Shown: piece by piece, positions 1 to 42,097 of the stretch
How positions within the stretch are numbered: position 1 is the stretch's first letter
How the letters are laid out: each line of letters starts with the position of its first letter
Virus record (IMG/VR): IMGVR_UViG_3300025695_000034
Span: 1 to 42,097 of that record
Source of the DNA: a virus
DNA: 42,097 bases
Direction: 5' to 3' (one strand)
Notes under the pieces: model-generated
Told to the model about the DNA's origin: nothing
Database searches by the model: none
What the model saw: only the letters and a program-made list of their open reading frames with translations
Program-made: the position numbers and the translations under genes

Positions 1-348
1 AATCGGAAATTTACCTGTACCAAAGATAACATCAATCAACTGACCATAGGCGGCTAATACTTTTGTCTTTGTTACTTTAACGAATACACGAGACTTCTCG
101 CTTTCGCGGAACTGTACACTCTTAGGGTAAAGACCACGGAAATTGTGGTAAGCTGTTATCCAACGCTTCTCATCGGCGTCACGCGCTAACTCAGCATCAC
201 TAAAACGAGACTCAACTAAGCCTGCAAGATTAGAACGCAGTTGCGCCTCTAATGTCATTTCAAGACCGTCTTCATTCTCGACTTCACCAAAGTATAAATT
301 ATTGGCTGTCTCTAAAATGCCCGGCTTGTTGTTATTCTCATCTTGCAT
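1..348 (-). CDS. Portal (head-tail connector) protein, N-terminal part
   Basis: Open frame of 116 codons running off the left edge; translated by hand from the ATG at 346-348. The product starts MQDENNNKPGILETANNLYF and continues with a segment rich in R, D, E and W (RDADEKRWITAYHNFRGLY) typical of marine podovirus portal proteins. Portals form the dodecameric ring at the capsid vertex through which terminase pumps DNA. It starts 2 bases after the large terminase stop codon, the usual TerS-TerL-portal order, and this supports the call as much as the sequence does. Only the first sixth or so of a typical portal is present, so no core fold can be checked. Confidence 0.75.
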   Translation of the reverse strand, partial: MQDENNNKPGILETANNLYFGEVENEDGLEMTLEAQLRSNLAGLVESRFSDAELARDADEKRWITAYHNFRGLYPKSVQFRESEKSRVFVKVTKTKVLAAYGQLIDVIFGTGKFPI

Positions 349-350
349 TA

Positions 351-2288
351 TTAATATCCAAATGTTGAATCAGAAGGTTGGAATACTGTTTCTCTATGAT
401 AGTCACGTATTCTCGAATATGTATCCACTACTCTAGGACGCGACATTATTAAATAACGTAATGCGTCGTATGCGTGGTCAGAAGCGTGTGTATCTACGTC
501 TTCTGGATTGTTTTTACTTAGCGGTATTGTTTGTAGTTCACGTATTAAGTTAGGACATGTGTTAAAGATTTGCATCTTAGGTCTGCCACTGTGTTGTACT
601 TTTAAATATTCGTGTACTTGTATCTTACCGGCTATTCTATTTTTATCTGCAGGTCTTAACTTATGTCCTGCTTGTAACAATGTTTCTGCTATGGTTGGTC
701 CTGTTGTCCCTGTTCTATTCCAACATGCTGTATCTAGTACGCCTCTTGTTGAAATTGGGTCAGAAATTTCCATATTTGTTAGCATTTCTGCTAAATCTGT
801 AGCGAGTAAACCTTTACGGTACAACTCTCTGTATATAATTAGTGTGTTATCACTAGGGTCTACAGCGCCCCAAACACAAGCAGATTCAGAAGCATAACCA
901 TAATCTATTCCTTTTACGCGCTCCCAGTGCATTGGGATTTCAAAAGGTTCGATAACATGCTTAAACATATCGAACTCAGTGAATGCTGCGCCTTCTGCTA
1001 CATTCCAATCACCTTCAAGCAGTTGCTTACGTTGTGTTGGCGGCAGTGATTTAAGCATCTGCTCGTAGCGTCCGTCTTTAGATAAGTATGGGTTATCATC
1101 TAATCTAGCCGGAATAAACTTACGCGTTAATCCATCTGCACCCATAAAGCCTTCATTCGGAGGCGAGGGCTGTATGTAACGCTTCTTAACCCAATGCGCT
1201 CCTGCGCCACCGGGGTTAGCAGTACAACGCATATAAGGCGTAATCTCTGGGTCTGTTGTACGTAAACGAGACGCCAAATAGTTCCAAGAGAATTCTGTGG
1301 CTAGATGCGTAATCTCATCAAAGCCAATCCAACTGTAGGCTTGACCTTGGTAACGATAAACATCGCTGTCTCTTTCCAAGAAACCAAACTCTACTTTAGC
1401 CCCTGAGGGGAATGTCCAAAGCTTCTCTACTTCTCTGTACTTACAACCCGGAAATGCCTTCGGGTAAAGCTCTCTGCTCTTATCTATTAGTTCTCTAAGC
1501 TCTGGCATAGAGCGCCTAATAATTAAGGCTCTGTGTGCTTCTCTGTGCGCAAATCGGAGGGGGTCAATAATCATTGCATATGATTTACCACCACCTGCTG
1601 CACCACCGTAAAGAACATCTGTTTCGCCTGCGGCTAGAAACTCAGTCTGTGGACCTTCGTTCGGCTGAAAGATTACATTCTTCTTTACTTGGTTTTTAAC
1701 ACTATCGGCTTTCTCTTCTAAAGCATCTTCTGTGATGAGTGTTTGTTTTCCATCAATTAAGTTTATGTTTTCTTTTGCAGCCTGTAGTTTCTTTTTGTTG
1801 TTAGAAATCTTTGTTTGGGCTTTTTGTATTTCTTTTTGTGTTTCTCTTATCTTTCTTTTTTGTTCTATTCGTGCTTTTTCTTTTGCACTGTAACTATAAC
1901 TACGGCTCTTTGCGCCTTTAGTTCGACCTGCTTTCTTCTTTGGTGTTCCATCTTTTTTTAGAATGAAGTTGCCGTCTGCGTCTTGTAAGAAGCGTTCGGG
2001 ATTTGTGTCCCATTCTTTTATACCTTCTGGAAGCGGAAGACGTCCATCAGGTCTTCTAGTTGTTTGAAACTTATTCAAAGACTCATGCGAGATTTTTACG
2101 CCTGTTTTCTTTGAAACATCTGCAGCAGCATCACGGAGAGACAACGACCTAGATTTAATCATCGGTAAGACCTCTGCGATAACATCTAAGTGTGGTGTAA
2201 TCTCTTCGATGTGTTCGGGGTCGTTGTCGCAAACTTTATAACCAAAAGGCATAAGACCTCTTGGCTTAGGATATTTAACATTCTTCAT
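351..2288 (-). CDS. terL: Terminase large subunit with an N-terminal HTH-like extension
   Basis: 645 residues. The packaging motor ATPase/nuclease that cuts concatemeric DNA and translocates it into the prohead through the portal. Walker A (GGAAGGGKS) lies near residues 229-237, Walker B (WIGFDE) near 318-323, and nuclease-domain acidic residues appear in GIDYG (about 460), LDTA and DHAYDALRY (about 609). The first 200 or so residues precede the ATPase: a PRGLMPFGYK start, a helix-turn-helix-like stretch (SLSLRDAAADVSKKTGVKIS) and a Lys/Gln-rich coiled coil. Similar extensions occur in marine podovirus terminases. The start overlaps the small subunit end by 14 bases and has no clear Shine-Dalgarno, suggesting translational coupling. 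Confidence 0.95.
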   Translation of the reverse strand: MKNVKYPKPRGLMPFGYKVCDNDPEHIEEITPHLDVIAEVLPMIKSRSLSLRDAAADVSKKTGVKISHESLNKFQTTRRPDGRLPLPEGIKEWDTNPERFLQDADGNFILKKDGTPKKKAGRTKGAKSRSYSYSAKEKARIEQKRKIRETQKEIQKAQTKISNNKKKLQAAKENINLIDGKQTLITEDALEEKADSVKNQVKKNVIFQPNEGPQTEFLAAGETDVLYGGAAGGGKSYAMIIDPLRFAHREAHRALIIRRSMPELRELIDKSRELYPKAFPGCKYREVEKLWTFPSGAKVEFGFLERDSDVYRYQGQAYSWIGFDEITHLATEFSWNYLASRLRTTDPEITPYMRCTANPGGAGAHWVKKRYIQPSPPNEGFMGADGLTRKFIPARLDDNPYLSKDGRYEQMLKSLPPTQRKQLLEGDWNVAEGAAFTEFDMFKHVIEPFEIPMHWERVKGIDYGYASESACVWGAVDPSDNTLIIYRELYRKGLLATDLAEMLTNMEISDPISTRGVLDTACWNRTGTTGPTIAETLLQAGHKLRPADKNRIAGKIQVHEYLKVQHSGRPKMQIFNTCPNLIRELQTIPLSKNNPEDVDTHASDHAYDALRYLIMSRPRVVDTYSRIRDYHRETVFQPSDSTFGY

Positions 2289-2673
2289 AATCGGCTTCGA
2301 TTACTGTTTCTTTTTTAGCCGGAAGAATGAAGATTCCATTTGGTGTTTCAACCTTAACATCTAAGCGCTCTGACTTTGATACCCCAACACGGTCTAGGAT
2401 TGTCTGTGCGGCTTGTAGTTTAATGTTTGCTTGTGGGATAGCCTCATCTGCATCTAAAAGATTAATCATCTTAGAGGCTGCCTTAGGAGCATTTAGGGCT
2501 AACATCCCTTCAGTAAGGTCAAGAATCTCTGACTTAAGCGCTTTAACGACTGCATATCGACTTTGCGGCGAGTAGCCTGCTAGTTCTGCAGCCATCTTTG
2601 TATCGCCGTCACACTCAATTAAGTATTGAAGGAAGGCTTCTTGTTTTGTGGTTAACGCTTTTTCACTGTTCAT
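2275..2673 (-). CDS. terS: Terminase small subunit
   Basis: 132 residues from the ATG at 2671-2673. The small subunit recognises phage DNA and regulates the large subunit. The N-terminus (ALTTKQEAFLQYLIE, then KMAAELAGYSP) is the helix-turn-helix typical of small terminases; the C-terminal part is helical with a short acidic tail. A longer frame to 2784 exists, but its extra 37 codons lie across and upstream of the promoter at 2679-2709, so the internal ATG is chosen. That ATG sits at the predicted transcription start with no room for a ribosome binding site, so the message appears leaderless. It overlaps terL by 14 bases. Confidence 0.85.
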   Translation of the reverse strand: MNSEKALTTKQEAFLQYLIECDGDTKMAAELAGYSPQSRYAVVKALKSEILDLTEGMLALNAPKAASKMINLLDADEAIPQANIKLQAAQTILDRVGVSKSERLDVKVETPNGIFILPAKKETVIEADYEEC

Positions 2674-2678
2674 GCATA

Positions 2679-2709
2679 TATTATACAGTCGTATATAGCT
2701 TTTGTCAAG
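2679..2709 (-). promoter_or_regulatory. Late-arm sigma-70 promoter (PL), reading left
   Basis: On the minus strand, TTGACA (2708-2703) and TATAAT (2685-2680) are both perfect consensus hexamers, with a 17-base spacer. The discriminator is six bases and the next base is the A of the terS ATG. It shares CTTGACAAAA and ATACGACTGTATAATA exactly with the opposite promoter at 2741-2771; only the five bases between these blocks differ. The likely role is host-RNA-polymerase transcription of the terminase, portal and downstream structural genes. Confidence 0.85.
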
Positions 2710-2740
2710 TCCTTTATGCAAAAAAGTTATAAATAAAGTT

Positions 2741-2771
2741 CTTGACAAAACCCCAATACGACTGTATAATA
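2741..2771 (+). promoter_or_regulatory. Early-arm sigma-70 promoter (PR), reading right
   Basis: TTGACA at 2742-2747 and TATAAT at 2765-2770, both perfect consensus, 17-base spacer. It is a mirror copy of the promoter at 2679-2709, with 26 of 31 positions identical. The -10 region carries ATAC-N4-GTAT, a short inverted repeat that could be an operator. It faces the early genes, but the first credible gene on this strand starts about 700 bases downstream behind a further promoter. Confidence 0.85.
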
Positions 2772-3387
2772 CATATAAGCCCACCGGGGTTATATTAGAT
2801 ACATATACACAGCATTAAGATTAGTATTAATCATTGTTTAATGTATGTACAACAACCATTATCATAAGTGTAATGGGTGAACATATACTTATTAGTCTAT
2901 TATACTCCTGCATCTTCTGCGCTCTTCCTCCTCCCTTTAAAGACTTGGCGCAATTTCAGCGACTTCGCGCTAGAGGCGTAGGGTTGTTTAGTGGTTGACA
3001 ACTCAAAAATCCTCCAAAATGTTTAAGAATGTATATATATACTACCTACCCCCCTAGGCGACCTGCCCACCCCTATTAGTCTTGACAAAAGTCAAAGAAT
3101 TTATAAACGCATACACACACTGAATAGTCTGATTCATAGAATTTATATTGACGTGCTAGATTTTGGAACAAAATGAGTAGTAATTAATAGAATAAACTAC
3201 CAAAACTTATTAAGTTTCAGACACTTGGGTAATTATTTATTTTACACCCACCACCCACAAAAAAATTCTATATCCTGCGTGAGAAAAGCCCCGAAATTCC
3301 TGTACAAAAACTAGACAATTCCGCCAAAACAACCCCCCAAAACAAAAAAACAATACGTAGTATTGAAAAATAAATTGAAAAAAGTGT
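2772..3387 (+). other. Long intergenic control region without a convincing gene
   Basis: About 0.6 kb between the divergent promoters and the next promoter. Visible: a perfect inverted repeat TTGAC-AAAA-GTCAA at 3082-3095 that also looks like a -35 hexamer; another TTGACA at 2995-3000 without a good -10; a GC-richer island at roughly 2915-2985 inside AT-rich DNA; an AATAC-GTA-GTATT inverted repeat near 3352-3364; and an A/C-rich, G-poor stretch around 3310-3355. The strand bias and lack of genes fit an untranslated leader, a replication origin or a packaging site, but none of these is demonstrated. Confidence 0.5.
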
Positions 3388-3417
3388 TTGCAATGATTTT
3401 CGAATCGTGACTATAGT
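3388..3417 (+). promoter_or_regulatory. Promoter P1 for the first early gene block
   Basis: TTGCAA at 3388-3393 and TATAGT at 3412-3417 with an 18-base spacer. The predicted start is at about 3424, the beginning of a GGCATCG stem-loop also found behind promoters P2 (5253-5287) and P3 (9520-9548). Confidence 0.65.
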
Positions 3418-3422
3418 GGAAT

Positions 3423-3457
3423 GGCATCGAGGCAAGGGGCTTCGATTTCACTTTCAC
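3423..3457 (+). promoter_or_regulatory. 5' leader stem-loop of the P1 transcript
   Basis: ATCGAGGC (3426-3433) pairs with GCTTCGAT (3439-3446) through eight base pairs (one G-U) over a five-base loop. The first 13 bases (3423-3435) and the 19 bases from 3439 are identical to the P2 leader at 5288-5323, whereas the loop differs. Identity outside any shared coding sequence points to a functional RNA or DNA element at the transcript start. Confidence 0.65.
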
Positions 3458-3474
3458 AATTTGAGGTAACACTT

Positions 3475-4023
3475 ATGAATAATTTAAAAGCTTTTCAAAA
3501 CATCGACACAAACCGTCCTGCTTCTACGAAGCAATTATATCTAGTAGCCGGACATTTTGCTAAATTACATGGTAATTCTAAACTGTACAAAGTCTTTGGG
3601 GCAATCCTCCAAAAATTTAATGCGGAGCATTTAGAAACTCCAATTACGATGGGCGATGTTTCTAAGTTCTTAGAAATGCAAAAAGTTCCAGTCAAGTTTA
3701 CTAAACTTGTACAAAAACCAAAGACTAAAGCAAAACCTACGGTTTCTAAAGTACAAGTAAAACTTCAAGCACCGAAACCAAAGGTTTCTAAAGAAAAACC
3801 TACGGTTTCTAAAACTAAGGCTAAACCTACGGTTAAGGCTTCAGAGTTATCAGTCGAAGACTTTAAGAAAAGACTTGAGACTTTAGTCTCTAAAACCAAA
3901 CAACATGATGCTCAATTTATTGAGGCTGAAAAAAGAATGACTAGCCTTGAGGCTAAGTTTGATGCTATCTCGGCTCAATTTGAAGCTTTTCTAACAACTG
4001 ATGCGGATAAAGTAGACTATTAA
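3475..4023 (+). CDS. Early Lys-rich protein with KPTVSK repeats
   Basis: 182 residues; function not recognised. The start is the ATG at 3475, with TGAGGT eight bases upstream; the longer frame from 3421 would translate the conserved leader stem-loop and is rejected. Residues 1-80 look folded (TKQLYLVAGHFAKLHG, then LETPITMGDVSKFL). The middle is a basic linker in which K-P-T/K-V-S-K recurs four times, encoded by near-identical DNA with AAACC-N3-GGTTT inverted repeats. The C-terminus (SVEDFKKRLETLVSKTK onward) looks like a coiled coil. As the first gene behind a strong early promoter it may act on the host or on DNA, but this is inferred from position and charge only. Confidence 0.8.
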   Translation: MNNLKAFQNIDTNRPASTKQLYLVAGHFAKLHGNSKLYKVFGAILQKFNAEHLETPITMGDVSKFLEMQKVPVKFTKLVQKPKTKAKPTVSKVQVKLQAPKPKVSKEKPTVSKTKAKPTVKASELSVEDFKKRLETLVSKTKQHDAQFIEAEKRMTSLEAKFDAISAQFEAFLTTDADKVDY

Positions 4024-4080
4024 GTCTGCTTTTTCCCCTAAATTTTAATTAATTATTTATTATTCAAAGGAATATATATT

Positions 4081-4371
4081 ATGTTTAATCGTAGATTATT
4101 TACAACTCGTTTCAATCAAGCTACAAATACAACCGGTGAAAGTATTACAGTAATAATAAATAATATTACTGAAGAAGGTAAAAGACTGAGCCGTAAACAA
4201 AAAACAATTGCTTATAATTACAATCTTGATGCAATGGACAATCATCTCGAAGCAATTTACGAAGTAACGGATGAAGTACCAATACTAAGTAAGTTTAAAA
4301 ACTTAAAGCGAGGTTATCAATTCGTTGAGGTATCGGTCGAAGAGTCTGAAAATATAAACTTATATTTATAA
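4081..4371 (+). CDS. Small early protein, unknown function
   Basis: 96 residues, not recognised. It begins MFNRRLFTTRFNQ, behind AAAGGA about nine bases before the ATG, in the same direction as its neighbours. The product is mixed alpha/beta in appearance, basic at the N-terminus and acidic at the C-terminus (EVSVEESENINLYL), with no membrane segment or Cys motif. The codon composition is as AT-rich as the rest of the early block. Probably part of the P1 operon; a stem-loop follows the stop codon. Confidence 0.7.
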   Translation: MFNRRLFTTRFNQATNTTGESITVIINNITEEGKRLSRKQKTIAYNYNLDAMDNHLEAIYEVTDEVPILSKFKNLKRGYQFVEVSVEESENINLYL

Positions 4372-4378
4372 TAAACTA

Positions 4379-4398
4379 TCGGGGTTTAACCGCCCCGA
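4379..4398 (+). terminator. Intergenic stem-loop, weak terminator or processing site
   Basis: TCGGGG (4379-4384) pairs with CCCCGA (4393-4398) over an eight-base loop between two early genes. No U-run follows (AAAACC instead), so an efficient intrinsic terminator is unlikely; RNA processing or message protection is equally possible. Confidence 0.4.
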
Positions 4399-4419
4399 AA
4401 ACCTAAAGGAAAAATCATT

Positions 4420-4632
4420 ATGAAAAAACAATATACAAATAAATATTTAGACTATATGTTTGAAAAAGCTTGTGACAAAATAGGTTATCAGCATAACATT
4501 TCAATACTAGTATTGAGAACTAAAAAAGTAGGACGTTCAAAGGTTTATGCTTTAAGTACAGATAATAAATTCATGACTAGACACAAAATGATTGACCAAC
4601 TCGAAGAGTTAGTAGGAGAAACAAATGTATAA
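4420..4632 (+). CDS. Small early protein, unknown function
   Basis: 70 residues, not recognised. It starts MKKQYTNKYLDYMFEKACDK behind AAAGGAAAAATCATT. It is basic overall with a predicted helical N-terminus, a short beta-like middle (ISILVLRTKKVG) and an acidic end. Its last eight bases overlap the start of the next small gene at 4625, so the two are probably translationally coupled. Confidence 0.7.
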   Translation: MKKQYTNKYLDYMFEKACDKIGYQHNISILVLRTKKVGRSKVYALSTDNKFMTRHKMIDQLEELVGETNV

Positions 4633-4792
4633 TTCAGATTATTTTATAGACAATAACATCGAAGTATCAAAAGCCGAAATGCTCAAAGAATTATTTGACC
4701 ATGGCATCGAAGATGCACAAGAATTTTTCGAAATCTATGGCATAAAAGATACTTACAATTCTAAAGATATATTATTTTGGTTAGGTTATTAA
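4625..4792 (+). CDS. 55-residue acidic early protein
   Basis: A short gene read by hand: the ATG at 4625-4627 lies inside the end of the preceding gene, with GGAG at about the right distance. The product is MYNSDYFIDNNIEVSKAEML... ending FWLGY, strongly acidic, with repeated F/Y/I positions in a helix-like pattern (LFDHGIEDAQEFFEIYGIKD). Small acidic early phage proteins often inhibit host enzymes or mimic DNA, but nothing here identifies a target. The stop codon overlaps the AAGGAG of the following gene, so the spacing is compact. Confidence 0.65.
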   Translation: MYNSDYFIDNNIEVSKAEMLKELFDHGIEDAQEFFEIYGIKDTYNSKDILFWLGY

Positions 4793-4803
4793 GGAGAAAC
4801 ATC

Positions 4804-5172
4804 ATGTTAAAAGTATTTGTATACTACAATCTACACAAGTCTTGTTGGTCAATCAAAGCATTGGAAGGAGAACAAAAAGGTAAAGTAATTGAACATGCCG
4901 AACAAGTAATATTATTTGATGCTAAACCGAAGGTTTCGGAAGCCGGACGGCAACGTGTCCTTAAGGAACAATCTAAGAATGTCCATGCCGGAATAGTAGG
5001 AAACTTATTTTCAATAGACTCAAAAGTTTTTAAAACTAATGATAAAGACTTTAAAGAAATAACATACAACCCTTATAAGTATTCTACATTTGTTTATAAA
5101 GATAATGATGATAACCCTTTTAAGGGTTCAGATGTTGTTTACATGGCTAATAGAAGAGTCTTCGAGGTTTAA
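4804..5172 (+). CDS. Conserved phage protein, unknown function
   Basis: 122 residues from the ATG at 4804, preceded by AAGGAG at 4791-4796; an upstream in-frame ATG at 4777 lies inside the previous gene and is not used. The product contains FVYYNLHKSCWSIKALEG, KVSEAGRQRVL and SKNVHAGIVGNL, a pattern I recall from marine phage proteins of unknown function. It is probably a small beta-rich domain. The KPKVS segment is encoded by another AAACC-N3-GGTTT inverted repeat (4923-4935), as in the gene at 3475. Last gene before promoter P2. Confidence 0.75.
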   Translation: MLKVFVYYNLHKSCWSIKALEGEQKGKVIEHAEQVILFDAKPKVSEAGRQRVLKEQSKNVHAGIVGNLFSIDSKVFKTNDKDFKEITYNPYKYSTFVYKDNDDNPFKGSDVVYMANRRVFEV

Positions 5173-5252
5173 TAACAAAAAGGAATAAGAATATAATAAA
5201 AACACATATGCATCACACTCTATCACAATCGCATTATGCACAGGGATAGGGA

Positions 5253-5287
5253 TTGACAATTGCTCCGATTTGTGAGCATACTATAAA
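5253..5287 (+). promoter_or_regulatory. Promoter P2 for the second early gene block
   Basis: The -10 is TATAAA (5282-5287) or the overlapping TACTAT (5279-5284). The best-spaced -35 is TTGCTC (5260-5265, 16 bases to TATAAA); a perfect TTGACA at 5253-5258 is 20 bases from TACTAT. The layout parallels P1, and the same GGCATCGAGGCAA leader follows directly. Confidence 0.6.
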
Positions 5288-5323
5288 GGCATCGAGGCAA
5301 TGACGCTTCGATTTCACTTTCAC
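5288..5323 (+). promoter_or_regulatory. 5' leader stem-loop of the P2 transcript
   Basis: ATCGAGGC (5291-5298) pairs with GCTTCGAT (5305-5312) over a six-base loop. The first 13 and last 19 bases are identical to the P1 leader at 3423-3457. The unconstrained loop differs in length and sequence, which indicates selection on the stem and the flanking GGC and TTTCACTTTCAC. Confidence 0.65.
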
Positions 5324-5347
5324 TTAAACATTCAAAGGTATAAGCAA

Positions 5348-5950
5348 ATGTATAAGACACATGCCCCAATAATTAGTAAGCATGCTCAACAATCTGCTGA
5401 CAATCTAGCTGATGTTATCTTAATGGTAGTATTATCTATTCAGCAACCATGGCATTCAGTAGGTTCTCAAATGAAAGATGTTGCCCAACATAAAAAAGAT
5501 AGTAGATTTTTATGGGGCAATAAGAAAAAAACTTATAACTATTTATCTAAAAATAAAGGTAAAATGTTTGGTCAATTCAGGGCTATCATCAACAGCAGTA
5601 AAACTGACCATGAAAAATCAGTATCTCTTATGAAATTATTTATGCAAGTTGATGGACTTGGCGCAGTAAAAGCCGGATTTGTTTGCCAGTTAACTGCCGG
5701 ACTTGTAGGATGCATCGACCTCCACAATGTAAGAATGTATAGAATTGATGATAAAGTTTTAAAGATTTCTACTAAGATAAAATCTAAGGAACTTTACCAT
5801 AAAAAAATTGAAGACTATGTTGAGTTGTGTCACAACATTGGTACAGAAAAACTATGGGATAGTTGGTGCAACCACTTAGCTACCCAGAAAAATAGATTTA
5901 ATGATGCGATGGAAGTATCAAAAGCACATGTAGATTATTTGTTTGTGTAA
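5348..5950 (+). CDS. HhH-GPD-like DNA-glycosylase-fold protein
   Basis: 200 residues from the ATG at 5348 (AAAGG upstream); the longer frame from 5300 covers the leader stem-loop. Residues 102-131 (DGLGAVKAGFVCQLTAG, then GCIDLHNVRMY) match the helix-hairpin-helix plus Gly/Pro...Asp block of endonuclease III and OGG-type glycosylases: GLG hairpin, Asp124 at the catalytic aspartate position, and His126 as in the family's D-x-H. Lys108 is one position away from the usual Schiff-base lysine, so lyase activity is uncertain. No Fe-S cysteine cluster is seen. Known members excise damaged or modified bases; as an early phage gene this could act on modified host DNA, on repair, or simply as a DNA-binding fold. 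First gene behind P2. Confidence 0.6.
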   Translation: MYKTHAPIISKHAQQSADNLADVILMVVLSIQQPWHSVGSQMKDVAQHKKDSRFLWGNKKKTYNYLSKNKGKMFGQFRAIINSSKTDHEKSVSLMKLFMQVDGLGAVKAGFVCQLTAGLVGCIDLHNVRMYRIDDKVLKISTKIKSKELYHKKIEDYVELCHNIGTEKLWDSWCNHLATQKNRFNDAMEVSKAHVDYLFV

Positions 5951-6005
5951 AGTGAATGACAAGGATGTCGCCCCCTAATTTTTTAAAACCTAAAAGGTAA
6001 TTATT

Positions 6006-6953
6006 ATGAATAACGTTCAATCAATTTTCGGTAACAACAAACCTATTTTCGACGGCTATGGTCCGGCAGATTTCGACATTGAAACAGCGCCACTTAAGTA
6101 TCTATCAAAAGAAACACATAAAATTCTAACATCAACTAAACGAATTATATATCGTACTGATACTGGTGCTGAGCTTGGAGTCCATGGTAAACGATATGTT
6201 GCTGTCCCTCCTAAGCGTTTAATTGATACTAGCCGTAACATTATATTAAACTCGGACCTAAATACTTCAGGCTTAAAAGAAACTATACAAACTTCGCATA
6301 ATGGTTCACGAACTTTTGTTAAGTATGACTTACCGGAACATTCATATGTTACACCGGATGGTGATACAGCAACACTAAGTCTATTAAGTATAACTTCTTT
6401 CGATGGAACATGGGCTTTTATGATGAGTTGTGCAGCGACCCAGTATGCTTGTACTAACTTACAAGTATTTACTACAGGTGAAATTGCAGTATATAAAAGT
6501 AAACATACCCAAGGTTTAGACATTGCAAGAGGTTCAAAGATAATCATGAATAGTCTTAATGTTATGCAGAATGAAAATGAATTATGGCATAAATATTATA
6601 ACACTTCAATAAGAGATGTAGATGCATTTAATATTTTTGTTAAAGCATCTAAGGCTGAGAAGACTATTAATAAACTTAAAGAATTTTATGGTAGTAATTT
6701 ATCCATAGAAGAGTTATTATCTTTATCCCCAAGAGAAAATAAAGCATTAACATATATGTATAATATATATAAAGATACTTATAAGAAACGTTTAGGTGAT
6801 AATCTTTGGGCAGTATACAATGCAATGACTGATTGGAGTACACATGCTGAAGTCTCTAAGCGCTCAGAAAATAATATTGCTAGTGTTCAACACCAACGAC
6901 AACAGACTGTAAAAGATGTCGTCAACTCAGAACTACTAAGTTTAGTAGCTTAA
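6006..6953 (+). CDS. DUF932-like phage/plasmid protein
   Basis: 315 residues. It resembles the DUF932 (phage/plasmid-like) family, whose molecular role is not known; members are common on plasmids and phages and are often early genes. Supporting features are the N-terminal region leading to KYLSKETHKILTSTKRIIYR, the central SFDGTWAFMMSCAATQYACTN, where many members have a conserved Cys/Asn-containing recognition block, and the C-terminal LWAVYNAMTDWSTH typical of the family. The start follows AAAAGG. A weak stem-loop follows the stop. Confidence 0.75.
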   Translation: MNNVQSIFGNNKPIFDGYGPADFDIETAPLKYLSKETHKILTSTKRIIYRTDTGAELGVHGKRYVAVPPKRLIDTSRNIILNSDLNTSGLKETIQTSHNGSRTFVKYDLPEHSYVTPDGDTATLSLLSITSFDGTWAFMMSCAATQYACTNLQVFTTGEIAVYKSKHTQGLDIARGSKIIMNSLNVMQNENELWHKYYNTSIRDVDAFNIFVKASKAEKTINKLKEFYGSNLSIEELLSLSPRENKALTYMYNIYKDTYKKRLGDNLWAVYNAMTDWSTHAEVSKRSENNIASVQHQRQQTVKDVVNSELLSLVA

Positions 6954-6968
6954 ATTTTAAACAATAAT

Positions 6969-6990
6969 AGGGGGCTTCATGCTCCCTTCT
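6969..6990 (+). terminator. Weak stem-loop after the DUF932 gene
   Basis: AGGGGGC (6969-6975) pairs with GCTCCCT (6981-6987) over TTCAT, seven pairs with one G-U. Only a short U-rich tail (TCTT) follows. It may attenuate or process the transcript rather than end it. Confidence 0.4.
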
Positions 6991-7000
6991 TGGAGAACAT

Positions 7001-7201
7001 ATGACATTTACTTTTTTAAATAAGTTTGTAACACTAAGTTTTAGAAATGGTTTTGGTTTTGATATTGAAGCTTGTGATAGTCGCCCAGTATTTGTACTTG
7101 AAGATGATGAAATACTACCCTCTTGTTTTAACGGTATTATATTTTTAATTCCTTTTGTTGTTGTAAGTATTGGTACTGTGTTTGTGTTGGAGGATGAATG
7201 A
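7001..7201 (+). CDS. Small membrane protein, unknown function
   Basis: 66 residues, not recognised. It starts MTFTFLNKFVTLSF behind GGAG. The C-terminal half has a hydrophobic segment of about 20 residues (IIFLIPFVVVSIGTVFVL) ending in EDE, consistent with a single membrane helix with a short acidic tail. FVLEDDE and FVLEDE occur twice, before and at the end of the helix. It overlaps the next gene by four bases. Confidence 0.6.
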   Translation: MTFTFLNKFVTLSFRNGFGFDIEACDSRPVFVLEDDEILPSCFNGIIFLIPFVVVSIGTVFVLEDE

Positions 7202-7431
7202 TGATTAGATATATTAAAAATAAAACAACAGGGCGTACCGATAAAGAGTATGCCATGTACAGTGGTTCAAAGGCAGGTTATATGTTCAACCCTCTAAAGG
7301 ATGGACAAGTTTTAATCCATAAAGGTTTACCTTCTTTTAACACTGCAGTAGTAGAAGATATAAAAAGTTTAAAAGCTCAGCGACTTGCTGAAGCAATGTA
7401 CTATCAGCGCAACACCACTCGATTCGATTAA
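7198..7431 (+). CDS. Small early protein, unknown function
   Basis: 77 residues (76 if the second of two adjacent ATGs at 7201 is used), with GGAGG closely upstream. Basic product: MMIRYIKNKTTGRTDKEYAM..., beta-like in the first half, then a helix with a KSLKAQRLAEAMYYQR pattern. No domain recognised. It overlaps the upstream membrane protein by four bases, indicating coupled translation. Confidence 0.65.
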   Translation: MMIRYIKNKTTGRTDKEYAMYSGSKAGYMFNPLKDGQVLIHKGLPSFNTAVVEDIKSLKAQRLAEAMYYQRNTTRFD

Positions 7432-7442
7432 GGATAAAGACA

Positions 7443-7898
7443 ATGATTAAATATAACTTAGAAAGATTAGCAGTTGAAGCAATCATAAATGATGGTACTT
7501 ACAATAGTGATGAAGATTGGTGGACAAGTTTCACTACTGATGAAGGTAAGGTTTATGATGTAAATGTATATCATCCAGACCCTGCCCTTAGTTATGTAAG
7601 AATAACAATCTATAATTGTATCGCTTCAATGGACGGTACTAATTGGGTAACAGACACAGAAAGTGAAGCAGGATTTATAGAAATACCTAAGTCTATTATC
7701 ATGCCTGATGAAAGAGTAAACACTTATGATGTCACCTTCCAAGTTGTAACAGAGTATACCATTAAAACTGATGCCTCGGGACATGCTGAAGCTTTACTTA
7801 AAGTTAAAGAGATGAAGGAGAAACATGACTTAATAGCGCGTGGAGTATTCAAAGATATTAATGTAGTTGTCACATCATCTAAAGAAGTTAAGGAATAA
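7443..7898 (+). CDS. Early protein, unknown function
   Basis: 151 residues, not recognised. ATG follows AAGGAT. Acidic, with aromatic clusters near the start (NSDEDWWTSFTTDEGKVYDV) and a likely beta-sheet body; the C-terminal 50 residues (YTIKTDASGHAEALLKVKEM) resemble the beta-alpha arrangement of small helper domains seen in several phage proteins. It is spaced two bases from the next gene, so it is part of the same operon. Confidence 0.65.
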   Translation: MIKYNLERLAVEAIINDGTYNSDEDWWTSFTTDEGKVYDVNVYHPDPALSYVRITIYNCIASMDGTNWVTDTESEAGFIEIPKSIIMPDERVNTYDVTFQVVTEYTIKTDASGHAEALLKVKEMKEKHDLIARGVFKDINVVVTSSKEVKE

Positions 7899-7900
7899 TC

Positions 7901-8095
7901 ATGAGCCAGAAAATAAAAGCAATACATAGATGCGTAGAGTATTTAACTGAGCAAGGTTATTACGGAGACTTCAATATGTTATTTGCGACCAACGGAAAGA
8001 ATACTGCTGAGTATCTTTGCGAACGCTTCACCACTTCTAATGGAGGTGAAGTATTAGATAGTGATTATGATATTGTTAAAGAATGGTTGGAGTAA
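7901..8095 (+). CDS. Small early protein, unknown function
   Basis: 64 residues, behind AAGGAA. Product MSQKIKAIHRCVEYLTEQGY..., one probable helix followed by YLCERFTTSNGGEVLDSDYD and a helical end. Two cysteines (residues 11 and 41) are too far apart to suggest a metal site. Not recognised. Confidence 0.6.
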   Translation: MSQKIKAIHRCVEYLTEQGYYGDFNMLFATNGKNTAEYLCERFTTSNGGEVLDSDYDIVKEWLE

Positions 8096-8100
8096 TTAGG

Positions 8101-8265
8101 ATGACTAAAGAAGAAGAAATTAATGAGCGCGTAGAGTTACTTAAAGCATGGGCATATGGAGCAGAGATAGAAGTATATGATGCCGCGCTAGAAGAATGGC
8201 GTGACCTTAACGGCACAGGTTTCCACCATGAACTTAAGTATCGACTAAAAGATAAGGAGAAATAA
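8101..8265 (+). CDS. Small acidic early protein, unknown function
   Basis: 54 residues from the ATG at 8101 with GGAG upstream; an earlier in-frame ATG at 8083 lies inside the previous gene and is less likely. The product starts MTKEEEINERVELLKAWAYG and then has EVYDAALEEWRDLNG and FHHELKYRLKDKE, a pattern seen in small phage proteins with a beta-hairpin describing an ordered argument list (a W-x-D-L turn). Function unknown. Confidence 0.6.
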   Translation: MTKEEEINERVELLKAWAYGAEIEVYDAALEEWRDLNGTGFHHELKYRLKDKEK

Positions 8266-8266
8266 C

Positions 8267-8344
8267 TTGGATTCATTATCATTTACGTTTATATTATTTA
8301 TAATATGTGTAGTCATTTGGTTTATTTATGAGGATAGAACATGA
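8267..8344 (+). CDS. 25-residue single-helix membrane microprotein (TTG start)
   Basis: A tiny gene read by hand. TTG at 8267-8269 is preceded by AAGGAG at ideal spacing. The product is MDSLSFTFILFIICVVIWFIYEDRT, essentially one membrane helix with a short charged end. Its TGA overlaps the ATG of the next gene as ATGA, the classic coupling arrangement. Without the Shine-Dalgarno and the exact overlap it would be dismissed as noise. A role at the inner membrane early in infection is possible, target unknown. Confidence 0.55.
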   Translation: MDSLSFTFILFIICVVIWFIYEDRT

Positions 8345-8724
8345 AAGAATTATATGAAATTAGTTTTACTTGGGGCATTGATAATGTGTTAGACGTAAGG
8401 GCTGACTTAACCTACGACGAAGCATACCAAGTACTATTATCTTTGAAGGATAACTTCACTCGAGAAGAAGGTATATGTGACAACACTATACTCGAGCTAA
8501 GCTACGAGCTTTTCCCTGAAGATAGAGAGATGGAGCTTCAGAAGTTTAGGGTTCGTGTTGGAAGACGAGACGTTAAACAATGTATGGTAGAGATGGAAGC
8601 CTACACAGAAAATGAAGCAACAAAACTTGTAGAAGAAATGATAAAGCGTGGAGAGTTTCACAACAAAACATTCACCACTACAGCAATAACAAATGAATTT
8701 ATATTCGATGTGTCACCAACATGA
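8341..8724 (+). CDS. Early acidic protein, unknown function
   Basis: 127 residues, not recognised. It begins at the ATGA shared with the preceding microprotein and ends at an ATGA shared with the next. Acidic and largely alpha/beta: FTWGIDNVLDVRADLTYDEA, a middle with FRVRVGRRDVKQCMV, then YTENEATKLVEEMIKRGEF. The second half looks like a strand-helix repeat of the first, hinting at an internally duplicated small domain. Confidence 0.65.
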   Translation: MKELYEISFTWGIDNVLDVRADLTYDEAYQVLLSLKDNFTREEGICDNTILELSYELFPEDREMELQKFRVRVGRRDVKQCMVEMEAYTENEATKLVEEMIKRGEFHNKTFTTTAITNEFIFDVSPT

Positions 8725-8801
8725 ATATAATAATTGGATTAGTTGTTTGCGCTTTACTCGCAGTTGTAATAGAATATATTTTTAAAAGGTTTAACTTATG
8801 A
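8721..8801 (+). CDS. 26-residue single-helix membrane microprotein
   Basis: A tiny gene read by hand: ATG at 8721 overlapping the previous stop (ATGA) and TGA overlapping the next ATG at 8798 (ATGA). The product is a hydrophobic helix (MNIIIGLVVCALLAVVIEYI) followed by FKRFNL, a typical N-out/C-in topology with a basic cytoplasmic end. It is the second such microprotein within 500 bases. Tight overlaps on both sides support translation by coupling. Confidence 0.55.
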   Translation: MNIIIGLVVCALLAVVIEYIFKRFNL

Positions 8802-9286
8802 ATAGCTTTGAAAAATGCAGAGCCATCGAAGAAGAAAGTAACAAAAAAGTATTTGAGTTTTTAAATAAACGTTATGATTTTGTTATACATACCGATGACT
8901 TTAGAAATAATTTAACATATCAAACTTATTATGGAGATTACTTAGCAGTTAAAAGAGATAAGAAACTTTTCATTGAAGTAAAAGCAGAAGTAAAAAACAG
9001 ATATAATAATTTTTACTTAGAAACATGGAGTAATAAACCAACAAACTTAGGATGGTTTAGAAAATGTAAGGCTGATGTTATTCTTTATCACTTCTTAGAA
9101 GATGATACAATATATATGTTTGACTTAAAGAAAGCTCAAGAATATATTGAAGAGCATCCAGATAAGTACAATGAAAAACCACAGAGCAAATACTCTCAAA
9201 AGAATAAAGCTTATGGACTTTGCGTATCCATTACTGATATAATGAACCACGCAGGTATTACTACTATTAACTTAACGGAGAAATAA
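8798..9286 (+). CDS. PD-(D/E)XK nuclease-like protein
   Basis: 162 residues. The core GDYLAVKRDKKLFIEVKAE has Asp47 followed 13 residues later by Glu60-x-Lys62, on adjacent strands as expected for the PD-(D/E)XK nuclease fold; a preceding helix (KCRAIEEESNKKVFEFLNK) carries acidic residues that could be the first motif. Aromatic-rich NLGWFRKCKADVILYHF would form the next strand and helix. Such small phage nucleases resolve or degrade DNA, but the substrate cannot be read from sequence. It overlaps the membrane microprotein upstream and is two bases from the next gene. Confidence 0.6.
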   Translation: MNSFEKCRAIEEESNKKVFEFLNKRYDFVIHTDDFRNNLTYQTYYGDYLAVKRDKKLFIEVKAEVKNRYNNFYLETWSNKPTNLGWFRKCKADVILYHFLEDDTIYMFDLKKAQEYIEEHPDKYNEKPQSKYSQKNKAYGLCVSITDIMNHAGITTINLTEK

Positions 9287-9287
9287 A

Positions 9288-9530
9288 ATGGATTCATTCC
9301 TAGAATTTAAAAACCCTTACAACATTTACATTGCACGTAATATGATTACAAGTGTTAAACAACATGGCACTAATATTCTTATCTCAACTAGCGATGGAGG
9401 TGTTCATAAAATAAACGAAAAAGATTATACGCTTAATGATGTAATGAAGATGTGTGTGCCTACAGCCAAGAGCGCAAGCACATCAACACCCACTAAGAGT
9501 AAGGCGACAAAAAAATCGCTTGACAACTAA
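9288..9530 (+). CDS. Small early protein, unknown function
   Basis: 80 residues behind GGAG. The first 55 look like a small beta-rich domain (NMITSVKQHGTNILISTSDG with HKINEKDYTLNDVM); the last 25 are Ser/Thr/Lys-rich and probably disordered (KSASTSTPTKSKATKKSLDN). The -35 element of promoter P3 lies within its final codons. Not recognised. Confidence 0.65.
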   Translation: MDSFLEFKNPYNIYIARNMITSVKQHGTNILISTSDGGVHKINEKDYTLNDVMKMCVPTAKSASTSTPTKSKATKKSLDN

Positions 9531-9548
9531 CGAAACATCCTGTAATCT
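9520..9548 (+). promoter_or_regulatory. Promoter P3 for the replication genes
   Basis: TTGACA (9520-9525) and TAATCT (9543-9548), 17-base spacer. The predicted start near 9555 falls on the GGCATCG leader. The -35 overlaps the end of the preceding coding sequence. Confidence 0.6.
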
Positions 9549-9553
9549 GTATA

Positions 9554-9583
9554 GGCATCGGTGGGGTAACGACCTCATCGGTG
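9554..9583 (+). promoter_or_regulatory. 5' leader stem-loop of the P3 transcript
   Basis: It begins GGCATCG like the P1 and P2 leaders. GGTGGGGT (9560-9567) pairs with ACCTCATC (9572-9579) over AACG, eight pairs with two G-U. The stem sequence differs from P1 and P2, so what is shared is the 5' GGCATCG and the presence of a stem-loop at the start site. CATCGGTG is directly repeated at 9556-9563 and 9576-9583. Confidence 0.55.
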
Positions 9584-9620
9584 TAACTAAATCATCAACA
9601 CTATTTAGAGGTAATATATT

Positions 9621-10040
9621 ATGCCAGTTATTCAAGGTAAAGCATTTTGGGCTTCAGTCACTCAGCCTAACACAACGTACGACCCAGTATATTCTGTTAA
9701 CTTAGTCGTAGACGAAGACACTGCAGAGCAGTTCCGCAACGATGGCTACACTGTTAAAGATATGGAAGAAGGTCCTGCGTTAGTAATCAAGCGTAAGGTG
9801 AATGGTCCTAACGATATGGTACGCCAAGCACCTAAGCTTATGGACAAAGCAAAGAATGAGATTGATACTCTTGTCGGCAATGGTTCATTAGTTAAGGTAC
9901 AGTACAAGCCTTGGGAATCACAGTGGAAAGGTAAGACCTTCAAAGGTTTAGACTTCCAAGCAATGCAAGTATTAGACTTGATTAAGTATCAGGTAGCTGA
10001 CGGTGAAGAGTTTGACTCGGAGGACGAAGACGAGCTATGA
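9621..10040 (+). CDS. ssb: Single-stranded DNA-binding protein, T7 gp2.5-like
   Basis: 139 residues behind AGAGGT. It coats single-stranded DNA at the fork and recruits polymerase and helicase. It has an OB-fold-like beta pattern (VIQGKAFWASVTQPNTTYDP, then YSVNLVVDE and SLVKVQYKPWES) and ends in a strongly acidic tail (EEFDSEDEDEL), the protein-interaction tail of gp2.5-type SSBs. First gene behind P3 and followed, after one small gene, by an intrinsic terminator, so it is probably made at higher levels than the replisome genes. It overlaps the next gene by four bases. Confidence 0.85.
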   Translation: MPVIQGKAFWASVTQPNTTYDPVYSVNLVVDEDTAEQFRNDGYTVKDMEEGPALVIKRKVNGPNDMVRQAPKLMDKAKNEIDTLVGNGSLVKVQYKPWESQWKGKTFKGLDFQAMQVLDLIKYQVADGEEFDSEDEDEL

Positions 10041-10237
10041 TATACAATCATCAAGAAAAGCAATATGATATTGAAAAGCTAGGGGAGGAGGGCAAACGTG
10101 CCTTCCAACTCTTAGCCTTAGCAGAAGAAAAGTTTACTGATGCAGGTAACGAGTATGTAATTGCTCAAGCATCGACAGTAGCCTTACATTCTAAGCTTCA
10201 AGAATTATTGACTGAAGACGCTTTAATCCAAGAATAA
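10037..10237 (+). CDS. Small acidic helical protein downstream of ssb
   Basis: 66 residues, coupled to ssb by an ATGA overlap. After a short beta-like start (MIYNHQEKQYDIEKLGEE) the rest is a long helix of heptad character (KRAFQLLALAEEKF...). Small proteins of this shape next to replication genes are frequent in marine phages, mostly without known function. A structural or accessory role with SSB is possible but unsupported. Confidence 0.7.
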   Translation: MIYNHQEKQYDIEKLGEEGKRAFQLLALAEEKFTDAGNEYVIAQASTVALHSKLQELLTEDALIQE

Positions 10238-10259
10238 TCTTGTGTATTTTAGTAAATCC

Positions 10260-10287
10260 AAGGGAGCTTTTTAGTTCCCTTTTTTAT
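10260..10287 (+). terminator. Intrinsic terminator between ssb and primase genes
   Basis: AAGGGAGC (10260-10267) pairs with GTTCCCTT (10274-10281), eight pairs with one G-U, loop TTTTTA, followed by TTTTTT. No promoter is seen between it and the primase start at 10310, so it probably acts partially, as an attenuator. Confidence 0.8.
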
Positions 10288-10309
10288 ACCCAACAAAAAG
10301 GAACATGAT

Positions 10310-11965
10310 ATGTCTTTTGTAAAATACAAATTACCTTGCCCACAATGTGGAGGCAGTGACCCAGTATCAATGAACGATGATGGTTCAGCTTATTGTTTCA
10401 GTTGCCAGACATTCATGCGTGACTATGAAAAAGAAATGAATGGAGAAGTAGACTACAGCAGACCTGCTAAAGAAATTAAAAAGACTACTACCCACATTCA
10501 GACAGGTGAATATTATCCTTTATCTGATAGAGGTATATCCCTTAACACAGCCAAGAAGTATGGTGTTAAATCTGTTCGCAATCACAATGGTGATATTGTT
10601 GAACATGCCTATCCTTATTTTATTAATCATGAGAATGTAGCAAGCAAGGTACGTAAACAAGATAAGACTTTCAGTTGGACCTCACCACCTAAAGGTACTG
10701 GCTTATTTGGTCAGCAGTTATTCCAATCAGGCGGTAAGTATTTAACTATTGTTGAGGGTGAATGTGATGCAATGGCAGCATATGAAATGCTCGGCAGTAA
10801 GTGGGCTGTTGTTTCCATTAAGAATGGAGCGGCAGGTGCAGACAAAGACATCAAAGAAAACTTAGAATATGTAGAGTCATTTGAAAATGTAGTGATTTGT
10901 TTCGACAAAGACAAAGCAGGTACAGATGCATCATTGAAGGTAGCAAGACTATTACGCCCCGGCAAAGCTAAGATTCTTAATCTTCCCAATGGTTTCAAAG
11001 ATGCTAACGATATGCTACGTAAGGCACAGCATAAAGAATTTGTACAGAACTGGTGGAACGCAGAGTTATATACCCCATCAGGTGTACTAAGTGTTACTGC
11101 AAGCAAAGAAAAATATAAGAGCAGAGAGAAGAAAGAAAGCATACCTTATCCTTGGGCAGGGCTTAACGCAAAGCTAGAAGGCTTACGCCTTGGAGAGTTA
11201 GTTACCCTTACTGGTGGTACAGGACTTGGTAAGAGTTCAATCACAAGAGAGTTAGAACACTGGCTTATAAAAGAAACTAAAGATAATGTAGGTGTCATTG
11301 CGTTAGAAGAAAACTGGCAACGTACCATTGATGGCATCCTAAGTATTGAATCTAATTCTAAGATGCATCTCGATTCAGTACGCAGTGAGATGTCTGAAGA
11401 AGAAATTGATAAGCATTACTATAATGTATTTGAGGGCGAGAACGAAGGACGTGTTTGGGTTCACTCTCACCTTGGCGTTAACGATATAGATAGTATCTTC
11501 AGCAAGCTACGCTTTATGATTATTGGTTGTGATTGTAAATGGATTGTGGTTGACCACTTACATATGTTAGTTCTTAGTGCCTTAGAATCTGATGAGCGAA
11601 AAGCTATTGATAATATTATGCACCGACTTCGTACCCTTGTTGAAGAGACAGGCTGTGGAATGATTCTTGTTTCTCACTTACGTCGTGTCGATGGCAACAA
11701 AGGACATGAGAATGGTATCGAGACAGGCTTATCTCACTTACGTGGTTCTCAGTCTATCGCTCAGCTAAGTGATTGTGTTATTGGTCTTGAAAGAAATCAG
11801 CAGTCTGATGACCCAATTGAGGCTTCCACTACCAAGGTTCGTGTGTTAAAATCTAGATATACTGGTGACGTTGGAGTAGCAACACACCTTCTTTATGATA
11901 AACATACAGGTAGACTAGATGAGACACTACCAGAAGAGGATAACTTTTTTGAGGATGAATTATGA
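10310..11965 (+). CDS. T7 gp4-like primase-helicase
   Basis: 551 residues. Makes RNA primers and unwinds the fork as a ring hexamer. The N-terminal zinc ribbon has C-P-Q-C near residues 10-13 and C-F-S-C near 29-32; the TOPRIM primase core has VEGECDA (about 149-154) and FDKDKAG (about 199); the helicase has Walker A GGTGLGKS (about 302-309) and Walker B WIVVDHLHM (about 412), with HLRR and the SHLRGSQSI loop after it. Length and order match T7 gp4 (566). The last four bases overlap the polymerase start. Confidence 0.95.
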   Translation: MSFVKYKLPCPQCGGSDPVSMNDDGSAYCFSCQTFMRDYEKEMNGEVDYSRPAKEIKKTTTHIQTGEYYPLSDRGISLNTAKKYGVKSVRNHNGDIVEHAYPYFINHENVASKVRKQDKTFSWTSPPKGTGLFGQQLFQSGGKYLTIVEGECDAMAAYEMLGSKWAVVSIKNGAAGADKDIKENLEYVESFENVVICFDKDKAGTDASLKVARLLRPGKAKILNLPNGFKDANDMLRKAQHKEFVQNWWNAELYTPSGVLSVTASKEKYKSREKKESIPYPWAGLNAKLEGLRLGELVTLTGGTGLGKSSITRELEHWLIKETKDNVGVIALEENWQRTIDGILSIESNSKMHLDSVRSEMSEEEIDKHYYNVFEGENEGRVWVHSHLGVNDIDSIFSKLRFMIIGCDCKWIVVDHLHMLVLSALESDERKAIDNIMHRLRTLVEETGCGMILVSHLRRVDGNKGHENGIETGLSHLRGSQSIAQLSDCVIGLERNQQSDDPIEASTTKVRVLKSRYTGDVGVATHLLYDKHTGRLDETLPEEDNFFEDEL

Positions 11966-13722
11966 AAAGCTTAGTGTTTGATATAGAAGCGAATGGATTT
12001 AATCCTGATGTTATTTTTTGTATTGTAATTGTAGATGTGGATACAGGAGAAACTTATGAGTACGACCCACAACAAATTGATGAAGCTGTGGCGCACCTTC
12101 AAACTGCGGATAAGCTTATCGGTCACAATATTATCGGCTACGATTTACCTGTCATACATAAAATCAAAGGTGTGGATTTATCAGAGCATGCCAAAGTTTT
12201 AGACACACTTGTTCTTAGTAGATTATTTAATCCCACTCGAGAGGGTGGTCATAGTCTTGATGCTTGGGGTCAGAAGCTTGGGTACAATAAGATTAAGTAT
12301 GATAACTTTGAATACTTTGAGCCAGAGATGATGACTTATTGTGTTCGTGATACTAAGCTTAATGCAAAAGTATTTAAATGTTTGCGCCAAGAAGCAAGAG
12401 GTTTCTCTAAGCAATCAATAGAATTAGAGCATGGTGTATATAGTATTATCCAAGAACAGATACGCAATGGGTTTAAGCTTAATGTCCCTTATGCTATGGA
12501 GCTTGTGGCAGAGATAACTGCAGAGCTAGTTGCTGTTGAGTCTGAAGTACATCTAACATTTAAACCTGTTGTAACTAAGACTAAGATTGAACCTTCTTAT
12601 ACTAAGATAGGTGCGCTTTCAAAGATGGGTAAGATAGCCGGACAAACAAAACGTGTACGCCTCAGCGATGAAGAGTATACAATGTTGCAAAACCCTAAAG
12701 AAAAGTATATTATACGTACAGAGTCTACGCCTTTTAATCTTGGAAGTCGGAAGCAAATCGGAGAGTATCTTGTACGCTTCGGTTGGAAACCGGTTAAGCT
12801 AACACCAACTGGTCAGCCGATTGTTGATGAAAGCACATTAGAAAAGGTTAAGAATATACCGGAGGCTCAGTTGATTGCTAAGTATCTTATGTTACAGAAA
12901 CGTGTAGCACAGATTAAATCTTGGTTAGAGTCAACGAAAAGTAACGATAGAGTATATGGTTATGTTAATAGCAATGGTGCAGTGACCGGTCGAATGACAC
13001 ACAGCGAACCTAACATGGCTCAGATACCTTCAAGTAATTCACCTTATGGTAAAGAGTGTCGCAGTTGTTGGACAGTCGAAGACAATAAGAGACTTGTAGG
13101 TATTGATGCTTCAGGACTAGAGCTACGTATGCTTGCACACTATATGAATGACGAGGAATACACTCATGAAATTCTCAACGGAGACATACACACAGCTAAC
13201 CAAAAAGCTGCGGGACTTGAATCTAGAAATCAGGCTAAGACTTTCATCTATGCCTTCTTATACGGAGCGGGAGATGCAAAAATTGGGTCAATCTCTGGAG
13301 GAAACAGAGCGACAGGTCGAAGACTTAAACAACGTTTTCTTACTAATACGCCATCACTTGCAACACTTAAAGATAGAGTATCAAGAGCGAGCAAGAAGGG
13401 GTGGCTTAAAGGATTAGACGGACGTAAACTATTTGTGCGCTCAGAACATTCAGCGTTAAATACTTTACTTCAAGGTGCAGGTGCAATCGTTATGAAAGAA
13501 GCACTTGTTATTTTAAACAAAAAGATTATTGCTTCTGGTGTTGATGCTAAGTTCGTTGCTAATGTACACGACGAATGGCAGATAGAAACCTCAGATAAAG
13601 ATGCTGATACAGTAGGTCAGTTAGGCATTGATGCAATCGTAGAAGCAGGACAGAATCTTAATATGCGTTGTCCATTAGACGGAGACTACAATGTCGGATA
13701 CAACTGGTCAGAAACACACTAA
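11962..13722 (+). CDS. Family A DNA polymerase, T7-like
   Basis: 586 residues, no 5'-3' nuclease domain. The 3'-5' exonuclease has DIE at residues 7-9, a second motif GHNIIGYDLP and the YCVRD third motif. The polymerase has motif A GIDASGLELRM (about 379-389), motif B starting at Arg422 with Lys426 and Tyr430 (RNQAKTFIYAFLYG) and motif C VHDEW (about 535). Tyr430 is at the position of E. coli PolA Phe762 and T7 Tyr526. It is shorter than T7 gp5 (704), so the thioredoxin-binding insertion is reduced or absent; the processivity partner is not visible. The gene ends 32 bases inside the next one. Confidence 0.95.
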   Translation: MKSLVFDIEANGFNPDVIFCIVIVDVDTGETYEYDPQQIDEAVAHLQTADKLIGHNIIGYDLPVIHKIKGVDLSEHAKVLDTLVLSRLFNPTREGGHSLDAWGQKLGYNKIKYDNFEYFEPEMMTYCVRDTKLNAKVFKCLRQEARGFSKQSIELEHGVYSIIQEQIRNGFKLNVPYAMELVAEITAELVAVESEVHLTFKPVVTKTKIEPSYTKIGALSKMGKIAGQTKRVRLSDEEYTMLQNPKEKYIIRTESTPFNLGSRKQIGEYLVRFGWKPVKLTPTGQPIVDESTLEKVKNIPEAQLIAKYLMLQKRVAQIKSWLESTKSNDRVYGYVNSNGAVTGRMTHSEPNMAQIPSSNSPYGKECRSCWTVEDNKRLVGIDASGLELRMLAHYMNDEEYTHEILNGDIHTANQKAAGLESRNQAKTFIYAFLYGAGDAKIGSISGGNRATGRRLKQRFLTNTPSLATLKDRVSRASKKGWLKGLDGRKLFVRSEHSALNTLLQGAGAIVMKEALVILNKKIIASGVDAKFVANVHDEWQIETSDKDADTVGQLGIDAIVEAGQNLNMRCPLDGDYNVGYNWSETH

Positions 13723-14572
13723 GAGTTTAGATACTCTTATCACAGATATATATTCTAGCCTTGAAGGTTTGTCGCATGGCGAACCTCTTAACATATCTGA
13801 GGCTGAATTAGATAAAACATTAGAGGGCATTAGAGAATGTCTTCTACATTGGTCACAACCCTCCAAGCGAAACAAAGAATTCAATCTAAGAATGTCTAAT
13901 GTTGGGCGTCCTGCTCGACTGCTTTGGTTCGAAAAGAACGCAGAAGAACGCACACCTCCCTCTCCTTCCACTCAAATTAAATTCTTATATGGTCATCTAC
14001 TAGAAGAGATTCTACTTATGCTTGTGCGCATGAGCGGACACAATGTTTCAGGCGAACAAGGTGAAGCAAAGGTTGAAGGTATTACAGGACATATGGATTG
14101 TATTATCGACGGCGAAGTAGTAGACATTAAGACAGCCTCTAAGTTTGCATTTAATAAGTTCCGCAATGGAACACTACCACAAGATGATAGCTTCGGATAC
14201 CTTGCACAGCTTGCTGCCTATGAACACTCAACAGGCACAGAGAATGGAGGCTTCCTTGTTATCAATAAAGAGTCAGGTGAGTTATGTTTATATCGTCCTG
14301 ATGATTTAGATAAACCTAACATCACACAAAGAATTAAAACTATGAAAGAACAAGTCTTTGGTGATGATATGCCTGAACCTTGTTATGAACCTGAAGCACA
14401 TGGCACTAAAGGAAACATGAAGTTACCTAAGGGTTGTACTTGGTGTAGCTTTAAACATGAATGCTATAAAGATTCAAATGATGGTGAAGGCTTAAGAACA
14501 TTTAAATATTCTAATGGTTATATTTATTTAACGAAAGTTGTTTCAGAACCTAACGTAGAGGAAATACTATGA
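13691..14572 (+). CDS. PD-(D/E)XK exonuclease with Cas4-like cysteines
   Basis: 293 residues; start ATG at 13691 behind GGAG, so the first 32 bases lie inside the polymerase gene. The nuclease core has GH-x2-E (101-105), Asp136 in GHMDCIIDG and Asp145-x-Lys147 (VVDIKTAS), the RecB/Cas4-type PD-(D/E)XK pattern. A cysteine near the N-terminus (Cys50) plus Cys249, Cys252 and Cys258 (GCTWCSFKHEC) give the one-plus-three arrangement that binds an iron-sulfur cluster in Cas4 and AddB. It may fill the role of the T7 gp6 exonuclease, in recombination or host DNA breakdown. The Fe-S cluster is inferred. Confidence 0.8.
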   Translation: MSDTTGQKHTKSLDTLITDIYSSLEGLSHGEPLNISEAELDKTLEGIRECLLHWSQPSKRNKEFNLRMSNVGRPARLLWFEKNAEERTPPSPSTQIKFLYGHLLEEILLMLVRMSGHNVSGEQGEAKVEGITGHMDCIIDGEVVDIKTASKFAFNKFRNGTLPQDDSFGYLAQLAAYEHSTGTENGGFLVINKESGELCLYRPDDLDKPNITQRIKTMKEQVFGDDMPEPCYEPEAHGTKGNMKLPKGCTWCSFKHECYKDSNDGEGLRTFKYSNGYIYLTKVVSEPNVEEIL

Positions 14573-14874
14573 ACGAAAAAACCATGAAGGCAATAAGCCA
14601 CCATACAAATATTATTCTTGTTGAATGGCTTAAGACTTTAGTAAGTGAAGAAGAAGCTTTAAAGATTAATAAGTATAATCTTGATGAACTATTGCCTAAA
14701 CAAACACACATTAGAGCTAACAATAAAGTAATGCTTAGTGCTTTCTCTCGTAAGTGGGTTAGAAAACATTTAAAAAATATTGTTAAGAAGAATCCAAGTA
14801 AGCCTATATATACTATTAAGCTGACTGATGTTATGAAAGAGAGTACAACATGGCAGAACGCACCGACAATTTAA
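14569..14874 (+). CDS. Small basic protein, unknown function
   Basis: 101 residues, overlapping the exonuclease stop by four bases (ATGA). Basic and helical: ISHHTNIILVEWLKTLVSEE, NKVMLSAFSRKWVRKHLKNI. No domain recognised. Its end overlaps the start of the next small gene by 25 bases. Confidence 0.65.
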   Translation: MNEKTMKAISHHTNIILVEWLKTLVSEEEALKINKYNLDELLPKQTHIRANNKVMLSAFSRKWVRKHLKNIVKKNPSKPIYTIKLTDVMKESTTWQNAPTI

Positions 14875-15017
14875 AAGATTTAAAAGAACTTGTTTATCTT
14901 TTAGAGAAACATATAAGAGACATTGATAAACAAGATGATATTATTAATGATATTATTTTTAACATGTATCTCTTAATTACAATTGAAGAGTTAGATATAA
15001 AACAAGGAGAGTTCTAA
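14850..15017 (+). CDS. 55-residue coiled-coil protein
   Basis: A short gene read by hand: ATG at 14850 inside the preceding gene, stop TAA at 15015-15017 sharing its last base with the ATG of the endonuclease gene. The product MAERTDNLKDLKELVYLLEK continues with HIRDIDKQDDIINDIIFN, an acidic amphipathic helix with heptad spacing. The AAGGAG for the endonuclease lies in its last codons. The reading frame is open and matches the compact overlap style of this operon, but no function is recognised. Confidence 0.6.
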   Translation: MAERTDNLKDLKELVYLLEKHIRDIDKQDDIINDIIFNMYLLITIEELDIKQGEF

Positions 15018-15487
15018 TGTCTAATCCAAAGATTAGGAAAGGATTTAGAAAGCCTAGAGTTAAACGCCCAAGAGAAAAGAATCTTGAGTCAGGTTATGAT
15101 TCTAAGTGGGAGTATGAGTTACATACAGGACCACTTAAAGATTGGGAGATACACTTAGATAAGATTGAGTATACTATTCATCATACTTATACACCTGATT
15201 TTGTACGTGAATTAGATGGAAAGAAAATCTTATTAGAAGCTAAAGGAAGATTCTGGGATAGCGCAGAGTACAGTAAATACATTTGGATTTCTAAGGCATT
15301 GCCTGATGGTTATGAATTAGTCTTCTTGTTTGCTAACCCCAATGCTCCTATGCCTCAAGCAAAGAAAAGAAAAGATGGAACAAAGCGTTCTCATTCTGAA
15401 TGGGCTGAAGCTAATAACTTTAAATGGTATGATGAAACAACACTACCTAATGAGTGGGTATCTAAAAACAAAGACGACCTCCTCTGA
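15017..15487 (+). CDS. Endonuclease I, T7 gp3-like (Holliday junction resolvase)
   Basis: 156 residues; T7 gp3 is 149. It cleaves branched DNA and helps break down host DNA and resolve concatemers before packaging. The catalytic set of T7 endonuclease I (E20, D55, E65, K67) is visible as Glu32 or Glu34 in SKWEYE, Asp61 in YTPDF, Glu74 and Lys76 in LLEAKGRF. The aromatic-rich W-I-S-K and F-L-F-A-N-P segments match the fold. Start follows AAGGAG. Sits next to the exonuclease, as in T7 where gp3 and gp6 act together. Confidence 0.9.
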   Translation: MSNPKIRKGFRKPRVKRPREKNLESGYDSKWEYELHTGPLKDWEIHLDKIEYTIHHTYTPDFVRELDGKKILLEAKGRFWDSAEYSKYIWISKALPDGYELVFLFANPNAPMPQAKKRKDGTKRSHSEWAEANNFKWYDETTLPNEWVSKNKDDLL

Positions 15488-15502
15488 CCAGTTAGTTATC
15501 GT

Positions 15503-15531
15503 TTGTAATTGTTGTGTTGTTGTTTTAATAT
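15503..15531 (+). promoter_or_regulatory. Possible promoter before the nucleotide-metabolism block
   Basis: TTGTAA (15503-15508) and TAATAT (15526-15531), 17-base spacer, in the only gap of this stretch. The -35 is weak and no GGCATCG leader follows. Confidence 0.35.
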
Positions 15532-15557
15532 AGAGGTTCAAATCAAGTGGAGGTGTT

Positions 15558-15803
15558 ATGACAAAAGAAGAATCAGTTATTGCAGCAATACAAGCATACT
15601 ATGGTTACAAGGTAGAGGCAGCATTTCACAAATCTATTTATGATTCAGAATGCTCAGGACGTATATATGAAAATAGTTTTTATAAATACAAGAAGAGCCT
15701 TGATAACAAAAAAGAAATGTATGAGTACATTATTTCTAACTTTAAAAAAGAAATTGATTCTGTTACCAACACAACCTTAGACAGAATACAGGAGATATAC
15801 TAA
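15558..15803 (+). CDS. Small protein, unknown function
   Basis: 81 residues behind GGAGG. Lys/Glu-rich and helical (NKKEMYEYIISNFKKEIDS), with an aromatic N-terminal half (AIQAYYGYKVEAAFHKS). Its TAA overlaps the next ATG (TAATG), so the two are probably coupled. Not recognised. Confidence 0.65.
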   Translation: MTKEESVIAAIQAYYGYKVEAAFHKSIYDSECSGRIYENSFYKYKKSLDNKKEMYEYIISNFKKEIDSVTNTTLDRIQEIY

Positions 15804-16204
15804 TGGAACATTATGATACTATCTATAAGAGTTCAAAAGAAATGGAAGAACACTTAAAAGAAATTGCTGAAAATCGCAATAGTAGAAACAAAGAGTGGGA
15901 ACAATACGTAGCAACAGCAGACCTTAAGGATGCTCTTGAAGAACGTATGGATATTATAGGACAGAATGGGAATGATGGTTTGCACTACGACCAGAGAGAG
16001 TTTCCTAATGAAACATGTCCTGACCACTACAATCTACCTATACAACCTTGGGAATATATGGAAAGCATTATGTCTGAAGAAGCATTCCAAGGTTATCTTG
16101 AAGGAAACATTATTAAATACATTAGTCGTTGGCGCAACAAAGGCGGCTTAAATGATTTAAGAAAAGCTGAACATTATTTAAACAAACTCATTAGCATTAA
16201 TTAG
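15803..16204 (+). CDS. DUF3310 protein (T7 gp1.7-type)
   Basis: 133 residues. The C-terminal 65 carry the DUF3310 signature: PDHYNLPIQPWEYMESIM, then YLEGNIIKYISRWRNKGG and DLRKAEHYLNKLI. The family occurs in many phages, including T7 gp1.7, a nucleotide kinase whose C-terminal part has this domain. The N-terminal 65 residues are a charged helical extension (MEEHLKEIAENRNSRNKEWE). The position ahead of ribonucleotide reductase fits a role in nucleotide supply, but catalytic residues are not clear. Confidence 0.8.
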   Translation: MEHYDTIYKSSKEMEEHLKEIAENRNSRNKEWEQYVATADLKDALEERMDIIGQNGNDGLHYDQREFPNETCPDHYNLPIQPWEYMESIMSEEAFQGYLEGNIIKYISRWRNKGGLNDLRKAEHYLNKLISIN

Positions 16205-16213
16205 GAAACACTG

Positions 16214-17962
16214 ATGACAATAACAATAAACTTAGATAGAGATAGATTGCTTACTGAACAAGCATCCTCTTTACTCAAAGAATTTTATATGCTTAGCGAA
16301 GAAGAAAGTCCACAAGAGGCTTTTTCTAGAGCATCCTTAGCTTACTGTGGTGGAGACTTACAACTAGCACAGCGTATCTACGATTACGTTTCTCAAGGTT
16401 GGTTTATGTTTAGTAGTCCTATCCTTAGTAACGCACCTAAAGCAGGAGAACCTCATAAGGCAATGCCTATTAGTTGTTTTCTTTCTTATGTCCCTGATAC
16501 AGTTGAGGGTCTAGTTGAACACCATGCTGAGACAGCAATGCTTAGCGTTAAAGGTGGAGGCGTTGGCGGTCATTGGGATAATGTTCGCGGTATTACAGAT
16601 AAGTCTGTTGGTGTAATGCCGATGCTTAAAGTTGTAGACGCACAGATGACAGCCTTTAAACAAGGTAAGACTCGTAAAGGTTCTTATGCCGCTTACTTAG
16701 ATGTTAGCCATCCAGACATTGTAGAGTTTGTTAACTTCAAACTACCTACTGGTGGAGACATTAATCGTAAATGCTTTAACATTTTTAATGCTGTTAATAT
16801 CCCTAATGATTTTATGGAAGCAGTAAAAGAAGACGGCTCTTGGAATCTAATCTGCCCTAGTAAGGGAGAAGTAATTGAAACAATCAAAGCAAGAGATTTA
16901 TGGCAACGTATTCTTGAGGCTCGCTTTAGAACAGGTTCACCTTACTTAAACTTTATTGATACTGCTAATGCTTCTTTACCTAAGTTCCAAAAAGAATTAG
17001 GTTTAAAGATACATGGTTCAAACTTATGTAATGAGATTCATTTAGCTACCGACGAAGAACGTACAGCAGTATGTTGTTTATCTTCTGTGAACCTAGAGAA
17101 GTATGATGATTGGAAAGACACAACAATGGTTGCTGATTTAGTAACTCTATTAGATAATGTATTAACGGAGTTTATTGCACATGCCCCAGAAGAGTTGGAT
17201 AAGGCGCGTTTTTCTGCTGTTCGTGAACGTTCTATTGGCATCGGTGCTATGGGTTTTCATGGTTACTTACAATCTAAAGATATTGCTTGGGAAAGTTGGG
17301 AAGCAACATCAGCAAACTATACGATGTTTAAAAACATTAAGTCTCAAGCTGAAGCGCAAACTAAAGTCCTTGCTAAAGAACGTGGTGAATGTCCTGATGG
17401 TATTGGGTCGGGAGTTCGAAACGCTCATCTACTTGCTATTGCTCCTAACGCTAATTCTAGTATTATTTGTGGATGTACTGCGTCTATAGAACCTCTTAAA
17501 TCTAATATGTATGTTCATCGTACACGCGCAGGCGCACATACAGTTAAGAATAAATACTTAGAAGAAGTTCTTCAGAACCTTGATAAAGATAATGAGGATA
17601 CATGGAACAGTATATTAGCTAATGATGGTAGTGTACAACACTTAGAGTTTCTAAGCATGCACGATAAGAGTAAGTTCAAGACTGCATTTGAATTAGACCA
17701 GACTTGGGTGGTTGAACATTCTGCTAAGCGCCAAGAGTTTATATGCCAAGGTCAGAGTGTTAATCTTTTCTTCCCTTCAGGTGCAGATAAAGGACATGTT
17801 AATCGTGTGCATTTAAAAGCTTATACTTCAGGCTTGAAGGGATTGTATTACTTACGTACTACCGCAGGTAAAACAGCAGATAACATTGGAACAAAAGTAG
17901 AACGCGACGCACTTAAAGATTTTGAGGGCGACGATGATGAATGTATTAGTTGTCAAGGATAA
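16214..17962 (+). CDS. nrdA: Class I ribonucleotide reductase, large subunit, no ATP cone
   Basis: 582 residues (E. coli NrdA has 761). Reduces ribonucleotides with the NrdB radical. Active site: Cys88 (PISCFL) and the cysteine of CCLSSVNL (about 286) form the redox pair, Asn270-x-Cys272-x-Glu274 (NLCNEI) holds the thiyl radical and acid/base, the Tyr pair is in GLYYLRTTAG, and the C-terminus has the CISC shuttle, four of the last six residues. It begins just before the FSSPILSNAP block, so the N-terminal ATP cone that lets dATP shut off the E. coli enzyme is missing. It heads the operon with glutaredoxin and nrdB. Confidence 0.95.
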   Translation: MTITINLDRDRLLTEQASSLLKEFYMLSEEESPQEAFSRASLAYCGGDLQLAQRIYDYVSQGWFMFSSPILSNAPKAGEPHKAMPISCFLSYVPDTVEGLVEHHAETAMLSVKGGGVGGHWDNVRGITDKSVGVMPMLKVVDAQMTAFKQGKTRKGSYAAYLDVSHPDIVEFVNFKLPTGGDINRKCFNIFNAVNIPNDFMEAVKEDGSWNLICPSKGEVIETIKARDLWQRILEARFRTGSPYLNFIDTANASLPKFQKELGLKIHGSNLCNEIHLATDEERTAVCCLSSVNLEKYDDWKDTTMVADLVTLLDNVLTEFIAHAPEELDKARFSAVRERSIGIGAMGFHGYLQSKDIAWESWEATSANYTMFKNIKSQAEAQTKVLAKERGECPDGIGSGVRNAHLLAIAPNANSSIICGCTASIEPLKSNMYVHRTRAGAHTVKNKYLEEVLQNLDKDNEDTWNSILANDGSVQHLEFLSMHDKSKFKTAFELDQTWVVEHSAKRQEFICQGQSVNLFFPSGADKGHVNRVHLKAYTSGLKGLYYLRTTAGKTADNIGTKVERDALKDFEGDDDECISCQG

Positions 17963-17971
17963 GGAATAATT

Positions 17972-18211
17972 ATGTACGAGATATATGGTAGAAAAGGATG
18001 TGGGTTTTGTATTGAAGCGACACGTTTATTAGACAGACAAGATGAAGATTATGTGTACACAGACGTAGAGTTACTTGCACAATACGACAAGGAACGTTTA
18101 CAGAGTGTAGCAGGAAGACCATTCATGACTGTACCACAGATATTTAAACGTGTTGATGATGAACTTATTTACATCGGCGGATACAACGAATTACTGGCAG
18201 ACTTTAAATGA
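17972..18211 (+). CDS. Glutaredoxin
   Basis: 79 residues. Active-site C-G-F-C at positions 10-13 near the N-terminus, and the cis-proline loop TVPQIF with a downstream GG (YIGGYNEL), as in glutaredoxins. It would reduce the C-terminal cysteines of the adjacent NrdA, using glutathione or another host reductant. It overlaps the next gene by four bases. Confidence 0.92.
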   Translation: MYEIYGRKGCGFCIEATRLLDRQDEDYVYTDVELLAQYDKERLQSVAGRPFMTVPQIFKRVDDELIYIGGYNELLADFK

Positions 18212-18498
18212 AAGAACTAATAGATAAAACAATCCAGTGGCATCATGACCGTAACCTGATTGAAGGTTCAACAGATAAAGCACAGTTCATTAAGCTTGTT
18301 GAAGAGCTTGGTGAACTGCAAGATAATGTAATGGAAGGTAAAGACTTTAAAGATGACATCGGCGATATGTTAGTAGTGATGATTAATCTTTGTGAGCGTA
18401 ACAAAACTACACTTGAAGAATGTCTTGCAGTAGCATACAATGACATCAAGGACCGCAAAGGCAAGATGGTCGATGGCATATTTGTAAAGGAAGCATAA
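18208..18498 (+). CDS. MazG-like nucleotide pyrophosphohydrolase
   Basis: 96 residues. The all-alpha NTP pyrophosphatase core is visible: EELGELQ with Glu33 and Glu36, then DDIGDMLVV with Asp50 and Asp53, the ExxE ... (E/D)xxD metal-binding pattern. Phage MazG proteins hydrolyse non-canonical nucleotides or dNTPs and have been proposed to influence the (p)ppGpp response. Coupled to glutaredoxin (ATGA) and ThyX (TAATG). Confidence 0.85.
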   Translation: MKELIDKTIQWHHDRNLIEGSTDKAQFIKLVEELGELQDNVMEGKDFKDDIGDMLVVMINLCERNKTTLEECLAVAYNDIKDRKGKMVDGIFVKEA

Positions 18499-19142
18499 TG
18501 AAAGTAGAATTAGTAGATACATCTGGAGGCGACCTTAGTGTCGTCAACAGCGCAAGAGTTTCATTCAGCGTAGAGAAAGATATTCTTGAAGCAAAAGACG
18601 AGAAGCTTATTTCTTATCTTGCTAAGCATTATCATGATACTCCTTTTAGACATAACTTTATACAGCTTCGATGCCAAGTGCCTTTGTTTCTTGCGCGTCA
18701 GCTTATGAAGCATCAAGCAGGTCTAACATGGAATGAAGAGTCTCGTCGTTACATTGACCATGCTCCTGAGTTTCATGTACCTAAGGCTTGGCGCAAACGT
18801 CCTGATGAGTCTATCAAGCAGGGCAGTGGAGAAGAGCATGTAAACTCAGAGGCATTGAATGAGAACTATCTTCTTCTAATAGAAGGCTGTTGCAAAGTAT
18901 ATGATGCAATGCTTCAAACAGGCGTTGCACCAGAGATGGCTCGTATGGTGTTACCGCAAAGCATGATGGTTAATTTCATCTGGTCCGGAAACCTACTAGC
19001 TTTCTTCCACGTATATAATTTGCGAAGCGGTGAAGGTGCGCAAGAAGAAGCTAAAGAGTTTGCAGCTTTACTAAAAGAAAGTATTGAACCAGAGTTTCCT
19101 ATCTCTTGGGAAGCTTTAGAAAAAAGAATAAATAAAAATTAA
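18498..19142 (+). CDS. thyX: Flavin-dependent thymidylate synthase ThyX
   Basis: 214 residues. Methylates dUMP with a flavin and methylenetetrahydrofolate. The substrate-binding signature is a variant: Lys71-His72-Gln73, then NEESRRY, instead of the usual RHR-x7-S; the Ser (82) is one residue further on. I recall the same KHQ form in other marine phages. The surrounding RHNFIQLRCQVPLFLARQLM and the C-terminal NLRSGEGAQEEAKEFA match ThyX. Supplies dTTP alongside NrdA/B; the only thymidylate synthase visible in the window. Confidence 0.9.
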   Translation: MKVELVDTSGGDLSVVNSARVSFSVEKDILEAKDEKLISYLAKHYHDTPFRHNFIQLRCQVPLFLARQLMKHQAGLTWNEESRRYIDHAPEFHVPKAWRKRPDESIKQGSGEEHVNSEALNENYLLLIEGCCKVYDAMLQTGVAPEMARMVLPQSMMVNFIWSGNLLAFFHVYNLRSGEGAQEEAKEFAALLKESIEPEFPISWEALEKRINKN

Positions 19143-19153
19143 GGTATTAAATA

Positions 19154-20104
19154 ATGAGTCTCTTAGAAACAAACACAGCATATAAGCCTTTTAAATATCC
19201 TTGGGCAGTAGAGAAAGCAGTAGAACATGAACACCTTCACTGGGGGGAATGGGAAGCTAAGCTACAAGATGATGTTGCTCAATGGAAAAGTGATAAGCTA
19301 ACGATAGAAGAAAAGAATCACATCACACAGATACTACGTCTCTTTACTCAATCAGATGTAGCGGTAGGTACAAACTATATTGAACACTACTTACCTAAGT
19401 TTAAGAACAATGAGATACGAGCAATGCTTGCTTCATTTGCTAATCGTGAGTTCGTCCATCAACGCAGTTACGCTCTATTGAATGATACTCTTGGTTTACC
19501 TGAGAGTGAGTTCTCTGCGTTTACCGACGTAGAAGAAATGAAAGATAAACTAGAATTTATGGCTAACATAGACACAAGCAGTTACTCAGGCTTAGCGTTA
19601 GCCGTAGCACGTTCATCTATCAACGAAGGTATGTCTTTGTTCTCAGCGTTTGTTATGCTGATTAACTACACACGCTTCGGTAAGATGCGAGGCATGGGTG
19701 AGATTGTTCAGTGGAGTATCCGCGATGAAACACTACACTGTGAAGGTATGACTAAACTATTCCGAGAGTTTTGTGCTGAGCATCCACGCATTGTGAACGA
19801 TGAATTTAAAGCACACATCTATGGTATGGTACGTGAGGCAGTATCATTAGAAGATAAAGTAATCGACTTAGCTTATCGCATGGGAGACATAAAAGGATTG
19901 CAAGCTAAGGAAGTAAAAGAATATATTCGTTACATTGCAGATAGACGTTTAATTCAATTAGGTCTTAGAGGTAACTACGCTATTAAAGATAATCCTTTAC
20001 CATGGTTAGAAGCACTTATCTCTACTACATCTCATGATAACTTTTTTGAAACAACAGTAACAGAGTACAACAGCAATGGCTTATCGGGTTCTTGGGGGTG
20101 GTAA
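19154..20104 (+). CDS. nrdB: Class I ribonucleotide reductase, small subunit
   Basis: 316 residues. Holds the metal-radical cofactor for NrdA. Ligands are readable: Asp68, Glu99 and His102 (NREFVHQRSY), Glu158 (INEGM), Glu192 and His195 (RDETLHCE). Tyr106 stands where E. coli has the radical Tyr122, so a conventional tyrosyl-radical enzyme is expected. Separated from nrdA by glutaredoxin, MazG and thyX, a gene order seen in several lytic phages. Its stop codon shares a base with the next ATG. Confidence 0.95.
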   Translation: MSLLETNTAYKPFKYPWAVEKAVEHEHLHWGEWEAKLQDDVAQWKSDKLTIEEKNHITQILRLFTQSDVAVGTNYIEHYLPKFKNNEIRAMLASFANREFVHQRSYALLNDTLGLPESEFSAFTDVEEMKDKLEFMANIDTSSYSGLALAVARSSINEGMSLFSAFVMLINYTRFGKMRGMGEIVQWSIRDETLHCEGMTKLFREFCAEHPRIVNDEFKAHIYGMVREAVSLEDKVIDLAYRMGDIKGLQAKEVKEYIRYIADRRLIQLGLRGNYAIKDNPLPWLEALISTTSHDNFFETTVTEYNSNGLSGSWGW

Positions 20105-20325
20105 TGAAGGAATCAAAACTGTGTGGGTTTAGTATTCTAATTGATAAGAAAGGTAATCTTATTACAGAAGAATCCACAATAAATGAATCAGACATTAACA
20201 ATCTTTCAATGAAGGAAAATGAAAAACAATTAATTAAGTCTGTACTACGTACATTCAATAGAAAATCTGCTGAACTACATTCAGAGATTGAATCAGAATT
20301 ACATGCAGTACTTACTCTACATTAG
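20104..20325 (+). CDS. Small protein at the end of the plus-strand arm, unknown
   Basis: 73 residues from the ATG at 20104 (TAATG with nrdB, GGGGGTGG upstream). After MKESKLCGFSILIDKKG the product is charged and helical (MKENEKQLIKSVLRTFNRKS). No domain recognised. The last gene before the bidirectional terminator. Confidence 0.65.
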   Translation: MKESKLCGFSILIDKKGNLITEESTINESDINNLSMKENEKQLIKSVLRTFNRKSAELHSEIESELHAVLTLH

Positions 20326-20336
20326 ATTCTAAGAGA

Positions 20337-20379
20337 CTAAAAAGCCCCTAAAGATTTCAATACCTTTAGGGGCTTTTTT
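20337..20379. terminator. Bidirectional intrinsic terminator between convergent arms
   Basis: AAAGCCCCTAAAG (20341-20353) pairs perfectly with CTTTAGGGGCTTT (20364-20376), 13 base pairs over a 10-base loop. T-runs follow on both strands (six Ts at 20374-20379 on plus; five on minus from the As at 20339-20343). The minus-strand gene stop codon at 20378-20380 overlaps it. Confidence 0.95.
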
Positions 20380-20632
20380 ATGCACGTTTCTTAGCAGTCT
20401 TCTTTGCAATCTTCTTTGGTTGCGCAGAGTGTTGCTTTCCGGCTTTAGTATCCTTTCGCTTCTTCGCTGAGGTTGCTGCATACTCTGCATTACTTAGAGA
20501 GTCTATAGCTTTCTTAGGAAGATAGCGTTCGCCTGTAGCATCTGGACCTTGAGTAGAAGGCTTACCACTCTTAGTAGTCCAACGTTGGCGCGTCCATTTC
20601 TTTAAAGATTTCTGTGAGTCTTGTAATGCCAT
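20378..20632 (-). CDS. Small basic protein (DUF5872-like)
   Basis: 84 residues, strongly basic. KKWTRQRWTTKSGKPSTQGP and GERYLPKKAIDSLSNAEYAA follow a pattern common in aquatic phages and some giant viruses, which I recall as DUF5872, with low certainty on the number. The last 25 residues are nearly all K, A and T. The position among virion genes suggests a DNA-binding or packaged protein. The ATG overlaps the stop of the gene upstream by one base. Confidence 0.7.
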   Translation of the reverse strand: MALQDSQKSLKKWTRQRWTTKSGKPSTQGPDATGERYLPKKAIDSLSNAEYAATSAKKRKDTKAGKQHSAQPKKIAKKTAKKRA

Positions 20633-20826
20633 TAGTCTTTATAGCCTCCACCCTTTGCTTTGTATTGCTTAGCAAGCATCTGAGCTTTACGTGCTGACCA
20701 TTGACCGGGGCTTCCCCCTTTACCGCCTGCCTTTATTTTCTCAAATAGGTTCTTGCGCATAGTAGGCTTAGTGTAATTGCCTGCTTCATTAACGGTTGAA
20801 CCTTTAGAGTATCTGGCGCGTGGCAT
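20632..20826 (-). CDS. Small basic protein with GGKGGSPGQWSARK motif
   Basis: 64 residues, pI clearly basic. NYTKPTMRKNLFEKIKAGGK, then GGSPGQWSARKAQMLAKQYK and a final GGGY, a repeated pattern in marine phage genomes, frequently next to the DUF5872-like gene as here. The motif resembles small DNA-binding proteins, but its function is not known to me. Probable virion or late protein. Confidence 0.7.
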   Translation of the reverse strand: MPRARYSKGSTVNEAGNYTKPTMRKNLFEKIKAGGKGGSPGQWSARKAQMLAKQYKAKGGGYKD

Positions 20827-20828
20827 AC

Positions 20829-20999
20829 TTAGTAGCCTTCTTTACCGCGTGAACTAGAATCTTTGTTGCCCTTACACATAGACATTTCTAATTCTTGTAC
20901 AGAGTTTTTAGAAACTTTACCGCCAGACATATAGCCCATGCGTTTCTTTTTCATCATACCGCCATACATTTTTTTAGTTCTTGAATTACATTTAGACAT
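20829..20999 (-). CDS. Small Met/Gly/Lys-rich protein
   Basis: 56 residues from the ATG at 20999, with AAAGGA upstream; an earlier in-frame start at 21023 lacks that site. The core RTKKMYGGMMKKKRMGYMSG ends in GGKVS, a low-complexity pattern seen in short late proteins of many marine phages. The FxxGGxV-like end also occurs three times in the 2071-residue internal protein. Four cysteines or more are absent (Cys at 4 and near 40 only), so no zinc site is supported. Confidence 0.6.
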   Translation of the reverse strand: MSKCNSRTKKMYGGMMKKKRMGYMSGGKVSKNSVQELEMSMCKGNKDSSSRGKEGY

Positions 21000-21016
21000 A
21001 GTGTTTCCTTTTGGGT

Positions 21017-21307
21017 TTACCACTTAACTTTACACGCCCAGTATTGAGCGCCGAGTTTGCTCTTCTTTTCATCACACTTATGACGCGCACGAAAAGAGCT
21101 TCTACGCGCACGTTCTTTTTCGCTGTTAGGACTATTGCCCTCACCTCGAACTCCTTGCTGACCAAAGCGTACAAGCTTATACTCGTCTCCTTCTTTAGCC
21201 ATTACAACATGAGATTTACTTGGATGCTTAGGAGTGCGCTTAGGTTTGTTCACTCCTTCTAATCCAAGTTCTTTCATTTTATTTTTTACTCTTTCAGGTA
21301 TTGCCAT
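21017..21307 (-). CDS. Small basic protein, DUF6321-like
   Basis: 96 residues from the ATG at 21307, behind GGAGA. Basic start (MAIPERVKNKMKELGLEGVN, KPKRTPKHPSKSH) then EGDEYKLVRFGQQGVRGEG, ending in RRSSFRARHKCDEKKSKLGA and WACKVKW. The YKLVRFGQQG ... FRARHxC arrangement is a pattern found in many aquatic phages and viruses, which I recall as DUF6321 with limited certainty. It overlaps the end of the lysozyme gene by 14 bases. Probably late, role unknown. Confidence 0.7.
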   Translation of the reverse strand: MAIPERVKNKMKELGLEGVNKPKRTPKHPSKSHVVMAKEGDEYKLVRFGQQGVRGEGNSPNSEKERARRSSFRARHKCDEKKSKLGAQYWACKVKW

Positions 21308-21722
21308 AGTAGTCTCCAGTTTCAATCATGTATGCAACCTCTTTAGCTCTATGTCCTACCTGACGCGCCCAACGGCTGTCTAAGAACTCTAAAGATGCTT
21401 GCTTGTAGTTTGCTTGACTCATAGCTTCTAATGCTTTTACAAAGCCTCTCAGACGCGTTAAGCCTAGATTAAAACAAAGATTAATCATAGCTTCTTGTCT
21501 AACCTTATCCAAGGATGTAAACCAATCAAAAGCAGAATCTAACTCTTCTATTATACGCTTAATGTCATTCAGAAGTAAGTAGTCAATCTCTTCCTCAGAT
21601 AAACCAATACCTGAATCAGAAATATTTCTACCTACCCCAATGGTTTCGTAACCCATGCTACATTTATAAACATGGTTACGAACACCTTCATGAATTTTTA
21701 AAGTTTCAATCAACTTATCCAA
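21294..21722 (-). CDS. T4-type lysozyme (GH24 muramidase)
   Basis: 142 residues. Cleaves the MurNAc-GlcNAc bond in peptidoglycan. Close in order to T4 lysozyme: IHEGVRNHVYKCSMGYETIG holds Glu12 and Thr27, then LDKVRQEAMINLCFNLG and SRWARQVGHRAKEV. The middle catalytic residue (T4 Asp20) is Cys21 here, the E-8-C-5-T form documented in other phage lysozymes. No signal peptide or membrane anchor. It sits at the end of the internal virion gene cluster, 13 kb from the holin-like genes, so it could be the lysis enzyme, a virion-carried enzyme, or both. Confidence 0.92.
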   Translation of the reverse strand: MDKLIETLKIHEGVRNHVYKCSMGYETIGVGRNISDSGIGLSEEEIDYLLLNDIKRIIEELDSAFDWFTSLDKVRQEAMINLCFNLGLTRLRGFVKALEAMSQANYKQASLEFLDSRWARQVGHRAKEVAYMIETGDYYGNT

Positions 21723-21725
21723 GAC

Positions 21726-24700
21726 TTATACCTTTAGCTTCTGATTTATTTGAAGTTTATCAGGGTCTGTAATAGAGTTCTTTTCAATTAAGTCTTTTAA
21801 ATCTACGCCTACTTTCTCAGCAATCTTACTAAGACTATCGCCCTTCTGAACAATATACTCTGTAGTATCACCTATCTTACGTAAACCACTTTCAACTTCT
21901 TGAGAATCTATCTTACCTAAATTCAATGTAACCTTAGCTCCAGTTCCGGGTGCGCTTCCTAAGTTCTTTGCAATTACATTGCGCATCCAATGGTATGCTC
22001 CTTTATCTTCTTTGATTGCTTCTACTGCATCCTTTAAGAAGTTAACCCCTCTATATACTCCAGTAGCATCATTGAAGTCATACTCATCTTCTACTATTAC
22101 ATTGCCGTCATCATCTACATTGAAACGCGCACGTCCGATTAAAGTCTTCATGCTGTATAGAGGCTCAGCTACACCACCGAATACTTTCTCAGCAGCATTA
22201 TCAGCATTGTCTCTAATGTTTGCTGTCTTTTCTTTGTCGTACTTAAAGTCTCCTTGTAAGTCTGACTGTGCGCTTGCGCCCTTCTCAACGTTTAAGTAAT
22301 CTTCATATGTGATATAGTCTCTTCCTTCACGCATCGCTTGCATTACTGTTGCGCGTAGAGCTTCTTTTTCTTTATTATTTAGAATACTTTCATCAATATC
22401 AGGCTTCATGCTTTGAGGTAAGAAAGAAGTAGCAACATCCCGTACTATCCCTTGTACGTTTGCAGGAACAAGAGAATCAAAGAATCCGTCTGGTCTTTCT
22501 TCTTTCTGTTCAACTACAATAGGAGCTTCTTTTTCTTCAGGCATTCTTACAGGCTCTGGCGCAGCTTCTTCTTGTTGTTCTTGCACCGGATTAAACTTAA
22601 GCTTTTGTCCTGCGTATATTTTATCTGCGTCTTCAATTGCATTAAGCTTTTGAAGTTCTTCAACAGTAGTATTATTTCTTTCTGCAATAGAACTTAAAGT
22701 ATCTCCTGATTGAATAACATAACCGCCTTCAAAGAATGCGCTACGCTCTCCTTCATCTCTAAGATTAAAGTTAGAGAAAGATTTAAACTGCTGAGGTTCA
22801 AAAAGAATATAAGAATACTCTTCTTCATTAGGCATTGAACGTTCTTTAACATTTTTATATTTAATAGAATCAAAGCCTAGTGATTTTAACCACTCTCTAA
22901 ACTCAACATTAATCTGAGCTTTAATTACATCCTGTTTAAAATCAAGTAAACGTTTATCAAAACCATCATCAAAAGATTCAGCTTGTAATTCAAGTAAAGT
23001 ACTTTGTAAGTTGTTTACTTTATCTAAACCTTTTTTAATTTCAGAAAGACTCTTGCCTGCTTGCTCTGCAATGTCATCTTCAATAAAATGCATTAAGTCT
23101 ATTGAGTCATCCTGTCCCATAAACATAATATCTTCAGCTTCAAAAGTATTAAACTGCGAAACAACATCTTCGTCTTCTAAGACTAGAGGCTTCTTAATAT
23201 CAATATAACCTTTAGTAATAGAAACAGGAGCATCACTAGATTGTATCTCAGAAAATAATCTATCATACTCTGACTTAGCTACTGTTGATTGACCTGCAAT
23301 CTGTGAGAACTTATCAGCATCGGCAGCCAATAAAGCCATCTGTGCTGCTTGACCTTCTGTTCCAACATGTACACCTATCTCTCTTGGCAATGCAAATGCA
23401 ATATCATAGTCTAAGTCTTGGTATTCGCTAACCGCACGATAGACAGGGACTTTAACCGCAGAATCTTTTGTAAATTCTTTTGGAGAAATAAGAGTACTTT
23501 CTTCTGCTAACTCCTCAAACATATCTGAAGGTTTAGTAGATGATGGGAATGTATTTAATATACGCTCCAAAGAATCTTTAAGTCTTGCATCTTCTTCTAT
23601 TTCTTTTAGGTAACGACTAGCATAAGCATCTACACCTTCTGGAGAAAGTAGTTTACCCTCATCCTTTTTAGATAATTCATTTTTAATATAATCATAAACA
23701 GAAGTATCTTTATTTTTAGGAGTAACTGCCTCTGGTCTATGTCCACCAAGCTTAGCATAAGCATCGCGTAACTCACTCATAGCATTGATTGTATCAAAAG
23801 AAATACCTAAATCAGGGTCTATTTCTTCTTCAAGTTCTTGGCGCAATGCATTGGCTTGTATCTGTTGCTCAGAGAATCCTTTAGATTTTAAGAAAGCATC
23901 ATAGTCTTCTGTGTCTACTAGCTCAGCAGTTTTTTTAGAGTGTTGTATATCTGCAAAGTCAGTAACAATTAAAGATTCTAAATACTCTTCCATCTCCATA
24001 TCATCAGGAACATCAAGCATATCTCCATCAAGTGTACGCTCATATGTTTCTTCTATTGCTAATTCTAAAGCTTCATCATCTTCAAAGCCTTGGATTTTAT
24101 TAGCTGTGCGTGTAACAACATCAGGACTAAACACATTACCAGTAGCGTCATCAATAACTTTAGCTAAACCAGTAACGGCTTTACCTACAAAACCGCCAAC
24201 AGCGAACTGCTGTCGAGATGCCTGCATGTTATACGGTAAGCCTGTCATTTTATCTATGCGTGTAGATGGGTCTAAAGGTGCTTGAGGTACAGGTAAGTCT
24301 ACCTTACCGCCTTCAAAAAAGTTTTCTCTTCCGTAGTTGCTTGGAAACTGTGGCGTGAGTTTCTTTTTAAGTTTTTTATCTGTCTTCTTTAAAAACTTTC
24401 TGTAGTTATCCATAGCATCTTCACCAAGAACTAGCTTACCTGCAGCATAGCCCGGTACTTTTTGACCTACGGTTTCAACAACAGAACTATTCATTAGCTT
24501 ACTGACGTCTCCGCCAACAACACCTAAGAATGCAAGAGGTGCAGTAGCATAACTCTGAGAGTACATCGCTGTATCTCTAGCCCTTTCAACTAAGTCAAAG
24601 AATAAACCATTACCGCCCCAACGCTTAATAGCATCCCAGTTAGGGTTCTCGGCTTCTTCACTTTCGCCGTTAGTTCTTATGTAGTTAATTCCTCGCGCTG

Positions 24701-27700
24701 CTGCTGTGATAAGCATACCATTCATTATAATTGGAACAGCTTGCTTCTTATCTTTAGATACAGTCTTAGCCATATTCTTCAATACAGTATTTGTAAATGC
24801 GGCAGGATAAGACATCAGTTGGAACAACCAAGCAGACTTTGGATTACTCATCCATTTAGATTTTAACCCAGAAGTAGATGTTGTTTGGAGTATTACTTCA
24901 TTGGTAAAGCGCGTAGCACCGCCGAGTATTTCTTCATAGAAAGCATCCTCTGTTTTTGCACCGCCCTTAAACCAATTTACCGCTTTATCTACATCAATAC
25001 CTAGCTCTAGCAACTCATCTATTTGTTTCTTAGAGCGACTTGTTGTGCCTGCTTTTGCACCTAGCTCTGCTAGTTCTTTTATATTTTCATGAATTAGATT
25101 TTTACCAGAATAAAAAGAAGTTGCTTGTGCAAACTTTGTCCACTGGTCTAAGAGAGTTACCTTAAAGAAAGCATTACTTGCTTTTTGCATTCCTTCTGTG
25201 GCTAACTCTTCGCCTGATAATCTATTATCCATCTGAGCTAATCCCTGCTCAATAGCAATACCATGGCGGTTCATTTCGCGCCAAGCTTCTTCTGTAGTCA
25301 TTCCAAACTTATCAATTAAGTCTTGATGCCCACGCTTAAATACTCTCTTAAAGCTTAGTTCAGTCGCTGCCCCAAAACCTTTAACAGAGTTTTGAACACC
25401 ACCCTTGGTTATGTTTAACATTACCTCAGTTAAAGACGAAAGCGTAGCGAGTGGAAGATAAGCTAATCTATTCATTAAACCATAAGCATCTACGCCTATA
25501 GCTAATTTCCCTGTGAATCCTTCAAGCTCTTCCCCAGTTTGTGAGCGGTAAACATCTAACAAACGTTCTTGTTCTACTTTACTAAGAGGAGTTCCTCGAC
25601 TTTCTAATACTTCTTTATTGATTCGTGCAATATATTTTTTATTAAATCCTTTTATATCACGAACACCGAAGGTTTGTACCTTAGCTAATGAACGAGAAGC
25701 CTGTGTAACATATTGCTGCATGCTAAGAACAACATCATCATTAATAAACTTAATGAATTCTGCTTCGTTTTCACTGGTAATATTATTAAAGGTACGCTTA
25801 GCAGAAAAGAAATGTCCACCTGTTCCGGCGTCAATCTGATTCTTTTTATTCAACATTCCTGCTACAATTTGCTGAGCGTCTTCAATGCTTTTAGCTTCTT
25901 TATGCTTAACTAACAGTGCGGCAAACTCATCTTGATTTCTTTCAAGTGCGTTTCTATTCCACATACGAGGAACATAGTCTTCAAGCTTATGTTTAATTAT
26001 TCCTGCATCTTTTAAAGCAGTACCCATTTCTGAGTATAGTTCTTTAATTCTAAGCGCTGCAGCATTAACTGCTTTTGATTCTGTTTTAATTCCACGTAAG
26101 GCATTGTTCAAAGAAGTATTTACTGCAGAATCAAGAGTACCATCCATTCGATTCTTAGCAATTTCTTCTACACTGACTTTAAATTTCTCAAAGTAATTAC
26201 CTTGAATTATCTGTTGATTCTCAAAAAAGTCTTTAGCAACAGCCCCTGCTTCTTTTGTTTTCTGTTTAAAGCCTTGTGCAAACTCATGAGCAAACAAACC
26301 TTGTAGTTTCTTAGCCGTAGGAGACATATCAACATAAGGAGAGAAAGAACCTGCAGCTTTACCTACGCTCTTTGCGGTAGCTTCGCTAAACAAGATTTTC
26401 ATTTTGTGTGCAAAGTTAGCTCTAGGGTTAGGAGTTTGAGAAGCTACAATTGCAGCATGCTCAACCTCTTCCATTGTTGCCTTGCCTCCACCTACAGCTT
26501 TTACAGCTGATTGCACAGCAGGGCTTTCAACAATAGCCTCAGGAGTTTCTACATCTAAATCATCAATAATTTTAGGATTATAAATAACATCATCTATTAC
26601 AGGAGTTTCAATACCTGCTTTACTTAGAGCAACCTGCTCAGATTCAGAAGGAGTCTCTCCCTTAAGTAGTTTTAAACGTCCTTGTTCGATGCGTGATAAC
26701 TCTGCTTCAGCTTTAGCGGCTTCTTCATGCGCATCTATTTTTGATTGTAGTGCATCTAACTTGTTTTGTTTTTCTTGTAATGCTTCTTTCTTTGCTGCTC
26801 TGCCTTTAGTTCCTTTTTTATTTACAACTAAGGGGCTTTTCTCTAAGGCTTCTTTTTCATCTAATAGATTTAGATACTCATCTCTTTTAAGTTTATTTCC
26901 TGAGGCAGAAGTAAGTGTAGAAAGATAATCAACATCACCCTCCACAGTAACAGTATCATCTTTAGGTGTAAAAGTTTTAACAGACTTACGCGCTGACTCT
27001 GCGCCCTTAGCTTCTGCACGTTCTGCAGCTCGTCTCTGTTGTCGAGATGTAAATAAAGCTTCTGATTTTGCAAGCTCTTCTTCAGGAACACTAGCAGTAG
27101 CTGTAGGCGAAGTCTCATCAAGAGCATTGACTGCTTTACGTGTTGAAAGATTGTTTAATAATTTAGTTGCGCCTGCACCTGCTACAGCAGATAACCCTGT
27201 AACAGCAGCGGTTTGTAATGGATTGTATTCTTCTCTTTCATCTAAAGATATTTCTAAACCTTGTGAAGATAAATCACTTAGTCCACCAAAAACTCCGGTG
27301 TAAGCACCTGCAGTCTTAGCATTACTTGTAGTTAATACACCTCCTGCTTTTGTTAATGCTTGCTTAAGAGCTTCTCTTGCGCCTGCTTTTACCGTTGTAG
27401 TGCCTGCCGCAGCTGTACCGCCTGAAAAAATAGTAGCAGCTACAGTAGCAATTGTTTCTGGGTTAACAATAACATCAGTACCATAGTCTGCAAAAGCATT
27501 AAGATACTCTCCAACGCCTGTTACTTCAGCATCTGCAAACTTAGAACGAAGTTTACGATAAGCTTCTTTTACATCTTCAGGAGCATCTGAAACCATCATT
27601 GCACGATTAAACATTGTACCTATGCGGATGTTCTCATCTCGTAAAAACTCAACAGGGTCGGTATCGCCTGTAGTAGAAAAATCCAATAGTCCAGAAAGAG

Positions 27701-27941
27701 ATTCATTTTCATTCATATATCCAATTACTTTTTCAAAGTTTTGAATATTCTCTTCGTCGTTTCTAAAATCAGTTACTGTTTGTGGCTTTACTCTTTTTAA
27801 TTCTGCAAGATAGTCATCTGAGATTTCTATTTCAGGTTTAGTTTCTTTTTTCTCAAAGGTCTGTAGTTTATTGGGCGCATCTTTAAATGTAACAGATGCA
27901 AGCTCTTTTTGAAATTGGTCTAAATCTAATTCATAAGCCAT
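21726..27941 (-). CDS. Giant internal virion protein with ADP-ribosyltransferase-like and LysM domains
   Basis: 2071 residues, the largest gene. Probable DNA-ejection protein, likely injected. The first 300 residues include apolar segments (ETIATVAATIFSGGTAAAG; LQTAAVTGLSAVAGAGATKL), followed by a K/E-rich coiled coil (about 340-420) and a long helical body. Residues about 1495-1725 resemble the ADP-ribosyltransferase of polyvalent proteins: VPVYRAVSE, EIGVHVGTEGQAAQ, GYIDIKKPLVLED, SLGFDSIKYKN and YILFEPQQFKS. LysM peptidoglycan-binding repeats lie near 1741-1783 (SGDTLSSIAERN) and at the C-terminus (2027-2071, KGDSLSKIAEKV). Short F-x-x-GG-x-V motifs separate modules. No lytic transglycosylase is seen; the lysozyme is the next gene. 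Confidence 0.85.
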   Translation of the reverse strand: MAYELDLDQFQKELASVTFKDAPNKLQTFEKKETKPEIEISDDYLAELKRVKPQTVTDFRNDEENIQNFEKVIGYMNENESLSGLLDFSTTGDTDPVEFLRDENIRIGTMFNRAMMVSDAPEDVKEAYRKLRSKFADAEVTGVGEYLNAFADYGTDVIVNPETIATVAATIFSGGTAAAGTTTVKAGAREALKQALTKAGGVLTTSNAKTAGAYTGVFGGLSDLSSQGLEISLDEREEYNPLQTAAVTGLSAVAGAGATKLLNNLSTRKAVNALDETSPTATASVPEEELAKSEALFTSRQQRRAAERAEAKGAESARKSVKTFTPKDDTVTVEGDVDYLSTLTSASGNKLKRDEYLNLLDEKEALEKSPLVVNKKGTKGRAAKKEALQEKQNKLDALQSKIDAHEEAAKAEAELSRIEQGRLKLLKGETPSESEQVALSKAGIETPVIDDVIYNPKIIDDLDVETPEAIVESPAVQSAVKAVGGGKATMEEVEHAAIVASQTPNPRANFAHKMKILFSEATAKSVGKAAGSFSPYVDMSPTAKKLQGLFAHEFAQGFKQKTKEAGAVAKDFFENQQIIQGNYFEKFKVSVEEIAKNRMDGTLDSAVNTSLNNALRGIKTESKAVNAAALRIKELYSEMGTALKDAGIIKHKLEDYVPRMWNRNALERNQDEFAALLVKHKEAKSIEDAQQIVAGMLNKKNQIDAGTGGHFFSAKRTFNNITSENEAEFIKFINDDVVLSMQQYVTQASRSLAKVQTFGVRDIKGFNKKYIARINKEVLESRGTPLSKVEQERLLDVYRSQTGEELEGFTGKLAIGVDAYGLMNRLAYLPLATLSSLTEVMLNITKGGVQNSVKGFGAATELSFKRVFKRGHQDLIDKFGMTTEEAWREMNRHGIAIEQGLAQMDNRLSGEELATEGMQKASNAFFKVTLLDQWTKFAQATSFYSGKNLIHENIKELAELGAKAGTTSRSKKQIDELLELGIDVDKAVNWFKGGAKTEDAFYEEILGGATRFTNEVILQTTSTSGLKSKWMSNPKSAWLFQLMSYPAAFTNTVLKNMAKTVSKDKKQAVPIIMNGMLITAAARGINYIRTNGESEEAENPNWDAIKRWGGNGLFFDLVERARDTAMYSQSYATAPLAFLGVVGGDVSKLMNSSVVETVGQKVPGYAAGKLVLGEDAMDNYRKFLKKTDKKLKKKLTPQFPSNYGRENFFEGGKVDLPVPQAPLDPSTRIDKMTGLPYNMQASRQQFAVGGFVGKAVTGLAKVIDDATGNVFSPDVVTRTANKIQGFEDDEALELAIEETYERTLDGDMLDVPDDMEMEEYLESLIVTDFADIQHSKKTAELVDTEDYDAFLKSKGFSEQQIQANALRQELEEEIDPDLGISFDTINAMSELRDAYAKLGGHRPEAVTPKNKDTSVYDYIKNELSKKDEGKLLSPEGVDAYASRYLKEIEEDARLKDSLERILNTFPSSTKPSDMFEELAEESTLISPKEFTKDSAVKVPVYRAVSEYQDLDYDIAFALPREIGVHVGTEGQAAQMALLAADADKFSQIAGQSTVAKSEYDRLFSEIQSSDAPVSITKGYIDIKKPLVLEDEDVVSQFNTFEAEDIMFMGQDDSIDLMHFIEDDIAEQAGKSLSEIKKGLDKVNNLQSTLLELQAESFDDGFDKRLLDFKQDVIKAQINVEFREWLKSLGFDSIKYKNVKERSMPNEEEYSYILFEPQQFKSFSNFNLRDEGERSAFFEGGYVIQSGDTLSSIAERNNTTVEELQKLNAIEDADKIYAGQKLKFNPVQEQQEEAAPEPVRMPEEKEAPIVVEQKEERPDGFFDSLVPANVQGIVRDVATSFLPQSMKPDIDESILNNKEKEALRATVMQAMREGRDYITYEDYLNVEKGASAQSDLQGDFKYDKEKTANIRDNADNAAEKVFGGVAEPLYSMKTLIGRARFNVDDDGNVIVEDEYDFNDATGVYRGVNFLKDAVEAIKEDKGAYHWMRNVIAKNLGSAPGTGAKVTLNLGKIDSQEVESGLRKIGDTTEYIVQKGDSLSKIAEKVGVDLKDLIEKNSITDPDKLQINQKLKV

Positions 27942-27944
27942 TAA

Positions 27945-29486
27945 CTATCGTCCTCCTCTACGCATATCACGAGCTGTTAGCGGTGATTTATTTTTGTCTT
28001 TGTCATTTTCAAGGGGCTGAGGTTTTAAGTTATGCTTATTTAAGTAGTAATCTGTAACTGACATATTACCTGCTCTTGTAGGTACAAGTTTAGATTTACT
28101 AAGAATGCGATAGTCTTCCATCCATTCTAATGCTGCAGTTTTTTGCGCTCTTGTTAGACTATCAAAGTTTCTTTCAAATTCTTCTGACTGTACTAAGCCT
28201 GCAACAAACTGAGCATTTTGTTTATTGTCTAAATCAAACACACCTTCTTTATAAAAGTCTTCTAATGCTGCAAGTGTAAGCACAGCACTAAACCCACTTT
28301 CTGTTTGAACAAGATTAAAGCCTTTTTCTTTTGTTTCGTATGTAAGCCCTATTTTTTTAGCTGCAAGAGGGATGCCTATTTCTTCTGAAAATCCAAAACG
28401 AGTTTTTAAATCATCGTTCACTAAACCTACTGCACCGTAGATTCCTTTTCTTATATTATCTAAAAGTTGTTTGTTAGCAGGACTATCTTCATCTATGTTA
28501 CCTAAACGCGCCTCATATATACTTTCTAGGTTATCTTTTGTAGAATCATCTGCAAACTCATTTACTAGGGTTTGGACTTGATACGCTCTATCAACACCTG
28601 ATGCTAATATTCTCTGGTCAAAACTTCTACTTGTGTCTGTATCTGAAAGAGGATTACCCTTTAAGTCAGTAGTCATTATTAACTCTCCGTTTTTCATATG
28701 GAGAATTGCGGTTTCTGTTACTTGTTCACCGTCGCTATTTGTACGAGTTACATTCTGTACTTTTTGTGTAGGAGGCGTATCTCTTAACTCTTGAGACTTA
28801 AACATTTTAGAAAGAGATAAAGAAACATTTGCATTTTTAGTCTGCTTAAACGCTTCATCAAAAGCATTAATTTGCTCAGCAGTTTTTAAATAACCCAACT
28901 CCTTTATAGCCTCTGCATCATTAGCTTCTGTGTCGCCTTCAAATAGAGTAGTTATTTCTCTACTTAGCTTACCACTAAGAGTTGTAGGATTTTGTTTTCT
29001 TAAAAACTTTTCGTATGTATCTGAACTTAAAGCGCCTTCGCTTTTAAATTTTTCACTTGCTTCTAAAAGCTGCTTATGTTGAGTCTGTAATTCTCTTGCC
29101 CGAGTTTGCGCCCAAGCTCCTTGAAGTCTTTTAACTTGACCGGGGTCTTTTCCTGTTAGGTATTGTTGAACAAAAGGTTGAGACTCAGCTAAGGCTTGGT
29201 CTGTCCAATAGTTCTCATAACCGCCTTCATATGTCTCAGCTTGTTTTTGTCTTTGTTGAGTTTGTTCTAAGGTAGAGTATGCATTCTTAAACGCTAATCT
29301 TTCTTGCAGTGTTTTCTCATTATTCATGAATTTAGTTGCTTGGCTTTCTAAATAAGCATTACCTATTTTACCAATCAACTTCCCTGCCATTCCTGCATAC
29401 AGAGCATTACGCTGACGCTTTTCGTTTTCTTTAGTACGCTGACGCGCAGCCGTTAATAGACTTTCACCTACATTTTCAATACCCAT
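27945..29486 (-). CDS. Internal virion protein
   Basis: 513 residues, directly upstream of the giant protein. Mostly helical; it starts MGIENVGESLLTAARQRTKE followed by an Ala/Gly-rich segment (LYAGMAGKLIGKIGNAYLES) and Gln-rich helices. The pattern and position match T7-type internal core proteins (gp15-like position), which form the ejection channel with the large protein. No catalytic motif. Shares one base (TAATG) with the gene before it. Low sequence conservation prevents a more precise call. Confidence 0.65.
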   Translation of the reverse strand: MGIENVGESLLTAARQRTKENEKRQRNALYAGMAGKLIGKIGNAYLESQATKFMNNEKTLQERLAFKNAYSTLEQTQQRQKQAETYEGGYENYWTDQALAESQPFVQQYLTGKDPGQVKRLQGAWAQTRARELQTQHKQLLEASEKFKSEGALSSDTYEKFLRKQNPTTLSGKLSREITTLFEGDTEANDAEAIKELGYLKTAEQINAFDEAFKQTKNANVSLSLSKMFKSQELRDTPPTQKVQNVTRTNSDGEQVTETAILHMKNGELIMTTDLKGNPLSDTDTSRSFDQRILASGVDRAYQVQTLVNEFADDSTKDNLESIYEARLGNIDEDSPANKQLLDNIRKGIYGAVGLVNDDLKTRFGFSEEIGIPLAAKKIGLTYETKEKGFNLVQTESGFSAVLTLAALEDFYKEGVFDLDNKQNAQFVAGLVQSEEFERNFDSLTRAQKTAALEWMEDYRILSKSKLVPTRAGNMSVTDYYLNKHNLKPQPLENDKDKNKSPLTARDMRRGGR

Positions 29487-30061
29487 TATTCAACTGCTCC
29501 TTCTAGCTCTTCTGTTTCTGGCGGAGAAAGTAAGCTAGGCGCTTCAAAGTCTGGCAAAGCTTCAATCTTTTTTTGCATTTCTGGATTAATAACATCTGAT
29601 GGGATAGGTGCTTTTCCTTGAGATGCTTTTCTCATTTTTGCTAATTTTTCTTTTTCAAAGTTAACGCCTAATATTTTCTCGTCTTCAATAGCGTCTTCTT
29701 CTTCTCCATGATATATAACAGGGTCGATGTCTGCACGTTCAGCAAGCGCTAAGAACATATACGCAATAGGCTCAGCAAGAAGAACCATCAAATCAGGAGT
29801 CCATTTTCCTTCAGTAAAGCCTTTAAACAATATACCTTGAACTAAATCCATAATAGGTACACCATCTGCAAGCGCAGTCATAGAAGTTATATAACGCTTT
29901 TCATCTAAGAGACGTCCAAAGATATATTCAGATGCCTCATAAATATCTGTAAACTCAGGAGGCTTCTCATAGGGCGCAGGATTATCTGGGTCTGTTGTTA
30001 AACTCTGACCCGGAATTGGTCTGCCTTTAGATGTCATTACTTTTAAAAGTTCGTTGTCCAT
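29486..30061 (-). CDS. Virion-region protein, unknown function
   Basis: 191 residues. Starts MDNELLKVMTSKGRPIPGQS; the centre has TDIYEASEYIFGRLLDEKRY and VLLAEPIAYMFLALAERADI, the rest is acidic with Pro-rich ends. A protein of this shape often lies between the internal virion proteins in marine podoviruses. Possibly an internal core component (gp14-like position), on position only. Confidence 0.55.
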   Translation of the reverse strand: MDNELLKVMTSKGRPIPGQSLTTDPDNPAPYEKPPEFTDIYEASEYIFGRLLDEKRYITSMTALADGVPIMDLVQGILFKGFTEGKWTPDLMVLLAEPIAYMFLALAERADIDPVIYHGEEEDAIEDEKILGVNFEKEKLAKMRKASQGKAPIPSDVINPEMQKKIEALPDFEAPSLLSPPETEELEGAVE

Positions 30062-30063
30062 TA

Positions 30064-31110
30064 TTAAATACCTCGCTTAGCAGCTTCAGCTTTATAAGTG
30101 TTATAGATGTAAGCATTAGCACCATAAGGAGCAGCAGACATATCAGAATAGTTTTCTTGATAATACTTAGTAAAATCTAAAGAAGGTGCAGACTGTACAG
30201 TAGGTGCAGCATCAATACTAGGCACATAAGTACTATAAGAATTATATACAGGTGTTGGAGTTTCTACGCCTGCCGCTGAATATAGTTCTTGTTTAGCACG
30301 TTGTTTAACAGCACCTTCTGCAGACTCTGCTATTGTGTTAGGAAGGTCTTCTAGTTTTCCAACTACTGCCTCACCTGCTTTTTCAGGAAGAGTCTTAATA
30401 GCTTCTATTCCTCGGTCTAATAACGAAGGAGTAGGCTTAGGTATTTCTAAAGCATCCATGTCAGGCGCGTTGAAAAAGGATTTCTCAGGAGTAGCTACAG
30501 AAAGTTCTGGAAGATTAGTGCCGGGCATACTAGGAGTGCCTACGCTTAACTGACTTTCTATATTTGAGGCAACGCCTTCAGTTGTAAGCTCTGTAGGGAC
30601 TTCTGGACCTTTTGCAAGAGTATCTAATGTTTTTGCTGAAACAGCCTCAGTAGTTGTATTGAATACACTTCCATCAAAAAGCTGACCTACTTTAGTACCA
30701 ACACTATCAAAAGTCATTCCGGCTGTATCAAACCCAATAGACTTAGCTAAACCACCTAACTCTAGTTTATTTAGTGTAGCTCCGCCAACTTCTTTTAATA
30801 CTCCAGTAACCCCATCTGTAATGTTGCTGAAAACTTTCCCTGCTTCGCTTCCAAACTTAATGGCTGTCTGCATCACTTTCCCTGCTGCATTTATAATCGT
30901 AGAGCCTACTCCTGTATACGCCGCCATTCCTCCGGCAAGCTGACTAAACATTGTGCCTATTCCCGGCATCAATAAAGATAATCCTATCTGTCCAACAATA
31001 CCAATCTTACCCATGAACTTGCCAAATCCTTTGACAGTCGATTTAATTTTTTTACCAATAGACTTTAGACCTGTTCTAAAACCTTTAGCTATCTTAGAAA
31101 GAATACCCAT
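30064..31110 (-). CDS. Membrane-active internal virion protein candidate
   Basis: 348 residues. The N-terminus is a basic amphipathic helix (MGILSKIAKGFRTGLKSIGK, KIKSTVKGFGKFMGKIG) followed by a hydrophobic block (IVGQIGLSLLMPGIGTMFSQ). The middle is Gly/Ala/Val-rich and the C-terminal third is Pro/Thr-rich, probably extended. This resembles ejection proteins that insert in the cell envelope. Not a recognised family; no tape-measure repeats. Confidence 0.55.
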   Translation of the reverse strand: MGILSKIAKGFRTGLKSIGKKIKSTVKGFGKFMGKIGIVGQIGLSLLMPGIGTMFSQLAGGMAAYTGVGSTIINAAGKVMQTAIKFGSEAGKVFSNITDGVTGVLKEVGGATLNKLELGGLAKSIGFDTAGMTFDSVGTKVGQLFDGSVFNTTTEAVSAKTLDTLAKGPEVPTELTTEGVASNIESQLSVGTPSMPGTNLPELSVATPEKSFFNAPDMDALEIPKPTPSLLDRGIEAIKTLPEKAGEAVVGKLEDLPNTIAESAEGAVKQRAKQELYSAAGVETPTPVYNSYSTYVPSIDAAPTVQSAPSLDFTKYYQENYSDMSAAPYGANAYIYNTYKAEAAKRGI

Positions 31111-31113
31111 TAT

Positions 31114-34110
31114 TTAACCTCCAAAAAAGATTTCATCAATCATAGTTACAACAGATTGTGTACTTGTGCCTGCGTTCTTTGCCGCAGCAGCTTCATTACC
31201 AATAGCAGTAGCATACAATTGAGTTTTACGAGTTTGCTCATTCTCATAACTTTGTCGAACATAAGCAGCTTCATCTCTTAATTCTTGAGCTAAGAGTTGC
31301 ATTTCAGCTGCGCTTAAGTTAGCTGCATTTGCAGCATTCTGTCTATTGGCAGCATTCTGGGCAGCAGTATTAACAGTGTTCACCTGTCTTTGCCATGCAA
31401 CATCTGCTTGCTCTATAGCTTGTTGGTTAGCAACATTAAATTGATTACGCTGTTGTTCTAAATCAGCATTAAACATATTTAACTTTTGTTCCATCTCTGC
31501 ATTAGCCATAGAAACTTGAGTAGCATTTTGTGCGTTTTGCGCCGCTGCTCTATTTGCTTCTGCAGCATTAAACTGCGCTAAAGCATTTTGTTGTGTAGCA
31601 TTGTATTGACTTACTTGCACAGAAAGGTTTTTATTAAACTGGTCTGCTTGTTGTTGGTTAGCCGCATTAAACTGACGAGCTGCATTCTCAGCCGCTTGAT
31701 TTGATAGCATTGTTTGTTGCTGTTGTTGTTGATTCAATACTGTCATTTGCTGTTCGTTGCTTAAGTTTTGCATATCCATTTCTAAGAATGCTTGAGCATT
31801 TTGAACTGCAATACGTTCTTGCGCGTTAAGGTTAGCAATATCCATACTTGCTTGTGCTGTAGCGTTTTGTAAGATTGCTTGCTGTTCAGCATTAAAATCT
31901 TCAATAGCCATTGTTTGCATAAACTTAGAGTTAGCTAGTTCAACTTGCTGAGCTGCATCGAACTTTGCCATATCTATATTAGCAACTGTTTGAGCGTTAA
32001 CAACTGCACGTTGTTGGTCAGCATTTAACTGCGCTCTATTCATCTCACCTGCAATCTGTGCTTGAAGAAGATTTGTTTCCATCTTCGCGTTTAAGTTTGC
32101 AAGTTCTGTTTGCTGTGCGGCGTTTAAGTTATCTGCACTTGCATTGTTCAATGCTGTCAAATTTGCAAGACGCATCTGCTGTTCGTTATCTAAGTTTGCA
32201 AGGTCCATCTGCTGTTTAAATGCAGCATTCTTAGCAAGAAAATCTGCCGCAACATTCATCTCAGCTAAACGTCTTTGGTTCTCAGCACTCATGTTTTCAG
32301 AATTAACACGCGCCTCAATCTCTAAGTTAGCAAGTTCTGTCTGCTGTTCATTCCCTAGATTCTGTGAGTTTGTTTCTTGTTGCATCAATGCATTTGTGCG
32401 CGAAGCTTCTTGACGATTCTGAAGATTAGCAAGTTCCATATTTTGCGTTACATCTACAGTCTTCATTCCTGATTCTTGTTCAAACTGAGACTGCAAGACT
32501 TTCATCTGCTGAGACATTTGAGCTGTCTGAGATGCAGCATCTTGGCGATTAGCTAAGTTCTGTAAACGTAACTGCATAGAGTTAGTCGCTTGCGTTATAT
32601 TAGCTTGTTGTTGATTAGACAAGTTCTGAGACGAACGAGCTTGTAACGCTTGTGCATTGCTTTGCGCCATTGGTAATGCTGATTGAATAATACTATTAAA
32701 CAATGCATCACGACCAACGGAAGATGCAGAAAGACCTCGCATTGCCATTTGCTGATTAACTGAATCAACAGCTGCTCTTGCCCATGTAGGAATCTTTCCG
32801 TCTTCTAGACCACCTAGTAATGATTCCATCTGAGAAGAAACAAGCGCTTCAGAAGGAAGAGCCGCAATAGCTGCACGTACTTCAACAGGCTTAGTGTCTA
32901 ACTGTGCTGTTACAGTTGCAGGGTCTTCTACAATTGTAACGGCAACATCTTCAGGAATTGCACCTACTTCTGCAAGCATAGAAGCAGCAGCACCTTTAGC
33001 TGCCTCACCTTTAACAGGTCTAGCCTTAGCAGCTTCATAGCCAACAGTACCGATAATCTGAGTTGCGGTAGCATCATCAGCTGCAGTACCTGTAATTGCT
33101 TCACGTTGTTTTGCTTCAATCTCAGGGGTTTCAGCTACCTCTGCGATTTTTCCTGTAACTTCATCTACAAAGGCATCAGCAGAAATATCATAATCTACTG
33201 TGCCTGCCATAGCTGCTTGTTCAGCCGCAGTGTCTCTTTCAGCTTTTGTAGCAAGATTAGTTAACTGACCTTCTTCTATGCTTGCAAGAGATTTGTCTGA
33301 AACTGTTCCGGTTACTGCTGTGCCGGGAGCTGCTCCTGTAGTCTTAACTGCATCTACTGTTACAGCATCTACACTTTCAGGTGCATCTACAGTAGCTGCT
33401 TCTCCTACTTGCTGTGCAGTAGTTTGAGTTGCTTCAGCTTTAGTTGTTGCTTCTACATCTGTTCCTTCTAGAGTATATACTTTTGAAGCAGGTACGCTAT
33501 CAGCTGAAATTTCTTCTACCTCTACATCATTAGTTTGAGTTTTAAGCTCTTCAAGACGTGCTTCTTTTTCTGCTAGTTCTTCTGCACTTAAACGCGGAGC
33601 GTCTGAATCTTTGTTAGCATTTTCTGACAGTTGAGTAAATAAACCACCTCTATTGCCTCCTCCGCCTCCAGTACTTCCAGATACAGTCGAACCGCCTCCT
33701 CGTGCGCCTCCGTCACCGGGTAAGCCTTGACGTCCTAAAGGATTAATTCTATCGTCGTCTTCGTATTCTACTACTCTTTGGTCGCCTGCCATCGGCTCTT
33801 CTCCATTCGTGTTGTTGGTTGTCGTAGTGTCTTTAACACCCGGTCCGCCTGCGTCTGGGTCTTTAGTTCCGGGTGTTGTAGGTGTTTTACTACCACCACC
33901 TGTTTCTACGCCGCCAACGCCTGATTGTTTTGTGGTTGAGTTAGAAGGTTCTACAGTAGGAGCTTGAGCTTTTCTACTGTCTGTTGGAGTCTTAGGCGCT
34001 TGTTTTGTTGCTTGACGTCCTGTGGTGCGTGGTTCATTAAACACTTCTTCTTCTGCTCCACCTCTAAGCGCAACACCACCTGTTCGTCTTTGTATTCTTT
34101 TTCTACTCAT
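31114..34110 (-). CDS. Large repeat protein with right-handed coiled coil
   Basis: 998 residues. The N-terminus is basic then disordered (Thr/Gly/Pro-rich, with a glycine run near residue 150). Residues about 170-400 are Ala/Thr/Val/Glu-rich, low complexity. From about 470 to 940 it is a Gln/Asn/Ala-rich helix with few prolines; the motif (L/F)(N/D)A-x-QQ recurs every 22 residues (starts near 693, 715, 737, 759 and 781), and other intervals are multiples of 11. Eleven-residue periodicity gives a right-handed coiled coil. It ends with TSTQSVVTMIDEIFFGG. Probably a structural fibre, whisker or internal tube. Function unknown. Confidence 0.7.
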   Translation of the reverse strand: MSRKRIQRRTGGVALRGGAEEEVFNEPRTTGRQATKQAPKTPTDSRKAQAPTVEPSNSTTKQSGVGGVETGGGSKTPTTPGTKDPDAGGPGVKDTTTTNNTNGEEPMAGDQRVVEYEDDDRINPLGRQGLPGDGGARGGGSTVSGSTGGGGGNRGGLFTQLSENANKDSDAPRLSAEELAEKEARLEELKTQTNDVEVEEISADSVPASKVYTLEGTDVEATTKAEATQTTAQQVGEAATVDAPESVDAVTVDAVKTTGAAPGTAVTGTVSDKSLASIEEGQLTNLATKAERDTAAEQAAMAGTVDYDISADAFVDEVTGKIAEVAETPEIEAKQREAITGTAADDATATQIIGTVGYEAAKARPVKGEAAKGAAASMLAEVGAIPEDVAVTIVEDPATVTAQLDTKPVEVRAAIAALPSEALVSSQMESLLGGLEDGKIPTWARAAVDSVNQQMAMRGLSASSVGRDALFNSIIQSALPMAQSNAQALQARSSQNLSNQQQANITQATNSMQLRLQNLANRQDAASQTAQMSQQMKVLQSQFEQESGMKTVDVTQNMELANLQNRQEASRTNALMQQETNSQNLGNEQQTELANLEIEARVNSENMSAENQRRLAEMNVAADFLAKNAAFKQQMDLANLDNEQQMRLANLTALNNASADNLNAAQQTELANLNAKMETNLLQAQIAGEMNRAQLNADQQRAVVNAQTVANIDMAKFDAAQQVELANSKFMQTMAIEDFNAEQQAILQNATAQASMDIANLNAQERIAVQNAQAFLEMDMQNLSNEQQMTVLNQQQQQQTMLSNQAAENAARQFNAANQQQADQFNKNLSVQVSQYNATQQNALAQFNAAEANRAAAQNAQNATQVSMANAEMEQKLNMFNADLEQQRNQFNVANQQAIEQADVAWQRQVNTVNTAAQNAANRQNAANAANLSAAEMQLLAQELRDEAAYVRQSYENEQTRKTQLYATAIGNEAAAAKNAGTSTQSVVTMIDEIFFGG
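31750..32033 (-). repeat. 22-codon repeats (66-bp period) in the 998-residue gene
   Basis: Five successive copies of the (L/F)(N/D/S)-x-x-(Q/E)(Q/R) motif at 66-base spacing on the minus strand, encoding LNADQQ, FDAAQQ, FNAEQQ, LNAQER and LSNEQQ. DNA identity between copies is moderate, indicating an old protein-level repeat rather than recent slippage. Confidence 0.75.
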
Positions 34111-34121
34111 TTATTCTATAC

Positions 34122-34472
34122 CTATATATTCTGTACAATGTTGTTATATTCAATCACTGAAACAAGAATAGAAAAATTAGAACCTGTTTCTCCTCGAGCT
34201 TGGATTTTATCTCCTGCATTCATTATGATAAATTCATTTGCACCGCCACCAATTTGAAAAAAGTCTGTAGCGTTAATTTGATAGCCTTGAAGGATTGTTA
34301 GTGTTGCATCATTTGTAGAATCATAATAATCTACTTCAATTGTTTTGTTGTTGCTTGAATCGGGATTAGTAATAAACAGTAAACACCATTCAGTTCTAAT
34401 TCCTTCAGGAACAGTATAGATATCTGTTAGTACATCTGCTGTTAATGATTTTGCAAAAGTTTTCTTTATCAT
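34122..34472 (-). CDS. Small virion-region protein, beta-rich
   Basis: 116 residues. MIKKTFAKSLTADVLTDIYT, EWCLLFITNPDSSNNKTIEV, NATDFFQIGGGANEFIIM and GDKIQARGETGSNFSILVSV read as a single beta-sandwich; the ending is a typical receptor or head-fibre-like sheet protein. Found in many phages next to structural genes, with no assigned function. Overlaps the holin gene by four bases (ATGA). Confidence 0.6.
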   Translation of the reverse strand: MIKKTFAKSLTADVLTDIYTVPEGIRTEWCLLFITNPDSSNNKTIEVDYYDSTNDATLTILQGYQINATDFFQIGGGANEFIIMNAGDKIQARGETGSNFSILVSVIEYNNIVQNI

Positions 34473-34846
34473 TTCTCTCTCGCTACGCCTTTAAGTTTCT
34501 CCACGGTACGCATACCGCCAAGACCAAGTAATCCCATTAATACAGGCATTAACACATCAGCATTAACTGCAGGCATTTCGTACCAAATATCTAATATGGG
34601 ATGAAGTAACACATTGTACAAAAGACCTACCGCACATATCCACATAATCGCCGGGCGTCCGCCTGCAACGAATAGAGACTTATGTGCTGCTTGTACTTTG
34701 TTTACGTCGATTTGTGCAATTGCGTTTTCATGTGCCTGACGCTCAGCAAGTGTAGCTATTTCGTGGGCAAGTTTGTTACGCTCATCGGCGTTGGGAATAA
34801 ACTTATCAAGAAGAGGGGCAATAGAACTTACAAGTAAATTAAGCAT
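34469..34846 (-). CDS. Holin, three-helix type
   Basis: 125 residues. After a helical Lys/Glu-rich N-terminus (IPNADERNKLAHEIATLAER) come HKSLFVAGGRPAIMWICAVG, LLYNVLLHPILDIWYEM and VLMPVLMGLLGLGGMRTVEK, giving two or three membrane segments. The GRP-x-x-x-W start of the helix block matches the 3TM_holin pattern of gene transfer agents and phages. Permeabilises the inner membrane at lysis. Coupled to the protein at 34846 upstream. Confidence 0.8.
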   Translation of the reverse strand: MLNLLVSSIAPLLDKFIPNADERNKLAHEIATLAERQAHENAIAQIDVNKVQAAHKSLFVAGGRPAIMWICAVGLLYNVLLHPILDIWYEMPAVNADVLMPVLMGLLGLGGMRTVEKLKGVAREK

Positions 34847-35124
34847 TAAGCTACTCCACTACGCACAACCCAAACAAGAAGACTAACGCCGCCGCCAACA
34901 AACAACCAAAATAGTTTATCAGCAAACTTAACTGCTCCATGGTTTGTACGCGCAACATCTGCAATATTGTCTGTATCTTCTTCGAGTTTCTCTACGCGTT
35001 GTTCAACACGGTCAAGACGCATATTAGAAGCAAGGATTTTCTCTTCCACTCGTGCAATCTGAGTAACAGCATCTGTAAGCTTGTCAATCTTTTGCTCTAG
35101 TCTATCAAATCTACTGCTATCCAT
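34846..35124 (-). CDS. Coiled-coil membrane protein, XhlA-like lysis accessory
   Basis: 92 residues. Residues 1-65 form a heptad coiled coil (FDRLEQKIDKLTDAVTQIAR, RLDRVEQRVEKLEEDTDNIA); residues 70-88 are a membrane helix (LFWLFVGGGVSLLVWVV). This is the layout of XhlA-type holin partners. Sits directly before the holin and may act with it; an alternative is an unrelated tail-associated membrane protein. One base is shared with the holin start. Confidence 0.65.
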   Translation of the reverse strand: MDSSRFDRLEQKIDKLTDAVTQIARVEEKILASNMRLDRVEQRVEKLEEDTDNIADVARTNHGAVKFADKLFWLFVGGGVSLLVWVVRSGVA

Positions 35125-35182
35125 TTTATATTACACCCTTGTTCATTGTTCTTTGTTGTTGCTTATAAACAAGAATAAAAAT

Positions 35183-35210
35183 ATTCTAACATATTTTTCA
35201 ATAGTTGTAA
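35183..35210 (-). promoter_or_regulatory. Possible lysis-gene promoter
   Basis: On the minus strand TTACAA (35210-35205) and TAGAAT (35188-35183), 16-base spacer, in the gap of about 110 bases before the XhlA-like gene; the region is extremely AT-rich, so chance matches are likely. Confidence 0.35.
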
Positions 35211-35235
35211 ATACTTTTATTCTGTTTTTTTTTAT

Positions 35236-35424
35236 TTATTTTTCTTTTAATGATGTTGTTGTAACAATACGTAATAAAACAATACATACTGCTATTATGC
35301 TGCCAACAATACCTTGCGCTAAAGGGCTTAATTCAAAACTACCTATAAGCCCCTGCCACACCGATAAAACCGCTAAAGCTAAAGAGAACCAAATGGTTTT
35401 AGATTTAAATGCTTTGTTAATCAT
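35236..35424 (-). CDS. Small holin-like membrane protein
   Basis: 62 residues. MINKAFKSKTIWFSLALAVL, SVWQGLIGSFELSPLAQG and IVGSIIAVCIVLLRIVTTTS give two membrane segments with a basic N-terminus. The pattern KSKTIWF...LSP...G-x-x-G-x-(I/V)...LR is common in phage membrane proteins annotated as holins. It is separated from the other lysis genes by a promoter-like AT-rich gap. Confidence 0.7.
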   Translation of the reverse strand: MINKAFKSKTIWFSLALAVLSVWQGLIGSFELSPLAQGIVGSIIAVCIVLLRIVTTTSLKEK

Positions 35425-35465
35425 TACTTATTTCCTTGATTGAAATTAAAATTTATTAAAACAAA

Positions 35466-35996
35466 CTACCAAACTAATACAGGCAGTTCGCTTATAAGTT
35501 CATCCAGAGTAGGCTTTGTTCTGTTTCCGGCTTGAAAATCCCCTAGCACTTGATAGCATTTAGCCCATACATCACCACGCCATTTAAGCGCTGCTGTACC
35601 CTCTGCTTGGAATGGGTTAGGCGCACCTGCATAACTACATGCTGAAACAATATCAGAGTAACCTCTAGTAGCTACTGTATCATTCATATAATTCTCTACT
35701 GCTCGCTCGTACTCATTTGTTAGCGTCTGTAGTGCTAATGCTTTTTCTTCATCATTGCGAGCTAACACTTGCCAAGTTTGAGTCCATACGCCATTAACCT
35801 GAGAGAATCCATTACTTTTAACTATCTCTGTTAATTCATTGCATGATGGCTTATCTGCCACTATGCACGGGTATACGTCATATTCAGCTAAAGTTGATTC
35901 ACTAATATTCTTCGGGAAAGAAGTATTAGGGTTATCTTTACGGAGTGTGCCGATTGTGTAAGTCTTGGCTTGACCGTTTGTAACTTTAATATACAT
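35466..35996 (-). CDS. Tail-fibre accessory protein, tail assembly type
   Basis: 176 residues. The start (YIKVTNGQAKTYTIGTLRKD, NPNTSFPKNISESTLAEYDV, YPCIV) matches the N-terminal domain often found in tail-fibre assembly or tip proteins; QVNGVWTQTWQVLARNDEEK is typical. The C-terminal half (ATRGYSDIVSACSYAGAPNP, ALKWRGDVWAKCYQVL) is a separate domain seen in the same protein group. Follows the LamG-like fibre protein, ten bases between the genes. Confidence 0.8.
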   Translation of the reverse strand: MYIKVTNGQAKTYTIGTLRKDNPNTSFPKNISESTLAEYDVYPCIVADKPSCNELTEIVKSNGFSQVNGVWTQTWQVLARNDEEKALALQTLTNEYERAVENYMNDTVATRGYSDIVSACSYAGAPNPFQAEGTAALKWRGDVWAKCYQVLGDFQAGNRTKPTLDELISELPVLVW

Positions 35997-36006
35997 GTTT
36001 GTTTCC

Positions 36007-37407
36007 TTAATCTATTACTATTGTAATGCCGATATTGTAATCGCTTCCACTGGTATCAAACGCAGTGTAAAAACCACCTAGATTTTCTGTTGAGCCATGA
36101 GAATAATGCACAAATGCCGACATTATAGTTCCGCCATTACCACTAACGCCATAAGTGTCAAAATCTAGACCAGTGTAGCCCTGTGGGTTTCTATTTAGGG
36201 TCGCAATATCATCATCTAGAAAGCCAAGTGCAAGTACTAATTCACCGTTATTTGAAGCGGTCATAGTAGGTAGTGGTGTCGGTATTGGGTCGCCACTGCT
36301 GTTTAAAGCATCATCAATAAACTTAAATGAGTTGTGACCCCTGATTACAAACCAATTTACTATCCCACTACCATCAGACCAGCCAAAACTACTTAGTGAC
36401 TGAGTATCTCCACCTGTAGCTACCTTAGTATAAACACCTGCGCTGAGAGTAAATGAACTTCTATAATAGAACCTCTGAGTCCATCCAGACGGGGTTGACT
36501 GTGAAGCTGAGTCAGCACCTAAAAACGCTACAAGTAAATCACCTGCCAAAGCACCCTCAAACTCAATTGTACCAGTGGATGTTGTACCATGCGATACAAT
36601 CAAGGGAGCGTCTGGAGTCACGGATATTGATTCACTACCTACTGAGATTGTCCCAGTGGTTGTAAAGTCATTGCCGTTAGCTGATTGGTCAGTACCTATA
36701 TCTGATGTTTGAATATTTCTGAAACCAAAATTACCAACGTTTGAGTAAAATGTTGAATTAACTTGTGGCTCAAGTCTAGGGGATATTGTTCCATCCGAGT
36801 TAAAAGTATAAAATGACTCTGGTGGTTCAATATTATAATCACTAAAATCAATATAGTAACTATCGCCTATATTTACATTTGATATTCTACCTGAAAATGT
36901 GTGATTTGCTTCATTAGGGCTATAAATATAGCACCCTAGCCCTATGTCATATCCGCTAATACCTATACTATTAAAGCTACTAAACTGAGTCCCATAGCTT
37001 GGTAAATCTATCGGTTTTCCGTTAACATACATGGTTACATTTTTATTTGAGCCTGTGTGGTTAGAGACCATGACGTGATACCATTGACCTGTCGATATTA
37101 CGCCAGTGGCGGTTTGAAAGAAAGCCCACTCGCTTCCAGTTCTATTTACCGCTAGAACTAAACGACCATCTACGTCTGTTCTAAACCCCATTCTTGGGTC
37201 AGTAGCAGAGCCATTTGATGAGCTAAGAATGTAGTTAGTTTCGGTTAAGTCATCAACATAAATCCATGCGCTAAACAAAAAGCTAGAATCAGAGTTATTG
37301 GCTGACTGCGTAAATGATAGGTAGTTATTCTGAGAGAACTCAGCCGTAACATCGCCTGATAAAGCCTCATCACTTTGCTTGGATAGCAACGCCTTTGATA
37401 ATTTCAT
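36007..37407 (-). CDS. Tail fibre protein with concanavalin/LamG-like domain
   Basis: 466 residues. Residues about 25-190 form a LamG-like jelly-roll (SFLFSAWIYVDDLTETNYIL, RLVLAVNRTGSEWAFFQTAT, GQWYHVMVSNHTGSNKNVTM, YVNGKP), the carbohydrate-binding lectin fold; the C-terminal half (IEFEGALAGDLLVAFLGADS, FVIRGHNSFKFID) is another beta-rich domain resembling those in fibre tips. Likely receptor binding. The ATG overlaps the stop of the previous fibre gene by one base (TAATG). Confidence 0.8.
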   Translation of the reverse strand: MKLSKALLSKQSDEALSGDVTAEFSQNNYLSFTQSANNSDSSFLFSAWIYVDDLTETNYILSSSNGSATDPRMGFRTDVDGRLVLAVNRTGSEWAFFQTATGVISTGQWYHVMVSNHTGSNKNVTMYVNGKPIDLPSYGTQFSSFNSIGISGYDIGLGCYIYSPNEANHTFSGRISNVNIGDSYYIDFSDYNIEPPESFYTFNSDGTISPRLEPQVNSTFYSNVGNFGFRNIQTSDIGTDQSANGNDFTTTGTISVGSESISVTPDAPLIVSHGTTSTGTIEFEGALAGDLLVAFLGADSASQSTPSGWTQRFYYRSSFTLSAGVYTKVATGGDTQSLSSFGWSDGSGIVNWFVIRGHNSFKFIDDALNSSGDPIPTPLPTMTASNNGELVLALGFLDDDIATLNRNPQGYTGLDFDTYGVSGNGGTIMSAFVHYSHGSTENLGGFYTAFDTSGSDYNIGITIVID

Positions 37408-38171
37408 TACGCCACACTCCCGATATACGCCCCATATAAAGTAGAGCCAACTTTCCAGAATACCAGTGCATCTGTAGCTGTAAGTGTTGGAGCTTCACCT
37501 CCTATCCATGTCATAGTCGGGTAGGTAACTGTATAAGTATCGCCACCTGATAGCATTAACACAATGCTCTCGCCAGTAGCTAAACTATCTGTGAATGTAG
37601 TGTTAGCTGACATTGTTTTAGACTGAGTGTTACCGTTAGCAGGGTCTAAGGCAGTACCTGTAAGTGTATATACAGTGTCTATGTAATTATTAGCAGTCAC
37701 TGCACCTTCTACAGTAAGACTCTCAGAACTACTAGACCACACCATCTTTGCAGTCGTGCCAGTGTCTTCAAAAAATTGTACGTCGCCGTTGTCTTCTATA
37801 CGTAATCTTTTAGTACCCCCTGTAGCAATGTCTAGTTTTTTAGCCACACTACCTGTAGATGTACTATCAATCTGGTTACGACCACCCCCATCATCATTAA
37901 GCATTGCTATTTTATTGGTAGCTCCCCCGAACTCACCTGTAACACTAAACGTAGAGCCAGTGTTAACCGTCAAACCATCCGCAGTCACTGTGCCTAACGT
38001 AACATTATCATCAGGCTGAACAGCTGAATCAGCTAAAGTACCTTGAGCCGCTGTTGCATACTCTGAAGGGTTTATTGTAAGCGCCGCAATCTGCGCACTA
38101 ACTTCTGCGTCTGTAGCTAAGCCATCTGTATCACTTGCTAAGCCTGCTAAGTCTCTTGCTTTAGAAGTCAT
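37407..38171 (-). CDS. Short tail fibre protein
   Basis: 254 residues. Begins MTSKARDLAGLASD, the SKAR-x-(I/L)A-x-L start also seen in the 469-residue fibre. Repeated beta-strand and linker patterns follow (TADGLTVNTGS, EDNGDVQFFEDTGTTAKMVW), with a block shared with the 469-residue fibre (DDTGTTAKFVWDSSAESL). It ends in a compact domain (ALVFWKVGSTLYGAYIGSVA) common at phage fibre ends. Probably a trimeric fibre component. Confidence 0.8.
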   Translation of the reverse strand: MTSKARDLAGLASDTDGLATDAEVSAQIAALTINPSEYATAAQGTLADSAVQPDDNVTLGTVTADGLTVNTGSTFSVTGEFGGATNKIAMLNDDGGGRNQIDSTSTGSVAKKLDIATGGTKRLRIEDNGDVQFFEDTGTTAKMVWSSSSESLTVEGAVTANNYIDTVYTLTGTALDPANGNTQSKTMSANTTFTDSLATGESIVLMLSGGDTYTVTYPTMTWIGGEAPTLTATDALVFWKVGSTLYGAYIGSVA

Positions 38172-38172
38172 A

Positions 38173-38433
38173 TTATTCTCCTAAGGTCTGTGAAGCCTGT
38201 GCGCTAGTGTAAGCGTCTTTCATTTCTTGTGTGAACACTGCGTTTGCTATAGCCGTTACTTCGGCTGACTCGGCTGTAAGGTCGTCTGTAGGACTAACTA
38301 CGTGACGGTGATAAGAACTTGATAGCTCTGTACCATCTTCGATGATTGCTGTCTTTGTGCGTACTTGTAAGACTGACCAGTCGCCTGTATTGACTACTTC
38401 GATTTTATCTTGTGTTACTTTCTTTTCTAACAT
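38173..38433 (-). CDS. Small fibre-associated protein, copy 1 of a duplicated gene
   Basis: 86 residues from the ATG at 38433 (GAGGAAA upstream). The longer frame from 38469 is not used because its first codons lie in the intergenic stem-loop region. Nearly identical to the 85-residue protein at 41222-41479: KVTQDKIEVVNTGDWSVLQV and TDDLTAESAEVTAIANAVFT are shared, with differences only at the ends and one Ala/Asp change. Function unknown; always directly after a fibre gene in this window, so probably a fibre assembly or connecting protein. Confidence 0.75.
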   Translation of the reverse strand: MLEKKVTQDKIEVVNTGDWSVLQVRTKTAIIEDGTELSSSYHRHVVSPTDDLTAESAEVTAIANAVFTQEMKDAYTSAQASQTLGE

Positions 38434-38456
38434 TTGTGTTTCCTCGTTTTGTCTGT

Positions 38457-38474
38457 TCCTAGAATCCACTAGGA
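38457..38474 (-). promoter_or_regulatory. Conserved intergenic stem-loop, copy 1
   Basis: TCCTAG (38457-38462) pairs with CTAGGA (38469-38474) over a six-base loop, between the fibre stop and the small-gene start. The same structure, with one loop change, is at 41505-41522. No U-run follows, so it is not a standard terminator. Confidence 0.5.
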
Positions 38475-38481
38475 GTATGAG

Positions 38482-39807
38482 TTATGCGTTTGTTTCGTAA
38501 GTTAATGAAAAATGAACATATCCATTAGCCGTTATAGGCAGAGCAGAAAAAGTTGCACTATTTCCAATTGCTCTAAAATATAAAATACTTCCTGCCGCTA
38601 CAGCAGTAGGGGCTGTGTAAGCTGAACTAGGAAATACTACAGCGCTTGTGTAAATACCTGTAGCTGAAACACGTGCGACTGTAAAAGGTAAACTAAACTG
38701 AGTTGAACCACCTGTAGAGTCAGCCTGTAAATCGACCTCTATAGTTACTAGATTCCCTATTTTTGTATAATTGAAAGTAGAAGCTCCAGTCCAGTTACCA
38801 GAAGGAGTAAAAGTCCCCTCCTCATAATCGTCCAACTTATTAGCACTACCTGTGCCACCTAGATAAATGCCTTTGCCAGACGACATTAATAGACCTGCGT
38901 CTGTAAACTCTGCGGTATTTACTCCTTTTGGATAAATTTTTACTGTTCCGCTACCATAGCCGTATAATAAAAGACCATCACCAGAACCTAATCCTGCTGA
39001 TTGCTCACCGATAAACACCGAGCCAGTACCATTCTTACTAAGAATCAAGTCACCGCCATTAGTGTCATCAATAACAACTTTAGACACCTTTGCCTCGCCT
39101 GATAGATATAGGTCTTTGAAGCGAAAAGCTGACGCACCTATATCATTAGTTCCATCAGTTCTTGTAGAGCCAACGCCAGTAGGGTTTATCGCAGTACCGT
39201 TAAACATGATACCACCGCCACCTGCACCTGAATATCCTATATAAGGAACACCATTGAAACTACCAATCGACCCAACTGTTGTGCCGTCTTTAAAGAATGA
39301 TGCAATGTCTCCATCAGTAGATAAACGCTCTGCAATAATAGGCGCACCACTAGTCCTTGAAATATAAGCTCTACCGTCATTCCATAAAGTTGTGCCTGCT
39401 GTGCCAAGGTTTGTTGTAGTCTTACCAACCAACACATTCTCATTACTATCTATTGTAATCGCTGTGCTTGTAGCATTGTCATCAATACCAGTAGAAGTAA
39501 AAGCTGTTTTCGTGGCGTACTTTACATCTGCTTCAGATTTTGTGTAGCCGTCTGAAAGTCCACGCGGCGTGTAAGTAACAATCTCAACATTATCATTGAG
39601 CGAAGCGCCAACACTAAGCGTTACTGTGACGCCATCATCCGCCGTATAATCTGTACCATCTATTAGCTTAACGCCATTTAAATAGACGTCTACATAGCCG
39701 AGCGTATAGCCGCCTACAGGGTTAAAAGCTGTTTGCCCATCTGTTGCGGTGAATGTTGTTGTTAGTCTTTGTGATTCAACGCCCGGAGCGTTACCAAGAT
39801 ATGCCAT
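38482..39807 (-). CDS. Tail fibre protein with T7-like adaptor start
   Basis: 441 residues. The first 80 (MAYLGNAPGVESQRLTTTFT, GGYTLGYVDVYLNGVKLIDG) form a fibre attachment domain widely shared among T7-like and cyanophage fibres. The shaft has beta-strand repeats, and the C-terminal 115 residues start MSSGKGIYLGGTGSANKLDD, shared with the fibre fragment at the right edge. Likely receptor-binding; the C-terminal tip differs between the two copies. A 115-base stretch encoding the region before the tip is identical in the edge copy. Confidence 0.85.
   Translation of the reverse strand: MAYLGNAPGVESQRLTTTFTATDGQTAFNPVGGYTLGYVDVYLNGVKLIDGTDYTADDGVTVTLSVGASLNDNVEIVTYTPRGLSDGYTKSEADVKYATKTAFTSTGIDDNATSTAITIDSNENVLVGKTTTNLGTAGTTLWNDGRAYISRTSGAPIIAERLSTDGDIASFFKDGTTVGSIGSFNGVPYIGYSGAGGGGIMFNGTAINPTGVGSTRTDGTNDIGASAFRFKDLYLSGEAKVSKVVIDDTNGGDLILSKNGTGSVFIGEQSAGLGSGDGLLLYGYGSGTVKIYPKGVNTAEFTDAGLLMSSGKGIYLGGTGSANKLDDYEEGTFTPSGNWTGASTFNYTKIGNLVTIEVDLQADSTGGSTQFSLPFTVARVSATGIYTSAVVFPSSAYTAPTAVAAGSILYFRAIGNSATFSALPITANGYVHFSLTYETNA
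38861..38975 (-). repeat. 115-bp exact repeat, internal copy
   Basis: Identical to 41983-42097 and encodes the fibre segment ending in MSSGKGIYLGG. The second copy ends exactly at the window edge, so the true repeat may be longer. Confidence 0.95.
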
Positions 39808-39810
39808 GTT

Positions 39811-41220
39811 CTATGCTCCTGTATTTTCTAGCGTTTCAATTCGTGTTTTAAGACTTTCAATTATTTCTTGTTGGTCTTGGATAGCTTTAATACATAAAGA
39901 TACCATGTTAGCGTATGCAAGTGCATCAGGTTCGTTATCTTCGTTATACTCAACAAATTCTGTAAGACCTGCATCGTGAACTTCTTCTGCGATAAGACCG
40001 CCAAAGACAGTATCTCCATCATTAATTCCACGATACGTCACTGGACGCAAAGCCATAACTTCAGTTAAACCATGCTGTGCGTCTTGCACATCTGTCTTGT
40101 ATCTTAAAGATGATGTTGAGCGATATATTTCACCACTAGAGGAAATACCTAAATTTGCACCTGCCGCAGAGTTATTAGCATAAGTACCTACGCTAAACAT
40201 TCTACCAGCTACTGATAATGATTGAGTTATTGAGGGACTATTATCCGTCCCAACCAAAAGATTACCATTAGTAGCAACTCTAACTTTTTCTGAACCGCTA
40301 ATTCGAAAGAGCGTTTCTGAACAATCAAAATTTATCTGCCTGTGAGCGTTACTTGCTCGGTCATAGGATAACAATGTTACTCGATTATTTGATGTTTCAG
40401 GAATAAATTCTAATCCTGCACCGCTTGAATCAGACACAACAAGTTTATAGTTAGGGTTTGAAGTTCCTATGCCAAAATTTCCCGAGCTGTCTATTCTAGC
40501 TCGTTCTGTGCCGTTAGTATTAAAAATAGTATTTGAGCCAGATAATATGTATCCATTTGCGGAGTCCATATTAAAGTAGCTATTAGTTACGCCATCTAGA
40601 GTCAAATAGGCATTGGTGTCATTTGCTTGCTTTATACCTACGTCGCCTGCTGAGCCTATGCGCATGCGTTCTGTGCCGTTAGTTACAAAAGAAAGATTAT
40701 TCTGTGCTTTTAGTGTAGTTAAAGACGTGCCTGTAGCATATAAGCCCGCATCGTAACTGCCGTTGCCACTGAAAAAGTATCCCGATGTATTATCGGTAAA
40801 GTAATTACCTGTGCCTACGTAAGCATTTCCTGTTACAGTTAACTTCTGGCTAGGACTAGCTGTGCCAATCCCCAAACTCTCAGCACTACTGTCCCATACG
40901 AATTTTGCGGTTGTGCCTGTGTCGTCATACAGATGCAGGTCGTTGTTATCGTTTATTTCCATTAACGCCTTAGTGTTTCCTGCGCTTCTGAATATCTTCC
41001 CTTGGCTTCCTACCATTTCATAGGAAAAACCATTAGCGTTTAACGATACACCAGTTGTTGGAAAATCCGAACTATTTGTATAAGTTATAGCGTCTACCGT
41101 AGAGCCACCATCCACAACCAAACCATCCGCACTCACAGTGCCAGTAACATCAACGCCTGTTGCACTTGTCTCTATAACATCATTAGAGCCTAAGTCTGCT
41201 ATGTTTCTTGACTTTGACAT
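39811..41220 (-). CDS. Tail fibre with C-terminal intramolecular chaperone (peptidase S74)
   Basis: 469 residues. Begins MSKSRNIADLGSND and continues with fibre shaft repeats (LTVTGNAYVG, NGTERMRIGSAGDVGI, NGTERARIDSSGNFGI). Residues about 365-469 are the S74 chaperone: SSLRYKTDVQDAQHGLTEVM, RPVTYRGIN, then GGLIAEEVHDAGL and a C-terminal coiled coil (IKAIQDQQEIIESLKTRIET). The Ser...Lys pair in SLRYK fits the self-cleaving dyad that releases the chaperone after trimerisation. Probable receptor-binding fibre. Confidence 0.9.
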   Translation of the reverse strand: MSKSRNIADLGSNDVIETSATGVDVTGTVSADGLVVDGGSTVDAITYTNSSDFPTTGVSLNANGFSYEMVGSQGKIFRSAGNTKALMEINDNNDLHLYDDTGTTAKFVWDSSAESLGIGTASPSQKLTVTGNAYVGTGNYFTDNTSGYFFSGNGSYDAGLYATGTSLTTLKAQNNLSFVTNGTERMRIGSAGDVGIKQANDTNAYLTLDGVTNSYFNMDSANGYILSGSNTIFNTNGTERARIDSSGNFGIGTSNPNYKLVVSDSSGAGLEFIPETSNNRVTLLSYDRASNAHRQINFDCSETLFRISGSEKVRVATNGNLLVGTDNSPSITQSLSVAGRMFSVGTYANNSAAGANLGISSSGEIYRSTSSLRYKTDVQDAQHGLTEVMALRPVTYRGINDGDTVFGGLIAEEVHDAGLTEFVEYNEDNEPDALAYANMVSLCIKAIQDQQEIIESLKTRIETLENTGA

Positions 41221-41221
41221 A

Positions 41222-41479
41222 CTATTCTCCTAAAGAGGTCTGTGAAGCTGTGTAAGCGTCTTTCATCTCTTGTGTGAACACTGCGTTGGCAATAGCCGTT
41301 ACTTCGTCTGACTCGGCTGTTAAGTCGTCTGTAGGGCTAACTACATGTCGATGATACGAGCTTGATAGTTCTGTACCATCTTCGATGATTGCTGTCTTTG
41401 TGCGTACTTGTAAGACTGACCAGTCGCCTGTATTGACTACTTCGATTTTATCTTGTGTTACTTTCTTTTCTAAACTCAT
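41222..41479 (-). CDS. Small fibre-associated protein, copy 2
   Basis: 85 residues from the ATG at 41479 (GAGGAAA upstream). Paralogue of the protein at 38173-38433, nearly identical throughout except the last dozen residues (TASQTSLGE against TSAQASQTLGE). The retained RTKTAIIEDGTELSSSYHRH core suggests a real conserved role; none is recognised. Same setting: after a fibre stop and an intergenic stem-loop. Confidence 0.75.
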   Translation of the reverse strand: MSLEKKVTQDKIEVVNTGDWSVLQVRTKTAIIEDGTELSSSYHRHVVSPTDDLTAESDEVTAIANAVFTQEMKDAYTASQTSLGE

Positions 41480-41504
41480 GTTTATTTCCTCTTGTTTTGT
41501 CTGT

Positions 41505-41522
41505 TCCTAGCATCCACTAGGA
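41505..41522 (-). promoter_or_regulatory. Conserved intergenic stem-loop, copy 2
   Basis: TCCTAG (41505-41510) pairs with CTAGGA (41517-41522) over CATCCA. Duplicate of the element at 38457-38474, located between a fibre stop and the small gene. Confidence 0.5.
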
Positions 41523-41525
41523 GTA

Positions 41526-42097
41526 TTAAGAATTAGTTTCGTATGTAATTGAACCTCTAATAAAACCAAGACTGCCCGACAACCCTAAATTAGAAGGAGA
41601 TAACGGAATAGTAGTAGCATCGCTTCGTGTAAAATCAAGACCAATAGACGTAGAATTATTAGCTATAGTCATAACAGCGCTAACTGTATTAGTAGCAACA
41701 GAAACCCCATAAAATGAAAATGTAGAATGGTCAGCATCGGGAACAACAGAATTTATTCTTGAGAATGGCAAACCCTCTATCACTACTGAACCAGAACCGC
41801 CAGAAACAGACGACCAACGCACTTCAAAAGAAACCGTTACTCTATTACCTACCTTAGTGTAACGACCGCCTGTACTAGCACTGCTTACTGTCATGGTTGG
41901 GTTTGTTCCTGACGCCGCAACGACAGGAGTCCAAGTACCCTCCTCATAATCATCCAACTTATTAGCCGCACCAGTTCCGCCAAGATAAATGCCTTTGCCA
42001 GACGACATTAATAGACCTGCGTCTGTAAACTCTGCGGTATTTACTCCTTTTGGATAAATTTTTACTGTTCCGCTACCATAGCCGTATAATAAAAGAC
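41526..42097 (-). CDS. Tail fibre, C-terminal part (runs off right edge)
   Basis: Open to the window edge; the 5' part is missing. The upstream part matches the fibre at 38482-39807 (GTVKIYPKGVNTAEFTDAG), and it then has MSSGKGIYLGGTGAANKLDD followed by a divergent tip (TNPTMTVSSASTGGRYTKVG, then VVIEGLPFSRINSVVPDADH). The tip domains differ between the paralogues while the shared stem is identical at the DNA level. This suggests tip exchange by recombination. Confidence 0.85.
   Translation of the reverse strand, partial: LLLYGYGSGTVKIYPKGVNTAEFTDAGLLMSSGKGIYLGGTGAANKLDDYEEGTWTPVVAASGTNPTMTVSSASTGGRYTKVGNRVTVSFEVRWSSVSGGSGSVVIEGLPFSRINSVVPDADHSTFSFYGVSVATNTVSAVMTIANNSTSIGLDFTRSDATTIPLSPSNLGLSGSLGFIRGSITYETNS
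41983..42097 (-). repeat. 115-bp exact repeat, edge copy
   Basis: Identical to 38861-38975 and ends at the last base of the window. Confidence 0.95.

Follow-up and report, generated by a model that had tools for sequence, protein, structure and literature searches.

Early genes and promoters of an uncultured marine phage

The window, 42,097 nucleotides of DNA, is an IMG/VR record of an uncultured marine phage (IMGVR_UViG_3300025695_000034). Its early genes occupy positions 3475 to 20104 of the + strand, and the structural genes and terminase lie on the − strand. A scan of 20 window proteins revealed no RNA polymerase, which presumably leaves early transcription to the host enzyme; a phage RNA-polymerase promoter (T7-like CTATAGG) was dropped from consideration for the same reason. 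Neither gene 1 nor the DUF932 gene led to a cultured phage of the lineage.

Two early genes concern us here. Gene 1 (3475–4023, +) encodes a 182-residue protein with a helical N-terminal domain, a Lys-rich linker and a C-terminal coiled coil; its AlphaFold model is confident for the N-terminal domain and disordered in the linker, and the protein gave no convincing Pfam, PHROG or fold match. ORF 5348 (5348–5950, +; 200 residues) yielded a confident helical model (pLDDT 92.7) whose best fold matches are HhH DNA glycosylases (OGG1, endonuclease III and MUTYH), none of them significant, and its product contains an HhH-GPD-like stretch, VDGLGAVKAGFVCQ...GCIDLHN. Structure models and fold searches revealed no recognisable RNA-binding fold in either protein.

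Each gene is preceded by a putative sigma70-type promoter. P1 (3388–3417, +) reads TTGCAA-18-TATAGT and matches 9 of 12 consensus positions, with sequences such as TTGACA-17-TAGCTT at the homologous position of relatives; P2 (5253–5282, +), which would drive ORF 5348, reads TTGACA-18-CATACT (10 of 12). Both are consensus matches only, in a region where 44 were found against 33 expected. Upstream of P2 lies a block containing GCATTATGC (5217–5252, +) that is kept in alignments of relatives' P2. A perfect dyad, CAATACGTAGTATTG (3351–3365), lies upstream of P1, where some relatives carry GCATAATGC.

An initial annotation of this DNA had described a stem-loop leader shared by P1 and P2, starting at the predicted transcription start and lying in untranslated DNA. 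Our consensus scan agrees that both leaders begin at predicted starts, although the −10 element of P2 is ambiguous (CATACT or TACTAT) and its start is therefore fixed only to about 2–3 bases. The shared blocks are indeed untranslated: comparison with homologues places the start codons of both genes beyond them, at 3475 and 5348. The in-frame ATGs upstream of these, at 3421 and 5300, put the block in different frames; because the frames differ and the homologues' starts lie downstream, a protein-coding explanation was rejected.

Farther upstream, between 2676 and 2774, the P0 (+) and terS (−) promoters diverge, both of them perfect TTGACA-17-TATAAT. They form 42-nt inverted arms at 83% and have ATACGACTGTATAATA in common; the P0 and terS promoters of relatives likewise share sequence (e.g. 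AATATCGCAGTATAATAGA), which changes together between phages. The P0 region (2742–2791, +) includes its own 5' hairpin, AAGCCCACCGGGGTT (2777–2791), which opens the predicted transcript and is kept, with a variable loop, in about 14 relatives. Roughly 600–1000 nt of mostly non-coding DNA separate this hairpin from the first gene. Within that gap, a GC-rich block (GGCNACCTGCCC) near a C or G run, at about 3050–3080 in the window and also in L101, L104, L106, L109 and L132 (relatives are designated by L and a number), is possibly a packaging or origin site. At 2673–2680 (−), terS appears leaderless: in the window, as in many relatives, its ATG stands where transcription is predicted to begin.

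Two leaders share sequence and predicted fold

GGCATCGAGGCAA and GCTTCGATTTCACTTTCAC each occur exactly twice in the window, at 3423–3457 (+) behind P1 and at 5288–5323 (+) behind P2. As first annotated, the two copies are identical at 13 of 13 and 19 of 19 bases flanking a variable loop. All differences (3 columns) fall within that loop, which reads AAGGG at P1 and AATGAC at P2; such confinement has a probability of 0.003 if the 3 columns are taken as independent, and of 0.045 for any 6-column run. With as many as 3 mismatches allowed, 0.01 occurrences of the 19-base block are expected by chance in the window. Taken alone with 3 mismatches, the 13-base block is not significant (8 seen versus 5.5 expected); significance comes from its two exact copies, each beside the 19-mer, and only 1 of 3000 random pairs of 60-base stretches shared a run of at least 13 bases. 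The repeat continues weakly upstream into the promoter spacer (CGAATCGTGA / CGATTTGTGA; 35-base copies at 77%).

Both leaders open with GGC, followed at P1 by stem arms at 3426–3433 and 3439–3446 around the loop (3434–3438), and at P2 by arms at 5291–5298 and 5305–5312 around the loop (5299–5304). Each ends in the tail TTTCACTTTCAC, whose opening T doubles as the final base of the stem; the predicted transcripts thus begin GGC-AUCGAGGC-loop-GCUUCGAU-UUCACUUUCAC. The annotated pairing of ATCGAGGC with GCTTCGAT was recovered in both copies as the minimum free energy (MFE) and the centroid structure. It comprises 8 pairs, one of them G.U, and two weak outer pairs bring in the initial base of GGC. 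Compared with shuffles, both copies are the more stable (z −3.5 to −4.7), with 2–3 nt, or a weakly paired 5' base, ahead of the stem if transcription begins at the consensus-predicted site. Neither Shine-Dalgarno (SD) sequence lies inside the shared hairpin; a weak second pairing predicted by RNAfold takes in P1 SD bases (GAGG) and bases beside the P2 SD.

Several known element types were compared with the leaders. Rfam gave no match at gathering score in the window and 7 relatives, and nothing up to E=1 overlapped the two leaders. Intrinsic terminators and attenuators have a GC-rich stem followed directly by a U-tract; the hairpin passes a loose terminator scan, its tail is UUUCACUUUCAC, and the tails in relatives are mostly not U-tracts. 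A CsrA-type site was rejected because GGA is absent from the loop. In the collections scanned, the exact leader is limited to one species; contigs from other samples with more than 99.6% identity have the same leaders. Pattern scans of viral contigs otherwise returned only chance matches in long ORFs, scans of genome contigs gave two matches, both by chance and in ORFs, and BLAST gave none in cultured phages.

Relatives keep a hairpin at P1

Relatives were collected through homologues of gene 1 (about 21–44% identity) and of ORF 5348. This is the right comparison; the promoter ahead of phrog_1221/DUF932 is the wrong one, and relatives found through that gene have no such leader just upstream of it. 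In 22 of the 22 relatives with a placeable gene-1 promoter, the predicted transcript opens with a hairpin, although these phages are interrelated and the count is not one of independent events. The leaders are 45–61 nt long, and their hairpins have MFE values of −6 to −13 kcal/mol, several of which do not outperform shuffles (z −0.4 to −1.4).

The sequence of these hairpins has turned over. The stem is AAAWCGGC..GCTGWTTT in L221, L227, L229, L231 and L236; nGCC..GGCn in L217, L218, L238, L243 and others; GCAGC..GTTGC in L256, L258 and L259; and GGCTGGC..GCCAGC in L266 and L267. L274 has TCAGCGAGA..TCTTGCTGA, every pair of which is retained in L273 through G-U changes; G-U-preserving changes are also present in L242, L243 and L267, and one pair is broken in each of L256, L246 and L275. 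Other relatives (L216, L219, L228, L239, L249, L251 and L264) have giant near-perfect hairpins of about 15–30 bp upstream of gene 1 instead, several of them with the apex TCAYTTRTGA.

The compensatory changes for which the initial annotation had looked to relatives are present at P1. L221 and L227, whose leaders are otherwise nearly identical, differ by one clean two-sided U-A/A-U change. When the window is aligned with L221 and L227 by the apex, GGC-loop-GCU is common, 32 of 32 cells are paired and 4 of 8 pairs have changed on both sides, the last and strongest count coming from four sequences hand-trimmed to their hairpins, which leans towards structure; when entire leaders are aligned by plain MAFFT, the window falls elsewhere. 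The covariation score of the apex-anchored alignment was reached by none of 500 shuffles, slid versions scored far lower, and with three more sequences added, in a likewise hand-trimmed alignment, 96% of cells pair. The nGCC group alone gave no significant covariation.

A hairpin leader tied to gene 1 across relatives could be an autogenous operator, at which the basic, coiled-coil gene 1 product binds its own leader and, in this species, that of P2 as well. The translational operator of T4 gp43, a hairpin in the leader of its own gene whose apex is conserved, offers a precedent (PMC3014915), and the apex GGCANTGACGCT is nearly alike in the window's P2 and in L227 and L236. However, the loop of the window's P1 lacks this apex, the ribosome site is far from the hairpin rather than overlapping it as in the gp43 operator, and gene 1 has no recognisable RNA-binding fold. 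We consider such autoregulation very improbable.

In several relatives P2 shares start sequence with P1

Several ORF 5348 homologues have a promoter directly upstream, with a block (TCACAA..GCATWATGCacAGGGA..TTGACA) that matches the window's P2; P2 itself is therefore old. In many other relatives no recognisable promoter lies ahead of the homologue. In L092, L101 and L238, P2 and the P1 of that phage have 23, 21 and 17 identical bases in common, respectively, over a span from −12 to about +10, and L144 and L246 have 9 bases common to the two promoters. These P2 leaders are 24–26 nt long and essentially unfolded. Conservation of pairing, by which the initial annotation had proposed to judge the stem, thus holds at P1 and fails at P2 in most relatives; with only −12 to about +10 shared there, the common element is not always a hairpin. 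In L239, giant hairpins with a near-identical 34-base apex stand ahead of both genes, at −70 and −69.

Sharing of start sequences between the same two genes thus recurs, the shared part being a start-site motif, a small hairpin or a giant one. A hairpin at both promoters is confined to this species and to L239, which represents an independent lineage. In addition, a palindrome-like sequence, TTATAACnGTTATAA, lies between promoter and start codon of phrog_1221 or the ORF 5348 homologue in L102, L117, L154 and L163; L154 has it in both places, and it may be an operator.

The P2 data of relatives are the main evidence against a general function of the hairpin at both promoters, and they leave room for control of initiation at the DNA level or for functionless gene conversion. 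The former is the main rival to the reading we prefer: a shared initial transcribed sequence would set promoter escape or bind a co-regulator of P1 and P2, the hairpin being secondary. Relatives' P1 and P2 share GTAGCTTKGAAAACGTCAAA over the −10 element and start, with no hairpin at P2, and part of this motif (TTTGAAAACGTCAAA in L101) is a dyad. GCATWATGC dyads lie upstream of several P2s and several P1s, and the P0 and terS promoters also share sequence around −10. At T5 N25, promoter escape is strongly affected by the initial transcribed sequence (PMC12464699), and the early promoters of L092 and L101 resemble this case in sharing sequence just past the −10 and start. In the window, however, the shared part extends to +36, keeping the stem and a +25 to +36 tail that lie past most escape effects. 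The half-site spacing is 5 in one copy and 6 in the other, the stem as DNA contains a G.T mismatch, and pairing survives at the RNA level in relatives' P1 hairpins, where the sense strand has G-U changes. On balance, we judge DNA-level control unlikely, if still a serious competitor.

Somewhat more doubtful is the proposal that a trans-acting factor reads a 5' element specific to these two promoters, with lineages swapping the whole element at both together as the partners co-evolve. Alternatively, recent recombination may have spread the P1 leader to P2, where it would do nothing. The shared tracts are lineage-specific, as from gene conversion (+1 to +36 in the window, −12 to +10 in L092 and L101, the giant hairpin in L239), yet the window's copies differ only in the loop, with every other aligned position identical, and sharing between the same two genes recurs in independent lineages. 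We consider a purely neutral copy improbable.

A candidate stabilising hairpin at the 5' end of early transcripts

Paired RNA elements behind early promoters also recall antitermination. In phage HK022, putL and putR place related RNA elements behind two early promoters, each put RNA being an element of about 70 nt with two stem-loops (PMC9378689). A similar nascent-RNA element, loading an antitermination or anti-pausing complex at both P1 and P2, would suit the long early gene block (to 20 kb) and the lack of an RNA polymerase among the proteins scanned. Here, by contrast, a single 8-bp stem lies in a shared block of 35–36 nt instead of two long stems, and the two promoters, some 1.9 kb apart, lie on one strand in the same orientation, which would make P2 redundant.

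Lambda-type nut sites combine boxA (CGCTCTTA-like), a boxB hairpin and an N-type protein. The boxA core CGCTCTTA occurs in neither leader, which also lack an Rfam match, and a resemblance of CACTTTCAC(AATTT) to boxA was dropped as too short and degenerate. Lambda N is a small arginine-rich peptide, unlike the 182-residue, Lys-rich gene 1 product with its long coiled coil. An antitermination role is, to our minds, less probable even than a neutral copy.

The reading we prefer, at a probability of roughly 45%, is that the leader forms a 5'-terminal mRNA-stabilising hairpin on a host RNA polymerase transcript and was copied from P1 to P2. Of the two roles proposed in the initial annotation, protection of the 5' end and a site for a factor, protection is the better supported; the hairpin's place at the predicted 5' end, with the ribosome site outside it, fits that role. 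RppH and RNase E require single-stranded ends, which is why structure at the 5' end stabilises mRNA (PMC3997798), and T4 gene 32 is a precedent, as cited in PMC8948821. In the class of ompA and T4 gene 32, a stable stem-loop has few unpaired 5' bases, the ribosome-binding site is unpaired downstream, and half-life is prolonged, also on transfer. The leaders resemble those of ompA and papA of E. coli and of T4 gene 32 in their predicted extreme 5' position, spacer and external ribosome site; they differ in that two copies stand behind two promoters of one phage, in the full turnover of sequence between relatives, and in that stabilisation is a proposal here. An RNA hairpin would tolerate loops of 5 (P1) and 6 (P2) bases, and we count in favour of a stabiliser that the P0 transcript of the same phage also opens with a hairpin kept across relatives.

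According to this stabiliser model, P1 and P2 would be host-type (sigma70) early promoters whose transcripts carry the stem-loop within about 3 nt of their start, followed by an unstructured, G-poor spacer and then by a ribosome-binding site outside the shared hairpin. By blocking 5'-end-dependent decay in the host (RppH, followed by RNase E), the stem-loop would lengthen the life of the two early mRNAs. We infer that the ancestral home of the hairpin leader was the first early gene, at P1, and that in this species it was copied onto P2, probably by recombination, after which the stems and tail would have been retained while the loop drifted. Exact retention of the tail TTTCACTTTCAC is not explained by a pure stabiliser.

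Overall, the leader has the look of a genuine, rapidly changing control element whose likeliest role is to protect or regulate the message. It connects a repeat in untranslated DNA with an arrangement that recurs in this phage lineage, in which the transcripts of two early genes start alike while the start element itself changes between phages. If functional, these elements would offer a natural set of exchangeable 5' leaders with which to study message survival or co-regulation in hosts never cultured together with these phages.
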